Origin: Actinomycetota bacterium
GTDB lineage: Bacteria; Actinomycetota; Acidimicrobiia; Spongiisociales; UBA11373
Reading direction: 5' to 3'
Assembly (NCBI GenBank): GCA_020444505.1
Contig: JAHLKU010000008.1
Coordinates: 1 to 61,846, forward strand
DNA: 61,846 nt
Part shown: positions 1 to 61,846 of the stretch, one piece after another
How the letters are laid out: every line of letters starts with the position of its first letter
How positions within the stretch are numbered: position 1 is the first letter of the stretch
Position numbers and translations under genes: made by a program
The notes under the pieces: generated by a model
Database searches by the model: none
Seen by the model: only the letters and a program-made list of their open reading frames with translations
Told to the model about the DNA's origin: nothing

Positions 1-11
1 GGCGCACCCGC

Positions 12-1136
12 CTACTCCAGGACGAAGATGTTGCGCTCGGCGCAGATCTCCTTCAACTGGTCGGGCCAGATGGTGACGCTCACCTCGCCCAGGTGGGCCT
101 TCCGCAGCAGGTACATCCAGGTGCGCGACTGGCCGATGCCGCCGCCGATGCTGAGCGGGATCTCGTCGTTGAGGATCGCCTGGTGATAGGGCATGGCCAG
201 GTTCTCGGTGAGCCCGGCCATCTCCATCTGCTCCACCAGGGTCTCCTTGGTCACCCGGACGCCCATCGAGGTCAATTCGTGACGGCGCCGGGTCACCGGG
301 TTCCACACCAGGATGTCGCCGTTGAGGCCGTGGGCCGGGCGGCCGTCGGGCATCGTCACCGGGGTGACCCAGTCGTCGTAGTCGGCGGCCCGCATCTCGT
401 GGGGGTAGCCGTCGGCGAGCGGGTACCCGACGCCGATGATGAACACGGCGGGGTGGTCCTGCAGGATGGCGGTCTCCCGCTGCTTGCGGGGCAGGTCGGG
501 GTACGCCTCCAGGATCTCCTCGGCGTGCAGGAACGTCAGTTCCTCGGGGATCTCGGGGTAGCCGTCGGCGAGGCGCGGGTACATCTCCTGGACCAGGCGG
601 CCCGCCCCCACGAGCACCTTCCAGATGCGCCCCACCACGTCGCGGAGGAACTCGAGGCTGCGGTCCGCGGGGGTGATCGCCCGCTCCCAGTCCCACTGGT
701 CCACGTAGCAGGAGTGGTCGTGGTCCAGGAAGTAGTCCTTGCGGATCGCCTTCATGTCGGTGCAGATGCCCTCACCGGGGGCGCAGCCGAACTGGGCGAG
801 GGCGGTCCGCTTCCACTTGGTGGCGGCCTGCACCACCTGGGCGTTGAGCCGGGGGTCGATGCCGAGGCCCGCGGGGAACTCCACCGGGGTCCGAGAGCCG
901 TCGCGGTCCAGCATGTCGTTGACGCCGCTCTCACGGGTGACGATGAGCGGCACCTGCACCATCTTCAGGTTCAGTTCGCGGCACAGGCCCTCCTCGATGA
1001 AGGCCTTCGAGGCGTAGAGCGCCTCCATCGTCTCCATGGGGGTGAGCACCGAGCGGTAGTCGGCGGGGAGCGCCTTCGCCACCTCCTCGTAGGTGCTGAT
1101 GCCGGGGCCGGCCAGGTCGGCCTTCTTGTCGCTCAC
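12..1136 (-). CDS. asnA: Aspartate-ammonia ligase (asparagine synthetase A)
   Basis: Protein reads as the AsnA family (YVDQWDWE, PLSIGGGIGQSR). Likely GTG start at 1136 preceded by GGGAGG; the ORF-track start at 1265 would overlap ftcD. Confidence 0.9.
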   Translation of the reverse strand: MSDKKADLAGPGISTYEEVAKALPADYRSVLTPMETMEALYASKAFIEEGLCRELNLKMVQVPLIVTRESGVNDMLDRDGSRTPVEFPAGLGIDPRLNAQVVQAATKWKRTALAQFGCAPGEGICTDMKAIRKDYFLDHDHSCYVDQWDWERAITPADRSLEFLRDVVGRIWKVLVGAGRLVQEMYPRLADGYPEIPEELTFLHAEEILEAYPDLPRKQRETAILQDHPAVFIIGVGYPLADGYPHEMRAADYDDWVTPVTMPDGRPAHGLNGDILVWNPVTRRRHELTSMGVRVTKETLVEQMEMAGLTENLAMPYHQAILNDEIPLSIGGGIGQSRTWMYLLRKAHLGEVSVTIWPDQLKEICAERNIFVLE

Positions 1137-1252
1137 GTCGGGAGCCTCCCAGATCGGGTACGCCTCGAAGGCTACGTGGCGGCCCCGCGTGCTGTGTCGC
1201 TCACGGCCACCCCGATGTAGGGTTCCGTCGGACCCCGATCGGGAAGGCACCT

Positions 1253-2932
1253 GTGACCCAGCCACTCGTGGAGTGCGTCCCCAACTTCTCCGAGGGGCGC
1301 GACCCCGCCGTCATCGCCCGCATCACCGACGCCATCGACGCCGTGGACGGCGTCACGCTGCTCGACGTGGACCCCGGCGAGAGCACCAACCGCACCGTCG
1401 TCACCTTCGTCGGGCCACCCGACGCGGTCGTGGAGGCCGCCGTGGGTGCCGGCATCACCGCCGCCGAATCCATCGACATGCGCTCTCACCACGGCGAGCA
1501 CCCCCGCTTCGGCGCCATGGACGTGTGCCCGCTGGTGCCGGTCGCCGGGATCACGATGGACGAGGTGGCCGATCTCGCCCGTGAGGTGGGGCGCCGCCTC
1601 GGGGAGGCCGGCATCAGCGTGTACCTCTACGAGCACGCCGCCTCGGCGCCGCACCGCCGCAACCTCGCCGACGTGCGCGCCGGCGAGTACGAGGGCCTGC
1701 CCGACAAGCTGCAGGACCCGCAGTGGAGGCCGGACTACGGGCCAACGACCCGCAACGACCGGGCCGGCGCCACCGCGGTGGGGGCCCGGGGCTTCCTGAT
1801 CGCCTACAACGTGAACCTCAACACCACCTCGACCCGGCGGGCCAACGCCGTCGCCTTCGACGTGCGGGAGCGGGGCCGCATCCGGCGCGACGGCGACCCC
1901 CTCACCGGCCCGATCGTCCGGGACCGCGACGGCTACCCCGAGTGGGTTCCCGGCAGCCTGCAGGCGGTGAAGGCGATCGGCTGGTACCTGGAGGAGTACG
2001 GGATCGCCCAGATCTCCATGAACCTCACCGACATCTCGGTGACGCCCATCCACACCGCCTTCGACGAGGTGTGCGACAAGGCTGCGGCGAGGGGCATGCG
2101 GGTGACCGGGTCGGAGATCGTCGGCATGGTGCCGCTGCGGGCCCTGCTCGACGCCGGCCGCCACTACCTCCGCAAGCAGCACCGCTCCACCGGAGTGCCC
2201 GACGAGCACCTCATCCACGTCGCGGTGCGGTCGCTGGGCCTCGACGACCTGGCGCCGTTCGACCCCGACGAGAAGATCATCGAGTACCGCCTCGGACCCC
2301 GCCACGGGCCGCTGGCCGCGGGCACCGTGGCCGGGTTCGTCACCGCCACCGCGTCGGAGGCGCCGGCGCCGGGAGGCGGCGCATCGGCAGCGCTGGCCGG
2401 GGCGCTGGGGGCGGCCCTGGGCGCCATGGTGGCCAACGTCGCCGCCCACAAGCGGGGCTGGGACGACCGCTGGGAGGAGTTCTCCGACTGGGCCGAGCGC
2501 GGCACCGCCCTCCACGGCCGCCTGCTGGCGCTGGCCGACGACGACACCGCCGCCTTCGACGCGGTGCTCGCCGCCCACCGCCTCCCGGCCGGCACCCCCG
2601 ACGAGGAGCGTGCCCGCGCCGGGGCGATCGAGCGGGCGACGCTCGGTGCCATCGAGACTCCGCTGGCGGTGATGGAGGCCGCACTGGAGGCGTTCGAGGT
2701 GCTGACGGCGATGGCGGCAGAGGGCACCGAGTCGTCGGTGTCCGACGCCGGCGTCGGGGCGCTGCTGGCCCGCAGTGCCGTGCGGGGCGCCGGCCTGAAC
2801 GTGCGCATCAACGCCGCCGGCCTCGCCGACCCCGGGGCCCTGCTCGACCGGGCGGAGGCGCTCGAGGCCGGGGCCGCCCGCGCCGAGGCGGAGGTGCTGG
2901 CGATCGTCGAGCGGCGGATCGCCGGGTCCTAG
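1253..2932 (+). CDS. ftcD: Glutamate formimidoyltransferase / formimidoyltetrahydrofolate cyclodeaminase (bifunctional)
   Basis: N-terminal VECVPNFSEGRD...DVDPGESTNRTVVTFVG formiminotransferase; C-terminal APAPGGGASAALAGALGAALGAMVANV cyclodeaminase domain. Confidence 0.92.
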   Translation: MTQPLVECVPNFSEGRDPAVIARITDAIDAVDGVTLLDVDPGESTNRTVVTFVGPPDAVVEAAVGAGITAAESIDMRSHHGEHPRFGAMDVCPLVPVAGITMDEVADLAREVGRRLGEAGISVYLYEHAASAPHRRNLADVRAGEYEGLPDKLQDPQWRPDYGPTTRNDRAGATAVGARGFLIAYNVNLNTTSTRRANAVAFDVRERGRIRRDGDPLTGPIVRDRDGYPEWVPGSLQAVKAIGWYLEEYGIAQISMNLTDISVTPIHTAFDEVCDKAAARGMRVTGSEIVGMVPLRALLDAGRHYLRKQHRSTGVPDEHLIHVAVRSLGLDDLAPFDPDEKIIEYRLGPRHGPLAAGTVAGFVTATASEAPAPGGGASAALAGALGAALGAMVANVAAHKRGWDDRWEEFSDWAERGTALHGRLLALADDDTAAFDAVLAAHRLPAGTPDEERARAGAIERATLGAIETPLAVMEAALEAFEVLTAMAAEGTESSVSDAGVGALLARSAVRGAGLNVRINAAGLADPGALLDRAEALEAGAARAEAEVLAIVERRIAGS

Positions 2933-2941
2933 GCGCAGCCG

Positions 2942-3562
2942 ATGGCCCGGCCCCTCCCCACCGGCCCGCCGCGGTTCACCGTGTTCGACACGCCGGTGCT
3001 GCGCTCCCTCCTGCGGGCCATGGCCGTCGCCCTGCTGTGGGCGAAGCGGTGGACCACCCACGTCCGGCTGCCCGAGGAGCCGGGATGGGTGGCGGTGGTC
3101 GCACCGCACACGTCGTTCTGGGACTTCCCCATCCTGATCTCACTGGCCCTCAAGCACCGCATCCGGGCCAACTGGCTGGGGACGCACACCCTGTTCCGGG
3201 GCCCGTTCCGCTACCTGTTCCGCTGGCTCGGCGGCATCCCGGTGGTGTCGCGCAGCGGCGGCAACAACCGGGTCGAGACGATCGTCGAAGCATTCCGACG
3301 CCACCCCGGGATGCAGATCGGCATCGCCCCCGAGGCGGGGCTCGCCGCGGTCACCCGGTGGCGATCGGGCTTCTACCACATCGCCACCGCCGCCGGGGTC
3401 CCGCTGCTGCTGGCGTACGCCGACTACGGGCGGCGGGTGGCCGGGGCCGACGAGTGGTTCACCCCGACCGGCGACCGGGCAGCCGACTACGAGCGTCTGC
3501 GCTCCTTCTACGCCGACAAGGCGCCCCGCCACCCCGACCGGTTCGCCCTGCCGGAGGTGTGA
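2942..3562 (+). CDS. 1-acyl-glycerol-3-phosphate acyltransferase (PlsC-like)
   Basis: VAPHTSFWDFPI (HxxxxD-type motif), IAPEAGLAAVTRWRSGFYHIA. Confidence 0.75.
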   Translation: MARPLPTGPPRFTVFDTPVLRSLLRAMAVALLWAKRWTTHVRLPEEPGWVAVVAPHTSFWDFPILISLALKHRIRANWLGTHTLFRGPFRYLFRWLGGIPVVSRSGGNNRVETIVEAFRRHPGMQIGIAPEAGLAAVTRWRSGFYHIATAAGVPLLLAYADYGRRVAGADEWFTPTGDRAADYERLRSFYADKAPRHPDRFALPEV

Positions 3563-4288
3563 TCAGCCCCGATCGCGATGCAGCGCCCCGAGGGCGATCT
3601 CCATCATGTCCCCGAAGGTGCGCTCCCGGTCCTCCGGCGTCATCGAGCGGTCCCGGCCCACCAGGTCGGACACCGTGACCACCGCCAGCGCCCGCACCCC
3701 GTGCTGGGCGGCCAGGCCGTAGAGGCCGGCCGCCTCCATCTCCACGGCGAGCACGCCCATGTCGACCAGCGTTTCGGTGTGGGCGTCGGCGTTGGGGAGG
3801 TAGAAGAGGTCGCCGGAGTGGATCACCCCGGTGCGGACCGCCGTCCCCCGCGCCTCGGCCTCCTCCACCGCAGCCCGCACCAGGCCGAAGTCGGCCACCG
3901 CGGCGAAGTCCATGCCCCCGTAGCGGCGCCGGTTGACCATGGAGTCGGTGGAGGCGCCGGTGGCCAGGATCACCTCACGCAGGCCCACCCCGGGGCCGAT
4001 CCCGCCGCACGAGCCCACCCGGATGAGGCGCCTGGCTCCGTACACCTCGATCAACTCGCTGAGGTAGATGGATGCCGAAGGGATGCCCATGCCGGTGCCC
4101 ATCACCGACACCGGCAGCCCGTCGTGCTCGCCGGTGAACCCCCACATGTTGCGCACCGCGGTCACCCGGCGGGCGCCGGTGAGGAAGGTCTCGGCGATGT
4201 ACTCGGCGCGGCGGGGGTCGCCGGGCAGGAGGACCGCCTCGGCGAACTCGCCGTCGGCTGCGGAGATGTGGGGCGTCGGCATGGGCAC
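3563..4288 (-). CDS. deoD: Purine-nucleoside phosphorylase
   Basis: MPTPHISAADGEFAEAVLLPGDPRRAEYIAETFL and GSCGGIGP typical of DeoD. Confidence 0.9.
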   Translation of the reverse strand: MPMPTPHISAADGEFAEAVLLPGDPRRAEYIAETFLTGARRVTAVRNMWGFTGEHDGLPVSVMGTGMGIPSASIYLSELIEVYGARRLIRVGSCGGIGPGVGLREVILATGASTDSMVNRRRYGGMDFAAVADFGLVRAAVEEAEARGTAVRTGVIHSGDLFYLPNADAHTETLVDMGVLAVEMEAAGLYGLAAQHGVRALAVVTVSDLVGRDRSMTPEDRERTFGDMMEIALGALHRDRG

Positions 4289-4335
4289 CTCGCTTCAGGG
4301 AGTGCCCACGGTATCGGCTCGGCGTGCGCCGCGCC

Positions 4336-6234
4336 CTACGCCTGTGCGGCCAGCCATTCGGTGACGAGGCGGTCGAGCACCTCCAGCGGCAGTGAGCCGT
4401 ACCCGAGGACCACGTCGTGGAAGGCGGGGAGGTCGAAGGCGTCGCCGAGCGCCTGCTCGGCGACGCCCCGCAGCCGCAGGATCTCGAGCATCCCGATCTT
4501 GTACCCGGTGGCCTGGGCGGGCAGCGCGACGTAGCGGTCCACCTCGTGGATCCAGCCCCCCATCGCCGACGCCATGTAGGACTGCGCCTGCTCGCGGGAC
4601 CAGCCCATCGAGTGGATCCCGGTGTCGGTGACCAGGCGCACGGCCCGCAGCAGCTCCAGGTGCAGCCGCCCTGCGTCGCCGTACGGGTCGCCGTCGTACA
4701 CGCCCAGTTCGGAGGCGAGGTACTCGGCGTACAGCGCCCACCCCTCGACGTACCCGTTGAAGTTCACCACCGCCCGCATCAGCGGAAGGCCGAGCTCGCG
4801 GGCCAGGGCGATCTGGAAGTGGTGCCCCGGCACGCCCTCGTGGTGCAGGATCGTCGGCATCCGGTAGCGGGGCACCGCCCCGCCGGCCGACCCCGCGTAG
4901 AAGGCGCCCGGCCTGCTGCCGTCGAGCGATGCCGGGCTGTAGAACCCTCCTCCGCCGCCGAACGAGCGGTCGGCCACGATGTCCAGCGGGGCCTCCGGCC
5001 GCAGCCCGAACACCGTGTCGTCGAGGTGCGGCTCCACCCTGGCGAGGTACTCCTCGTAGGTGGCCACCACCTCCGACCCTGCCACCGACCCGCCGTCGGC
5101 AGCGATCCGCGCCATGGAGTCGGCGAGGCTCTCGTCCTCCGGGTAGCCGAGCGCGTCGAAGATCTCCCCCAGCTCTCCCTGGATGCGGGCGACCTCGGCC
5201 AGCCCGATCTCGTGGATCTCGGCCGCGGTGAGGTCGGTGGAGGTCTCCCGGCGCAGCAGGTAGGCGTAGTAGGCGTCCCCGTCGGGCAGGCGCCACACCC
5301 CGGCGTCGTGGCTCGCCCCGGCGCCGAGCCGGCCCGCCTCGTCGATGAGCGCAGCCCAGGCGGGGACCAGCGACTCGGCCAGCGCCGCCGCCAGGTCGTC
5401 GAGCAGCCCGTCCCGCACATCGGGGTCGAGGCCGAGGGCGGCGGTGTCCTCCTCGAACCGGACGTAGATCTCGATGGCGGTGGGGTCCACGCTCGAGGGG
5501 TCGGGGGTCCGCATCCCCAGCTGGCCCATCATCGCCGAGCGGGCCATATCGAGGATGAAGTCGGGGGGCACGATGCCCATCGCCTCCCTGGCCCGCAGCC
5601 CCTCGAGCACCTGGGCGCCCTGCCTGCCGACCTCGCCGACCGCCGCCACGAAGTCCTCTGCGTCGGCGCGGGTCTCCAGCGGGAACGAGTCGGTGAAGTA
5701 GAAGAACGTGTTCCAGTGGTACGAGCCGAGCATGTGGTGGAGCGGGTACTCGTGGTAGGCGAACGGATGGCCCCGCACCAGGTCGTCCAGGTACCACTCG
5801 AACACGTCGTACGTCACCCGGTCGGCGTCCCCGAGCGCCTCCCGGTCGAAGACGCGGAGCCGATCGAGCACCGCCGACTCCAGCCCCATGGTCTCCTCCA
5901 TGTAGGCGTCGGACATGTCGTCGAGGTGGGCGTTGTCGAGGCCGTACCGGCCGGCGATGCCCAGTTCGGTGAGGGTCTGGGGGGTGCGCTGCAGCAGCAC
6001 GCCGAACGAGGCGTCCACGAACTCGCCGAACGGCAGCCCGTCCAGCCCGGCGAGCGGGTCGGCGGGGACGGTCGTGGTGGTCGTCGGTGCGTCCGTGGTC
6101 GCGGCCGCGACCGTCGTGGCCGTGGTGGTCGAGCCCATGGTGGTCGGTGCGGACTCCCCGCCCGAGCACCCTGCCGCCAGCACGGCCACTGCGAGCAACA
6201 GGGCCGCCGTCAACACCACCGTCCACCGTCGCAT
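4336..6234 (-). CDS. DUF885 family lipoprotein
   Basis: Lipobox signal (MRRWTVVLTAALLLAVAVLAAGC), Thr-rich linker, HHEGVPGHHFQIALA motif of DUF885. Confidence 0.85.
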   Translation of the reverse strand: MRRWTVVLTAALLLAVAVLAAGCSGGESAPTTMGSTTTATTVAAATTDAPTTTTTVPADPLAGLDGLPFGEFVDASFGVLLQRTPQTLTELGIAGRYGLDNAHLDDMSDAYMEETMGLESAVLDRLRVFDREALGDADRVTYDVFEWYLDDLVRGHPFAYHEYPLHHMLGSYHWNTFFYFTDSFPLETRADAEDFVAAVGEVGRQGAQVLEGLRAREAMGIVPPDFILDMARSAMMGQLGMRTPDPSSVDPTAIEIYVRFEEDTAALGLDPDVRDGLLDDLAAALAESLVPAWAALIDEAGRLGAGASHDAGVWRLPDGDAYYAYLLRRETSTDLTAAEIHEIGLAEVARIQGELGEIFDALGYPEDESLADSMARIAADGGSVAGSEVVATYEEYLARVEPHLDDTVFGLRPEAPLDIVADRSFGGGGGFYSPASLDGSRPGAFYAGSAGGAVPRYRMPTILHHEGVPGHHFQIALARELGLPLMRAVVNFNGYVEGWALYAEYLASELGVYDGDPYGDAGRLHLELLRAVRLVTDTGIHSMGWSREQAQSYMASAMGGWIHEVDRYVALPAQATGYKIGMLEILRLRGVAEQALGDAFDLPAFHDVVLGYGSLPLEVLDRLVTEWLAAQA

Positions 6235-6262
6235 GGGGTCTCCCGGGTCGCGCGGCACCACG

Positions 6263-7882
6263 CTAGGCGATCGAGACCACCCGCCGGCCGTCGATGCGGT
6301 CGAACCGGATGCCGCGGGTGCGGGTACCGGACACCCGCAGCCCGGACACCCCGCCGGCGCCGTCCCGCTCGAACTGCACCAGGTACTCGACGGGGAAGTC
6401 GAGGATGGGCGTCCAGTCGTCCACGAAGGCGTCGGGGAACAGGGGGCGCAGCACGGTGTCCACGTACTTGTGGCGCCGCACCACCAGGCTCCCGCCGTCC
6501 ACCGCGATCCACCAGACCACGCCCAGTTCCGGGCTCTCGTACCGTCCGGCGTAGCCGTCCAGCTGCTCCGGCGCGGGGGCGAACGGAGCCACGCGCCGGT
6601 AGGTGTAGGCCCGGTCGGGGGTGTCGAGCACCAGGCCGTCGCCGCCGATGCGCACCGTCACGCCGGGCTCGCTCTCGAAGGTGAACTCGCCGTCCCCGAT
6701 CGGGATCATCTCCTGGCCCTGGTAGGTGAGCCCGGTCCCGGTGAACGGCACCTCGCGCACCGCCCGCCGGGTGGGGTCGTAGAAGGTCCCGGCGAGGGGC
6801 TCCAGGTCGTCCGCCGCCACCTCGACCCGCCGCGCCGCCGGCGTCGGCGGCAGCGCATGGAGGCCGTCCCCTGCCAGGTACAGGTCGGCGAGCTCCAGGG
6901 CCAGCTCCCTCGCGTTCCAGACGTAGTGGTTGCACAGCACTCCCACCGCCAGGCCGTCGTCGGGGAACCGGCACATCCAGGTGCAGTAGCCGCCGTGCTG
7001 GCCTCCGTGCTCCACGACGGCCCGGCCGCGGTGGGCGCTGCCGGGCCCCACCATCAGGCCGCCGGCGTAGCCCAGCACCGTGCCGTCGTCGAGGCGCCCC
7101 GGTTCGGTCATCCTCGCCATGACCTCCGGGCCGCCGACCCCGGCGGTGCCGAGGTTGGCCAGCCACGCCCCGAAGTCGGCGGCCGACGTGTACACGTTGG
7201 TCGAGCCGAGGGTGGAGTCGGTCAAGGGGAGGTTGCGCCACCGGCCGTCGTCGTCCCGGTAGTAGCCGAGCGCCCGGCCGGGCACCACCGTGAGCACGTC
7301 GTCCAGCACCCGCGTGTCGGCCATGCCGAGCGGCTCGAAGATCCGCTCCCTGGAGAACGCAGCGAGGCCGGTGCCCGACACCTCCGCCACCACCTCGGCG
7401 AGCAGCACGTAGTTCGAGTTGATGTACAGATGCTCCGAGCCCGGTGCGAACGACAGCTCCCGCTGGTCGTACAGCAGGCGGAGGCAGTCGGCCTGGGTGA
7501 TGTGGTCGGTGAACCGCCAGCCCCCCAGCATGAGGAGCTCCGGGTACGTGCCCCGCAGCCCGGCGGTGTGGTGCAGCAGGTGGCGGAGCGTGATCGCGTG
7601 CCCGCAGTCGGCCAGGCGGGGCAGGTGAGTGCGGACGTCGTCGTCGAGCGACAGGGCGCCGTCGGCCTCCAGCAGCAGCACCGCGAAAGCGGTGAACTGC
7701 TTGGACACCGAGCCCAGGTTGAGCACCGACGACGGCGTCAGCAGCACACCCCGCTCCAGGTCGGCCGTCCCCCGGGCGGCGGCGAGTGTCTCCTCCCCGT
7801 CCCGCACCACCACCACGGCGCACCCGGGCGCGGCCGCGTCGAATCGGTCGAGCCACTGCTCGAGCCGGCGCCGATCGTCCAT
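6263..7882 (-). CDS. Serine hydrolase (beta-lactamase/class C PBP-like)
   Basis: NLGSVSKQFTAFAVLLL (SxxK), YINSNYVLLAEVV (YxN-like). Confidence 0.8.
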   Translation of the reverse strand: MDDRRRLEQWLDRFDAAAPGCAVVVVRDGEETLAAARGTADLERGVLLTPSSVLNLGSVSKQFTAFAVLLLEADGALSLDDDVRTHLPRLADCGHAITLRHLLHHTAGLRGTYPELLMLGGWRFTDHITQADCLRLLYDQRELSFAPGSEHLYINSNYVLLAEVVAEVSGTGLAAFSRERIFEPLGMADTRVLDDVLTVVPGRALGYYRDDDGRWRNLPLTDSTLGSTNVYTSAADFGAWLANLGTAGVGGPEVMARMTEPGRLDDGTVLGYAGGLMVGPGSAHRGRAVVEHGGQHGGYCTWMCRFPDDGLAVGVLCNHYVWNARELALELADLYLAGDGLHALPPTPAARRVEVAADDLEPLAGTFYDPTRRAVREVPFTGTGLTYQGQEMIPIGDGEFTFESEPGVTVRIGGDGLVLDTPDRAYTYRRVAPFAPAPEQLDGYAGRYESPELGVVWWIAVDGGSLVVRRHKYVDTVLRPLFPDAFVDDWTPILDFPVEYLVQFERDGAGGVSGLRVSGTRTRGIRFDRIDGRRVVSIA

Positions 7883-7941
7883 GCGGACCTCCTCGTGTCC
7901 CCCCAGTCTGCCGATCGGCGCCCCGCGACGGGCCGGCGGGG

Positions 7942-8007
7942 TTCACCGGATCTTCATCGAGGCGGCCTCCCGGCGTTCATGCCGTCCCGGTCTCATGGGG
8001 GCACCAC
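7942..8007 (+). promoter_or_regulatory. Promoter/operator module A with TTCA direct repeats
   Basis: TTCA at 7942, 7953 and 7976, and CATGGGG at 7994; spacings of 11, 23 and 18 nt are identical to module B at 10230. Confidence 0.65.
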
Positions 8008-8039
8008 GACGGGGCACGCGCCCCGAAAGGAGACCGACG

Positions 8040-8345
8040 ATGGTCCGCAAGATCCTCACCGTGACGGCCGTGGTCGCCGTGCTCGCCGCCGTGCCGGCCG
8101 TGGCGCTGGCGGGCAACGGCCCCGGCGGCTCCGCCGGGACGTCCGCAGCAGCGCCCGTCGAGGACGGCACCGGCAACGCCCACGGCAACGGGTACCGCCA
8201 CGGGTACGGCGACGGCACCGGCGACGGCACCGCGGCCGCCCCCTCCGACGGCACCGGCAACGCCTACGGCAACGGGTACGGAGACGGCACCGGTGTGTGC
8301 CTCCTCGACGAGCCCGGGCTGCCCACCGTCCTGTACGTCGAGTAG
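8040..8345 (+). CDS. Small secreted Gly/Asn/Tyr-rich repeat protein
   Basis: ATG at 8040 after GAAAGGAGACCGACG; signal peptide MVRKILTVTAVVAVLAAVPAVALA; repeats GTGNA(H/Y)GNGY. Confidence 0.65.
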   Translation: MVRKILTVTAVVAVLAAVPAVALAGNGPGGSAGTSAAAPVEDGTGNAHGNGYRHGYGDGTGDGTAAAPSDGTGNAYGNGYGDGTGVCLLDEPGLPTVLYVE

Positions 8346-8400
8346 CGATGCAGACGGGAGGCTCCCCGGCCCCGCCGGGGCGCCTCCCTACCATCTGCCC

Positions 8401-9099
8401 ATGGCACCCCAGCGCATCCTGGTCGTGGACGACGAGGCCAACATCCGCCGCATCGTGACCACCTACCTCCGGCGCGACGGCTTCGACGTGACCGAGGCGG
8501 TCGACGGCGAGTCCGCCCTCCGCGAGTTCGACCGCATCCACCCCGATCTGGTCATCCTGGACGTGATGATGCCCGGCATCGACGGCATCGAGGTGCTCCG
8601 CAGGATCCGGCGCCGCTCCGACGCGTACGTGATCATGCTCACCGCGCGCGCCGAGGAGACCGACCAGGTGATCGGCCTCACCGTGGGCGCCGACGACTAC
8701 GTCACCAAGCCGTTCGGGGCCAAGGAACTGGTGGCGCGGGTGAAGGCGGTGCTCCGCCGCTCCCGCGACGCCGGGCCCGGGGCCGGCGACGACGAGGTCT
8801 TCGACCTGGGCGGCCTGGTCGTGGACACCGCCCGCCGCGAGGTGCTCCGGGACGGCGACCCGGTCACCCTCACCGCCCTGGAGTTCGATCTGCTCGCCGC
8901 GATGGCGGCTGCACCGGGGCGGGTGTTCAGCCGGCGCCAGTTGCTGGAGCGGGTGTGGGGCTGGGACCACGTCGGGGACGACCGGGTGGTGGACGTCCAC
9001 ATCCGCAAGCTCCGCAAGGCCCTCGGCGACGACGCCACCGACCCCCGCTTCGTCGCCACCGTGCGGGGCGTCGGCTACAAGGTGGTCGCCGCCCGATGA
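8401..9099 (+). CDS. OmpR-family response regulator
   Basis: RILVVDDEANIRRIV...LDVMMPGIDG...TARAEETDQVIGLTVGADDYVTKPF plus a winged-helix C-terminus. Confidence 0.95.
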   Translation: MAPQRILVVDDEANIRRIVTTYLRRDGFDVTEAVDGESALREFDRIHPDLVILDVMMPGIDGIEVLRRIRRRSDAYVIMLTARAEETDQVIGLTVGADDYVTKPFGAKELVARVKAVLRRSRDAGPGAGDDEVFDLGGLVVDTARREVLRDGDPVTLTALEFDLLAAMAAAPGRVFSRRQLLERVWGWDHVGDDRVVDVHIRKLRKALGDDATDPRFVATVRGVGYKVVAAR

Positions 9100-10223
9100 G
9101 GCGGCGCAGCCTGGCCTTCCGGCTCCTGGTCGCCAACCTGATGGTGGTCGCCGTCGGGGCGCTGGCGTTGTTCGCCACCGCCCGCCTGCTGGGCCCCCAG
9201 TTGTTCCACCACGAGGTGCAGCAGATCGGCCAGCGCGCCGGGTGGGGCGGAGGCCAGGGCCAGGGCGGCGAGGGACGGGGAGCCGCGGTGATCGAGGAGG
9301 AACTCGACGCCGCCTTCACCGGCTCACTGACCGCGGCGCTCGGCGTGGCACTGGCGGCCGGCGTGGCGGCCAGTGCGGTGGCCGCCGTCTTCGTGTCCCG
9401 CCGGCTGCTGCGCCCGGTGTCCCGGATGGGCGATGCCGTCCGCAGCATGGCCGAGGGCCACTACGACCGCCGGGTCCCCGAGCCCCGTGAGACCGAACTG
9501 GCCTTGCTCGCCGCCGACGTCAACGAGTTGAGCGCCACCCTGGAGGCCACCGAAGACCGGCGGGCGCGACTCGTGTCCGACCTGTCCCACGAGCTCCGCA
9601 CCCCCATCACCGCACTCGACGGGTTCCTCGAGGGCCTGAGCGACGGGGTGTTCACCGCCGACGCCGCCACCATCGAGGCGATGCGCTCGGAGACCCGCCG
9701 GATGCAGCGGCTGGCCCGCGACCTGGGGGCGCTGTCGCGATCGGCAGAGGAGGCGTTCGACCTCGATCGGGAGCCCGCCGACCTGGGCGTGATCGCCTCC
9801 GCGGCGGCGCGGGCCGTGCGCGCCGCCGCCACCACCCGGGACGTCGAGGTGGCCGTGGCAGACCTCCCACCGATGCCGGTGGACGTGGACGTCGACCGGA
9901 TGGGCCAGGTGTTCACCAACCTGCTCGCCAACGCCGTCCGGCACGCCGCGGCGGGGGGACGGGTCGACGTGACCGGCTCGGCGGCCGGCGGCGTCGCCGC
10001 CGTCACCGTGACCGACGACGGCGACGGCATCACGCCCGAGGACCTCCCCCGGGTCTTCGACCGCTTCTACCGCGGTGCGGGGCACGAGCCGGCGGGTGGC
10101 GCCGGCATCGGCCTCACCATCGCCCGGGGCCTGGCGCGCGCCCACGGCGGCGACGTGACCGCCGCCTCCGACGGCGCCGGCCGGGGCGCCTCGTTCACCG
10201 TCACGGTGCCGTTGCGGACCTGA
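9096..10223 (+). CDS. Sensor histidine kinase
   Basis: Two TM segments, HAMP, SDLSHELRTPITALDGFLEG H-box, N/G boxes; ATGA overlap with the response regulator. Confidence 0.95.
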   Translation: MRRRSLAFRLLVANLMVVAVGALALFATARLLGPQLFHHEVQQIGQRAGWGGGQGQGGEGRGAAVIEEELDAAFTGSLTAALGVALAAGVAASAVAAVFVSRRLLRPVSRMGDAVRSMAEGHYDRRVPEPRETELALLAADVNELSATLEATEDRRARLVSDLSHELRTPITALDGFLEGLSDGVFTADAATIEAMRSETRRMQRLARDLGALSRSAEEAFDLDREPADLGVIASAAARAVRAAATTRDVEVAVADLPPMPVDVDVDRMGQVFTNLLANAVRHAAAGGRVDVTGSAAGGVAAVTVTDDGDGITPEDLPRVFDRFYRGAGHEPAGGAGIGLTIARGLARAHGGDVTAASDGAGRGASFTVTVPLRT

Positions 10224-10229
10224 GCGGCC

Positions 10230-10295
10230 TTCATCGCATCTTCACGGGACCGGCCGCCGGGGGTTCATCGCCCCGTCGTTGCATGGGGAGTACCA
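10230..10295 (+). promoter_or_regulatory. Promoter/operator module B with TTCA direct repeats
   Basis: TTCA at 10230, 10241 and 10264, CATGGGG at 10282; same 11/23/18 spacing as module A. Confidence 0.65.
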
Positions 10296-10315
10296 CAGAG
10301 CAGAAAGGCACCCCG

Positions 10316-11059
10316 ATGCGATCCCGCACCACCATCCTCGCCCTGACCCTGGCGGCGGCCGTCGCCACCGCGTCCTGCGCCGGCGCTGCGGCGTCGCCCC
10401 GGGCCGCCGACCCGGCTGCGGCCCCGGCTGCCGCCGCGGACGCCACCCTGGCGGCACCGGAGGCCCCCGCCGCCGAGGCGATCGCGCTCGCCGACGGCGA
10501 GCTCACCGACGCCGAGGCCGAAGGCCTGGTCTTCATGCGTGAAGAGGAGAAGCTGGCACGCGACGTGTACCTCGCCATGTACGAGCTGTGGGGCCTGCCG
10601 GTGTTCGACAACATCGCATCCGCCGAGCAGCAGCACACCGATGCGGTCCTCGGCCTGATCGAGGCGTACGGGCTCGACGATCCGGTCGCCGACGACACCC
10701 CCGGCGTGTTCACGAACCCCGACCTGGCGGCCCTCTATGAGACGCTCGTCGCCCGGGGCTCGGCCTCCCTGGTAGACGCCCTCACCGTCGGCGCCCTCAT
10801 CGAAGACCTCGACATCGCCGACCTCCGGTCCTGGCTGGAGCGCACCGACGACCCCGCCGTCGAGCGGGTCTACTCCAGTCTCCTGGCCGGCTCGGAGAAC
10901 CACCTGCGCGCCTTCGTCGGGCAGTTGGAGGAGCGGGGGTCCGGCTACGAGCCGACCTACCTGACCCCGGACGACGTCGAGGGGATCATGGCGGCCGGCG
11001 GCAGCGGCGGGCCCGGCGGCGGCGGGCGCGGCGGCCGCGGCAACGGCCGCAACCACTGA
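10316..11059 (+). CDS. DUF2202 (ferritin-like) secreted/lipoprotein
   Basis: Signal peptide with Cys; FMREEEKLARDVYLAMYELWGLPVFDNIASAEQQHTDAV typical of DUF2202; Gly-rich tail. Confidence 0.85.
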   Translation: MRSRTTILALTLAAAVATASCAGAAASPRAADPAAAPAAAADATLAAPEAPAAEAIALADGELTDAEAEGLVFMREEEKLARDVYLAMYELWGLPVFDNIASAEQQHTDAVLGLIEAYGLDDPVADDTPGVFTNPDLAALYETLVARGSASLVDALTVGALIEDLDIADLRSWLERTDDPAVERVYSSLLAGSENHLRAFVGQLEERGSGYEPTYLTPDDVEGIMAAGGSGGPGGGGRGGRGNGRNH

Positions 11060-11110
11060 CCGTCCTCCCCGAAGGGGCGGCGGGCACCGGCCCTCCGCCC
11101 CTTCGGCGCG

Positions 11111-12334
11111 TCAGGCCTCGACGACCAGATCGGCCTCGGAGCGGTCCCACATCGACGCGAACCGCCTGGCGATCACGAACAGCAGCGGCACCACCACCAG
11201 GTTGACGAGGCCGAGCAGCCGGAACACCCCCGGGTACCCCATGTTGTCGGTGAGCGCCACCACCGACTCGCCGGCGCCCATGCCGATGTTCGACATGGTC
11301 TGCAGGATGGCGAACATCGACGCTGCGATGCGGGTGTCGGTGATGCCCATGGCCATGGTCACGTAGGTGGTCCACTGCAGCCCGACGGCGATGCCCCAGA
11401 ACGGCGCCAGCCACAGGATCGCCGCCTCCGTCGTCGCCAGGCTCAGCGCCAACCCGCCCAGCGTGACCGCGGCGATCGTCACCAGGGCGGCGGTCCGCCG
11501 GTCGAACCTGGACACCAGCGTGGCCACGCCGACGGCGCCGATCACCATCCCGACGCCCTTCAGGGTCCCGTACCAGCCGATGGTGGTGCCCGACGACGCC
11601 AGCTCCTCGTCCATGTACAGGGTCACCAGGCCCTCGATGCCCTGGAAGCAGAACCAGGTGATGACGAGGAAGAGGGCGAACAGCAGGTAGCGGGGCTGGA
11701 CCATCGCCTTGAACGCCCGCCGGTCGAACGTGTGTGCCGGGGTGCGGTGCACCGGCTCCCTCACCCGGTTGACGTAGGCCAGGGGCACCAGCAGCAGCCC
11801 GGCCACCACCAGGAAGATCACCTGGTAGCCCACCTGATCGGCGATGACGCCGAACACCAGCGACAGCAGGATCAGCCCCAGCGCGCGGCCGCCCTGCATC
11901 CACGCCTGCACCCGTCCGTGGTCCTCGGGCACCACCACGTCGATCGCCAGGGCGTCGGCGGTGGTGTCGAACAGCGCCATGAAGAACGTGGCGGTGAGCA
12001 CCATCGCCGCGATCAGCCCGAACGACTCCGACGGGTCGATGAAGTACGCGACGCCGAAGGCGATCGCGGTGCAGACCAGGCCGATCTGCATGTAGGGGAC
12101 CCGGTGGCCGCGGCCGAACAGGTCGTAGCGGTCGGAGAGGATCCCGTAGATCCACTTGATCACGAACGGCAGCAGCGCCAGCGAGGTGACGATCGCCAGG
12201 CGGTCCGGGTCGATGCCCTCGCTCCGCATGTGCGGCTTGAAGTACAGGAGCTGATAGGTGGCGATCACGCCCTGCACGAAGTAGAGCGCCCCGAACATGA
12301 TGAACAACTGGCGGCGGCTCAGATTGACGTCCAC
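11111..12334 (-). CDS. MFS transporter (AmpG / folate-biopterin transporter-like)
   Basis: About 12 hydrophobic segments; KWIYGILSDRYDLFGRGHRVPYM; FDTTADALAIDVV. Confidence 0.8.
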   Translation of the reverse strand: MDVNLSRRQLFIMFGALYFVQGVIATYQLLYFKPHMRSEGIDPDRLAIVTSLALLPFVIKWIYGILSDRYDLFGRGHRVPYMQIGLVCTAIAFGVAYFIDPSESFGLIAAMVLTATFFMALFDTTADALAIDVVVPEDHGRVQAWMQGGRALGLILLSLVFGVIADQVGYQVIFLVVAGLLLVPLAYVNRVREPVHRTPAHTFDRRAFKAMVQPRYLLFALFLVITWFCFQGIEGLVTLYMDEELASSGTTIGWYGTLKGVGMVIGAVGVATLVSRFDRRTAALVTIAAVTLGGLALSLATTEAAILWLAPFWGIAVGLQWTTYVTMAMGITDTRIAASMFAILQTMSNIGMGAGESVVALTDNMGYPGVFRLLGLVNLVVVPLLFVIARRFASMWDRSEADLVVEA

Positions 12335-12426
12335 GCCGGTCCTCCCCGTGATGCTGGGACGAGGCTACCCCCGGGGCCCGGGGCGAGCGGCCGGCGAGGC
12401 GTAGAGTCGCCTGCAGGAGGGCAGCA

Positions 12427-13155
12427 GTGTCGTGGAGCCAGCCACGCCCACCCCGGCGATCCCGCCGATGGGCCGCCGCACCGTTCGCGGCACTGGTCGC
12501 GCTGATCGCGCTGGCGCCCGGGACCGCCGCCGCCGAGGACGATGCCATCACGATCACGCCGTCCCGCGCCGAGCTCCACGTGGGCGAGACCGTGCGGTTC
12601 GAGGGCACCTCGGAGGCGTTCCCGCTCGTCGACCCGACGTGGGAGACCGACGGCAGCCACGGCACGATCGAGGTGGACCCCGACGACCCCACCGCCTGCA
12701 CCTTCACCGCGACCGCCCCCGGCATGGGCTGGGTGATCCTCTGGGAGGGGGAACGCCGGTCGGGGAGCAAGGGGTCGGCCGACATCCTGGTCCTGCCGGC
12801 CGGTGACCAGCAGTTGTCCTCGATCGCGGTCTCCCCTCCCGAGGTGAACCTGGACTTCGGGGAGCAGGAGCAGTTCAGCGCCGTCGGCTACGACACCGAC
12901 GGCAACCCCATGGACCCGCCCATCACCCCCACCTGGACCACCGACCACGGCACCATCACCGCCGACGGCACCTACACCGCCCCCGATTCCCCCGGCACCG
13001 CCACCGTCACCGCCACCGCGGAAGGCGGCGACGCGGCCGGCTCGGCCGAGGTGACGATCCCCGCCGGCACCGGTGGGATCTCCCCGTGGGTCTGGGCACT
13101 GCTCGTGCTGGTCGCGATCGTGGCGGCCGCCGCCGGGTGGGCCATCCGCCGGTAG
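12427..13155 (+). CDS. Secreted, membrane-anchored Ig-like (Big_2-type) domain protein
   Basis: N-terminal signal; ISSIAVSPPEVNLDFGEQEQFSAVGYD...TADGTYTAPDSPGTATVTAT; C-terminal TM helix plus RR. Confidence 0.75.
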   Translation: MSWSQPRPPRRSRRWAAAPFAALVALIALAPGTAAAEDDAITITPSRAELHVGETVRFEGTSEAFPLVDPTWETDGSHGTIEVDPDDPTACTFTATAPGMGWVILWEGERRSGSKGSADILVLPAGDQQLSSIAVSPPEVNLDFGEQEQFSAVGYDTDGNPMDPPITPTWTTDHGTITADGTYTAPDSPGTATVTATAEGGDAAGSAEVTIPAGTGGISPWVWALLVLVAIVAAAAGWAIRR

Positions 13156-13158
13156 CGG

Positions 13159-14367
13159 TCAGGCGCCCACCGCCACCTCGCCGCGCGTGACCACCGTGTG
13201 CACCAGGCCGGTCCCCGGCCGGTACGGCAGGTGCAGGTACGACGGAGCGTCCAGCACCACCAGGTCGGCGACGGCCCCCGGGACCAGCCAGCCACGGTCG
13301 CTCAGGCCGAGCGACAACGCACCGCCTCTGGTGGCCGCCCACAACGCCTCCTCGGGGGTGAGCCCTGCCTCGAGGCAGGCGAGCGCGACCACGAACGGCA
13401 TCGACTCGACGTAGCCGGTGCCGGGATTGCAGTCGGTGGCCAGCGCCACCGTGACCCCGGCATCCCACAGCATGCGGGCCGGCGGCTGCGGGTGGCGCAT
13501 CGACAGCGCCACGGCCGGCAGCAGCACCGCCGCCGTGCCCGCTGCGGCCAGGGCGGCGGCGTCCTCCGGTGTGGCGTGGTCCAGATGGTCGGCCGACGCC
13601 GCACTCAGGTCGGCGGCGAGGAGGGCCGCCCCGGTGTGAGCCAACTGCTCGGCGTGGATGCGGGGGCGCAGGCCGTGGGCGGCGCCGGCCTCGAGGATCC
13701 TGCGGGCCTCGTCCACGGTGAACGCCCCCCGATCGCAGAACACGTCGCAGAAGCGGGCCGACGGGGCGCAGGCCGGCAGCATCTCGTCGATCACCAGGCG
13801 GACGTACTCCTCCCGGTCCGCCCCGCGGTCCACCACGTGCGCGCCGAGGAAGGTGGGCAGGACGTCCACGCCGGCCGCCTCGCCGGCGGCCGCCGCCGCC
13901 CGCAGCATGGCGGCCTCGGTCGCGGTGTCGAGGCCGTAGCCGCTCTTCACCTCGACGGTGGTGGTGCCCTGGCCCAGCATGCGCCGCAGCCTCGCAGCGG
14001 ACTCGGCCACCAGGTCGTCGAACGGCGCCGCCCGCACCGCGGCGACCGTGGCGTGGATGCCGCCCCCGGCGGCGAGGATCTCCTCGTAGGTCTCGCCCCG
14101 CAGGCGGCGGGCGAACTCGCCGCTGCGGTCGCCGGTGAACACGGCGTGGGTGTGGGCGTCCACGAACCCGGGGATCACCGCCCGCCCGCCCGCATCGAGG
14201 ACCGGCAGGCCGCGGTGACGGGCCGGCAGCGCGGCGGCCGGACCCACCCATGCGACGGCACCGCCGGCGACGGCCACGGCGGCGTCGGCGATCACCGCCG
14301 GGTCGCCCCGGCCGGCGGCGTTGGTGACGAGGTGCCCGATGCCGGTGACCAGCAGGTCGCCGCTCAT
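13159..14367 (-). CDS. hutI: Imidazolonepropionase
   Basis: [37 protein letters not shown] at 14367 overlaps the hutU stop. Confidence 0.93.
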
Positions 14368-16019
14368 GGCTGCATGGGGATGCGGACCCCGCGCTCGCCC
14401 GCCACCTCGATCGCCCGGCCGTAGCCGGCGTCGGCGTGGCGCATCACCCCGGTGCCGGGGTCGTTGGTGAGGACCCGCTCCAGGCGGAAGGCGCCGTCGT
14501 CGGTGCCGTCGGCGACCACCTGGGCGCCGGCGTGGATGGACTTGCCGATGCCGACGCCGCCGCCGTGGTGCACGGCCACCCAGGCGGCGCCAGAGGCGGT
14601 GTTGAGCAGGGCATTGAGGATGGGCCAGTCGGCGACGGCGTCCGACCCGTCGGCCATCGCCTCGGTCTCCCGGTACGGCGACGCCACCGACCCGGAGTCG
14701 AGATGGTCCCTCCCGATGACGATGGGCGCGGCCACCTCCCCGCTGCGCACCAGGTCGTTGAAGGCCAGGCCGGCCCGGTCCCGCTCCCCGTAGCCGAGCC
14801 AGCAGATCCGGGCCGGCAGCCCCTGGAACGCCACCCGCTCCGAGGCCATCTCCAGCCAGCGGTGCAGCGCCCGGTTCTCGGGGAACAGTCGGCCGAGCGC
14901 CCGGTCGGTGGCGGCGATGTCGGCCGGGTCTCCGGACAGGGCCACCCACCGGAACGGCCCCATGCCCTCGCAGAACAGGGGCCGCAGGTAGGCGGGCACG
15001 AACCCCGGGTAGGCGAAGGCGTCGGCGAACCCGCCGGCCTTCGCCTCGCCGCGCAGGTTGTTGCCGTAGTCGAACACCTCGGCGCCGGCCGCCTGGAAGC
15101 CGACCATCGCCTCGCAGTGGCGGGCCATGGAGGCCCGGGCCTGCTCGATGTAGGCGTCGCGGTCGCGCACCCTCAGGTCTGCGGCTTCGGCGACGGTGTG
15201 GCCGCGGGGGATGTAGCCGTTGAGCGGATCGTGGGCGGAGGTCTGGTCGGTGACGACGTCGATCTCGACGCCCCGGGCCAGCAGGTCCGGGAACACGTCG
15301 GCGGCGTTGCCCTCCACCCCCACCGACAGCCGGCGCCGGGCCGCCCTGGCGGCCAGGCACATCTCGACGGCCTCGTCGAGACTCCCCGCCATCTCGTCGA
15401 GGTAGCGGGTCTCGAGGCGGCGCCGGATCCGCTCCGGATCCACTTCCACGCACAGCGCAACGCCGTCGTTCATGGTCACGGCGAGCGGCTGGGCGCCGCC
15501 CATGCCGCCGAGGCCTGCGGTGAGGGTGAGCGTCCCGGCCAGCGTGCCGCCGAACCGCTGCTCGGCGATGGCGGCGAAGGTCTGGTAGGTGCCCTGCAGG
15601 ATCCCCTGCGTGCCGATGTAGATCCACGACCCCGCCGTCATCTGGCCGTACATCATCAGCCCCGCCGCCTCCAGGTCCCAGAAGGTCTCCCAATCGGCCC
15701 AGTCGGGCACGAGCAGGCTGTTGGCGATCAGCACCCGCGGGGCCAGGGGATGGGTGCGGAACACCCCGACCGGCTTGCCCGACTGCACCAGCAGGGTCTC
15801 GTCGTCCCCGAGCCCGCTCAGCGTGGCGACGATGGCGTCGAAGGCGTCCCACGACCTGGCGGCCCTGCCCCGCCCGCCGTAGACGACCAGTTCATCGGGG
15901 TTCTCGGCCACCTCGGGGTCGAGGTTGTTCATCAGGCAGCGGAGCGCCGCCTCCTGGAGCCAGCCGCGGGCGGTGCGCTCGGTGCCCCTGGGGGCTCGCA
16001 CGGGACGGGGACCGGACAC
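14364..16019 (-). CDS. hutU: Urocanate hydratase
   Basis: [45 protein letters not shown] start at 16019. Confidence 0.95.
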
Positions 16020-16111
16020 GGCTGACCTCCTCGGCGACGACGATGCCAGCGTACCGGCGGGGCCGCGGCGGCGGCAGCGGCTACATTCACCCGCGAGCAA
16101 CAAGGAAGAGC

Positions 16112-16717
16112 ATGAACCAAGCGCAGATCGGCTACCGACTCAACACCGAGCCCCGCCGCGGGCTCGCCACCGCCGGGATCTTCTTCATCAAGGCGATCAT
16201 GGCGGTGCCGCACTTCTTCATCGTGTCCGCCCTCTCCAGCCTGGCGTGGAGTGCCGCCTACCTCGGCTACTGGGTGGTGGCGTTCACCAACCGGCTGCCG
16301 GGGACCTTCCAGGACTTCATGGCGTGGTACCTGCAGTGGCAGGTCCGCACGTTCGGGTGGTACTTCGGCAACGAGGACGCCTACCCGCCGTTCGAGATGG
16401 ACGCCGGCTACAGCGTGACGCTGTCCGTGCCCCGCAACGAGGAGCCGCGCGGCGGCTGGGCCCTGGCCGGCCTGCTGGTGATCCCGAAGGCGCTGGCGGC
16501 GCTGCCCCACGTGATCGTGGTGGCCGTGCTGGGCATGGTCGCCCTGGTCGTGACCTGGTTCGGATTCATCGTCGCCGCCTTCACCGGCCGCCTGCCGGCC
16601 GGCATCCAGGAGTTCGCCGCCGGCGTGCTGCAGTGGGAGTCGCGGGTGCTGGCCTGGTTCTTCGGCCTCACCGATGAGTACCCGCCGTTCAGCCTGTCGG
16701 CCGAGCCCACCGCCTGA
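16112..16717 (+). CDS. DUF4389 membrane protein with two internal repeats
   Basis: [12 protein letters not shown] and internally duplicated VVAFT-RLP / VAAFTGRLP...YPPF. Confidence 0.8.
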
Positions 16718-16780
16718 GGGGCCCACGACGCGCAGCGGCCCGCCGGTCCCCGGCGGGCCGCCGTCGCGTCTCGGGACGCG

Positions 16781-17041
16781 CTAGCCGTCCTGCTTCTCGT
16801 CCTCGCCGACCTCGTCGTCCTTGTGACGGATGTCGTCGATCTTGTCCTCGCTCCACTCCTTGACGTCCTCGGCGACGTCCTTGGTCTTGTCCCACGCCTT
16901 GCCGGCGACGTCCTTGGTCTTGTCCCACGCCTTCTCGGCCATGTCGCCGGCCTTCTCTGCGGCCTCGCTCTCCTTGGCCCGCGTGAACCAGCCCTTGATC
17001 TTCTCCCAGAGGGTGGGCTTGGCAGCCTGTTCTTCGGTCAT
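16781..17041 (-). CDS. Small LEA-like protein with 11-residue repeats
   Basis: MTEEQAAKPTLWEKIKGWFTRAKE...KAGDMAEKAWDKTKDVAGKAWDKTKDVAEDVKEW; RBS GGAG; exact 30-bp repeats at 33-bp period. Confidence 0.65.
   Translation of the reverse strand: MTEEQAAKPTLWEKIKGWFTRAKESEAAEKAGDMAEKAWDKTKDVAGKAWDKTKDVAEDVKEWSEDKIDDIRHKDDEVGEDEKQDG
16871..16933. repeat. Tandem 33-bp-period direct repeat inside the LEA-like gene
   Basis: ggcgacgtccttggtcttgtcccacgcctt at 16871-16900 and again at 16904-16933. Confidence 0.9.
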
Positions 17042-17076
17042 TCCGTTCTCCTCCATCACGGCACCGTCGGGTGCCA

Positions 17077-18624
17077 TCAGCGTAGTTCTCCCACCTCGGC
17101 TACCGCCGCGGCGACGAGCGACCCATCCCTCACCATCGACGCCACCGCCTCGATCTCGTCGGAGACCACCCGGTCGGCGTCCAGGTGGGGCACCTGCTCC
17201 CGGATGGCGCGGTGGGCGGCGCCGGTTCCGGCACCCGGCCGGAGCGGGCTGCGGAAGTCGATCGCCTGGGCCGCGCAGACCAGTTCCACCGCCAGCACCC
17301 TGGCGGTGTTGTCGAGCACGTCCCACAGCTTGCGGCCTGCCCCGAACCCCATCGAGACGTGATCCTCCTGCGAGCCGGAGGTGGGGATGCTCTCCACCGA
17401 AGCCGGATGCGACAGCACCCGGTTCTCCGCCACCAGGGCCGCGGCGGCGTACTGGGCCAGCATGTAGCCGGAGTGCAGGCCGGCCTCCGGCGACAGGAAC
17501 GGTGGCAGGCCGCAGGAGTGATTGGGGTCGAGCATCCGGTCGGTGCGGCGCTCCGAGATGCTGCCCAACTCGGTGGCGGCGATCGCCATGAAGTCGAGCG
17601 CGAACGCCAGCGGCTGGCCGTGGAAGTTGCCGCCGGAGACGATCTCCCCCGCCTCCGGGAAGACGATGGGGTTGTCCACCACCGAACCGAGTTCGATGGT
17701 GAACACCGACTCGGCGTGCGAGAAGGTGTCGCGGGATGCGCCGTGGACCTGCGGAGCGCACCGCAGGCTGTAGGCGTCCTGGACGGCGTGGGTGAAGTCG
17801 TCGCGATGGCTCGCAGCGATCTCGCTGCCGGCCAGCAGGCGGCGCACGTTCTCGGCCGAGGCGATCTGACCGGGATGGGGCCGCACCTCGTGGATGCGGG
17901 GATGGAACGGGCGCTCGCTGCCCAGCAACCCCTCCACCGTCATCGCGCAGGCCAGGTCTGCCGCCCGGGACAGCCTCAGAGACCGGTGGACGCCGAGGAC
18001 CCCGAACGCCAGCATCCCCTCGGTGCCGTTGAGCAGGCTGAGGCCCTCCTTGGCCCGCAGCCGGAGCGGCTCCAGGCCGTGCTCGGCGAGGGCCTCGGCG
18101 GCGGGCCGGACCACGCCGTCCACCCGCACCTTCCCCTCCCCGATCAGCGGGAGCGCCAGGTGGGCGAAGGGGGCCAGGTCGCCGGAGGCGCCCACCGAGC
18201 CCTGGCCCGGCACCAGCGGCAGCAGGCCCAGGCGGAGCAGGTCGAGCAGGCGCTCCACCACCACCGGGCGGACCCCGCTGTGGCCCTGGGCGAGGCTGCG
18301 CGCCCGCAGCAGCAGCATGGCGCGGACGTGCTCGTCGGGCAGCGGGTCGCCCACGCCCGCGGCGTGGCTGCGGAGCAGCTCCAGTTGCAGTTCGTCGGCC
18401 CGGGACGGCTCGATGCGCGTGGAGGCGAGGGCGCCGAACCCGGTGGTGATGCCGTACACGGTGCGCCCGTCCTCCACCACCCGCTCCACCAGGTCGGCGG
18501 CGGGGCGCATCTGCCCGGCCAGGCCGGGGTCGAGCGCCACCGGTGCGCCGTGCTCGGCGACGGCGACCACCTGGTCGATGCGGAGCGGTTCGCCGTACAG
18601 CACGATCGATTCGGGCATCTCCAC
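17077..18624 (-). CDS. hutH: Histidine ammonia-lyase
   Basis: YGITTGFGALAST; VGASGDLAPFAHLALPLIGEG (Ala-Ser-Gly MIO triad). Confidence 0.96.
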   Translation of the reverse strand: MEMPESIVLYGEPLRIDQVVAVAEHGAPVALDPGLAGQMRPAADLVERVVEDGRTVYGITTGFGALASTRIEPSRADELQLELLRSHAAGVGDPLPDEHVRAMLLLRARSLAQGHSGVRPVVVERLLDLLRLGLLPLVPGQGSVGASGDLAPFAHLALPLIGEGKVRVDGVVRPAAEALAEHGLEPLRLRAKEGLSLLNGTEGMLAFGVLGVHRSLRLSRAADLACAMTVEGLLGSERPFHPRIHEVRPHPGQIASAENVRRLLAGSEIAASHRDDFTHAVQDAYSLRCAPQVHGASRDTFSHAESVFTIELGSVVDNPIVFPEAGEIVSGGNFHGQPLAFALDFMAIAATELGSISERRTDRMLDPNHSCGLPPFLSPEAGLHSGYMLAQYAAAALVAENRVLSHPASVESIPTSGSQEDHVSMGFGAGRKLWDVLDNTARVLAVELVCAAQAIDFRSPLRPGAGTGAAHRAIREQVPHLDADRVVSDEIEAVASMVRDGSLVAAAVAEVGELR

Positions 18625-18709
18625 CTTCCCGGGGGCGCTCGACCGAGGTTACCGGGCGGGCCGCAGGGCGGCCCCTCGTAGAGTGGGCGGCCCGACCGGC
18701 GAGGGAGCC

Positions 18710-19135
18710 GTGGACGAGCCACTCGAGATCCGCCCCGGGCTGGAGGTGCCCGCCTCCGAGCTGTCGTGGCGCTTCGACACCTCCGGCGGGCCGGGCGGCC
18801 AGCACGCCAACCGTGCGGCCAGCCGGGCCGAGCTGTCCTTCGACCTGGGGGCCAGCCCGTCCATCCCCGGCGACCTGCGGGACCTCATGCTCTCCAACCT
18901 GGGGGCGCGGGCCCGCCACGGGGTGGTCACGGTGGCGGCCGACGACAGCCGCAGCCAGTGGCGCAACCGCGCCATCGCCCGCAGGCGCCTCGCCCGGTTG
19001 CTGCGCGAGGCGCTCCGCACCACCCGGCGCCGCCGCGCCACCCGGCCGTCCGCCGGGGTGCGCCGGCGCCGCAGAGACGCCAAGCAGCGCCGCAGCCAGA
19101 CGAAACGCCTCCGGAGGCGCCCCGAGCCCGAGTGA
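18710..19135 (+). CDS. arfB: Peptidyl-tRNA hydrolase ArfB-like (RF-1 domain, ribosome rescue)
   Basis: FDTSGGPGGQHANRAASRAELSFDL (GGQ) with an Arg/Lys-rich C-terminal tail; GTG start after GAGGGAG. Confidence 0.88.
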   Translation: MDEPLEIRPGLEVPASELSWRFDTSGGPGGQHANRAASRAELSFDLGASPSIPGDLRDLMLSNLGARARHGVVTVAADDSRSQWRNRAIARRRLARLLREALRTTRRRRATRPSAGVRRRRRDAKQRRSQTKRLRRRPEPE

Positions 19136-19217
19136 GGGTCCGCGCCCCGCCCGGCCCGCCGCAGACGCGCAGGAGCCGCCCCCGCGGGGGCGGCTCCGCG
19201 GCACCGGCGAGGACGGC

Positions 19218-19727
19218 TCAGCCGCCGAGGCCGATGCCGATCCCGCCGGAGACGTCGATGCCGGTCGAGGCCCCGGCCGTGCCCGCACCGGCGCCCGCCG
19301 ACGCGGAGCCATCGGCACCCACCTCGGCGCCGGCCGTGTCGAGCGACGCGTCGGCGTCGGCCGAGAGGTGTGACACGATGCGCCCGTCCACGAGCGAGGC
19401 GCGAAGGGTGGACGCCTCCCCGGCCGAGGCGAACTCGACGATCACGTCGCCGGACGCATCTGCCGTCACCTGCGACCGGAACCCCGCCGCCTCCTCGATG
19501 TCGAGCAGCACGAGTCCGTCCCCTTCGATCGCCACACGCACACTCCCGGCGGTGCCGGCAGAGAGCACGGCGGACTGGGACGCCCCGATCGCCGCCGCGG
19601 CGCCGCCGTCCCCGCCGCCCAGCGTGGTCCCGGCGACGACGGCCCCGGTGCCTGCCGCGGCGACGGCCAATCCGACGGCGGCGGCCTTGACCTTGGCGCC
19701 GGCGAGCATCGATGTCCAGATGTTCAT
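19218..19727 (-). CDS. Hypothetical single-TM exported protein of the ECF locus
   Basis: MNIWTSMLAGAKVKAAAVGLAVAAAGTGAVVAGTTLG; preceded by the ECF-like promoter at 19773-19801. Confidence 0.6.
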   Translation of the reverse strand: MNIWTSMLAGAKVKAAAVGLAVAAAGTGAVVAGTTLGGGDGGAAAAIGASQSAVLSAGTAGSVRVAIEGDGLVLLDIEEAAGFRSQVTADASGDVIVEFASAGEASTLRASLVDGRIVSHLSADADASLDTAGAEVGADGSASAGAGAGTAGASTGIDVSGGIGIGLGG

Positions 19728-19772
19728 GCGGTTGCCTCCTCCCACCCCGTGGGGCGGGCTCGCTTCACCGAG

Positions 19773-19801
19773 GCAATCGGCGAGGCGGGGAGATCGTTAC
19801 A
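19773..19801 (-). promoter_or_regulatory. Putative ECF-sigma promoter 2 (TGTAACGATC-N12-CGATTGC)
   Basis: On the minus strand, identical 10-bp and 7-bp boxes with identical 12-nt spacer to the element upstream of the sigma gene. Confidence 0.7.
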
Positions 19802-19815
19802 TCGAACCCGCCGCC

Positions 19816-20298
19816 TCACGGGCCCGGGAGCCGGTCCGGAATGGTGAGAGGGGTCTGCAGCCCGCCGGGCTCCGGCAGGGAGGGCAGATTCGGGAGGTCC
19901 GGGGAGCCGCCGGGCAGTTCAGGCAGGGTGACCTCCGGCGGCGGCACGATCTCGACCACCTCTCGGGGGCGGGGCAGGTCGACCCCCACCTTCCCGGCGA
20001 GGTCGGCGATCCACGTCTGGATGGGATCCGGGAGCACCCCGGCGGCGGCGCCGATGCCGGTGGCGATCGTCGCCGCCAGCGCGACCGCCGCCACAGCCTT
20101 CCCGACGGAGATGCCGGCCGTCGCTGCGGCCGCGCCGGCTCCTGCGGCAGTCGCCGCCGCCGCACCGGCCGCAGTGACTGCGGAGGCCGCGGCGGCGAGG
20201 GACGCCACGTCGCTCTCTGTCAGGTCGGTGACCAACTCGGCTTCGAGGTCCTGGGCCCAGGCCCCGAACCCACCGTTCTGCTCTCCGCGATCTCCCAT
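19816..20298 (-). CDS. Putative anti-sigma factor / membrane partner of ECF sigma
   Basis: Directly downstream of the sigma gene; soluble N-terminus, Ala-rich TM segment, Pro-rich extracytoplasmic tail. Confidence 0.55.
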   Translation of the reverse strand: MGDRGEQNGGFGAWAQDLEAELVTDLTESDVASLAAAASAVTAAGAAAATAAGAGAAAATAGISVGKAVAAVALAATIATGIGAAAGVLPDPIQTWIADLAGKVGVDLPRPREVVEIVPPPEVTLPELPGGSPDLPNLPSLPEPGGLQTPLTIPDRLPGP

Positions 20299-20299
20299 G

Positions 20300-20872
20300 T
20301 CACGCCTCCACGTAGCCACGGCCGGCCAGTTCTGCCCTGAGCTTGGCCATCGCCCTCGACTGGATCACCCTCACGTTGCCCCGCGTCGTGCCGATCGCGT
20401 CGGCGACTTCGGCGGTCTCCAAGCCTCCGATCACCCGGAGCAGGATCACCTCCCGCTCGGTGTCGCCCAGTACGTGCATCGCCTCCAGGGCGGCACCCGT
20501 GCCGTCGCGGGCGAGGACCTCACCCTCGGGCCCCGGGACGGCCCGCTCGGGTGTCTCCTCCGGGAGCCCCACCATCTCGCGCCGGGATCGGCGGTAGTCG
20601 TCGACGATCTTCCGGTAGGCGATGCTGAACAACCACGACCGGAACCGGCGCGGTCCGCCCACGAAATCACCCAGATGCTCGGCGGCCGCCATCAACACCT
20701 CCTGCAGCACCGCGTCCGGGTCCCGAGCGCCCCTGCCCCTGGCGTAGCCGCGCAGGCGCGGGCCGAGGGACCGGACGATCGATGCCCATGCATCGGCATC
20801 GCCCCGTCTGGCGCCGTCGAGGGTCGCTGCCTCGATCTCGGCCGGAGCGGCGGGTCGGTTCGGGGTTCCCAC
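20300..20872 (-). CDS. ECF-family RNA polymerase sigma factor
   Basis: RSWLFSIAYRKIVDDYRRSRR region 2; EREVILLRVIGGLETAEVADAIGTTRGNVRVIQSRAMAKLR region 4. Confidence 0.9.
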   Translation of the reverse strand: MGTPNRPAAPAEIEAATLDGARRGDADAWASIVRSLGPRLRGYARGRGARDPDAVLQEVLMAAAEHLGDFVGGPRRFRSWLFSIAYRKIVDDYRRSRREMVGLPEETPERAVPGPEGEVLARDGTGAALEAMHVLGDTEREVILLRVIGGLETAEVADAIGTTRGNVRVIQSRAMAKLRAELAGRGYVEA

Positions 20873-20900
20873 GTCGTGCGAGCGTACGTCCTCTGCCTCC

Positions 20901-20929
20901 GCAATCGGGCTCGCCGGCCGATCGTTACA
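20901..20929 (-). promoter_or_regulatory. Putative ECF-sigma promoter 1 (TGTAACGATC-N12-CGATTGC), autoregulatory
   Basis: GCAATCG-N12-GATCGTTACA on the plus strand, about 29 bp upstream of the sigma GTG. Confidence 0.7.
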
Positions 20930-20988
20930 CCCGCCCTTTGCCGGACTGCACGCGACACCCCCCCCGTTCCTCCACCGACCGGTCTGAT

Positions 20989-21016
20989 GGCGGATAGAGT
21001 ATTTCTGGTATCCGCC
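20989..21016. promoter_or_regulatory. Inverted repeat GGCGGATA-N12-TATCCGCC upstream of nirK
   Basis: Perfect 8-bp arms, about 40 bp before the nirK ATG. Confidence 0.6.
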
Positions 21017-21055
21017 GTGAATACAGTGGCGGGACACTCGAACGGAGGCACGACG

Positions 21056-22630
21056 ATGATGGACGGCCGACAGCGGGAGACACCTCCCCCACACCCTCAC
21101 TTCACGCTCGGCTCGATCGCCGTGCTCGGGGTCGCGCTCGCGTCGATCGCAGCCGCCATCGGCATCACGGCGCTGGCCATCACCGCCAGCAGGAACTCCG
21201 TGGACGACGGGATCGTCGCCGAGAAGGTCGCCGCCGCCCTTGCCGACGGCGAGGCCCCAGCGGACGCGGGGAACCTCCGCACAGACGTCGTGCCCGACCT
21301 CGTTCCGAAGTCGGAGCTTCCCCTCGCTCCCGAATCCGAGGTGAACGTCTCGGCCGCACCCGACGCGCCGAGACCCCTCGGCCGATCGGCTCCGGCCATC
21401 GTCGACGTCCACTTCCGGGTCGTCGAGCAGGTGCAGGCCATCGACCCGGCAGAAGGCGTCACGTACGAGACGTGGGGATACGAAGTGGAAGGGTCCGGAC
21501 CGGACGGTTTGATCGCGGGAACACCGGGCCCCATGATCAGGACCCGGGTCGGCGATGTACTGCGCTTCACCATCACCAACCCTGAGACCAACTCCCACCC
21601 GCACAACGTGGACTTCCACGCGGTCACCGGCCAGGGGGGTGGGGCCGCGGCGACCACGGTCGCCCCCGGCGAGACCGTCACCATCGAAGCGAGGATGCTG
21701 TACCCCGGCTTCTTCATGTACCACTGTGCCTACGGCGACGTGCCGCTCCACATCTCCCATGGCATGTTCGGCGGGATCCTGGTGGAACCGGCCGAACCCC
21801 TCCCTGGGGTGGACCACGAGTGGTACGTGGTCCAGTCCGAGTACTACACCACACCGCCCGAGCCGGGCACGGTCGGTACCGACCGCGATGCATTGACCAT
21901 GGAAGAACCCACCTACGTCGTCTTCAACGGCGCCGTCGGCGCCATCGCCGGCGATCACGCGCTGCAGATGGCGGTGGGAGAACGTGCTCGCATCTACTTC
22001 GTCAACGCAGGCCTCAATCTCGTGTCGAGTTTCCATCCGATCGGCTCGCACTGGGATGCGGTGTACCCCGAGGCCGCCCTGCTGGGGCCGCCGCTGCGCG
22101 GATCGCAGACCACCCTCGTCCCGGCCGGAGGGGGCACGGTCGTCGAACTCATCGGGCGCGTGCCGTCCACGATCATCCTGGTCGACCATGCGCTCACCCG
22201 GGCCTTCGACAAGGGCGCGCTCGGACAGATCGTGGTCTCCGGCCCGGAGGATCCCGAGATCTTCGAGGTCGTCGGCAGCGGGGAGGAGCAGGGCTCAGAG
22301 ACCACCGGTGCGCCGGCTTCTTCCGAGGTCGTCGACATCGTCCCCGGTGCGTGGGAGACGCAGCCGGAAGGGGCCGCCGACGAGTTCGCCGAGACCGAAG
22401 ACCCTGCCGACTACTCGGTGAACGTGCTCCGCATCCCGGTCGGCACCACCGTGACCTGGACGAACTCCGACTCCATGCTCCACACCGTCACCGCCGTCGA
22501 CGGCTCGTTCGACTCGGGCTTCCTCGATGAGGGCGACTCCTGGTCACACACGTTCACCGAACCGGGCGAGTACGAGTACTACTGCCTCCCGCACCTCTGG
22601 ATGCGCGCCAAGGTGATCGTCGAGGGCTGA
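21056..22630 (+). CDS. nirK: Copper-containing nitrite reductase (NirK-type) with N-terminal TM and fused C-terminal cupredoxin domain
   Basis: HPHNVDFHAVTGQGG, FFMYHCAYGDVPLHISHGMFGGILVEP, SSFHPIGSHWDAVY; C-terminal LHTVTAVDGSFDSGFL...YEYYCLPHLWM blue-copper site. Confidence 0.82.
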   Translation: MMDGRQRETPPPHPHFTLGSIAVLGVALASIAAAIGITALAITASRNSVDDGIVAEKVAAALADGEAPADAGNLRTDVVPDLVPKSELPLAPESEVNVSAAPDAPRPLGRSAPAIVDVHFRVVEQVQAIDPAEGVTYETWGYEVEGSGPDGLIAGTPGPMIRTRVGDVLRFTITNPETNSHPHNVDFHAVTGQGGGAAATTVAPGETVTIEARMLYPGFFMYHCAYGDVPLHISHGMFGGILVEPAEPLPGVDHEWYVVQSEYYTTPPEPGTVGTDRDALTMEEPTYVVFNGAVGAIAGDHALQMAVGERARIYFVNAGLNLVSSFHPIGSHWDAVYPEAALLGPPLRGSQTTLVPAGGGTVVELIGRVPSTIILVDHALTRAFDKGALGQIVVSGPEDPEIFEVVGSGEEQGSETTGAPASSEVVDIVPGAWETQPEGAADEFAETEDPADYSVNVLRIPVGTTVTWTNSDSMLHTVTAVDGSFDSGFLDEGDSWSHTFTEPGEYEYYCLPHLWMRAKVIVEG

Positions 22631-22678
22631 ACGGAGACCGAGGGCACCCTGCGGTGGCCGCAGAGACCAACCGCCGTG

Positions 22679-23368
22679 TCAACCGCGCGCCGACACGCGG
22701 ACCGAACAGAGCGATGGCCCGACGAACGGGTCGATGCCTTCCATGTCGAGGGCGCCGCCCAATCGTTCCGACATCCCTCGCAGGAGCCCCAGGTGGACCG
22801 AGCACACGACGTCCTGCTGCCGCCGGGCCACGTCACGGAACGGGCAGTCGTGCAGGAGGATCGACACATCGGCGCCGCACTCGTGGACCTCGGGTTCGAA
22901 ACCCAGTTCGGCGAGCGATGCGACGATCCTCTCCAGCGCATCCGTCGAAGACAACCCGCTGCTGCCGTCTGCGGGGCGCTCGATGAGATGCCGCCCCCAC
23001 TCGCGGCCCGCCCGCTCACCCACCTCGGCCGGCACGTCGGCCGTGTGCTCGATGGAGCCCGCCAGCACTTCGGCGAGGAACCGGTAACCGTCACCTCCGG
23101 CATCCCCATCCGCCCCGCTCGCCGGAGCGAAGAGCACCCGGGGACGGCCGGGACGGGTCCGCTCCTCGATGGTCCGTGTCACCAGACCAGCGCGCTCGAG
23201 CACCACGAGGTGCTCCCTGACGGTGTTGGGGTGACGGCCGACGGCCGCACCGAGTGCAGCGGCATCGAGCGACCCGCCCGCGTCTTCCAGGACCCTGAGG
23301 AGGTGACGCCGCCGCGGATCGGCGAGTGCACGATAGCGATCGGCCCCGGTGCCGCGCACGGCCGTCAT
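22679..23368 (-). CDS. SufR/ArsR-like HTH transcriptional regulator with conserved Cys cluster
   Basis: N-terminal winged HTH (GAAVGRHPNTVREHLVVLERAGLVTR); Cys-rich C-terminus CGADVSILLHDCPFRDVARRQQDVVCSVH. Confidence 0.78.
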   Translation of the reverse strand: MTAVRGTGADRYRALADPRRRHLLRVLEDAGGSLDAAALGAAVGRHPNTVREHLVVLERAGLVTRTIEERTRPGRPRVLFAPASGADGDAGGDGYRFLAEVLAGSIEHTADVPAEVGERAGREWGRHLIERPADGSSGLSSTDALERIVASLAELGFEPEVHECGADVSILLHDCPFRDVARRQQDVVCSVHLGLLRGMSERLGGALDMEGIDPFVGPSLCSVRVSARG

Positions 23369-23430
23369 CGCACCACCTTTTCCCTGGCAGGAACCGTGAG
23401 AACTTGAGTATAGGAACACAGGGGTGCCGC

Positions 23431-24309
23431 CTACCCCGCCAGCCACTCCCGCATCGCCGCCACGACCTCGTCCGGCGCGTCGTCCTGGAGGTAGTGGCCG
23501 GCGTCGGGGAGGTCCACCGTGTGGTGGGTGGGGAACACCGCCTCGAACCGCGCCTTCTCCTTCTGCCGGAATGCGATGTCCTTGCCGCCCCACAGGATCA
23601 GCACCGGCAGGTGGGCGAGCGCCGCCAACCCGGCCTCGACCTCCGCCAGGTAGCCGGCGGAGTGCACGATCTCGCGCGGGAAGATCGACGTCGGCACCCG
23701 GGACTCCTGCGTCGGGAACGGCTTGCGATAGTGGGCCATCTCCGCCTTCGACGGCTTCGTCCGGGCGTGGCCCCTGGGCACCAGGGCGTTGACGAACAGG
23801 TTGAAGCGCCGGATGAGGAAGCGGCCGGCCCGGCCCCCGAAGAGGCCGGAGAAGCGGGTGAAGTGCCGGTCGTCGCCCACCGGCCAGGCCCAGGTGTTGC
23901 CGACGACGAGGCGCTCGAAGCGGGCGGGGTCGCGGCCGGCCATCCCGAGGCCGATCGGGCCCGCCCAGTCCTGCACCATCATCGTGATCCGGTCGAGGCC
24001 GAGATGGGCCGTGAACCGTTCCACCACGGCCGAGTGGTCGGCCGGCAGGAACGAGAAGCCGTCCTCGGCGGTGGAGAGGCCGAACCCGGGCAGGTCCACC
24101 GCCACGCAGCGGTACCCGTCGCGCAGGCCGGCGATCACGTGGCGGTACAGGAACGACCACGCCGGGTTGCCGTGCAGCAGCAGCAGGACCGGGCCCTCGC
24201 CCTCGTCCACGTAGTGCAGCGTGTGCCCGCCGATCTCCACGAACCGGCTCTCGAAGGGGAACAGGCGGTCGTCGACCCAGGAGGGCCGGATGCCGGGCGT
24301 GGGGTTCAT
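23431..24309 (-). CDS. Haloalkane dehalogenase-like alpha/beta hydrolase
   Basis: HGNPAWSFLYR, VQDWAGPIGLGMA nucleophile elbow, DAGHYLQDDAPDEV. Confidence 0.8.
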   Translation of the reverse strand: MNPTPGIRPSWVDDRLFPFESRFVEIGGHTLHYVDEGEGPVLLLLHGNPAWSFLYRHVIAGLRDGYRCVAVDLPGFGLSTAEDGFSFLPADHSAVVERFTAHLGLDRITMMVQDWAGPIGLGMAGRDPARFERLVVGNTWAWPVGDDRHFTRFSGLFGGRAGRFLIRRFNLFVNALVPRGHARTKPSKAEMAHYRKPFPTQESRVPTSIFPREIVHSAGYLAEVEAGLAALAHLPVLILWGGKDIAFRQKEKARFEAVFPTHHTVDLPDAGHYLQDDAPDEVVAAMREWLAG

Positions 24310-24361
24310 GGGGTCCTCCGGGGATGGTCGCCGGGCGACGATAGCCGCCGGGGCGGGCCGG

Positions 24362-24619
24362 TCACTCCCCGGGCGGCGCCACCGCCCGGTCCGCGTTGCC
24401 GGGCCCCTCCTCGGCCAGGAGCGCAGCAGCGTCCGCCAGGTCGGCGGGCGCCACCAGCAGCACCACCTGGTGGCCGGTGAACAGCGGGGCGTGGTGGTGG
24501 GCGTCGCCGCCCACCACCGCCTCGACCCCTGCCGACGCCAGCAGCGCGGCGTCCAGTTCGGCCGCCGCCCAGGCGCCGCCTCCGCCGTAGGAGGCCACCG
24601 GCACGAGTGCGTCGCTCAC
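24362..24619 (-). CDS. Small DUF2007-like protein
   Basis: GTG start overlapping the tldE stop; LVPVASYGGGGAWAAAELDAALLASAGVEAVVGGD...VVLLVAPADLADAAALL. Confidence 0.5.
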   Translation of the reverse strand: MSDALVPVASYGGGGAWAAAELDAALLASAGVEAVVGGDAHHHAPLFTGHQVVLLVAPADLADAAALLAEEGPGNADRAVAPPGE

Positions 24620-25947
24620 CCCTCGGCGCCGCCGGTGAAGTTCCAGGAGGCCAGGTGCATCGACGGCGCCTGCACGAAGCCGGCGCCGAACTCGCTGTCG
24701 GCGAAGCGCGTGTCGTCGCCCAACCCCAGCACCTGCCCCTCGGCGAGGGCGGCCACGAACGACTGCGTGAACCGCATGTTGGTGACCGCCCCGGTGATGG
24801 CGCCGTTCTCGATCATGAACGTGCCGTTGCGGGTGAGGCCGGTGACCACCTGGCTCTTCGGGTCCAGGACGCGGCAGTAGTGGAACGTGGCCACGTACAG
24901 GCCGCGGTCCACCGAGGCGATCATCTCGTCCACCGACGTGCTCCCGCCCCCGACGATCACGTTGCTGGGCACCGCCCCGAACGCCTCGGCCCCCGGCAAG
25001 GCGTGGCCGGTGGACTCGGCGCCCGCCTTGGCAGCCGTCTTGCGGTCGTAGGCGGCCGCCATCGAGACGCCGTCCTCGATGAAGGCCGTCCGCCGCTTGG
25101 GCGTGCCCTCGGCGTCGAAGGCCACGCCGAGCGCACCCGGCGCCGCCGGGTCGTCCCACACCGAGATGGCCTGGTCGAACTGCTGCTCGCCCACCCGGAG
25201 GAACGACTGGCCCTCGTTGAGCGCCTTGCCGTTGAACCCATACGCCCCGAGGAACACCATGATCGAGGCCACGCACTCGGGCCCCAGCACCACCTCGTAC
25301 TCCCCCGGCTTGACGTCGTAGGGGTCGGCGGCCAGATGGAACCGCTCGGCCGCCAGGCCGCCGACGGCGGCGCCGTCGAGGTCGGCGATTCGCTGCGCGG
25401 TCTGGTGCCCGGACCCGGCCACCGTGCCCACCCGGTGGATGCCGTCCACAGTTGCCCGGGTCTGGCGGCCGGTGGCCGCCTGCCCCAGGCTGTTGGCGTA
25501 CCCGACGGTGAAGGCCTCGGTGTCGCAGTACCCGGCGGCATCGGTGCCGTCGGCGGCGGCGATGAAGTCCTTCACGACGGCCGCCCGCTCCTCCGGGGAG
25601 GCGGCGGCGGTCGCCTCGTCGTAGTTGTCCAGCGCCGGCACCTCGGCCGGCGGGGCGAACCCGGGCCACTCCGGGTCGGCCGGAGAGAGGCGGGCCGCCT
25701 CCAGGGTGCGGTCGACCAGGTCGGCGAGCGCGGCGTCGTCGGCCCGGGTGTCGGTGCCGGCGGCGACCTTGCCGTCGATGGCCACCTTGACGGTGATGTT
25801 GCGGGCCGTGTCGGCGACGTTCTGGTGGATGAACGAGTTGGCGAACCGGGTGAGGGCGGCCTCGCCGGTGACGACGCTCGCCTGTGCCTCGGCTCGGTCG
25901 CCGACCATGTCGACGATCCGCTGTGCGATGGCTGCCGGTTCGGTCAT
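24616..25947 (-). CDS. tldE: TldE/PmbA-family metalloprotease subunit
   Basis: PmbA/TldE fold with C-terminal GLTRNGTFMIENGAITGAVTNMRFTQSF; overlaps tldD. Confidence 0.85.
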   Translation of the reverse strand: MTEPAAIAQRIVDMVGDRAEAQASVVTGEAALTRFANSFIHQNVADTARNITVKVAIDGKVAAGTDTRADDAALADLVDRTLEAARLSPADPEWPGFAPPAEVPALDNYDEATAAASPEERAAVVKDFIAAADGTDAAGYCDTEAFTVGYANSLGQAATGRQTRATVDGIHRVGTVAGSGHQTAQRIADLDGAAVGGLAAERFHLAADPYDVKPGEYEVVLGPECVASIMVFLGAYGFNGKALNEGQSFLRVGEQQFDQAISVWDDPAAPGALGVAFDAEGTPKRRTAFIEDGVSMAAAYDRKTAAKAGAESTGHALPGAEAFGAVPSNVIVGGGSTSVDEMIASVDRGLYVATFHYCRVLDPKSQVVTGLTRNGTFMIENGAITGAVTNMRFTQSFVAALAEGQVLGLGDDTRFADSEFGAGFVQAPSMHLASWNFTGGAEG

Positions 25948-27383
25948 CCCTTCACCCCCACTCTCACGCTGGCGAATCGGCCGGGCGAGGCGGAGTGCCC
26001 CGTGTGGCCGATCTGGATGGGCTGCCCCTTGCCGCAGTTGGGCGTCCCCCAGTGGATGCGCTCGGCCTCGCCGCCGAGCATGTCCAGCTGGCCCCAGAAC
26101 TGCGGCGTGATCCCCGTGTAGGTGGGGTTCTTGATCATCTTGCCGAGCTTGCCGTCCTTGATCTCCCAGCCGATCTCGGTGCCGAACTGGAAATTGAGCC
26201 GGCGGTCGTCGATCGACCACGACCGGTTGGTGGCCATGTAGACCCCGTCCTTGGTCTCGGCGATCATCTCCTCCAGCGACGAGTCGCCCGCCAGCAGGCC
26301 CACGTTGGTCATCCGGACCATCGGAAGGCGGTTGTAGCCGTCGCCGCGCACCATGCCCCCGGGCGGCAGGCCGGCGGCGGCCGCCGAGTCGCGCCCCGAC
26401 AGCACGCCGACCCAGACGCCGTCCCTGACGATGTCCACCGACTGCGCCGGGGTGCCCTCGTCGTCGTACCCGAACGTCCCGAGCGCACCGGGGATGGTGG
26501 CGTCGGCGGTGATCTGCATCAGGTCCGACCCGTAGCGGTGGGTGCCGAGCTTCGGCAGCTCCAGGTGGGAGGTGCCGGCGAACGCCGCCTCCCAGCCCAG
26601 GATGCGGTCCAGTTCGATGGCGTGGCCCACCGACTCGTGGATCTGCAGCGCCAGCTGGCTGCCCTCCAGGATGAGCGTCTTGTCACCCTCCGGGCACGGG
26701 TCGGCCCCCAGCAGGGCGGCGGCCTCCTCGGCGATGCGCTGGGCGTTGCCGGGGTAGTCCCACTGCCGGATGGTCTCGTAGCCCCCGGTGTGGAACTGCC
26801 CGAACGACTGGGGGTAGGAGCGCCGCTGCGTCTCGGCCTCGCCGAGGGCGGTGCCGTCGTACCCGCCGCCCGACTCCACGATGTGCTGGTGGATGCGGTG
26901 CCCCTGCGAGGAGACGAACCACTTCTCGGTGTCGAAGAACCCCAGGCTGGCCCTGGCGAGGGCGATGCCCGGCACGCCCTGCATGGTGGCGGTGACGCCG
27001 ACCAGCATGTCCACCTTCTCCGACAGGGCGACGTCGGCCCAGTGCTCCGTGTAGGGGGTCTCCCACGAGGTCTCGGCCACCGGCACGTCGGCCAGCTCCA
27101 TCGGGGGCCCGCTCACCATGGCCGACGCCGTGGCCACCGCGGCGGCGCGCTCGCCGGCGAGGCGCGCGGCGGCGTCGGAGAGGTCGGCGGTGGCGTAGAA
27201 GCCCCAGGACGACCCGATGAGGGCGCGCACCCCCACACCGATCGTCTCGGCCCGGTCCACCGTCTGCAGTTGCCGGTTCAGCACCTCGATGGCTTCGGTC
27301 TTGGTGGCCACCACCCTGGCGTCGGCGTAGGTCGCGCCTGCCGCCAGGGCGCCCTCCACCGCTGCGGTCGCGTAGTCGAACAA
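25944..27383 (-). CDS. tldD: TldD-family metalloprotease
   Basis: HESVGHAIELDR (HExxxH) motif, GxGVRxLxGSSWGFYAT. Confidence 0.9.
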   Translation of the reverse strand: MFDYATAAVEGALAAGATYADARVVATKTEAIEVLNRQLQTVDRAETIGVGVRALIGSSWGFYATADLSDAAARLAGERAAAVATASAMVSGPPMELADVPVAETSWETPYTEHWADVALSEKVDMLVGVTATMQGVPGIALARASLGFFDTEKWFVSSQGHRIHQHIVESGGGYDGTALGEAETQRRSYPQSFGQFHTGGYETIRQWDYPGNAQRIAEEAAALLGADPCPEGDKTLILEGSQLALQIHESVGHAIELDRILGWEAAFAGTSHLELPKLGTHRYGSDLMQITADATIPGALGTFGYDDEGTPAQSVDIVRDGVWVGVLSGRDSAAAAGLPPGGMVRGDGYNRLPMVRMTNVGLLAGDSSLEEMIAETKDGVYMATNRSWSIDDRRLNFQFGTEIGWEIKDGKLGKMIKNPTYTGITPQFWGQLDMLGGEAERIHWGTPNCGKGQPIQIGHTGHSASPGRFASVRVGVKG

Positions 27384-27449
27384 GGGTCACACCTCCTCGG
27401 GGCCGGCTCATGGTACGCCCGCCGCCGCCCGGGCGGATACCATCGCCCC

Positions 27450-27998
27450 ATGTGGCTCTACGTCCTGCTCGCCGCGATCGGCCTGGTGCTGCTGGCCGCC
27501 GTGGTGGTGTTCAACCGGTTGATCAAGCAGCGCAACCGGGTCGACAACGCCTGGGCGCAGGTGGACGTGCAACTGCGCCGCCGGTACGACCTGATCCCCA
27601 ACCTGGTGGAGACGGTGAAGGGGTACGCCGCCCACGAGCGCCGGACGTTCGAGGACGTCGTGGCCGCCCGCAACGCCGCCCAGGGCGCGACCGGCGTCGC
27701 CGACCAGGCCCAGGCCGAGGGCGTCCTCGGCACCATGCTGCAGCGGTTGTTCGCCCTCGCCGAGCAGTACCCGGACCTGCGGGCGAGCGAGAACTTCCAG
27801 CGGCTCCAGGGCGAGTTGTCGGCGGCGGAGGACAAGATCGCCGTCGCCCGCCAGATCTACAACGACACGGTCCTCACCTACAACACGACCACCCAGCAGA
27901 TCCCCACCAACGTGGTGGCGGCGCTCGCCGGCTTCCGCCCCAGGGAGTTCTTCGAGGCGGCCGACGACGCCCGCGGCGCCCCGGAGGTCCGCTTCTGA
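27450..27998 (+). CDS. lemA: LemA family protein
   Basis: NRVDNAWAQVDVQLRRRYDLIPNLVETVKGYAAHE; N-terminal TM. Confidence 0.93.
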   Translation: MWLYVLLAAIGLVLLAAVVVFNRLIKQRNRVDNAWAQVDVQLRRRYDLIPNLVETVKGYAAHERRTFEDVVAARNAAQGATGVADQAQAEGVLGTMLQRLFALAEQYPDLRASENFQRLQGELSAAEDKIAVARQIYNDTVLTYNTTTQQIPTNVVAALAGFRPREFFEAADDARGAPEVRF

Positions 27999-29854
27999 GG
28001 CGGGCCGCCGCCCTCGCTGCGCTGGTGACGGCGCTGCTCCTGGCGCTCCCGGTCCCCGCGGGCGCCAAGGAGTACCGCCTCCCGGCCGCGCACGTCGAGG
28101 TGGTGGTGGCCGGCGACGGGTCCCTGCTGATCACCGAATCGATCACCTACGACTTCGACGGCTCGTTCTCGGGCGGCTATCGCGACGTGGCCACCGGGCC
28201 GGGCGTGGCCGTCACCGACGTGCGCGTGTCCGAGGGCGGCGCCGCCTACAGCCCCGGCGCACCCACCGCACTCGGCTCCTCCGGCGCCCCCGGCTCCTAC
28301 GGCGTGGAAGTGCAGGGCGGTCGCACCCGGATCGTGTGGCACTACGCGGCCACCGACGAGCGGCGCACGTTCGAGATCTCCTACCGGATGACCGGCCAGA
28401 CCGCCGTGTACGACGACGTCGCCGACGTGTACCTGAAGGTCTGGGGCGACGAGTGGTCGGTGGGCCTCGACCGCCTCGACGCCGACGTGGTGCTCCCTCC
28501 GGGCGCTGCGCCCGGCGACGTGCTGGTGTGGGGCCACCCCTCGTCGGTGTCGGGCAGCACGGGGCTCGGAGCCGACGGGGTGTCCCCCTCACTGGAGGCG
28601 AGGGGGGTGCCGGACGGCCAGTGGGTGGAGATCCGGGTGGTGTTCCCATCCCGGCTGCTGTCGAGCACCGGGGGCGGTGCCGTGCAGGCCGGGGACGGCC
28701 TCGATGCGATCCTGGCCGAGGAGGACGCGCTCACCCGGCGGGCCGACGCCGAGCGCAGCGGATCGCGAGCGTCCCTCCTGATCGGCGCCGGCCTGGTGGC
28801 GCTGGTGCCGCTGTACCTGGCCGCCGCCTGGCGCCGCCACGGCCGCGAGCCGAAGGTGGCCTACGACCGCGAGTACGAGCAGGCCCCGCCGTCCGACCTC
28901 CAGCCCGCTCTGGTGGGCGCGCTGCTGCGGCAGGGCCGGGCCGACGAGTCCGACTTCGTGGCCACGGTGTTCGACCTCATCCGGCGCGGCGCCCTCACCG
29001 CCCAGCCGGTGTCGGTGGAGCGCTCCACGTGGGCCGGACTCAAGAAGGAGCAGATCTCCGACCTGGAGATCGGCCTCGGCGAGGAGCCCGGGTCGATGCG
29101 CGACTTCGAGCGGTCGGTCCTGACGGTGATGAAGCGGGTGCTCGGCGACGGTCCCCGGCCGCTCACCGAGTTCCGCAAGGCCGTCCGGGAGGACGCCGCC
29201 GCCAACGCCAGGACGTACCAGACGTTCGCCAAGCGCACCGGGACCGCGCTGGTGCGGACCGGGCTGCTGGACCGGGACGGCATGAAGGCCTCCTACTGGC
29301 TGATCGGGCTGTCCATCGTGCTCGCCATCGGGGGGTGGTGGGCGTTCACGCCGCTCCTGACCTCGATCTGGAGGGACCTGAGCCCCGATCTGCTGCGGGC
29401 CGGCTTCGTCGTCACCGGGGCGCTCGGGGCCACCCTCGGCGCCCTGGCCGAGCCGATGCGGAAGCTGTGGGTGCGGCGGACCCGGGAGGGCGCCGCCGAG
29501 GCGGCGTCGTGGTCGGCGTTCCGGCGGTACCTGGTGGACTTCAGCCACCTGCAGGACGCTCCGCCGATCGCGGTCGGCCTGTGGGAGGAGTACCTGATCT
29601 ACGCGGTCGCGCTCGGCGTGGCCGAGGACGTGCTGGAGGCGGCAAGGATCCGGGCGCCCCAGGCCCTGGAGACCGACAGCCCCCTCTACTGGTACGGCAA
29701 CCACGGCTACGGCGGCCACAGCAGCAACGCCATCTCCGGCATCGAGCGGGCCCTGTCGGGGGCGTTCAGCCCGCCGTCGAGCAGCGGCTCGGGGGGCGGC
29801 TTCTCCGGCGGCGGTGGAGGAGGAGGCGGCGGCGGCGGGGGCGGCGCCTGGTAG
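27995..29854 (+). CDS. DUF2207 membrane protein with polyglycine C-terminus
   Basis: Signal peptide then AHVEVVVAGDGSLLITESITYDFDGSFSGGYRDV; GGGFSGGGGGGGGG tail typical of DUF2207. CTG start at 27995 proposed (GGAGG at 27981); start uncertain. Confidence 0.82.
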   Translation: MRRAAALAALVTALLLALPVPAGAKEYRLPAAHVEVVVAGDGSLLITESITYDFDGSFSGGYRDVATGPGVAVTDVRVSEGGAAYSPGAPTALGSSGAPGSYGVEVQGGRTRIVWHYAATDERRTFEISYRMTGQTAVYDDVADVYLKVWGDEWSVGLDRLDADVVLPPGAAPGDVLVWGHPSSVSGSTGLGADGVSPSLEARGVPDGQWVEIRVVFPSRLLSSTGGGAVQAGDGLDAILAEEDALTRRADAERSGSRASLLIGAGLVALVPLYLAAAWRRHGREPKVAYDREYEQAPPSDLQPALVGALLRQGRADESDFVATVFDLIRRGALTAQPVSVERSTWAGLKKEQISDLEIGLGEEPGSMRDFERSVLTVMKRVLGDGPRPLTEFRKAVREDAAANARTYQTFAKRTGTALVRTGLLDRDGMKASYWLIGLSIVLAIGGWWAFTPLLTSIWRDLSPDLLRAGFVVTGALGATLGALAEPMRKLWVRRTREGAAEAASWSAFRRYLVDFSHLQDAPPIAVGLWEEYLIYAVALGVAEDVLEAARIRAPQALETDSPLYWYGNHGYGGHSSNAISGIERALSGAFSPPSSSGSGGGFSGGGGGGGGGGGGGAW

Positions 29855-29863
29855 CGGCCGGCC

Positions 29864-31000
29864 TCAGAGGCCGGTTGTGGTCTCCTCGATCAGCAGGTCG
29901 ACGACCGCCTGCACCGCCCGGTGCTCGTCCGATCCCGAGGCGATCGCCTCGTCGTACACGGCGAGCTGGCGGTCGGCGCTGGTCCCCCGCTCGACGATGC
30001 CACGGGCCGCCTCGACCTCGGCCAGGCAGCCGAACTCCTCGGCGGCAGGCGACACGAGGTCGATGATCTCCTCCAACAGCTCGGCGTAGGGCACCAGTTC
30101 GCCCCGGCCGAAGTCGGCCAGCGGCTCGTCGAACCCGTACCGCTGCGCCCGCCACACGTTCTCGGACACCAGCATGTTCTCGTAGGTCCTCCAGCGCTGG
30201 TTCTGCGAGCGGCGGTGGAAGAGCATGCCGAGCAGCGACAGGTAGATCGCCGCCACCGAGATGCCGTCCTCCACCCGGGTGCAGATGTCGGGGATGCGCA
30301 TCTCCAGTGTCGGGTAGCGGCCGCTGGGGCGGATGTCCCACCACAGCTTGCTGGCGTCCTCGATGAGCCCGGCGTCCACCACCGCGTCGACGTGGCGGCG
30401 GTACTCCCCCCAGGAGCCGAAGTGGGGCGGCAGCCCGGTGCGGGGCATGCCCCGGAACACGCTCATCCGGTAGCTCTTCAGCCCGGTCCTCCTGCCGTGC
30501 CAGAACGGCGACGAGGTGGTGAGGGCCAGCAGGTGGGGCAGGAAGTACGACACCTGGTTCATCAGATCGATGCGCAGGTCGGGGTCCTCGATGCCCACGT
30601 GGACGTGCATGCCGCAGATCACCAGGCGGCGCACCACCTGCTGCAGGTCGTTGGCGAGCAACTGGTACCGCTCCTTGTCGGTGATCTGCTGCTGCGACCA
30701 CTCGGCGAACGGGTGCGACGAGGCGGCGATCACCTTGAGGCCGTGCTGCTCGGCCACTTCGATCACGGTGGAGCGGAGGCGCCGCAGGTCGGCGGCGGCC
30801 TCGCCCAGGGTGGCCCCCACCCGGGTGCCCACCTCGATCTGGGCCCGCAGGAACTCGTGGGTCACCTGGGGTCCCAGCGCCTCGGCGGCGGCGGCCATGA
30901 CGCCCGGCGGCGGGTCGTCCACCAGGTCGCGGCTCACCGGGTCCACCAGCAGGTACTCCTCCTCGATCCCGATGGTGAAGGCCGGCCGTGCGATCGGCAC
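29864..31000 (-). CDS. Carboxylate-amine ligase, glutamate-cysteine ligase GCS2 / YbdK family
   Basis: FTIGIEEEYLLVDP, ICGMHVHVGI, PTLEMRIPDICT. Confidence 0.9.
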   Translation of the reverse strand: MPIARPAFTIGIEEEYLLVDPVSRDLVDDPPPGVMAAAAEALGPQVTHEFLRAQIEVGTRVGATLGEAAADLRRLRSTVIEVAEQHGLKVIAASSHPFAEWSQQQITDKERYQLLANDLQQVVRRLVICGMHVHVGIEDPDLRIDLMNQVSYFLPHLLALTTSSPFWHGRRTGLKSYRMSVFRGMPRTGLPPHFGSWGEYRRHVDAVVDAGLIEDASKLWWDIRPSGRYPTLEMRIPDICTRVEDGISVAAIYLSLLGMLFHRRSQNQRWRTYENMLVSENVWRAQRYGFDEPLADFGRGELVPYAELLEEIIDLVSPAAEEFGCLAEVEAARGIVERGTSADRQLAVYDEAIASGSDEHRAVQAVVDLLIEETTTGL

Positions 31001-31118
31001 CGTTCCTCCTCGCTCCGATGGCCGGACACCATACCGACCCGGGGAGGCGCGGGCACACCGAACCGGTCAAGTCCCGGGTCCCGCCTCCCGATGGTTCCCT
31101 CAGAGCAACATGGCACCC

Positions 31119-31535
31119 ATGGGCGATCACATCCTCGTCATCGAAGACTCCGCACCGATCCGCCGGTTGGTGGAGATCTGCCTGCGGGACGTCGGCCCGG
31201 CGATCATCACCGCCGCCGACGGCCCGGCCGGGCTCCAGTCGGCGACGGCCAATCCCCCGGCGTTGATCGTCCTCGACATCGGCCTGCCCGGCATGCACGG
31301 GTGGGACGTGCTCGCCGAGGTCAGGGCCCACCCGGTGGGCCGCGGCATCCCGGTGCTGATCCTGACGGCACACGCCAACGAGGAGGACCGCTTCCGGTCG
31401 GGCGCCGACGGCGCCGACGCCTTCATGACGAAGCCGTTCGACCCGGCCGACCTCGTCAGGCTGGCCACCTCCCTGCTCGAACGCGGCCCCTCCGAGGACG
31501 CCGCAGACCGCGCCGTCGCCGCCGCGGGCGAGTAG
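31119..31535 (+). CDS. Stand-alone response regulator receiver protein
   Basis: HILVIEDSAPIRRLVEICL...LDIGLPGMHGWDVL...FMTKPFDP; an in-frame ATG at 31110 is an alternative start. Confidence 0.88.
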   Translation: MGDHILVIEDSAPIRRLVEICLRDVGPAIITAADGPAGLQSATANPPALIVLDIGLPGMHGWDVLAEVRAHPVGRGIPVLILTAHANEEDRFRSGADGADAFMTKPFDPADLVRLATSLLERGPSEDAADRAVAAAGE

Positions 31536-31623
31536 GTTTCCCCGCAGCCGTCGCGACGCGGCCTGCGCTCCCCGCGCAGGTGCCGCCGCCGTGCCGGCAC
31601 GGGCGACGACCGAGGAGGGTGGA

Positions 31624-32490
31624 GTGAACTGCCGGAACTGTGCCAAGGAGATTCCCGACACCGCAACCGTGTGTGGCTTCTGCGGCACGGCGGTGGCCGC
31701 GGCGGGCAGCGGGCCGGCTCCGCCCCCCGCCGAGCCCGAGCCGGAACCGGCCCCCGCCGCCGCGACGCCCGCGGCCGCGGCTCCTGCCGCCGCGCCTCCC
31801 TCGCCCCCCGCCGCACCCGCCGCGCCGTGGGCCCCGACCCACCAGGTGCCGGCGACCGGCATGGCGGCCTGGACCGACCCCGACCCGTCGCTGGCCCCCG
31901 CCGCCAACCTGGGCGGGGGCGTGCCGTTGCGGGTCGACGAGACGCGCGGCGCCTGGGCCCGGGTCACCGGGTCGAACGGCTGGACCGGCTGGGTGGACGC
32001 ACGCCTGCTGCAGCCGGTCGGTGCGGCCCCGCCCCCGGCCGCCGCGCCCGCCCGCCCCGCACCCGTGGCCCGGGCTGCAGGGACCGGCGCCTTCCGCGTG
32101 ACCCCGGCGCTCGCCGGCGGGGTCATGATGCTGGTGTCGGCGTTCCTGGCCTGGGGCGACTGGAGCTTCTCGACGGGAATGGACGTGCCGGCCACCCGCA
32201 TCTACCCGCTCAGCGAGATCAGCTCGCTCTGGACGTGGACCCAGCCCCGGATCGGGATGATCCTCATCGCCGCCGGGATCGTCGCCGCCCTGGCGGCGAT
32301 CGTGCCGGCGATCCCCGCCGGTCTGCGCAGCCTGGCCGGCCTGCTGGGCATCGCCATGGGCGTGGGGATCATCCTGCTCATCGGGATGAACGCCACGTGG
32401 GGCGACGTGGTCGACCACCGGCTCACCGGGGTGTACGTCGCCATCGTGGGCGGCGTGCTCGCCCTGCTGCCGTCGCGCTCGCCCGCCTAG
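31624..32490 (+). CDS. Zinc-ribbon + SH3-like domain + membrane protein
   Basis: CRNCAKEIPDTATVCGFCG zinc ribbon; AWARVTGSNGWTGWVDARLLQPV; 3-4 TM helices at the C-terminus. Confidence 0.7.
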   Translation: MNCRNCAKEIPDTATVCGFCGTAVAAAGSGPAPPPAEPEPEPAPAAATPAAAAPAAAPPSPPAAPAAPWAPTHQVPATGMAAWTDPDPSLAPAANLGGGVPLRVDETRGAWARVTGSNGWTGWVDARLLQPVGAAPPPAAAPARPAPVARAAGTGAFRVTPALAGGVMMLVSAFLAWGDWSFSTGMDVPATRIYPLSEISSLWTWTQPRIGMILIAAGIVAALAAIVPAIPAGLRSLAGLLGIAMGVGIILLIGMNATWGDVVDHRLTGVYVAIVGGVLALLPSRSPA

Positions 32491-32605
32491 GGCGCGCCCG
32501 GCCGTCGCCGAGTAGCGTTGGGCGCAGCCGTGACCGCGCGCTCGGGCCGGTCGCTGCGCCGCGGGGCCCTCCCCCCGGTGCCTGCGCCGGCCGGGAAGGA
32601 TCATC

Positions 32606-33778
32606 GTGAGCGAGGACACTCTCAGCCGCATCGCCGACTGGTGCGGCGCCGCGGACGACCTCGAGATGGAGGGGACCACGGTCACCGTCGCCGGCGACCC
32701 CCCCATCCTTGTGCAGGTGGAGGAGAGCGACGAGGCCGTGGTCCTCACCCACAGCCATGCCGCCGGGACGACCGCAGAGGGGTTCGCCGAGGCCGCCGGG
32801 GCCCTGATGGGAGGACGCGGCTCGATGCTGTCGGGGGAGGTCGCCGCCGGTGAGGGCGGCACCACGGTGAATCTGCGCTACCCGATCTACCTGGACGGCC
32901 TGAACCGCCAGACCTTCCTGCTGGCCATCCGCGACATCACCGCCACGGCCGACGCGCTGGCCGGATTGGCCGGCTCGCCGGAGGCCGCCGCCGAGCCCGA
33001 GCCCGAGCCCGAGCCCGAGGGGCAGCCGGAGCCGGATGCCGAGCCCGAGCCCGAGCCCGCGGTGGCCGCCACCGCCGCGGAGACCGTGACGGTGGACGAC
33101 CGCGGGTGGGCACCCACGCACACCGTGCCGGGCGGCGGCATATCGGCATGGGCCGAGCCCGACCCGGCACTGGCGCCCGCCGCCAAGCTCGCCGCACGCG
33201 TGGAGCTGCGGGTGGACGAGATGCGGGGCGCGTGGGCCCGGGTCACCGGCGAGAACGGCTGGACCGGCTGGGTGGACGGGCGCAAGCTGCGGCCCCTCGG
33301 CGGCCAGGCCGCGCCCGGCGGTGCGCCGCAGGCACGGCAGGCCGTGGCGGCCCCGAGCCCGTTCGGGGGCATCCGGCCGCTGCAGGCACTCGGGGGGCTG
33401 GCGATGGTGATCGCCGCCTTCATCCCCTGGAACGCCACCGGCGTGGCGCTCGATGGCTCGTACGCCATCCCGGTGGGCAAGCCGCTCGACTGGCCCATGG
33501 CGTTCCTGTGGAACAGCTTCAGCCCGGGCCAGCCCCGGCTGGGCATGCTGGTGCTGCTCATCGGCATCGCGCTCCTGGTGATGGCGGTGGTGCCGAACGT
33601 GCCGACGGGCGCCATCATCGGCAGCGCGCTCGTGGGCGTGATCGTGGGCCTCGCCTTCCTGTTCCAGTTGTCCAGGGCGCCCGGCTTCGGCGACGCCTTC
33701 AAGATCCTGCAGGCCGGGTTCTGGGTGTACCTGCTCGGGGCGGTGGTCGCCGCCATCCCGCTGCAGCCCCGGTCGTAG
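32606..33778 (+). CDS. YbjN/T3SC-like N-domain + EP-rich linker + SH3-like domain + membrane protein (paralogue of the previous gene)
   Basis: AEPEPEPEPEGQPEPDAEPEPEPA linker; AWARVTGENGWTGWVDGRKLRPL; TM helices. Confidence 0.7.
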   Translation: MSEDTLSRIADWCGAADDLEMEGTTVTVAGDPPILVQVEESDEAVVLTHSHAAGTTAEGFAEAAGALMGGRGSMLSGEVAAGEGGTTVNLRYPIYLDGLNRQTFLLAIRDITATADALAGLAGSPEAAAEPEPEPEPEGQPEPDAEPEPEPAVAATAAETVTVDDRGWAPTHTVPGGGISAWAEPDPALAPAAKLAARVELRVDEMRGAWARVTGENGWTGWVDGRKLRPLGGQAAPGGAPQARQAVAAPSPFGGIRPLQALGGLAMVIAAFIPWNATGVALDGSYAIPVGKPLDWPMAFLWNSFSPGQPRLGMLVLLIGIALLVMAVVPNVPTGAIIGSALVGVIVGLAFLFQLSRAPGFGDAFKILQAGFWVYLLGAVVAAIPLQPRS

Positions 33779-33786
33779 CCGCCACG

Positions 33787-34554
33787 GTGCGCTGGAGCCC
33801 CGGCGACTACCTGAGGTTCGCGGGCGCCAGGGCCAGGCCGGCACTCGACCTGCTGGCGCGCCTCCCCGACACCGGGCCGCCGGTGATCTGGGACCTGGGC
33901 TGCGGCACCGGTGAGATCACGCTGGAACTGGCCCGCCGCCGGCCGGGCGCCACGGTCTCCGGCCTCGACACGTCCCCCGAGATGCTCGCCGCCGCCCGCG
34001 AATCCGACCGGGACGGCCGGGTCCGCTGGGTGGAGGGGGACATCGCCGCCTGGCGCCCCGGGGAGCCGCCGGGCCTGGTGTTCAGCAACGCCGCCCTCCA
34101 CTGGCTGGACGGCCACGACGCCCTGTTCCCCTCCCTCGCCGGCAGCCTCGCCCCCGGAGGGGCGCTGGCGGTGCAGATGCCGCGGAACTCCGACGAGCCC
34201 ACCCACACCGTCCTGGAGGAGGTGGCGAGCCGGCCCCGGTGGCAGGGCCGGGTGGCGCACCTGACCGGGCGGCGCCCGGTTGCGGAACCCGCCGCCTACT
34301 ACGACCTGCTGGCCCCCTCGTGCACCACGGTGGACGTGTGGGAGACGGTGTACCTGCAGCGGCTGGAGGGCGTCGACCCGGTGGCCCGCTGGGTGGAGGG
34401 CGCCGCCGCCCGCCCCTACCTGGCCTGCCTGGGGGACGACGGGCCTGCATTCCTGGCGGAGTACGCCGCTGCGGTGCGCCCCCACTACCCGCCCCGCGCC
34501 GACGGCACCACGCTGCTGCCGTTCCGCCGCCTGTTCCTGATTGCCACCCGCTAG
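33787..34554 (+). CDS. SAM-dependent methyltransferase, trans-aconitate 2-methyltransferase-like
   Basis: WSPGDYLRFAGARARPALDLLARL...VIWDLGCGTGEITLELARRRP. Confidence 0.8.
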   Translation: MRWSPGDYLRFAGARARPALDLLARLPDTGPPVIWDLGCGTGEITLELARRRPGATVSGLDTSPEMLAAARESDRDGRVRWVEGDIAAWRPGEPPGLVFSNAALHWLDGHDALFPSLAGSLAPGGALAVQMPRNSDEPTHTVLEEVASRPRWQGRVAHLTGRRPVAEPAAYYDLLAPSCTTVDVWETVYLQRLEGVDPVARWVEGAAARPYLACLGDDGPAFLAEYAAAVRPHYPPRADGTTLLPFRRLFLIATR

Positions 34555-34579
34555 CGGGCGGCCGCCGTACGATGCCGCC

Positions 34580-36499
34580 ATGCGACGCATCGGCACCGCG
34601 GCCCTCGCCGCGGCACTGCTGACGGCGGGCTGCTCGTTCCCCTCGTCGGGGACCACGACGACGACCCTGCCGCCGACCACCACCACGACGACCGTCCCCG
34701 CGCTCGCCACCGAGGACCAGGTCGGGGCGATGGACGCCGTGCAGGCGCTCCTCGACGCCTGGGCGGCCGGCGACTTCCCCGCCGTCCGCGCCGTGTCGCC
34801 CGACGCCGAGCACGACCTGCTCGGGCTGCACGTGGCGTGGTCCGGGGGCCTCGGCGTGCTGGCTGCCGAGTACCGCACCACCGGGGCCGCGCTCGTCGGC
34901 GGCGACGTCGTGGTCTCCTACCGGGCCACGCTCGACCTGGGGACCGCCGGCGAGTGGACGTACGAGGGCTCCCTCGTCGCAGTGCAAACGGCAGGAGGGT
35001 GGCAGGTGCCCTGGACCTCGACCGTGCTGCACCCGGCCCTCGACGAGGGCGACACGCTGGCGCTTGCCCGCACCTGGCCGGAGCGCGCCGCCATCCTGGG
35101 CAATCGCGGCATCACCCTCGTCACCGACCGCGCCGTGAAGACGATCGGGGTGGTGCCCGGCAGGGTCGACGACGAGGAGGCGCTGCTCGCCGCCCTGGAG
35201 GAGTACGCCGGGGTCCCCGCGGCCACCGTGCTGCGGGAGATCGGCCGCCCGGCGGTGCAGCCCGACTGGTTCGTGCCGGTGGGGTGGATGCCGCTCGTGG
35301 ACTACCTGGCGGTCCAGTCCCAACTCGAGGCCGTGCCCGGCCTCGCCATGCGGGACGACACGGCCCGGCTCCCCCCCGCCGACCCCTTCGCCGACCACGT
35401 CCTCGGCACCACCGGCCCCATCACCGCCGACCTGCTCGACGAGCTCGGCGAGCCGTACCGGGCCGGGGACGTCGTCGGGCTGACCGGGCTGGAGCGCGAA
35501 CTGGAGCGGACCCTGGCGGGGCACCCGTCGTTCGAGGTGCAGCGCGTCAACCAGTTCGGGCGTGTCGTCGAGGTGCTGCACACCGTGGACGGCGTGGCCG
35601 CCACGCCGGTGCGGACCACGCTGTCGGCGGACGCGCAACTGGCCGCGGAGGCCGCGCTGGCCGACGTCGAGCACCCGGCAGCGCTCGTCGCGGTGGACGT
35701 GGAGACCGGGAGCATCCGGGCCATCGCCAGCCGGCCCCTCGACGGCTTCAACCGGGCCGCGCTCGGCCTCTACCCGCCCGGGTCCACCTCCAAGGTGGTC
35801 ACCGCCTACGGCGTGCTGACGGCGGGGTACGAGGCCGGCACCGGGGTGCCCTGCCCCGCCTCGGTGGAGATCGGCGGCCGCGAGTTCACCAACGCCGGCG
35901 ATGCCGACCGCGGCGAGGTCACCCTCGCCCGGGCGCTCGCCGTGTCGTGCAACACCACCTTCGCTTCGCTCGCCGCCGAGGTGCTCGGAGGGCAGGGCCT
36001 CGCCGACGCCGCGGCCAACTTCGGATACGGGTCGGGGTACGGGCTGGCGATCGACATCGCCGTGCCCTCCTACCCCGCGCCGGCCGGGGACGCCGACACC
36101 GCCGCCGCCGGGATCGGCCAGGGCGCGGTGCAGGTGACGCCCCTGCACCAGGCGACGATCGCCGCCGCGGTGGCAGCCGGCGAGTGGAAGCCGCCGCTGC
36201 TGCTGGAGTCGGAGATCCCCGGCGCCCCCCTGCCGCTGGACCCGGGCGCCGCCGCCGCCCTCGGCGAGATGATGCGGCTGGTGGTCACCGACGGCACCGG
36301 CACCGCCGCCGACGTCGCCGGCGAGGAGGTGCACGGCAAGACCGGCTCGGCGGAGTGGTCGGAGACCGAGCCCACGCATGCCTGGTTCATCGGCTACTGG
36401 GACGGCCTCGGCTTCACCGTGGTGGTGGAGTCGGGCGGCGCCGGCGGGTCCGCCGCCGCACCCATCGCCGCCGCCTTCGTGGAGGCGCTGGCGGGCTGA
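34580..36499 (+). CDS. Penicillin-binding transpeptidase lipoprotein (MecA-N/NTF2-like domain)
   Basis: Lipobox LLTAGC; YPPGSTSKVVTAYG (SxxK), SCNTTF, HGKTGSAEW (KTG). Confidence 0.9.
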   Translation: MRRIGTAALAAALLTAGCSFPSSGTTTTTLPPTTTTTTVPALATEDQVGAMDAVQALLDAWAAGDFPAVRAVSPDAEHDLLGLHVAWSGGLGVLAAEYRTTGAALVGGDVVVSYRATLDLGTAGEWTYEGSLVAVQTAGGWQVPWTSTVLHPALDEGDTLALARTWPERAAILGNRGITLVTDRAVKTIGVVPGRVDDEEALLAALEEYAGVPAATVLREIGRPAVQPDWFVPVGWMPLVDYLAVQSQLEAVPGLAMRDDTARLPPADPFADHVLGTTGPITADLLDELGEPYRAGDVVGLTGLERELERTLAGHPSFEVQRVNQFGRVVEVLHTVDGVAATPVRTTLSADAQLAAEAALADVEHPAALVAVDVETGSIRAIASRPLDGFNRAALGLYPPGSTSKVVTAYGVLTAGYEAGTGVPCPASVEIGGREFTNAGDADRGEVTLARALAVSCNTTFASLAAEVLGGQGLADAAANFGYGSGYGLAIDIAVPSYPAPAGDADTAAAGIGQGAVQVTPLHQATIAAAVAAGEWKPPLLLESEIPGAPLPLDPGAAAALGEMMRLVVTDGTGTAADVAGEEVHGKTGSAEWSETEPTHAWFIGYWDGLGFTVVVESGGAGGSAAAPIAAAFVEALAG

Positions 36500-36528
36500 G
36501 CGGCGGGGCGCCCGTAGGCTGTGGCCCC

Positions 36529-37049
36529 ATGGCACCCACCCCACCCTGCTACGACCACGTGATCGACCTGCGGGCCACCCGCAACTTCCTGCCCGACGCG
36601 GTGACCCCCGAGCACCTGGCCGCCATCCTCGAGGCGGCCCGCTGGACCGGGTCGTCGAAGAACACCCAGCAGTGGGAGTTCATCGTGGTGGACACCCCCG
36701 AGGGCCTGGAGGCGCTGGCGTCGGCCGGCACGTTCACGCGGCCCGTCCTCAACTCAGCGCTCACCGTCGCCCTGGTGTGGCCGCCCGACGGCTACGAGTT
36801 CGACATCGGGCGGGCCGCCCAGAACCTGATGCTGGCGGCCGACGCGCTCGGCGTCGCCTCCTGCCCGATCACCCTGCACGACGAGGACCGCGCTCGCGAG
36901 GTGCTGGGCGTCCCCGCCGGGCACCGCTGCCGCTACGCCGTGGCGCTGGGGTACCCCGACCCGGAGGCGGAGGCCGCCGAGCGCCGGGAGCGCCGGGCGG
37001 CCGGGAAGACGGGCCGCAAGCCGCTGGACGAGGTGGTGTCGAAGGGCCG

Positions 37050-37062
<13 letters not shown>
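36529..37062 (+). CDS. Nitroreductase family protein
   Basis: RATRNFLPDAVTPEHLAAILEAARWTGSSKNTQQWEFIVV. Confidence 0.88.
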
Positions 37063-38648
<1,586 letters not shown>

Positions 38649-38658
38649 GGCCGGCAGC

Positions 38659-39228
38659 CTAGGCCCCGTCCCCGGGCCCCCCGTCCCCGGGGCCCCCGTC
38701 CCCGGCGAGGCCCAGCCTCCCGAGCACCCTGCGGACCCACCCGGGACGGTGCCGCTCGCCGTCGCCGTCGGCAAGGCCCTGCCCGGCGGGCGCCTCCGGC
38801 GCCGGGGCCGACCCGAGCGAGGCGTCCAGGCACTCGGCGACGCCGTCGGCCAGTCGGTAGGCGGCCTCGGCGATCAAGCGGCTCATGTCCGCCACCTCGC
38901 CGCTCAGGTGCAGGTCGGCCTCGACGCGGACCGTCGAGAACAGCCCGTCCTCCTCCACGCTCAGCAGCAGCGTCGCCCGCCCCCTGCCCCGGCCGGCGCG
39001 CTCCACCCCCCTGGCCTCCACGGTGACGGTGCGGGCGCGCCGGTCGCTGGCGACGGCGGCGCTGCCGTCGAACACCAGGTGGCGTGCCTCGACGTCGATG
39101 GCGAGGCTCCCCCCGTCGGGCCCTGCGATCTCCACCCCGGGCACGCACCCGGCGCCGTCGGGCGAAGCCAGGCGGGCCCACACCTCGGCAGCCGGGTGCC
39201 CGACGCCGAAGTCCGCCCGCAGCCGCAT
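38659..39228 (-). CDS. CoxG/SRPBCC family protein
   Basis: VWARLASPDGAGCVPGVEIAGPDG...ADMSRLIAEAAYRLADGVAECL. Confidence 0.75.
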   Translation of the reverse strand: MRLRADFGVGHPAAEVWARLASPDGAGCVPGVEIAGPDGGSLAIDVEARHLVFDGSAAVASDRRARTVTVEARGVERAGRGRGRATLLLSVEEDGLFSTVRVEADLHLSGEVADMSRLIAEAAYRLADGVAECLDASLGSAPAPEAPAGQGLADGDGERHRPGWVRRVLGRLGLAGDGGPGDGGPGDGA

Positions 39229-39229
39229 G

Positions 39230-40327
39230 TCAGACGTCCGCCTCGCCGGGGCGCTGCCGGTGGATGCGCCCCTCCCTGCCCCGCAGCGCTTCGCCGGTGC
39301 CGGACCGGTGCCGGGACGCGATCATCTCCGCCAGGATCGACACGGCCACCTCGGCGGGGCGCTCCGCCCCGATGTCGAGGCCCACCGGGCCGTGGATGCG
39401 GCCGGTGTCGGCCTCTCCCCACCCCTCGGCGGCCAGCCGCTCGATGCGCTTGGCGTGGGTGCGGCGGCTCCCCATCGCCCCGACGTAGCGGGCGGGCGAG
39501 GAGAGGACCAGCGGCAGCAGGGGCCCCTCCACCCTGGCGTCGTGGGTGAGCGACACCACGTAGGTGCGCTCGTCGAACGGCACCTCGGCTGCGACGTCGC
39601 CGGGCCATCCCACCACCACTCGCTCGGCGGCGGGGAAACGCTCCGCCGACGTGAACGCCGGGCGGGGATCGCACACCGTCACCCGGAACCCGGCCTGCGC
39701 CGCCATCGCCGACAGCGTGATCGCCACCTCGTCGGCGCCCCAGATCACCAGCCGGGGTGCCGGCGCCATCGTCTCGACGAACACCTCGTGGTCGCCGTAG
39801 GACAGGGTCACCGCCTGTTCCGTGTCGGCCAGGCGGACCGCATCGGCGCCCACGTCGGCGGTGGCGGCGGCGGGCAGCGACCCGGCCACCACGGCGCCGG
39901 AGGCATCGAGCACCGCCGCGGACCCCACCGCCGGACCGGCCACGACGGTCGCCAGCGAGCCGGGCGTCCCCGCCCGGGCCATCTCCAGCGCCGCCGACGG
40001 CACCTCGCCGCCGAGGCGCTCCACGAACACCTGGATGGTCCCGCCGCAGGCCAGCCCCACCTCGAAGGCCTCCTCGTCGGCGATGCCGTAGGTGACCAGC
40101 CGGGGGTCGGCGCCGTCGAGGATCGCCGAGGCGTGCAGGTACACGTCGTTCTCGACGCACCCGCCGCTCACCGATCCCCACATGCGCCCCGACGACGACG
40201 CCAGGAAGCGGGATCCCTCGGGGCGGGGTGCGGAACCGGCGACCCGGACCACGGTGGCGGAGGCGACGGCCTCCCCGTCGCCGGACCACTCCGCCCAGGT
40301 CTCCAATGCATCGCGCACGGCCGCCAT
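39230..40327 (-). CDS. XdhC family protein (molybdenum-hydroxylase maturation)
   Basis: ATVVRVAGSAPRPEGSRFLASSSGRMWGSVSGGCVENDV; GAMGSRRTHAKRIERL. Confidence 0.9.
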   Translation of the reverse strand: MAAVRDALETWAEWSGDGEAVASATVVRVAGSAPRPEGSRFLASSSGRMWGSVSGGCVENDVYLHASAILDGADPRLVTYGIADEEAFEVGLACGGTIQVFVERLGGEVPSAALEMARAGTPGSLATVVAGPAVGSAAVLDASGAVVAGSLPAAATADVGADAVRLADTEQAVTLSYGDHEVFVETMAPAPRLVIWGADEVAITLSAMAAQAGFRVTVCDPRPAFTSAERFPAAERVVVGWPGDVAAEVPFDERTYVVSLTHDARVEGPLLPLVLSSPARYVGAMGSRRTHAKRIERLAAEGWGEADTGRIHGPVGLDIGAERPAEVAVSILAEMIASRHRSGTGEALRGREGRIHRQRPGEADV

Positions 40328-40464
40328 GGCACGTCACTCTAGGGAAGGCGGCAGGGCCGGGCACCGGGAACCCGGCCGGCGGCGCCGGTCGTTGGGAGCA
40401 CGTGGTGTGTCCCCGCGCCGCCCCTATCCTGGGCGCGGCCGACGGCGACGCGAAAGGACCTGCC

Positions 40465-42009
40465 GTGTCGCGGCGCAGCGAGCTCTCCATCTTCAGTTCC
40501 GGGCCCGCCGGGTACCGGCGGCGTCGGCGCGTGCTGCCGGGCGTGAACGTCCGGTTGGTGATGGCGCTGGTGATCCTCGCGTCGCTGGGCATCTCGGCCT
40601 GGAAGCTGATCCCCTCGCTGTTCGAGGGCGAGAAGACCGTCGTGGCCATCCTCGGGACCGACGGGTTCCTGGCCGGGGCCGTGGTGGAGGGCCCCAACGG
40701 GGCGGTCACCTCCGCCGACGACGGCAGCGCCGCCCTCGAGTTCATCGCCCCCGCCACCCTGTACGTGTCGGCGCCCGGCTACGTGGACGGCTCGTTCCCG
40801 ATCGACGAGGTGCCGCTCGACCGGCAACTGCACCTGCAACTGGACCCGATCGTGGTGGCGGGGCGGGTCGTGGCCCCCAACGGCATCGGCGTGGCCGCCG
40901 TCGACGTCACCCTGGGCGACCTCGAGACCACCACCGACGAGTACGGCAACTTCGAGTTCGTCGAGGCACTCGCCGGCGAGGTGACGGCGTCCAAGACGGC
41001 CTGGACCAGCGCCAGCATGCAGTGGGACGGGCGGGCGACCCGCCTCGACCTGACGCTGGAGCCGTTCTTGGTCAAGGGGCTGCGGGTGGACGGCGTCGCC
41101 GCAGGCGACGACGAGAAGTACACCGAGATCCTCCGCATGGCCGAGTCCACCGCCGTCAACACCCTGATCTTCGACACGAAGGACGAGAAGGGCATCGTGC
41201 CCTACCTGTCCAACGTGCAGGAGGCGCGCGACATCGGGGCCGTCGCCGACCGCTACAGCCCCCGCGACGCGGTGGCCGCCGCCCACGAGCGCGGGCTCTA
41301 CACCATCACCCGCATCGTCACGTTCCAGGATCCGGTGCGGGCGCCGGTGCGCGACGACCTGGCGCTCCACACCACCTCGGGCGACATCTGGCGCACCGTG
41401 CAGGGCCTGGGGTGGATGGACCCCACCGACCGGGAGGCGTGGGAGTACCCGCTCGCCCTGGCCGCGGAGGCATGCGAGATCGGCTTCGACGAGATCCAGT
41501 TCGACTACGTCCGGTTCCCCACCGACGGCGACCTCAGCATCGTGGTCTACGACGAGCCGACGGACTCGGCCGCCGACCGTATCGGGACGGTCTCGGCGTT
41601 CCTGCAGGAGGCCCGCAGCCGCCTCCACGACCAGGGCTGTGCCGTGTCCGCCGACGTGTTCGCCATCATCCTGTCGGTGCCCGACGACCAGATGCTCGGC
41701 CAGCACGTCGAGGAACTGTCGTGGTCGGTGGATGCGATCTCGCCCATGATCTACCCGAGCCACTACGGCTCCGGGTGGCTGGGGCTGGACGTGCCCAACG
41801 ACCACCCGGACGTGGTCATCGGCAACGCCCTCGACGGCGGCATCCCCCGCCTGGCGGGCGGGGCGGTGATGCGGCCGTGGATCCAGGGCTGGGGCTACAG
41901 CGAGGCGCAACTGGAGGGGAGCATCGCCGAGGCCGAGCAACGCGGGGTCGGGTGGATGCTGTGGCACTCCAGCAGCGACCACATGAAGGAAGCGCTGCCG
42001 CTGGAGTAG
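40465..42009 (+). CDS. DUF4015 putative glycoside hydrolase with N-terminal carboxypeptidase-regulatory-like domains
   Basis: TM anchor; NTLIFDTKDEKGIVPYLSN; CEIGFDEIQFDYVRFPTDGDL; AISPMIYPSHYGSGWLG. Confidence 0.85.
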   Translation: MSRRSELSIFSSGPAGYRRRRRVLPGVNVRLVMALVILASLGISAWKLIPSLFEGEKTVVAILGTDGFLAGAVVEGPNGAVTSADDGSAALEFIAPATLYVSAPGYVDGSFPIDEVPLDRQLHLQLDPIVVAGRVVAPNGIGVAAVDVTLGDLETTTDEYGNFEFVEALAGEVTASKTAWTSASMQWDGRATRLDLTLEPFLVKGLRVDGVAAGDDEKYTEILRMAESTAVNTLIFDTKDEKGIVPYLSNVQEARDIGAVADRYSPRDAVAAAHERGLYTITRIVTFQDPVRAPVRDDLALHTTSGDIWRTVQGLGWMDPTDREAWEYPLALAAEACEIGFDEIQFDYVRFPTDGDLSIVVYDEPTDSAADRIGTVSAFLQEARSRLHDQGCAVSADVFAIILSVPDDQMLGQHVEELSWSVDAISPMIYPSHYGSGWLGLDVPNDHPDVVIGNALDGGIPRLAGGAVMRPWIQGWGYSEAQLEGSIAEAEQRGVGWMLWHSSSDHMKEALPLE

Positions 42010-42016
42010 CCCCCCG

Positions 42017-43267
42017 TCAGCCGAGCCACCGCAGGAACCAGGCGGCCGCCAGCTCGCACACCCGCGCCAGCGCGCCCGGCTCCTCGAACAGGTGCCCGGC
42101 GCCCGGCACCACCGCCAGTTCGGCCCGCTCACCCAGGCCCCGCCGGGCGTCCTCGTTGAGCCCCACCACCGCCCCGTCCTCGCCGCCGACGATCAGCAGC
42201 ACCGGGGCCGCGACGGCGTCGAAGGACGGTTCGGCCAGGTCGGGGCGCCCGCCCCGGGACACGATCGCCGCCACGTCGTCGCGGCCGGCCGCCGCCGTCA
42301 GGGCGGCCGCCGCCCCGGTGCTGCTGCCGAAGTAGCAGGCCGGCAGGCGGGCCGCCCTCGGGGGCAGGTGGTCGTGCGCCGCGCCCAGGCGGGCGCCCAG
42401 TAGCGGGATGTCGAACACCCTCGCCCGGTCGCCGGCCTCGGCCGGGGTCAGCAGGTCGAAGAGCAGCGTCCCGAGCCCGGCGCGCTGCAGGGAGGCGGCG
42501 ACGGCCCGGTTGCGCGGGCTGAGCCGGCTGCTGCCGCTGCCGTGGGCGAACAGGACCACCCCCTTCGCCCCGGCCGGCACCGCCAGCGTGCCCGGCAGCA
42601 CCACGCCGCCGGCGGGGATCTCCACCTCCTCGGGAGCCGGCAGGGCGGCCGCCAGGGCGGCCAGCACCTCGTCGTCGGTGGTCTGGCGGAAGTCCCGGTA
42701 CGACGCACCCACCCCCAGCAGCATCGTCGGCGCCTCGACGCACACCAGGTCGTCCACCAGGCCGCGCATCTCGGCGGCCGTGTCTGCGGCGCCCACCGGC
42801 ACCGCCAGGATCACCCGCCCGGCGCCTCTGCGCCGCGCCGAGTCCACCGCGGCGCGCGCCGTGTAGCCGGTCGCCAGGCCGTCGTCCACCACCACGGCGT
42901 CCCTGCCCTCCAGCGGCACGGGCGGGGCATCGCCCCGGTAGGCGGTCCGGCGGCGATCCAGTTCGGCGTGCTCGCGGCGGATCACCTCGTCCAGGTGGCG
43001 GCGGCTCACCCCGAGCCTGCGGATCAGGTCCTCGTTGAGGACCGTCACCCCGGACTCGGCGACCGCCCCGATGCCGAGCTCCGGGTTGCCGGGCGCCCCC
43101 AGCTTGCGCACCACCACCACGTCGAGCGGGGCCTGCAGCGCCCTCGCCACCCCGGCGGCGACGATCACCCCGCCGCGGGGCAGGCCGAGGACGACGGCGT
43201 CGCCGTAGCCGCGCCCCACCATCGCCCTGCCCAGGACCTCCCCGGCGTGCACCCGGTCGGTGAACAT
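42017..43267 (-). CDS. Phosphoribosyltransferase-dienelactone hydrolase fusion protein
   Basis: N-terminal VVLGLPRGGVIVAAGVARAL...VVVDDGLATGYTARAAVDSARR PRTase; C-terminal alpha/beta hydrolase (VLFAHGSGSSRLSPRNRAVA). Confidence 0.88.
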   Translation of the reverse strand: MFTDRVHAGEVLGRAMVGRGYGDAVVLGLPRGGVIVAAGVARALQAPLDVVVVRKLGAPGNPELGIGAVAESGVTVLNEDLIRRLGVSRRHLDEVIRREHAELDRRRTAYRGDAPPVPLEGRDAVVVDDGLATGYTARAAVDSARRRGAGRVILAVPVGAADTAAEMRGLVDDLVCVEAPTMLLGVGASYRDFRQTTDDEVLAALAAALPAPEEVEIPAGGVVLPGTLAVPAGAKGVVLFAHGSGSSRLSPRNRAVAASLQRAGLGTLLFDLLTPAEAGDRARVFDIPLLGARLGAAHDHLPPRAARLPACYFGSSTGAAAALTAAAGRDDVAAIVSRGGRPDLAEPSFDAVAAPVLLIVGGEDGAVVGLNEDARRGLGERAELAVVPGAGHLFEEPGALARVCELAAAWFLRWLG

Positions 43268-43567
43268 GCCCCCACCGTGGCAGCCGGGGGCCTCCCCGTC
43301 CAGGGGAGGAGGTCCCGCCCGGGACCCGAATGGTGACCTTTGCCCCTATTGGCGCCGCGCCGGCCGGTGCCACACTGGCGCCACATCTGAGGGGAACCCT
43401 CTCCTGTTTTCCCCGGCGACGGGGAGCGTGGCTTGGGGCCGGGTCGTAGGGCTGAGCACACAGCACCCCCTCCTGTGAGCGTCCGAGGTCCTCGCCCGGC
43501 CCCAACATCGTGTTCGGGCCGGCCGGGCCCCGGCGCCACCGGGGTGGCGCTCAGGCGGGCCGGGCGT

Positions 43568-43792
43568 TCACGCCTTGACGATCACGAACGACTGTGCGCC
43601 GTCTGTCTCGAAGGTCTCCTTGAGGTCGTACCCCATGTCGTCCACCCACGCCGGCACGTCGACGGCCGCCATGGGGTCGGTGGTCACCAGCTCGATGCTC
43701 TCGCCGATCCCGGCACGCCGCAGGGCCTCCGAGGCCCTGAGGATGGGGATCGGGCAGCGGGCATCGCGCACTTCGATGCGCTGATCGGCCAC
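43568..43792 (-). CDS. tusA: TusA-family sulfurtransferase (second copy)
   Basis: GTG start after GGGAGGAACC; VRDARCPIPILRASEALRRAGIGESIELVTTDP (CPxP). Confidence 0.85.
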   Translation of the reverse strand: MADQRIEVRDARCPIPILRASEALRRAGIGESIELVTTDPMAAVDVPAWVDDMGYDLKETFETDGAQSFVIVKA

Positions 43793-43896
43793 GGTTCCTC
43801 CCTCGTCCGGGGCGACTCCGCATGCCCCGTGTCCCGCGGAGTGTCGCATACGGGCCGGGGGTGTCAAGCACCTCCCGCCACCCCGGCGGAGGGTGC

Positions 43897-45273
43897 TCAG
43901 ACCGGCTGCAGGCGAGCGGTGAAGTGGCGCAGCCAGGGCGCCGACTCGACGATCCGGTATCCGCCGATCGAGGGGGCCCGTTCGGCCACCGCGAGGATCA
44001 CCTCCGCCACGTAGTCGATGTGGCTCTGGGTGTAGGTGCGGCGTGGGATGGCGAGGCGGACGAGTTCCATGGCCGCCGGCTCCTCGGTGCCGTCGGGCTG
44101 GGGACGGCCGAACATGAGCGAGCCGATCTCCACCCCCCGCACGCCGCCGTCCCGGTACAGCTCCACCGCCAGCGCCTGGGCCGGGTACTGCGACGGCGGG
44201 ATGTGGGGCAGCAGCGTCCTGGCGTCCAGGTACACGGCGTGGCCCCCGGGGGGCTTGACGATGGGCACGCCGGCGGCGTCCGCCTTCTCCGCCAGGTATG
44301 CCGTCGAGCGGATGCGGTAGCGGAGGTACTCCTCCTCGAGCACCTCCTCGAGGCCGCGGGCGATCGCCTCCAGGTCGCGGCCGGCGAGGCCGCCGTAGGT
44401 GGGGAACCCCTCGGTGAGGATCAGCAGGTTGCGGCACCGCCCCGCCAGTTCCTCGTCGTGCATGGCGAGGAACCCGCCGATGTTGGCGAGCCCGTCCTTC
44501 TTGGCCGAGAAGGTGGCGCCCTCGGCGAGGGAGAACATCTCCCGTGCGATCTCCCGGGGGGTCTTGTCGGCGTAGCCCGGCTCGCGCAGCTTGATGAACC
44601 ATGCGTTCTCGGCGAAGCGGCACGCGTCCAGGAACAGGGGGATGCCGTGGCGGTCGCACACCGCGCGCACCTCCCGCAGGTTCTCCATGGACACCGGCTG
44701 GCCCCCGCCCGAGTTGTTCGTCACGGTGACCATCACCATCGGCACCCGCTCCGCCCCCACGTCGGCGATGACGGCCTCGAGGCGCTCGACGTCCAGGTTC
44801 CCCTTGAACGGGTGCTCGGACGCCGGGTCCCGGCCTTCGGCGATCACCAGGTCGAGCGCCTCGGCGCCCTGGTACTCGATGTTGGCCCGCGTGGTGTCGA
44901 AGTGGGTGTTGTTGGGGACGACGTCCCCCTCCCGCACCGCCTCGGCGAACAGGATGCGCTCGGCCGCCCTCCCCTGGTGCGTAGGGATCATCTGCGGCAT
45001 GTCGGTGAGTTCGCACACCACCTCCCGCAGCCGGTACCACGACCGGCTGCCGGCGTACGACTCGTCGCCCACCATCATCGCCGCCCACTGGGCGTCCGAC
45101 ATCGAGCCGGTGCCCGAGTCGGTGAGGAGATCGATGATCACCTCGTCGGCGTGCAGGTTGAACAGGTTGTAGCCGGCCCGCTCCAGGGCCGCCTCCCGCT
45201 CGGCGGCGGACGGCAGGGCGATCTCCTGCACGGAGTGGATGCGGAACGGTTCGATGATCGTCCGGTACGGCAC
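43897..45273 (-). CDS. tnaA: Tryptophanase / tyrosine phenol-lyase family (tryptophanase-like)
   Basis: DSGTGSMSDAQWAAMMVGDESYAGSRSWY; FSAKKDGLANIGG PLP lysine; LPHIPPSQYPAQALAVELYRDGGVRGVEIGS. Confidence 0.85.
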   Translation of the reverse strand: MPYRTIIEPFRIHSVQEIALPSAAEREAALERAGYNLFNLHADEVIIDLLTDSGTGSMSDAQWAAMMVGDESYAGSRSWYRLREVVCELTDMPQMIPTHQGRAAERILFAEAVREGDVVPNNTHFDTTRANIEYQGAEALDLVIAEGRDPASEHPFKGNLDVERLEAVIADVGAERVPMVMVTVTNNSGGGQPVSMENLREVRAVCDRHGIPLFLDACRFAENAWFIKLREPGYADKTPREIAREMFSLAEGATFSAKKDGLANIGGFLAMHDEELAGRCRNLLILTEGFPTYGGLAGRDLEAIARGLEEVLEEEYLRYRIRSTAYLAEKADAAGVPIVKPPGGHAVYLDARTLLPHIPPSQYPAQALAVELYRDGGVRGVEIGSLMFGRPQPDGTEEPAAMELVRLAIPRRTYTQSHIDYVAEVILAVAERAPSIGGYRIVESAPWLRHFTARLQPV

Positions 45274-45353
45274 GGCGGCACCCCTTGTCGGCGGCTACCA
45301 CCCGACACTACGCGGGCACGGGCATCCCTCCGGCCGCGGTGGCGGCCCGCCGG

Positions 45354-45518
45354 TCAGGACTCCTCGTCGGTGTCCTCGCCCTCCTGCAGGCCCTTGCGCA
45401 GCTCACGGGCCGAGCGGCCGATGGAGCGTGCCAGGTCGGGCAGCTTGGCCGCTCCGAAGAACAGCACCAGCACCCCGGCGATCACCAGCAGTTCGCCGGC
45501 TCCCAGTTGACGGAACAT
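45354..45518 (-). CDS. tatA: Sec-independent translocase TatA (54 aa)
   Basis: Read directly: MFRQLGAGELLVIAGVLVLFFGAAKLPDLARSIGRSARELRKGLQEGEDTDEES. Not in the ORF track (<60 aa). Canonical TM-FG-amphipathic helix. Confidence 0.92.
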   Translation of the reverse strand: MFRQLGAGELLVIAGVLVLFFGAAKLPDLARSIGRSARELRKGLQEGEDTDEES

Positions 45519-45537
45519 GCCTCCTCCTCTCCCCCGC

Positions 45538-46596
45538 TCACCCTGTGACCGCGGCCGCCACGGCGGCGGCCAGGTCGGAGGGGGCGAGGCCGGGCGCTTC
45601 TACGCTCCCGGTCCGGTACACCTCTTCGAAACGGTCCTCGAGCGCCCCGGGTTCCACCCCGCGGGCCGCGGCCTCCAGATCGCCGACGGCGGTGGCCGGC
45701 AGGATCGTGAAATCGCCGGTCAGCGCCAGGTCGTCGATGGCACCCTCCCGCAGCCGGGCGGTCACGCGGACCAGGCCGGCCGGGGTCTTCAACGCCCCTT
45801 CGACCACGTGGACGTCCTGGTGGATCTTGACGCCGGCGGCCTTCGCCGGGCGCTGCTGCAGCACCCACGCCGGGTCGGCGAACCGCTCGTCCAGTCGGGC
45901 GGCGATGCGCTCCTCCTCGGCGGTGAGCCCGCCCGGCACCAGGGCGCCGCCCAGCGCTTTGGCGCATCGGGAGAGGTAGGCGTCCACCACCGCGGCGCGG
46001 TCGGCGTCGACCAGGTCGGCGACGGTCACCATGTACTCCGTCAGGCTCTCGAGCACCTTGTCGCGCATCTTCTCCGAGGGCACCTTGAGCACCTCGGCCA
46101 TGGTGCGGCGGTCGAAGTCGAGCATCAGGCTGCCCACCAGCACGAGTGCGTCGCCGATCTGGGCGGCGCCGGTGCCGCCGATCTTGCGGCCGCCGACGTG
46201 GACGTCGTTGACGGGCCGCAGGTAGGCGTCGATGCCCAGGTCCCGGTAGGCCTCGACGAGCGGGGCGATGTAGGCGGCGTAGCGGTCCTCGAGGCGGCCC
46301 GGCACCCGTGACGGGTGGACCACCCATTGCACGAACACCTGGTCGTCGTCCAGGTACACGGCGCCGCCGCCCACCTCCCGCCGGTACACGGGCAGGCCGA
46401 GCGCCTCGCAGCGCGCCAGGTCCACCTCCTGTTCGGCGTCCTGGTGGAACCCGACGCAGACGTAGGGGTCGCTCGGCGACACCAGGATCACCGTGTCGGG
46501 GCCGTCGGGCCCCAGGGCCCTCGCCACGGCGTGGTACACGGTCTGGGACCGCACCGCGGGCACCCGGCCCAGGTCGAGCAGCCGCACGTCGCTCAC
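45538..46596 (-). CDS. lplA: Lipoate-protein ligase A family
   Basis: YRREVGGGAVYLDDDQVFVQWVV; NDVHVGGRKIGGTGAAQIGDALVLVGSLMLDFD; GTG start directly after hypC. Confidence 0.88.
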   Translation of the reverse strand: MSDVRLLDLGRVPAVRSQTVYHAVARALGPDGPDTVILVSPSDPYVCVGFHQDAEQEVDLARCEALGLPVYRREVGGGAVYLDDDQVFVQWVVHPSRVPGRLEDRYAAYIAPLVEAYRDLGIDAYLRPVNDVHVGGRKIGGTGAAQIGDALVLVGSLMLDFDRRTMAEVLKVPSEKMRDKVLESLTEYMVTVADLVDADRAAVVDAYLSRCAKALGGALVPGGLTAEEERIAARLDERFADPAWVLQQRPAKAAGVKIHQDVHVVEGALKTPAGLVRVTARLREGAIDDLALTGDFTILPATAVGDLEAAARGVEPGALEDRFEEVYRTGSVEAPGLAPSDLAAAVAAAVTG

Positions 46597-46597
46597 G

Positions 46598-46849
46598 TCA
46601 TCCTCCGATCCTGGGAGGCGACGCCTCCTCCACCTGCCGCAGCACGTCGAGGGTCTCGCGGGCGTCCTCCTCGTCCACCCGGTTGAGGGCGAACCCCATG
46701 TGGGCCATCACGTAGTCGCCCACCTCGGCCTCCGGGACGTAGTCGAGGCGCACCGTGGCGGGGCTGCCGCCCACGTCCACGGTGGCGACGGCGATCCCGA
46801 GTGCGTTGCGCTCGATGGCGGTCACCCGCACCGGCACCGCTATGCACAT
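46598..46849 (-). CDS. hypC: Hydrogenase assembly chaperone HypC
   Basis: MCIAVPVRVTAIERN...GDYVMAHMGFALNRVDEEDARETLDVL. Confidence 0.92.
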   Translation of the reverse strand: MCIAVPVRVTAIERNALGIAVATVDVGGSPATVRLDYVPEAEVGDYVMAHMGFALNRVDEEDARETLDVLRQVEEASPPRIGG

Positions 46850-46879
46850 GGGGGGCCTCCCTCTCCCGGCGCCGTCCGC

Positions 46880-47362
46880 TCAGACACGGGCGTCCTCCTC
46901 CTGCCATGCGGCCACCACCTCGGCGGCGCGATCCACCACCTGCGGGAGCGCCGCCTCGATGGCGACGCTCATCTCGATCCCGATGGACAGGTCCTCGGGC
47001 TGCAGCCCCACCAGGCGCAGCACCGGCGGCAGCTTGCCGCGCACCTGCGCCAGGCCGAGCACCTCCTGCATGGTGATCTGATGCTGGGACATCTTCACCC
47101 CTGCGAACAGCGGGATCTCGTCCCGGTCCATCTCCACCAGCGTGCCGGGAGGCGCGCCGCGGTCCACCGCGTCGAGCACCAGCAGGCGTTCGCACTCCTC
47201 CACCAGCGGCAGCAGGTTCAGACCGAGCACGCCACCGTCGATCGCCTCCACGGGGCCGCCGTCGGGCAGCCGCCCCTCCAGGAGCCGCAGGGCGTGCACG
47301 CCCAGACCCTCGTCCCGGTTCAGGACGTTGCCCACACCCAGGACCACGCTCCGTCCCCTCAT
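46880..47362 (-). CDS. Hydrogenase maturation protease (HyaD/HybD family)
   Basis: VVLGVGNVLNRDEGLGVHALRLLE; VEAIDGGVLGLNLLPLVEECERLLVLDAVD. Confidence 0.92.
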   Translation of the reverse strand: MRGRSVVLGVGNVLNRDEGLGVHALRLLEGRLPDGGPVEAIDGGVLGLNLLPLVEECERLLVLDAVDRGAPPGTLVEMDRDEIPLFAGVKMSQHQITMQEVLGLAQVRGKLPPVLRLVGLQPEDLSIGIEMSVAIEAALPQVVDRAAEVVAAWQEEDARV

Positions 47363-47372
47363 CCGGCGCGTC

Positions 47373-49109
47373 CTAGGTCCAGCAGACATCGAGGCCGGTG
47401 GACGCTTCGCCCACTTGCTCGCCGTCGGCGTCCACCAGGTGGATGGCGCAGGCCATGCACGGGTCGAACGAGTGGATGGTGCGCAGGATCTCGAGCGGCC
47501 ATTCCGGCTTGGCGAGCGTCGTGCCCACCAGCGACGCCTCGTAGGCGCCCGCCTGCCCCTGGGCGTCGCGCGGCGAGGCGTTCCAGGTGGTCGGGACGAC
47601 CATCTGGTAGTTGTCGATCTTGCCGTTGCCGATGACGATCCAGTGCCCGAGTGCGCCGCGCGGCGCCTCCATGAACCCGAAGCCGCGCGCCTTGGACGGC
47701 CACGAGATCGGCTCCCAGCGGTCGCCGTTGTGGGTCTCGGTGTCGCCGGCCTTGATCAGCGCGATCAACTCGCCGTAGAGCGTCCGCAACTGGTCGGCGA
47801 ACACCTTGGTCTCGATGGCCCTGGCGGCGGTGCGCCCGAGCGTGGAGAACACCGCCTCGATCGGGGCGCCCAGCGCGCTGAGGGTGCCGTCCACCAGGTC
47901 GACCGTCTGGTCGTGCCCGGAGGCGTACATCGCCAGCACCCGGGCCAGCGGCCCCACCTCGACGGGCATGCCGTTCCAGCGGGGCGACTTGAGCCACGAG
48001 TACTTCTGGTCCACCTCGAGGTGGTCGTAGGGCGGCTGCGGGCCGGTGAAGTTGAACGTCGTCTCACCCTCCCAGGGGTGGAGCCCCTGGGCATCGCCGC
48101 CGCCGTACTCGTACCAGGAGTGGGCGATGAACTCCTGCATCTTGTCCATGTCGTTGGGGTCGGGCTCGGTCATCCCGGCCAGGTCCCGGCCCACGATCAG
48201 CGACCGGGGCACCACGAACTTCGACGTGTCGGAGTGGTCCACGCCCGGCAGCTCGCCCCAGGTGAGGAAGTTGCCGAGGCCCTCGCCGAGCCCGGCGTAG
48301 TCCAGGTAGTAGGGGGCGATGGCGAGCACGTCCGGCAGGTACACCTGGTCGACGAAGTCGATGATCCGGGTGATCGAGTCGGAGATGATCGCCAGCCGCT
48401 CGGCGTTCAGCGCCGTGTCGCTGTCCAGGTCGATGGGCATCGGCACGCCGCCGACCACGAAGTTGGGGTGCGGGTTCTTGCCGCCGAAGATCGTGTGGAT
48501 CTTGGTGACGTGGCGCTGCCAGTCGAGGGCCTCCAGGTAGTGCGCCACCGCCAGCAGGTTCACCTCGGGCGGCAGCTTGTAGGCCGGGTGGCCCCAGTAG
48601 GCGTTGGCGAAGATCGACAACTGGCCGCTGTCGACGATCGCCTGCACCTTGGCCTGCACGTCGGCGAAGTAGCCGGGCGACGAGTTGGGCCACGGCGAGA
48701 TCGCCTGCTGGATCTCGGAGGTCCCCTTGGGATCGGCGCGGAGCGCGTCCACCACGTCCACCCAGTCGAGGGCGTGCAGGTGGTAGAAGTGCATCACGTG
48801 GTCGTGCACGTACTGCTGGGCGATCATCAGGTTCCTGATGACGTTGGCGGCCGACGGGATCTGGATCCCGAGGGCGTCCTCCACCGAGCGGATCGATGCG
48901 AACGAGTGCACCGTGGTGCACACCCCGCAGGCGCGCTGGGCGAACGCCCATGCGTCGCGCGGGTCCCGCCCCTCGAGGATGACTTCGATGCCGCGCACCA
49001 TCGTGCCCGAGGAGTACGCCTCGGTGATCACGCTGTTGGCATCGACCTCGGCCTCGATGCGGAGATGTCCTTCGATCCTGGTGATCGGGTCGACGACGAG
49101 TCTTGCCAC
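47373..49109 (-). CDS. [NiFe]-hydrogenase large subunit (group 1 type)
   Basis: DPITRIEGHLRIE; RACGVCTTVHSFASIRSVEDA (L1); SFDPCMACAIH (L2) followed by a 21-aa cleavable tail. Confidence 0.95.
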   Translation of the reverse strand: MARLVVDPITRIEGHLRIEAEVDANSVITEAYSSGTMVRGIEVILEGRDPRDAWAFAQRACGVCTTVHSFASIRSVEDALGIQIPSAANVIRNLMIAQQYVHDHVMHFYHLHALDWVDVVDALRADPKGTSEIQQAISPWPNSSPGYFADVQAKVQAIVDSGQLSIFANAYWGHPAYKLPPEVNLLAVAHYLEALDWQRHVTKIHTIFGGKNPHPNFVVGGVPMPIDLDSDTALNAERLAIISDSITRIIDFVDQVYLPDVLAIAPYYLDYAGLGEGLGNFLTWGELPGVDHSDTSKFVVPRSLIVGRDLAGMTEPDPNDMDKMQEFIAHSWYEYGGGDAQGLHPWEGETTFNFTGPQPPYDHLEVDQKYSWLKSPRWNGMPVEVGPLARVLAMYASGHDQTVDLVDGTLSALGAPIEAVFSTLGRTAARAIETKVFADQLRTLYGELIALIKAGDTETHNGDRWEPISWPSKARGFGFMEAPRGALGHWIVIGNGKIDNYQMVVPTTWNASPRDAQGQAGAYEASLVGTTLAKPEWPLEILRTIHSFDPCMACAIHLVDADGEQVGEASTGLDVCWT

Positions 49110-49118
49110 GGCGTCCTC

Positions 49119-49439
49119 CTACTGCTCACGAAGCCACGCCAGGGCCTCGTCCTCGGTTGCGGCGAACTTCACCGGGTGCGTGTAGTAGCTCTCGGGGATG
49201 TCGATCTCCGAGGGGTCGAGGTCTGCGCCGAACACGGCGGCCGTCGGCATCATCGGCCGGAAGTGGGCGATGTGCCGGGCGCATTCCTCCCCGGTGGTTC
49301 CGGTCAGGTCGATCAGGAGCTTCCCCCGGTAGTCGTGGAGGAAGTGCGCCAGCATCTGGACGTCCTCCGACGAGAGCGTCCCGGTGTGGCGGCACCGCAT
49401 GATCCCCTTCTCGACGGGGGTCAGGGTGAAAGATGTCAT
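49119..49439 (-). CDS. STAS/SpoIIAA-like small protein within the hydrogenase operon
   Basis: GIMRCRHTGTLSSEDVQMLAHFLHDYRGKLLIDLTGTTGEECARHIAHFRPMMPTAAVFGAD; located between isp2 and the large-subunit gene. Confidence 0.7.
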   Translation of the reverse strand: MTSFTLTPVEKGIMRCRHTGTLSSEDVQMLAHFLHDYRGKLLIDLTGTTGEECARHIAHFRPMMPTAAVFGADLDPSEIDIPESYYTHPVKFAATEDEALAWLREQ

Positions 49440-49467
49440 GTCTGCTCTCCCTTGCGCGTCGCGGGGG

Positions 49468-50724
49468 TCATTCCATGGCCTCGGCGACCATCTCGGCCAG
49501 GCCGCGGAACTTCATGTCCCAGTCGAAGTGCTCGGCCCCGTCGAGGAACTGGAGCCGGCAGTTCGAGCACGCCATGACCACGGTCTCGGCCCCGACGGCC
49601 TCCGCCTGGGCGATCTTCAACTCGAACGCCTTGTAGCGGATCGGGTCGGCCTCCTTGATGGCGATCACGCCGCCGCCGCCCCCGCAGCAGATGGCCTGCT
49701 CCCGGTTGGGCGTCATCTCGGTGAACGACTCGGGCGCCAGGATCGACAGCAGCTTGCGGGGCTCCTCGATGTGGCCGCCGCGGCGCTGGATCTTGCAGGC
49801 GTCGTGGAAGGTGATCTTCCCGTCGCCGTCGTAGGCGCCCGCCTTCAGCGTGATCCTGCCCGATTCCACGTACTCGCCGAGCACGGCGGCGATGTGGGTG
49901 ATCTCGATGTCGGGGACGTCCATCAGATTGGGCGCCGTCCACCGCAGGGCGTCGTAGGCGTGGCCGCACTCGGTGACCACGATCTTCTTCACCCCCAGCT
50001 CCACCGCCCCGTCGAACACCCGGGACAGCAGCAGCCTGGTGTGGTCGGCGCTCCCCTCGTAGAACCCGAAGTTCACCACCTCGCGCGCCTTGCTGCTCAA
50101 CGTCCAGTTCTCACCGGCGGCGTTGAGGATCGAGGCGATGTGCGCCAGGTTGTCGGGGAACTTCATGATCTCGATGGACGAGAAGATCACCAGCGTGTCG
50201 GCGCCCTCCTTGTCCACCGGGAGGTCGATCTCCCAGTCGTCGGCGATCCACTCCAGACGGCTCTCGAACACGTCGTCGGTGACGCCGAGGGGGCTGCCCT
50301 CCTCGATCTGCTTGTTCACGGCGGCCGCCAGGTCGTCGGGCACCATGCCGGCTTCGGCCAGCCCGGCCCGCACGTCGTGGATGATCGGGCCGAGCTGGAT
50401 GCCCATCGGGCACACCATGGCGCACTTGTTGCACACCGTGCATGCCTCGTAGACCAGCTTGCTCCACGCCTCCAGGTCGGCCTCGTCCACCTTCTTCTGC
50501 AGATGGAGCATCGTGCGCAGCTTGCCTCCGAGCGTGAACTCCTGCTCGTAGGCCCGTTTGAGGAGCTCCACCTTCCACACCGGGGCGAAGTCGGGGTTGC
50601 CGGTCGCCTGGTAGAAGTGGCACGCCTCGGCGCAGATGCCGCAGCGGGTGCAGGCCTCCAGCTGGGAGGCGACCCATCCGCCGGTCTCTTCGACGAACGT
50701 GTCGATGGCTCGCGTCGTCTTCAT
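49468..50724 (-). CDS. HdrD/DsrK-like iron-sulfur protein (Isp2)
   Basis: CTRCGICAEACH and CTVCNKCAMVCP ferredoxin motifs; CCG-type C-terminus (HDACK...CCGGGGG...CSNC). ATG at 50724 after GGGAGG. Confidence 0.9.
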   Translation of the reverse strand: MKTTRAIDTFVEETGGWVASQLEACTRCGICAEACHFYQATGNPDFAPVWKVELLKRAYEQEFTLGGKLRTMLHLQKKVDEADLEAWSKLVYEACTVCNKCAMVCPMGIQLGPIIHDVRAGLAEAGMVPDDLAAAVNKQIEEGSPLGVTDDVFESRLEWIADDWEIDLPVDKEGADTLVIFSSIEIMKFPDNLAHIASILNAAGENWTLSSKAREVVNFGFYEGSADHTRLLLSRVFDGAVELGVKKIVVTECGHAYDALRWTAPNLMDVPDIEITHIAAVLGEYVESGRITLKAGAYDGDGKITFHDACKIQRRGGHIEEPRKLLSILAPESFTEMTPNREQAICCGGGGGVIAIKEADPIRYKAFELKIAQAEAVGAETVVMACSNCRLQFLDGAEHFDWDMKFRGLAEMVAEAME

Positions 50725-50735
50725 TGCGCCTCCCA

Positions 50736-51413
50736 TCACGGCGTCACCGCCCGCTTGCCGAACTGCGCACCGTGGATCGTCCTCGAGAAGAAGTAGAAGA
50801 CGAAGTGCGAGATCCGGCTGAAGGGGATCCAGATCAACATCACGTCCACCGCCAGCACGTGCAGGCTGTAGATGACCTCGTACCTGAACAGCAGGTGGTG
50901 GGTCGTCATGTAGCCGGTCAGCATCGGCAGGAACACGAACAGCCAGTTGAGCGCCTCGGCCGGGCCGGACAGCTTCCGCAGCAGCGGGTTGGCCACCCGG
51001 TTGATGGCCAGCGCCACCATGGCGGCGATGGCCGCCGCCGCCAGCCAGTCGATGATCGGCAGCGGCAGGGTCGGCCAGCCGAACCCGAGCATGCTCTTCC
51101 ACGCCAGCATGTGCGGGGCGCCGAAGATGATGATCGCGAACAGGCCGAGGTGGAAGATGCCGCCGGCGATCAGCGTGACCGCGTTGCCGGCGAACGTCTG
51201 CTTCACCCACGGCACGAACGGCCAGATGATCAGGCCCTTGCCGTACGACTTGGCCACCCCGCCGGCCTTGCTGCCGGCCGAGGGCACCCGGTCACGGGAC
51301 CACCCGAGGGTGAGCACCCGCACCAGGCGGTAGGTGAGGCCGCCGACGAACACGAACAGCGCCGCCGTGAAGAACGGGCCTCTGGCGAATTCCAGGGTTG
51401 CGTTCCAGTCCAT
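50736..51413 (-). CDS. Membrane cytochrome b (NarI/DsrM/Isp1-like)
   Basis: Five to six TM helices with conserved His (GGIFHLGLFAIIIFG, TTHHLLF, SLHVLAVDVMLIWIPFSRISH). Confidence 0.85.
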   Translation of the reverse strand: MDWNATLEFARGPFFTAALFVFVGGLTYRLVRVLTLGWSRDRVPSAGSKAGGVAKSYGKGLIIWPFVPWVKQTFAGNAVTLIAGGIFHLGLFAIIIFGAPHMLAWKSMLGFGWPTLPLPIIDWLAAAAIAAMVALAINRVANPLLRKLSGPAEALNWLFVFLPMLTGYMTTHHLLFRYEVIYSLHVLAVDVMLIWIPFSRISHFVFYFFSRTIHGAQFGKRAVTP

Positions 51414-51422
51414 GGTCGCCTC

Positions 51423-52571
51423 CTACGCGTCCTCGTCGCCCGGTTCGGCCGAGCCGGCGCGCCGCTTCTTCATCCGGTTGGCCGTGGCCGCTCCGGCGCC
51501 GACGACGGCGCCTGCGGCCGCCGCCACCCCGACCGCAGCGGCCCCGGGGCGGTTCAGCGGGGCCGACTGGCCCTGGTAGAAGCCGCCGCCGTCCCAGAAG
51601 TTCGGCTGCGAGCAGCCGAGGCAGGGATGGCCGGACTGGATGGGGAACGACAGGCCGGCGTCCCACTTGATCGTGGCGCAGGCGTTGTACGTGGTCGGGC
51701 CCTTGCAGCCCAGCTTGTACAGGCACCACCCCTTGCGGGCGCCCTCGTCGTCGAACGACTTGGCGAACTTGCCCGCCTCGTAGAAGGGGCGGCGCAGGCA
51801 CCGGTCGTGGATGGTCTGGCCGTAGAACGTCTTCGGCCGGTTCAGGTCGTCGAGTTCGGGCAGGGTCCCGAACACGATGAACTGCAGCAGCACCGCCGTC
51901 GTGACCTCGGGGATCGCCGGGCAGCCGGGGATGTTCACCACCGGCTTGTCGGTGATGATCTCCCACACGCCCTTGGCCTCGGTGGGGTTGGGGTCGGCCT
52001 TGGGCAGGCCGCCGAACGACGAGCAGTTGCCGGTGCTGATGATGGCCGCCGCACCCTCCGCCGCCTCCTCGAGCAGGTCGAGGGCGGTGCGGCCGCCGAT
52101 GGTGCAGTGGATGCCGCCGTCGGCCACCGGGATGCTGCCCTCCACCACCAGCACGTACTGGCCGTGGTACTTCTGCATCATCGCGTCGCGGTTCTCCTCC
52201 GCCTGGAAGCCGGCGGCGGCGAACAGCGTCTCGTGGTAGTCGATGGAGATCTCGTTGAGCACCAGGTCGCCCAGGGTGGGCGACTGGGACCTGGTCAGCG
52301 CCTCGGTGCACCCGGCGCAGTCCTGGAACTCCAGCCAGATCACCGGCACCCGGGGCTTGGTCTCGAAGGCCCGGACGATCAGCGGCGTCGCATCGGCCTG
52401 CGGCCCCGCCAGCGACGCCGGCAGGCCGCTGGCCTCCACCGGCGCCGGGACGCCGCAGAACGCCATCGTCCCGGCCAGCGCACCGCAGTACTTGACGAAG
52501 TCTCGGCGGGAGACGCCCTTCGAGCGCAGGTGCTCGTAGATGGTCTCCTGCGGTTCGGAGCCCTTAGTCAC
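51423..52571 (-). CDS. [NiFe]-hydrogenase small subunit with Tat signal and C-terminal TM anchor
   Basis: SRRDFVKYCGALAG twin-arginine motif; EFQDCAGCTEALTRS; NIPGCPAIPE; C-terminal hydrophobic helix + KKRR. GTG start at 52571. Confidence 0.95.
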   Translation of the reverse strand: MTKGSEPQETIYEHLRSKGVSRRDFVKYCGALAGTMAFCGVPAPVEASGLPASLAGPQADATPLIVRAFETKPRVPVIWLEFQDCAGCTEALTRSQSPTLGDLVLNEISIDYHETLFAAAGFQAEENRDAMMQKYHGQYVLVVEGSIPVADGGIHCTIGGRTALDLLEEAAEGAAAIISTGNCSSFGGLPKADPNPTEAKGVWEIITDKPVVNIPGCPAIPEVTTAVLLQFIVFGTLPELDDLNRPKTFYGQTIHDRCLRRPFYEAGKFAKSFDDEGARKGWCLYKLGCKGPTTYNACATIKWDAGLSFPIQSGHPCLGCSQPNFWDGGGFYQGQSAPLNRPGAAAVGVAAAAGAVVGAGAATANRMKKRRAGSAEPGDEDA

Positions 52572-53004
52572 ACGACACCCCCTCCGATTCGAGGAACTCG
52601 CGATAGGCGGCGATGCCCTCCTCGCCGGTGACGAGGCCGGCGGGGTCGAACGCCTCCACCTGCAGGTCGGCGACCCAGCCCTCTCCGTAGGGGTCGGTGA
52701 CGGCCAGGTTGGGGTCGCCGACGAGGGCGTCGTTGCCGTGGAGGAGGGTGCCGGTGATCGGGCTCGGCACGGGCCCGACGTACTTGGAGGACTCGAGCGT
52801 GGCCACGCTCTTGCCCTGGGGGACCTCCTTGCCCAGCTTGCGGGCGCTGACGGTGACCGCCGCCAGCGAGCCGCCCGACAGCTTGGCGGCGACGGAGGTG
52901 ATGCCGACCCGGATCACGCCGCCGTCCATCGGCCGGGCCCAGACGTGCTTGTCGAGCAGGTAGTAGAGCTCCTCGGGGAGCTCGCACCCATTGATCTCGG
53001 CCAT
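52564..53004 (-). CDS. GcvH-like lipoyl carrier protein (LbpA-like)
   Basis: MAEINGCELPEELYYLLDKHVWARP...VATLESSKYVGPVPSPITGTLL (lipoyl-Lys motif); overlaps the start of the hydrogenase small subunit. Confidence 0.85.
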   Translation of the reverse strand: MAEINGCELPEELYYLLDKHVWARPMDGGVIRVGITSVAAKLSGGSLAAVTVSARKLGKEVPQGKSVATLESSKYVGPVPSPITGTLLHGNDALVGDPNLAVTDPYGEGWVADLQVEAFDPAGLVTGEEGIAAYREFLESEGVSCD

Positions 53005-53018
53005 CTCTCCTCCTCGTC

Positions 53019-53384
53019 TCAGAACGTCAGGACCGTGCTGCTGTTCTCGGCGAGCTGCCACATCGCCGCCCCGCCGACCATCTTCACGCCGTCGATGAGG
53101 TCGCCCTCGTCGATGTCGTGGAGCTCGGTGGCCGCGGTGCAGGCGACGAACTTCACGCCCGCCTCCTGGGCGTCCTGCATGAAGCCGGCGACCGCCCGGC
53201 CGCCCTCCTTGGGCACGACCGTCTCGGCCACGCCCTCCTTCAGCAGGAGGATCCCGTCGATGGTGAAGAACATCGTGACCTCGTACTCCATGGCCGCCGC
53301 GAGGTGGGCGAAGAAGAACGGGGTGGCGCAGCGCCGGGGGGTCTCCGGGCCGCTGGTCATGATGATGAGGACCTGGTCTTCCAC
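53019..53384 (-). CDS. DsrE-family protein
   Basis: VLIIMTSGPETPRRCATPFFFAHLAAAMEYEVTMFFTIDGILLL; GTG start after AGGAGG. Confidence 0.82.
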   Translation of the reverse strand: MEDQVLIIMTSGPETPRRCATPFFFAHLAAAMEYEVTMFFTIDGILLLKEGVAETVVPKEGGRAVAGFMQDAQEAGVKFVACTAATELHDIDEGDLIDGVKMVGGAAMWQLAENSSTVLTF

Positions 53385-53395
53385 GATGCTGCCTC

Positions 53396-53866
53396 CTAGA
53401 ACGCCAGGGCGATGCCGTCTTCGGCCACGTAGTTCAAGAAGGTGGCCGCCCCGCCGATCTCCACCTCGTCGAGCAGCTCCTCGCGCTCGATGCCCATGAC
53501 GTCCATGGTCATCTGGCAGCCGATGAGGCGGACGCCGCTCATCACCGCCATGTCGAGGAGCTCGCTGAGCTTGGCGACGTTCGCCTTGCCCATCCAGTTG
53601 TTCATCATCCCGGTGGCCACCGCCGTCATGCCGGGGAGCATCCCGACGATGTTGGGAACCGGCACCGGCATCGCCGGGTTGGCGATGGGGGCCACCTTCA
53701 GCTTGTCGGCCTTGCCCTTCTTGATGATCTCCAGCCCGTAGAAGGTGAAGAAGATCGCCGACTCCATGTCGAGAGCGGCCGCCGAGGTGGCCAGGATCAG
53801 CGGCGGGTAGGCCGCGTCGAGAGTGCCGTGCCCGGCGATGATGCCGAGTCGCTTCGCCGTCGCCAT
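53396..53866 (-). CDS. DsrE2-like sulfur-carrier family protein
   Basis: ALDMESAIFFTFYGLEIIKKG; SGVRLIGCQMTMDVMGIEREEL. Confidence 0.82.
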   Translation of the reverse strand: MATAKRLGIIAGHGTLDAAYPPLILATSAAALDMESAIFFTFYGLEIIKKGKADKLKVAPIANPAMPVPVPNIVGMLPGMTAVATGMMNNWMGKANVAKLSELLDMAVMSGVRLIGCQMTMDVMGIEREELLDEVEIGGAATFLNYVAEDGIALAF

Positions 53867-53871
53867 CTCGC

Positions 53872-54108
53872 TCAGCCCTTCTTCTCGATGAGGAACACGT
53901 ACTTGCCGTCGGCCTCGGAGGCCTCCAGCAGGGCGTGACCGGTGCGGTCGGTCCACGCCGCGACGTCGGCGGTGGAGCCGGCGTCGGTGGAGATCATCTG
54001 GAGCACCTGGCCGGCCTCCATGTCGTCGATGGCCTTCTTGGTCTTCAGGATCGGCATGGGGCATGCCAGGCCGCTGCAGTCGAGCACCTGGTCAGGGGTG
54101 GCGGACAT
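53872..54108 (-). CDS. tusA: TusA-family sulfurtransferase (first gene of the operon)
   Basis: VLDCSGLACPMPILKTKKAIDDMEAGQVLQMISTD (CPxP motif). Confidence 0.92.
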   Translation of the reverse strand: MSATPDQVLDCSGLACPMPILKTKKAIDDMEAGQVLQMISTDAGSTADVAAWTDRTGHALLEASEADGKYVFLIEKKG

Positions 54109-54318
54109 GAGGAGTTCCTCCTTGCGACGCGAAGCGGCCGGGCGACCCGTGGGGGGTGTGCCCGGCCCGGAAAGGACGATGACGGTCGGTTGCGGGGTGG
54201 TGGTCTCCCACTCGGGTGTCCGGGTGCTGGCGCACCGACGGCCTCCTCACGGCAATCGACGTGGTGTCGGGACGAGAGTACCTGCGCTAGCCTATGGATT
54301 GCAAGTTCGAGTCATGGT

Positions 54319-54356
54319 GATTCTTATAGATCATGCCATTCGATTCCGATAGGATC
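54319..54356. promoter_or_regulatory. Candidate LysR operator: imperfect direct repeat GATTCttATAG-ATC / GATTCcgATAGgATC
   Basis: Starts 23 bp apart in an AT-enriched patch upstream of lysR and the divergent hydrogenase/sulfur operon. Confidence 0.5.
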
Positions 54357-54361
54357 TCCCT

Positions 54362-55297
54362 ATGCTGAACCCGATCGAACTCAACGTGTTCGCGATGGCT
54401 GCCGAGACGGAGAACTTCTCCGAGGCGGCCCGGCGCCTCGGCGTGACCCAGCCGACGGTCAGCCTGCACATCCGCTCGCTGGAGGAGCGCCTCGGCATCG
54501 ACCTCTTCACCCGTTCCGGCCGCAACGTGGTGCTCACCGACGCCGGGCGGGCGCTCATCCCCCTGGCCCGCGACATCCTGCAGCGCTGCGCCCGCATCGA
54601 GGAGACGATGCTGTCGCTGAAGGGCGAGGTGGTCGGCCTGCTCGAGATCGGGTGCACCACCGCCTCGGGCAAGTACGTGCTCCCCCGCATCCTGCGCGGC
54701 CTGCGCGACCGGCACCCCCGGCTGGAGGTGGTGTGCCGGGTCACCAACCGCCACGACGCCCTCCGCCTGCTGCACATCGGCGACGTGCAGGTGGCCATCA
54801 CCAGCCTCGAGGAGGCGTCGCGCGACCTGGACTACCGCGAGTTCGCCACCGACCACATCGTGCTGATCACCCCGCCCGGCCACCCCTGGGCGGGGCTGGG
54901 GCGGCCGGTGCGCCCCGACGAGTTGCTGCAGGGCGAGTTCATCACCCGGGAGGAGGGCTCCGGCACCGATGCCGCGGTGCGGGAGGCCCTCGCCGACCAC
55001 GGCATCGGCATCGACGACCTGCCCAGGATCATGGAACTGGGCAACTCGGAGGCCATCCGGATGGCGGTGGCCGAGGGCATCGGGGTCGGCTTCGTGTCGG
55101 CCCTGGTGGCCACCGAGGCCGGGGCGGGCCCGGTGCAGATCGTGCCGATGGAGGGGATGTCGCCGCAGCGCGCCCTGTACATGGTGCGCGACTCGTCGCG
55201 GCCGGCCACCACCGCCCAGACCGCCTTCTGGGACTTCGCGTTCTCGCCCGAGATGGACGGGGTGCGCGACCGCATCACCCGCCCCGCGATCGCCTGA
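54362..55297 (+). CDS. LysR-family transcriptional regulator
   Basis: NVFAMAAETENFSEAARRLGVTQPTVSLHIRSLEERLGIDLFTRSGR plus substrate-binding domain. Confidence 0.93.
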   Translation: MLNPIELNVFAMAAETENFSEAARRLGVTQPTVSLHIRSLEERLGIDLFTRSGRNVVLTDAGRALIPLARDILQRCARIEETMLSLKGEVVGLLEIGCTTASGKYVLPRILRGLRDRHPRLEVVCRVTNRHDALRLLHIGDVQVAITSLEEASRDLDYREFATDHIVLITPPGHPWAGLGRPVRPDELLQGEFITREEGSGTDAAVREALADHGIGIDDLPRIMELGNSEAIRMAVAEGIGVGFVSALVATEAGAGPVQIVPMEGMSPQRALYMVRDSSRPATTAQTAFWDFAFSPEMDGVRDRITRPAIA

Positions 55298-55300
55298 CCC

Positions 55301-56221
55301 TCAAGCGCCGGCGGCAGCCGCGTCGCCGAGCCGCGGGGTGATGTCGGCCAGCGCCCTGCGGACCATGGCCAGGTCGGCCTGCTCGAACGCCTCGCGGCGC
55401 GCCGGGTCGTCGAACACCATGTCGCCGCACGCCTCGAACGACGCCATCGCCCCCAGTTCGGCGGAGGCGGGGCGCCTGCTGTCGCGGTAGAACAGGTGGA
55501 TCACCGGCGCGCCCCCCGGCCCGGCCACCATCAGGTTCACCCGGTGCGACGGGTCGCGGCCGTGCCAGGCGCCGACGGCGGCATCGGCCTCCCCGGCGTC
55601 GAAGAACCGGCGCAGCGGCAGCGGGTAGCGGGCGTCCGCCCCCGGGGCCAGGGCCTCGACGGGGAAGGGGTCGGTGGTCATCTGCAGGTGCAGGTGCCAC
55701 GGGATGCTGGAACCGGCGCCCGCCCCGTTGTAGACCACCCGGAAGGCGCCGCCGGTGTCACGGTGCAGGTCGAGCATCGCCGCCAGCACGCCGGGGTCGT
55801 AGCGCTGGTCCTCGTGGGCGGCCGAGGCGACGGTGAAGTGGTTGCGGCCCAGCCAGGCGAAGTTGGCCCCCGCCAGCCAGTCCCGCCCGCCGGCCTGCAG
55901 CGGCACCAGCACCTCCTTGGGGAAGCAGGGCCGGATCATGCCGGCGCACAGGAAGCAGGGCCGCCCTGCCGGGTCGCGGCGGTCCACCGGCAGGTCCTGG
56001 TCCTCGCACCCCGGGTCGTAGATGCCGTGCTCGGCCAGCACCGCCGCCACGCCCCGGACCGCCCGGTGCGGCAGCCACCGGAACCGGAAGGCGACGCCGG
56101 TGTCCGGGTCCGCTGCGGTGCGGGTCTCCACCGGCCCCCGGGGGTCGCCGAGCAGGTAGCCGTCGTCGATCTGCTGCTGCCACACGGCCTCGAGCCGTGC
56201 CGCCAGGGGTGAGGTGCCCAT
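55301..56221 (-). CDS. DUF4922/HIT-like nucleotidyltransferase-fold protein
   Basis: CFLCAGMIRPCFPKEV; SSIPWHLHLQMTTDPFPVE (HxHxQ). Confidence 0.6.
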   Translation of the reverse strand: MGTSPLAARLEAVWQQQIDDGYLLGDPRGPVETRTAADPDTGVAFRFRWLPHRAVRGVAAVLAEHGIYDPGCEDQDLPVDRRDPAGRPCFLCAGMIRPCFPKEVLVPLQAGGRDWLAGANFAWLGRNHFTVASAAHEDQRYDPGVLAAMLDLHRDTGGAFRVVYNGAGAGSSIPWHLHLQMTTDPFPVEALAPGADARYPLPLRRFFDAGEADAAVGAWHGRDPSHRVNLMVAGPGGAPVIHLFYRDSRRPASAELGAMASFEACGDMVFDDPARREAFEQADLAMVRRALADITPRLGDAAAAGA

Positions 56222-56319
56222 CGGCGGCGAACCTAGCCGCTGCGGCGGCGGCACGCGGGGTCCGGACGCGGTGCGGGGCCGGCGAACCGGCCCCGCGATC
56301 GTCGTGACGGCGCTGCGGG

Positions 56320-56697
56320 TCAGCGCTTGATGAAGGCGGCCGCCGCCATGACGGCCCCGCCGATCAGCGTCAGCCACAGGCCGAAGCCGATGGAGAAGCC
56401 GGCGTCGTTGATGTCGAGCATGTTGGTGATCGCCACCACCACCACGATCGCCCCGGTGGCCACGAGCCCCCACTTGCGGGCGCCGTCCTTCAGGAACACG
56501 GCGACGGCGGCGGCGGCGATCGCCACGATGAGCGTGATCAGGCCGTCGCCTGGCTCTTCCATGCCGCCGATCGACATGCCGGCGAACGATGCCCAGGCCG
56601 TGAACGACCCGATGATCGTGACGACGGCGCCGATGATCGCCGTCATGGTCGACGTGCTGCCGGTGATCCGCTGCATGTCGAAACCTGAATCGGTCAT
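56320..56697 (-). CDS. Hypothetical small membrane protein
   Basis: Four hydrophobic segments; start MTDSGFDMQRITG. Confidence 0.6.
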   Translation of the reverse strand: MTDSGFDMQRITGSTSTMTAIIGAVVTIIGSFTAWASFAGMSIGGMEEPGDGLITLIVAIAAAAVAVFLKDGARKWGLVATGAIVVVVAITNMLDINDAGFSIGFGLWLTLIGGAVMAAAAFIKR

Positions 56698-56765
56698 GTG
56701 CACTCCCCTCGGTGATGCGTCCGGACGTGCCGGGACGTTAGCGGCCGGTGGCTAGCCTCGCCGGG

Positions 56766-57302
56766 ATGAGCACCCAGATCGCCGTGTTCGGCGCCTCCTC
56801 CACCCCGCCCGGCCATCCCGACCACGACGCCGCCGTCCGCTGCGGGGCGCTCCTCGCCGGGGCCGGCTTCGCGGTGGCCACCGGCGGCTACGGCGGGCTG
56901 ATGGAGGCCGTGTCGCAGGGGGCGGCCGGGGCCGGGGGCCACGTGGTGGGGGTCACCGCACCTGCGCTGTTCCCGAACCGGCCGGGCGCCAACCCTTGGG
57001 TGGCCGTGGAGCGGCCGGCGGAGAGCCTGGCCGCCCGCATCGGCGACATGCTGGCCACCAGCGCCGGGTGCATCGCCCTGCCCGGCAGCATCGGCACGAT
57101 GACCGAGCTGCTGATGGCGTGGAACGAGGCGTACATCGACGCCCTCGACGGCGGCCCAGCCAAGCCGGTGGTGGCGGTGGGGCCGGTGTGGGCGGAGTTC
57201 GTGGAGGCCATCGGCGCTCGCCTGGCCACCGATGCCACGCTGGTCTCCTGCGTCCCCGACGTGGAGGCGGCCGTGGACGAGATCGTCCGCCGCCTCGGCT
57301 GA
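56766..57302 (+). CDS. LOG/TIGR00725-like Rossmann protein
   Basis: IAVFGASSTPPGHPDHDAAVRCGALLAGAGFAVATGGYGGLMEAVSQGA; LPGSIGTMTELLMAWNEA. Confidence 0.85.
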   Translation: MSTQIAVFGASSTPPGHPDHDAAVRCGALLAGAGFAVATGGYGGLMEAVSQGAAGAGGHVVGVTAPALFPNRPGANPWVAVERPAESLAARIGDMLATSAGCIALPGSIGTMTELLMAWNEAYIDALDGGPAKPVVAVGPVWAEFVEAIGARLATDATLVSCVPDVEAAVDEIVRRLG

Positions 57303-57309
57303 CCCCCGG

Positions 57310-57690
57310 CTACTCCTCGGTCGACGCCAGGCAGGAGACCCAGACCACCAGGTCCTCGAGCAGGCCGGGCCGCGCCTCGTTCTGCACCTGGGCGATGCCC
57401 AGCTCCACGCGTTGGCCCCTGCCCAGGCACGACACCGGCGGCTCGTTCCACGGGCCGTCCTCGATCCGCCACAGCGCGGCGGAGACGTCGAAGGCCGTGC
57501 CGCTCTCGGCGTCACGGTCGGCGCTGAAGCCGATCTCGGTGCCGGTGGGGAACTCGCTGACGATGACGGCGTACCCGGTGCGCCGCTCGATCTGCAGGTC
57601 GGGGCCGGTGCCGGTGCCCCCCTCGTCTCCCGCGCACCCGGCCGCCAGCAGGGCGGCCGCCACCACGAGGACTGTGATCCGTGCCTTCAT
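57310..57690 (-). CDS. Small lipoprotein
   Basis: MKARITVLVVAAALLAAGCAGDEGG lipobox. Confidence 0.7.
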   Translation of the reverse strand: MKARITVLVVAAALLAAGCAGDEGGTGTGPDLQIERRTGYAVIVSEFPTGTEIGFSADRDAESGTAFDVSAALWRIEDGPWNEPPVSCLGRGQRVELGIAQVQNEARPGLLEDLVVWVSCLASTEE

Positions 57691-57808
57691 CTGCATCCTT
57701 CTTCACACGCTGCCGCCAGATTAGGGCGCCGGCGGCCCGCCCCGCCCCGGGGTGAGCCCGGGAACGGCCAGCCGATACACTCGCCTCGGCTCGCGAGGAG
57801 GCAGCATC

Positions 57809-60181
57809 GTGGCCGGCGACGGCTTCTATCTCGGCGGGATCATCGACCCCGCCACCGGCAAACGGACCGACGACGGGGCGCTCGTCCACTACGACCCCGG
57901 CGACCTCACCACCCACGGGGTCATCGTCGGCATGACCGGGTCCGGCAAGACCGGCCTGGGCGTCATCTACCTGGAGGAGGCGCTGCGCGCCGGGATCCCC
58001 GCCCTGATCCTCGACCCCAAGGGCGACATGACCAACCTGCTGCTGACCTTCCCCGACCTGGCGCCCGCCGACTTCGAGCCGTGGGTGGACCCCGGCGAGG
58101 CGAAGCGGGAGGGCAAGACCCCCGCCGAACTGGCCGAGGGCACCGCGGCGCTGTGGCGCAAGGGCCTCGACTCGTGGGACCTGGACGGCGGGGACATCGC
58201 CGCCCTCCGGGACGGCGCCGCCTTCACCGTGTTCACCCCCGGCAGCGGCTCGGGCGTGCCGCTGAACATCGTCGGCTCGCTGGCGGCCCCCGGCATCGAC
58301 TTCGAGGACGAGGCCGAGACGTTGCGCGACGAGATCGAGGGCTTCACCACCGGCATCCTCGGCCTGGTCGGCATCGACGCCGACCCCCTGTCCAGCCGGG
58401 AGCACATCCTGATCTCCAATCTCATCGAGCGGGCGTGGGCCGCCGGGGAGGACCTCGACCTCGAGACCCTGCTGGGCCGGATCCACCGCCCGCCGCTCCG
58501 CAAACTGGGCGTGTTCGACATCGACACGTTCTTCCCGGAGAAGGACCGCATGGCGCTGGCGATGCAGTTGAACACGCTGGTGGCCTCCCCCTCGTTCGCC
58601 TCCTGGCGGGACGGGCCCGACCTGGACATCGAGGCCCTGCTGCACACCGCCGACGGCACGCCGAGGGCGTCCATCGTGTACCTGGCCCACCTCTCCGACG
58701 ACGAGCGCCAGTTCGTGGTGACGCTGGTGCTGTCGAAGCTGATCACCTGGATGCGGAGCCAGGCGGGCTCCGGCGACCTGCGGGCCCTGGTGTACATGGA
58801 CGAGGTGTTCGGGTTCGTGCCGCCGACCGCGGCCCCGCCGGCCAAGAAGCCCATCCTCACGATCCTCAAGCAGGCCAGGGCGTTCGGGGTGGGGATGCTG
58901 CTCTCCACCCAGAACCCGGTGGACCTGGACTACAAGGCGATGTCGAACGCCGGCACGTGGTGCATCGGCCGCCTGCAGACCGAGCGCGACAAGTCGCGCA
59001 TCCTGGAGGCGCTGCAGTCGGCGACGGGCGACACCGACGTGAAGGCCCTCGATGCCCTCATCTCGGGCCTCGGCAAGCGCCAGTTCGTGCTGCACAACAC
59101 CCGCGACAAGCAGCCGACGGTGTTCACGACCCGCTGGGCGATGTCGTACCTGCGGGGCCCGCTGACCCGGGAGCAGATCGAGACGCTGACGGCCGGCGAT
59201 GCGATGCGGGACGCCGCACCGGCGAAGGCCCCCCGCAAGGCCGCCCCCGAGGTGGCCGACGACGAGAGCACCGTGGCGCCCGAGGTGGCGGCCGGCATCC
59301 CGGTCCGCTACCTGGACCCGGGCGCCCCATGGGCCGAGGCGGTGGGGGCCGCCCGCACCGGCACCCGCTACGAGGCGGCGCTCGCCGCCCGGGTGGAGAT
59401 GGTGTTCGACGACACCACGGCCGGCGTGGACCACAGGGAGGAGTGGGAGGCGGTGGTGGCGCCCCTGGCCGAGCGCATCGACCCCGCCGACGCCGTCGCC
59501 GTGGACTACGACGAGCGGGACTTCCTCGACGAGCCCCCCGCCGGGGCGGCGTATGCCCTCACCGACGCGCCCATCGGCACCAAGACGTTCTTCTCGTCCG
59601 CCGAGGCGGCGCTGAAGGAGTGGCTCTACCGCAATCGAGAGGTGGAGGTGTTCCGCAACAAGGCCCTGAAGCTCTACGGGCGGGTGGGCGAGAGCCGGGA
59701 CGACTTCGCCGAGCGCTGCGACGCCGCCGCCCGCGACGCCGCCGACGCCGAGGCCGCCAAGATCCGCGACCGCTTCGACTCGAAGATGGACACGCTCGCC
59801 CGCCAGATCGACGCGGCCCGGCTGCGGGTGGACGAGGTGGCGGTGGACCTGGAGACCCGGCGGCAGGAGGAGATGGTGTCGGGCGCCAGCACGGTCATCG
59901 GCCTGCTGACGGGGCGGCGCTCCACCAGATCGCTGTCGTCGGCGGCCAGCAAGCGGTCGATGGTCCGCAAGGCCGAGCAGCGCCTCCGCACCGCCGAGAC
60001 CAAGTACACCGGCCTGGTCGAGGACCTGGAGGAACTGGGCGACGACCTCGACGAGGAGATCCTCGAGATCGACGCCGAGTGGCGGGAGAAGGCCGCCGAT
60101 GTCGAGACGCTCGAGATCGGCCTGGAGAAGACCGACATCTCGGTGGCCGACCTCGCCCTCGTCTGGATCCCCCGGGCCTGA
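57809..60181 (+). CDS. HerA/FtsK-like P-loop ATPase (DUF853/DUF87-type)
   Basis: GVIVGMTGSGKTGLGVIYLEEAL Walker A; LVYMDEVFGFVPP Walker B; coiled-coil C-terminus; GTG start after GAGGAG. Confidence 0.85.
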   Translation: MAGDGFYLGGIIDPATGKRTDDGALVHYDPGDLTTHGVIVGMTGSGKTGLGVIYLEEALRAGIPALILDPKGDMTNLLLTFPDLAPADFEPWVDPGEAKREGKTPAELAEGTAALWRKGLDSWDLDGGDIAALRDGAAFTVFTPGSGSGVPLNIVGSLAAPGIDFEDEAETLRDEIEGFTTGILGLVGIDADPLSSREHILISNLIERAWAAGEDLDLETLLGRIHRPPLRKLGVFDIDTFFPEKDRMALAMQLNTLVASPSFASWRDGPDLDIEALLHTADGTPRASIVYLAHLSDDERQFVVTLVLSKLITWMRSQAGSGDLRALVYMDEVFGFVPPTAAPPAKKPILTILKQARAFGVGMLLSTQNPVDLDYKAMSNAGTWCIGRLQTERDKSRILEALQSATGDTDVKALDALISGLGKRQFVLHNTRDKQPTVFTTRWAMSYLRGPLTREQIETLTAGDAMRDAAPAKAPRKAAPEVADDESTVAPEVAAGIPVRYLDPGAPWAEAVGAARTGTRYEAALAARVEMVFDDTTAGVDHREEWEAVVAPLAERIDPADAVAVDYDERDFLDEPPAGAAYALTDAPIGTKTFFSSAEAALKEWLYRNREVEVFRNKALKLYGRVGESRDDFAERCDAAARDAADAEAAKIRDRFDSKMDTLARQIDAARLRVDEVAVDLETRRQEEMVSGASTVIGLLTGRRSTRSLSSAASKRSMVRKAEQRLRTAETKYTGLVEDLEELGDDLDEEILEIDAEWREKAADVETLEIGLEKTDISVADLALVWIPRA

Positions 60182-60234
60182 GCGGCGCCCGGAGTGCCGC
60201 ATCCGCGGCGCCCCGGGGTCTAGGGTGCTCGCGC

Positions 60235-60624
60235 ATGGACGAGAGAGCGATCATCGCCGACATCACCCAGGCCGACGAGGACGCCGGCGCCATCGTGTCG
60301 ATCACGCTCGACCTGGCCGGCGTCGAGCACCGTGGGGCGGCCGTCGGCTCCAGCGACGTGCGGGAGCGCCCCCGCCTGGTCGGTGAGGCGGCGCTGCGGG
60401 CCGTCGAGTCGATGACCGGCGGCGCCGTGCACCTGGACCTGCTGGCCGTGGCCAGCGCCGACGTCGGCGACACCCGCGTGGCGGTCGCCCAGGTGCGCCT
60501 CGACCCGTTCGAAGAGGTGCTCGTGGGCTCCGCCCTGCTGCGGGACGAGGACCGGGACGGCTCCTGGGCGGTCGCCCGGGCCGTCATGGACGCCCTCAAC
60601 CGCCGCCTCGGCCAGGTGGTGTAG
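60235..60624 (+). CDS. Hypothetical protein
   Basis: ATG start, GC3-rich ORF downstream of the HerA-like gene. Confidence 0.55.
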   Translation: MDERAIIADITQADEDAGAIVSITLDLAGVEHRGAAVGSSDVRERPRLVGEAALRAVESMTGGAVHLDLLAVASADVGDTRVAVAQVRLDPFEEVLVGSALLRDEDRDGSWAVARAVMDALNRRLGQVV

Positions 60625-60834
60625 GGACCGCCTCCTCTCGGCTGTGCGCCGTGCACCGTCCCTCGAGGGACGACGCGAATCTCACCTACGGAGTGAGAGA
60701 GATGCTCCTTCTTGGCGGCGCCAGGTTGGGCAAGGCGCAGATCGGCTTCGCCGGTTTCGGTGTCTTCGTCGGCTGTCGGGTGGGCATCGCCGCCGACGGC
60801 ACCTGGCCGTTCTCGGTGGCGGGAGGCTGAGGCG

Positions 60835-61665
60835 CTAGGCCCGATCCCGCCACGTGACAGCCGGTTCGTAGCCCAGCACCGACCGGGCCTTGTCGATCGA
60901 CAGCAGGGTCTCGGTGCCCGGGACCGGCCGTCGCAGCGGGACGTCCGGGTACACCTGCGCCATGAGGTCCTCCGACGGGGTGGTCATGCAGGTGTCGGCT
61001 GCGGCCACCAGGAACGCGTCGTGGCCATCGGTGTCGCTCTCCAGCGCCAGGCGGGTCGCCTGGGCCACGTCGGCGTCGGCCACGTAGCCCCACAGGTTCC
61101 AGCGGCGCACCTGCGGGTCGTCCTGCCAGGCGGGGAACCGGGCGTAGTCGTGGTCCTCCATGACGTTGGAGTACCGCAGCGACACGAACGGGATGCCGCT
61201 CCATCGGGCGAACTGGGCGGCCATCTCCTCGCCCACCAGTTTGGAGAGGGCGTAGTGGAACTCCGGGAGGCGGGGGTGGTCCTCGTCGATCGGGGCGTAG
61301 CGGGGTCGCTCCCGCTCGAACGGGATGCCGATCAGGGTCTCCGAGGACGCCCAGACCACTTTCTGCAGCCCCAGTGTGACGGCCGCCGAGAACACCTGGT
61401 AGGTGCTGACGGTGTTGATGCGGAACGTCTCCCCGTCGGGGAGGACGTTGGGGGCGGGAATCGCCGCCAGGTGGGCGACTGCGTCGACCGAGGCGAGCAC
61501 GTCGAACGCCTGCCCCCGGTCGGTCAGGTCGGCGGCGAGCGTCGGTGCGTCGGGATCGCGTGAGGCGGCGACGTCGACCTCGACCACCTCGTGGCCGTGC
61601 TCCCGCAGGTGGGCCACCACCGCCCGGCCGGCTTTCCCCGATCCTCCCGTGACGGCGACCCTCAT
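60835..61665 (-). CDS. NAD-dependent epimerase/dehydratase (SDR)
   Basis: MRVAVTGGSGKAGRAVVAHLREHGHEVVEVD; FHYALSKLVGEE (YxxxK). Confidence 0.9.
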   Translation of the reverse strand: MRVAVTGGSGKAGRAVVAHLREHGHEVVEVDVAASRDPDAPTLAADLTDRGQAFDVLASVDAVAHLAAIPAPNVLPDGETFRINTVSTYQVFSAAVTLGLQKVVWASSETLIGIPFERERPRYAPIDEDHPRLPEFHYALSKLVGEEMAAQFARWSGIPFVSLRYSNVMEDHDYARFPAWQDDPQVRRWNLWGYVADADVAQATRLALESDTDGHDAFLVAAADTCMTTPSEDLMAQVYPDVPLRRPVPGTETLLSIDKARSVLGYEPAVTWRDRA

Positions 61666-61719
61666 CTGCACACCTCTCGACGACTGTCTCCGAGTGTACG
61701 GAGGAGGCGGCGGCCGCCC

Positions 61720-61755
61720 TCTCCCCCTGCGGGGGAGATGCCCCCGGAGGGGGCA
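61720..61755. repeat. Two adjacent perfect GC hairpins, candidate dispersed intergenic repeat
   Basis: TCTCCCCC-TGC-GGGGGAGA (61720-61738) immediately followed by TGCCCCC-GGA-GGGGGCA (61739-61755). Confidence 0.6.
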
Positions 61756-61846
61756 GAGGGGGGCGATGGATCGGCAACGCAGTGCGAACGCGCCACGCGC
61801 TCCGTCGTGCCCGTTGCGCTCCCCTTCTGCCGGCGGCGACCATGCC

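Follow-up and report, generated by a model that had tools for sequence, protein, structure and literature searches.

A conserved operon joining an Isp-type [NiFe] hydrogenase with TusA, DsrE and LbpA genes, and its possible role in hydrogen–sulfur coupling

Which cytoplasmic partner is served by the HdrD-like subunit (Isp2) of an Isp-type hydrogenase? To our knowledge, no role of Isp2 has been settled, despite the physiological tie of these enzymes to elemental sulfur: H2-dependent S0 reduction is the only known major function of the Isp-type hydrogenase of Thiocapsa (PMC10892978). The question is raised by an operon in the window (the whole stretch of DNA analysed, 61,846 nucleotides), in which such a hydrogenase is encoded together with LbpA, the sulfur carrier of sHdr (PMC6067878).

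Gene content and conservation of the operon

The earlier note, made from sequence alone, had described a tight minus-strand operon at 45354–54108, and this claim held; all genes named were confirmed in the order tusA, dsrE2-like, dsrE, lbpA, hydS, isp1, isp2, STAS-like, hydL, protease, hypC, lplA and tatA, with the following coordinates (the divergent regulator gene beside the operon is listed first):

54362..55297, plus strand: LysR-family regulator, divergent (Pfam LysR_substrate 5.5e-45, HTH_1 3.6e-22)
53872..54108, minus strand: tusA1, sulfur carrier (TusA 2.6e-25)
53396..53866, minus strand: dsrE2-like sulfur carrier (DrsE_2 (DsrE_2) 7e-48)
53019..53384, minus strand: dsrE-like (DsrE 1e-17)
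52564..53004, minus strand: lbpA, lipoate-binding protein (GCV_H 3e-23; alignment with sHdr LbpA and GcvHs)
51423..52571, minus strand: hydS, [NiFe] hydrogenase small subunit (TIGR00391 6e-129; TIGR01409)
50736..51413, minus strand: isp1, cytochrome b-type membrane subunit (similar to TmcC/HmcE families, 3e-34)
49468..50739, minus strand: isp2, HdrD/DsrK-like, one CCG domain (similar to DsrK/HmcF/TmcB, 1e-63)
49119..49439, minus strand: small protein, weakly assigned as STAS-like (Pfam SpoIIAA-like E 0.03; Foldseek)
47373..49109, minus strand: hydL, [NiFe] hydrogenase large subunit, Isp-type family (PF00374 8e-225; trees)
46880..47389, minus strand: hydrogenase maturation protease (HycI 1.9e-26)
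46598..46849, minus strand: hypC (PF01455 4e-24)
45538..46596, minus strand: lplA, lipoate-protein ligase with LplA and LplB domains (PF21948 1.4e-34; TIGR00545 4.7e-32; NF053749 3.9e-12)
45354..45518, minus strand: tatA-like (PF02416 2e-13)

From tusA to the protease gene the gaps are, in order, 5, 11, 14, −8, 9, −4, 28, 9 and −17 bases; those further on, taken from the coordinates, are 30 (protease–hypC), 1 (hypC–lplA) and 19 bases (lplA–tatA). Invariant cysteines were found in TusA (CPxP Cys16, 15/15 relatives), the dsrE2-like protein (Cys117, 15/15) and the dsrE-like protein (Cys19 and Cys82, 17/17). The dsrE2-like protein scored 160.9 bits against NF047629, under the family cut-off of 210. 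The STAS-like label held only weakly, with STAS domains as top Foldseek matches at E about 3e-3; this protein has two invariant cysteines (16, 53), and roughly half of the relatives have its gene. The LysR gene is a possible regulator of the operon, a role inferred from its position only, and is replaced in Chloroflexota relatives by an HTH/excisionase-type regulator gene. The adjacency of tatA and hypC is specific to the window, and the tatA-like gene is not a conserved member elsewhere. A tryptophanase-like gene and a second tusA lie downstream (43568–45273), outside the conserved set.

The hydrogenase meets the Isp-type criteria in a single cluster: HydS with a Tat signal (and a hydrophobic segment at the C-terminus), HydL with both CxxC motifs, a cytochrome b (Isp1) and an HdrD-like Isp2. 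Isp1 keeps five histidines (88, 101, 173, 185, 203) across the family, and four of these recur in almost every outgroup Isp1. HydL is 62–67 % to purple-bacterial Isp hydrogenases and falls into a supported separate sister clade in the trees. The operon is like the Isp-type HynSL/HydSL hydrogenases of group 1e (Thiocapsa, Allochromatium) in HydS, Isp1, Isp2 and HydL; at the Isp-type outgroup loci, however, tusA/dsrE/lbpA/lplA are missing from the operon and Isp2 is just 34–43 % identical.

Because plasmid and family-level searches yielded no close Isp2 (best at most 35 %), the genome-wide scan was queried with HydL. The core tusA/dsrE/lbpA-hydS-isp1-isp2-hydL-protease-lplA was found, with its order conserved, in 22 genomes, which comprise Anaerolineae, Acidobacteriota/Aminicenantes and the host and apparently represent three bacterial phyla. 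Nearly all of these genomes are uncultured assemblies. TusA and DsrE adjoin in every locus complete enough to judge, the strand is the same throughout, and most loci have short gaps up to hydS. Lack of conservation of the sulfur and lipoate genes beside this hydrogenase, which the earlier note had named as a refutation, was therefore not met, and there is no sign of its second refuter, a separate tusA–lbpA unit, as far as gene layout without transcription data can tell. One genome (G005) contains a HydL homologue of the same family without Isp1/Isp2 or relay genes. A functional link between the hydrogenase and the sulfur genes is likely and well supported by comparative genomics, in the absence of biochemical or expression data. 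The recurrence in 22 genomes points to a hitherto undescribed coupling of H2 and sulfur; the link is likely, its reaction inferred. No description of this arrangement was found in the literature searched, which leaves out most subscription journals.

The carrier and its possible users

The operon carrier bears the hallmarks of LbpA, an N- and a C-terminal cysteine plus the lipoyl lysine: Cys7, Lys74 (ESSK) and Cys145 are invariant (17/17), and both cysteines are missing from 12 GcvH/GcvH-like proteins in the alignment. Besides LbpA, one canonical GcvH is encoded in most of ten genomes checked. LipA is encoded in 10/10 carrier genomes checked, and lipoylation of LbpA by the operon ligase is inferred from lplA and this genomic LipA; a LipS-like gene was seen in only one of ten genomes (G412), by using one partial query.

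The sHdr–LbpA sulfur oxidation systems (Hyphomicrobium, Thioalkalivibrio) have TusA, DsrE-type proteins, a two-Cys LbpA and a dedicated Lpl(AB)-type ligase in common with the operon, but here a hydrogenase with a single-CCG Isp2 stands in place of sHdrC1B1A-C2B2, and most carriers have LipA rather than LipS1/S2. A hidden sHdr complex as the user of LbpA, the third refuter in the earlier note, was rejected for the ten carrier genomes checked: none of them showed shdrC1B1A-hyp-C2B2 genes, and HdrB copies were either missing (no match to the HdrB query in G408 and G412–G416) or placed in other operons (HdrABC-type in G000, G407 and G417, MvhADG-linked in G000 and G417; other HdrBC loci in G410). 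The claimed absence of HdrA/HdrB/HdrC from the window held, but it does not extend to the genome, since an HdrABC-MvhADG operon, not of the sHdr type, lies on host contig C16. That system also ties H2 to a CCG-type subunit, but is soluble, flavin-bifurcating and encoded in a separate operon.

Isp2 and the accessory module

Isp2 carries a single CCG motif (C315, C351-C352, C391xxC394) besides two [4Fe-4S] motifs; it lacks the pair of CCG domains of heterodisulfide-cleaving HdrB/HdrD. Its structure model (pLDDT 87.5) matched EtfD (9ojn, best) and HdrB (5odc) in the PDB. In three close relatives the sulfur genes are missing and a DUF302 gene takes their place; the LbpA and DUF302 types are mutually exclusive at the loci examined. 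In these relatives HydS and HydL are ordinary family members, and Isp2, with all cluster cysteines kept, falls into a separate clade (support 100/100), a grouping that is rejected by HydL (p-AU 0.010) and HydS (p-AU 3e-5); Isp1 trees are too weak to discriminate (p-AU about 0.2–0.35). As it is Isp2, and not HydL or HydS, that stands apart where LbpA is absent, Isp2 travels with the accessory module. There are 36 LbpA-specific Isp2 positions. Whether all 22 LbpA-linked Isp2 form one clade is a borderline case (p-AU 0.06), and one locus (L084) has LbpA, yet branches outside the main LbpA clade. Such tracking would be expected if Isp2 were the subunit that meets LbpA; the contact itself is inferred, without data on a complex. 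The earlier inference that carrier sulfur reacts at Isp2 is supported by this swapping, and its chemistry and direction remain unproven.

Proposed reaction and alternatives

The operon is best read, as somewhat more likely than not, as a transmembrane H2:LbpA-disulfide/persulfide oxidoreductase, with the H2-driven, reductive direction favoured. Tat-exported HydSL would split H2 outside the cell, the haems b of Isp1 would carry the electrons across the membrane to cytoplasmic Isp2, and its single CCG-type cluster would reduce sulfur bound to LbpA, as either the lipoyl disulfide or a persulfide/trisulfide of lipoate and the C-terminal cysteine. LbpA, lipoylated by LplA with the LipA of the genome, would be loaded with sulfane sulfur by TusA and the DsrE proteins, and sulfide would be released. 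Since protons would be freed outside and consumed inside, the step would be electrogenic and the system a H2-driven sulfur respiration, in which LbpA may have the role that DsrC has for DsrMK. The chemistry, direction, sulfur source and energy coupling are all inferred.

Precedents exist for parts of this scheme. DsrMK reduces DsrC-trisulfide, conserving energy (PMC10504309), and by analogy shares the pairing of cytochrome b and HdrD-like protein and the cytoplasmic carrier; here, however, the carrier is LbpA, electrons come from a built-in hydrogenase and DsrAB is missing in 13/17 carrier genomes. In methanogens, H2 oxidation outside the cell by Vht hydrogenase drives disulfide reduction at the HdrD-type protein of HdrDE, but that HdrD has two CCG domains and acts on CoM-S-S-CoB via methanophenazine, whereas Isp2 has one. 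The reductive reading is supported by the lack of a visible haem-copper oxidase in 7/17 carrier genomes. Against it stand the absence of biochemical or expression data, the failure to identify a cytoplasmic sulfur source, the presence of dsrA in only 4/17 (the host being without it) and the position of L084. EtfD, the best fold match, passes electrons to quinone, so that disulfides are not a necessary substrate of a CCG protein. A bolder reading is that an HdrD-like hydrogenase subunit exchanges electrons directly with lipoyl-carrier-bound sulfur and that neither sulfite reductase nor sHdr is needed to generate the membrane potential; this form of sulfur respiration, or of the reverse process, would be new, and the reading could as readily prove wrong as right.

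The strongest rival, which remains possible, is the opposite direction: LbpA-bound sulfur would be oxidised at Isp2 and electrons passed via Isp1 to quinone (or to protons at HydL at low H2), in the chain of a facultative aerobe fed by both H2 and sulfur. In its favour, LbpA/TusA/DsrE/LplA are known from sulfur oxidation only (PMC6067878), Isp1 lies within quinone-reactive cytochrome b families, and haem-copper oxidases are encoded in 10/17 carrier genomes, the host among them, which leaves the direction open. Against it, neither sHdr (ten genomes) nor, beyond those 4/17, DsrA is there to carry sulfur on to sulfite, no oxidase was seen in the other 7/17, and the dedicated hydrogenase becomes the odd part out. 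The lipoyl potential is about −0.29 V, and electrons would go uphill to H2 under standard conditions.

A role of the sulfur genes in biogenesis or regulation (for example sulfur supply for the iron–sulfur clusters of Isp2/HydS, or redox sensing), with LbpA not a substrate, is unlikely. TusA and DsrE-type proteins do deliver sulfur in other contexts, a STAS-like gene lies inside the operon and a LysR regulator adjoins it. However, relatives without sulfur genes share the same HydS, HydL, Isp1 and all Isp2 cluster cysteines, no cluster assembly system is known to us to include a lipoyl carrier together with a dedicated ligase, and it would remain unexplained why only Isp2 sorts with the module.

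Rejected as still less probable is the reading of the GcvH-like protein as an additional H-protein of glycine cleavage (H2-driven lipoamide reduction, reductive glycine pathway) with incidental sulfur genes; the PF01597 match favours it, but the invariant cysteines and lipoyl lysine, the lack of these cysteines in GcvH, the canonical GcvH encoded elsewhere and the adjacent TusA and DsrE speak against it. A chance neighbourhood, favoured by nothing except the limited number of phyla, is all but excluded by the conserved order in 22 genomes and the LbpA/DUF302 exclusion.

Gene content and swapped evolution thus name a candidate partner of Isp2: LbpA, so far described within sHdr-based sulfur oxidation. 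If this partnership is true, LbpA gains a role outside sHdr and Isp2 a named cytoplasmic substrate. Sulfur bound to lipoate would then accept electrons from H2, or donate them, in Anaerolineae and Acidobacteriota that have not been cultured, and this link between hydrogen and sulfur would escape surveys that rely on dsr, sox or shdr as marker genes. The relatives with a DUF302 gene provide a ready negative control.

Operon structure and carrier protein

An Isp-type hydrogenase joined to a TusA/DsrE/lipoyl-carrier sulfur relay had been proposed from sequence alone. The claimed gene list and order (tusA, dsrE2-like, dsrE, lbpA, hydS, isp1, isp2, STAS-like, hydL, protease, hypC, lplA, tatA) were upheld by ORF listing and family searches.

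54108 (tusA start) to 45354 (tatA stop), minus strand: operon (ORF listing, family searches)
54362-55297, divergent to the operon: LysR gene (position)

Intergenic gaps are −17 to 30 bases. A Tat signal was found on the small subunit (HydS) by family search, the large subunit (HydL) contains both CxxC motifs, and the CCG protein Isp2 carries two [4Fe-4S] motifs and one CCG motif. Five histidines of the cytochrome b-type subunit Isp1 are kept within the family, four of them being nearly universal in the outgroup too. The components taken singly are all of known kinds; combined as a lipoyl-carrier sulfur relay in one operon with an Isp-type hydrogenase, they meet the membership test for Isp hydrogenases and fail those for DsrMK and sHdr. 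No description of a joined hydrogenase-LbpA system was found in the open-access literature searched.

The STAS/SpoIIAA-like protein (49119-49439, 106 aa) has two invariant cysteines and occurs in about half of the clusters. Downstream of the operon, a tryptophanase/tyrosine phenol-lyase-family gene is followed by a second tusA (43568-45273), possibly a C-S or C-N lyase linked to TusA; this pair is not conserved with the cluster.

LbpA is defined by a lipoyl lysine and two cysteines, one near each terminus, that are missing in GcvH (Cao et al., PMC6067878). Cys7, Lys74 and Cys145 were aligned in 17/17 cluster proteins counted, with equivalents in the sHdr LbpA of gammaproteobacterial locus L115; in the same alignment the cysteines were missing from 12 GcvH or GcvH-like proteins. 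The Cys/Lys/Cys residues are also kept at five further loci (L247-L251). By this alignment the GcvH-like carrier meets the membership test for LbpA; lipoylation itself is inferred. Most genomes with the cluster (carrier genomes) encode one canonical GcvH in addition, and genome G409, without LbpA, has canonical GcvH only. No variation was seen in the relay cysteines of TusA, DsrE2 or DsrE. The operon ligase resembles sLpl(AB) in combining LplA and LplB domains (PMC10332631), and LipA was present in 10/10 carrier genomes checked.

Two further loci were noted. Beside hyp genes downstream of the L078 cluster (13838-16037) lie another GcvH-like protein, another LplA and a LipS-like gene of the radical SAM type. 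An Acidithiobacillus ferrooxidans plasmid (NZ_CP040512.1; L236) encodes an LbpA-like protein (9001-9447) that has both cysteines and shares 40% identity with the window LbpA. It lies near an HdrD-like CCG-domain protein (11364-12704); no hydrogenase or sHdr genes are listed nearby.

Conservation of the cluster and proposed exchange of Isp2

Used as query in a genome-wide scan, the large subunit gave 80 loci, among which sulfur genes were confined to those closest by large-subunit identity. Nine (L073, L074, L076, L078-L082, L084), some truncated at contig ends, share tusA, dsrE2, dsrE, lbpA, hydS, isp1, isp2, (STAS-like), hydL, protease and lplA. Near the remaining Isp loci LbpA was found only at L115 (1-12074), where it belongs to a separate sHdr cluster some kb from the hydrogenase, on the opposite strand. 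With seven Anaerolineae (L220-L226) and five Acidobacteriota/Aminicenantes loci (L247-L251) from wider sampling, the neighbourhood is conserved in 22 genomes; the earlier note's refuting condition, a neighbourhood that is not conserved, does not apply. A search of 397 genomes from the host's phylum gave no further Isp2 above 35% identity. As the cluster occurs in about 2-3% of genomes in the Chloroflexota and Acidobacteriota samples, it is inferred that a third phylum is probably the one to which the host belongs.

Three close Isp relatives without LbpA (L075, L077, L228) each encode a membrane-type DUF302 protein near the hydrogenase, a gene found in 0/22 LbpA loci within the available DNA. 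HydL of L075 and L077 shares up to 81-85% identity with LbpA-linked HydL, Isp2 just 45-53%. Their Isp2 falls a mean 19 and 22 points under the relation among LbpA-linked pairs (residual SD 2.9), HydS and Isp1 lying within a few points; the comparison is descriptive, as pairs are not independent. Thirty-six Isp2 columns constant in the LbpA type differ in both L075 and L077 (Isp1, 1; HydS, 0), with all Isp2 cluster cysteines kept.

In the HydL tree the window and L075 group together (99/94), as do L077 and L078/L223 (98/97). A single clade of DUF302 types was rejected by HydL (p-AU 0.010) and HydS (3e-5) and recovered by Isp2 (100/100); 21/22 LbpA-linked Isp2 form one clade (99/96), and Isp1 was uninformative on the DUF302 grouping. 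The groups were named after the neighbourhoods had been seen. On the simplest reading, recombination or partner exchange has carried Isp2 along with either LbpA or DUF302. Neighbourhoods and trees suggest that the DUF302 protein is another undescribed Isp2 partner with its own Isp2 clade. The DUF302 proteins (L228 3446-3916, L075 12776-13285, L077 11762-12283), with conserved Cys, replace the LbpA relay.

sHdr search and proposed electron flow

A complete sHdr elsewhere in the genome, already using LbpA, would have refuted the proposal. This was not met in the ten carrier genomes checked (host G000 searched directly; 2.54 Mb, 97.6% complete), because matches to an sHdrB query, which detects the positive-control sHdr genome G418, were absent (six genomes), in HdrABC-type operons (G000, G407, G417) or in other HdrBC contexts (G410). 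MvhADG accompanies HdrABC in G000 and G417; in G407 the contig breaks off inside HdrA. Single absences are limited by MAG incompleteness; the pattern is consistent over the ten. The Hdr operon of the host (contig C16, 1-7300) is HdrABC-MvhADG, of the soluble bifurcating hydrogenase type.

By analogy with DsrMK and DsrC (PMC10504309) and with the Thiocapsa Isp hydrogenase, active in H2-dependent sulfur reduction (PMC10892978), H2 would supply electrons that reach Isp2 by way of Isp1 and reduce sulfur bound to LbpA. Textbook potentials are about −0.41 V for H2 and about −0.29 V for lipoamide; the reductive direction is accordingly inferred to be exergonic and, by topology, electrogenic. The main rival, that LbpA-bound sulfur is oxidised, is retained: haem-copper oxidases in 10/17 carrier genomes, host included, favour it. 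The predicted Isp2 structure (pLDDT 87.5) resembles EtfD and HdrB; the EtfD example cautions against certainty, as CCG proteins can merely relay electrons. DsrA occurs in 4/17 carrier genomes, and no sulfur source was identified.

Related Anaerolineae hydrogenases

Related [NiFe] large subunits (about 60% identity) were observed at L208-L210, L213, L215, L216, L218, L219 and L234.

L234 6951-8624: example of a TGA-type large subunit

At the N-terminal Ni-binding motif both cysteines are replaced by in-frame TGA (UGVU for CGVC); L214 has the variant CGVU. From the in-frame TGA, without SECIS or tRNA-Sec data, these are candidate double-selenocysteine hydrogenases. The C-terminal CxxC is retained.
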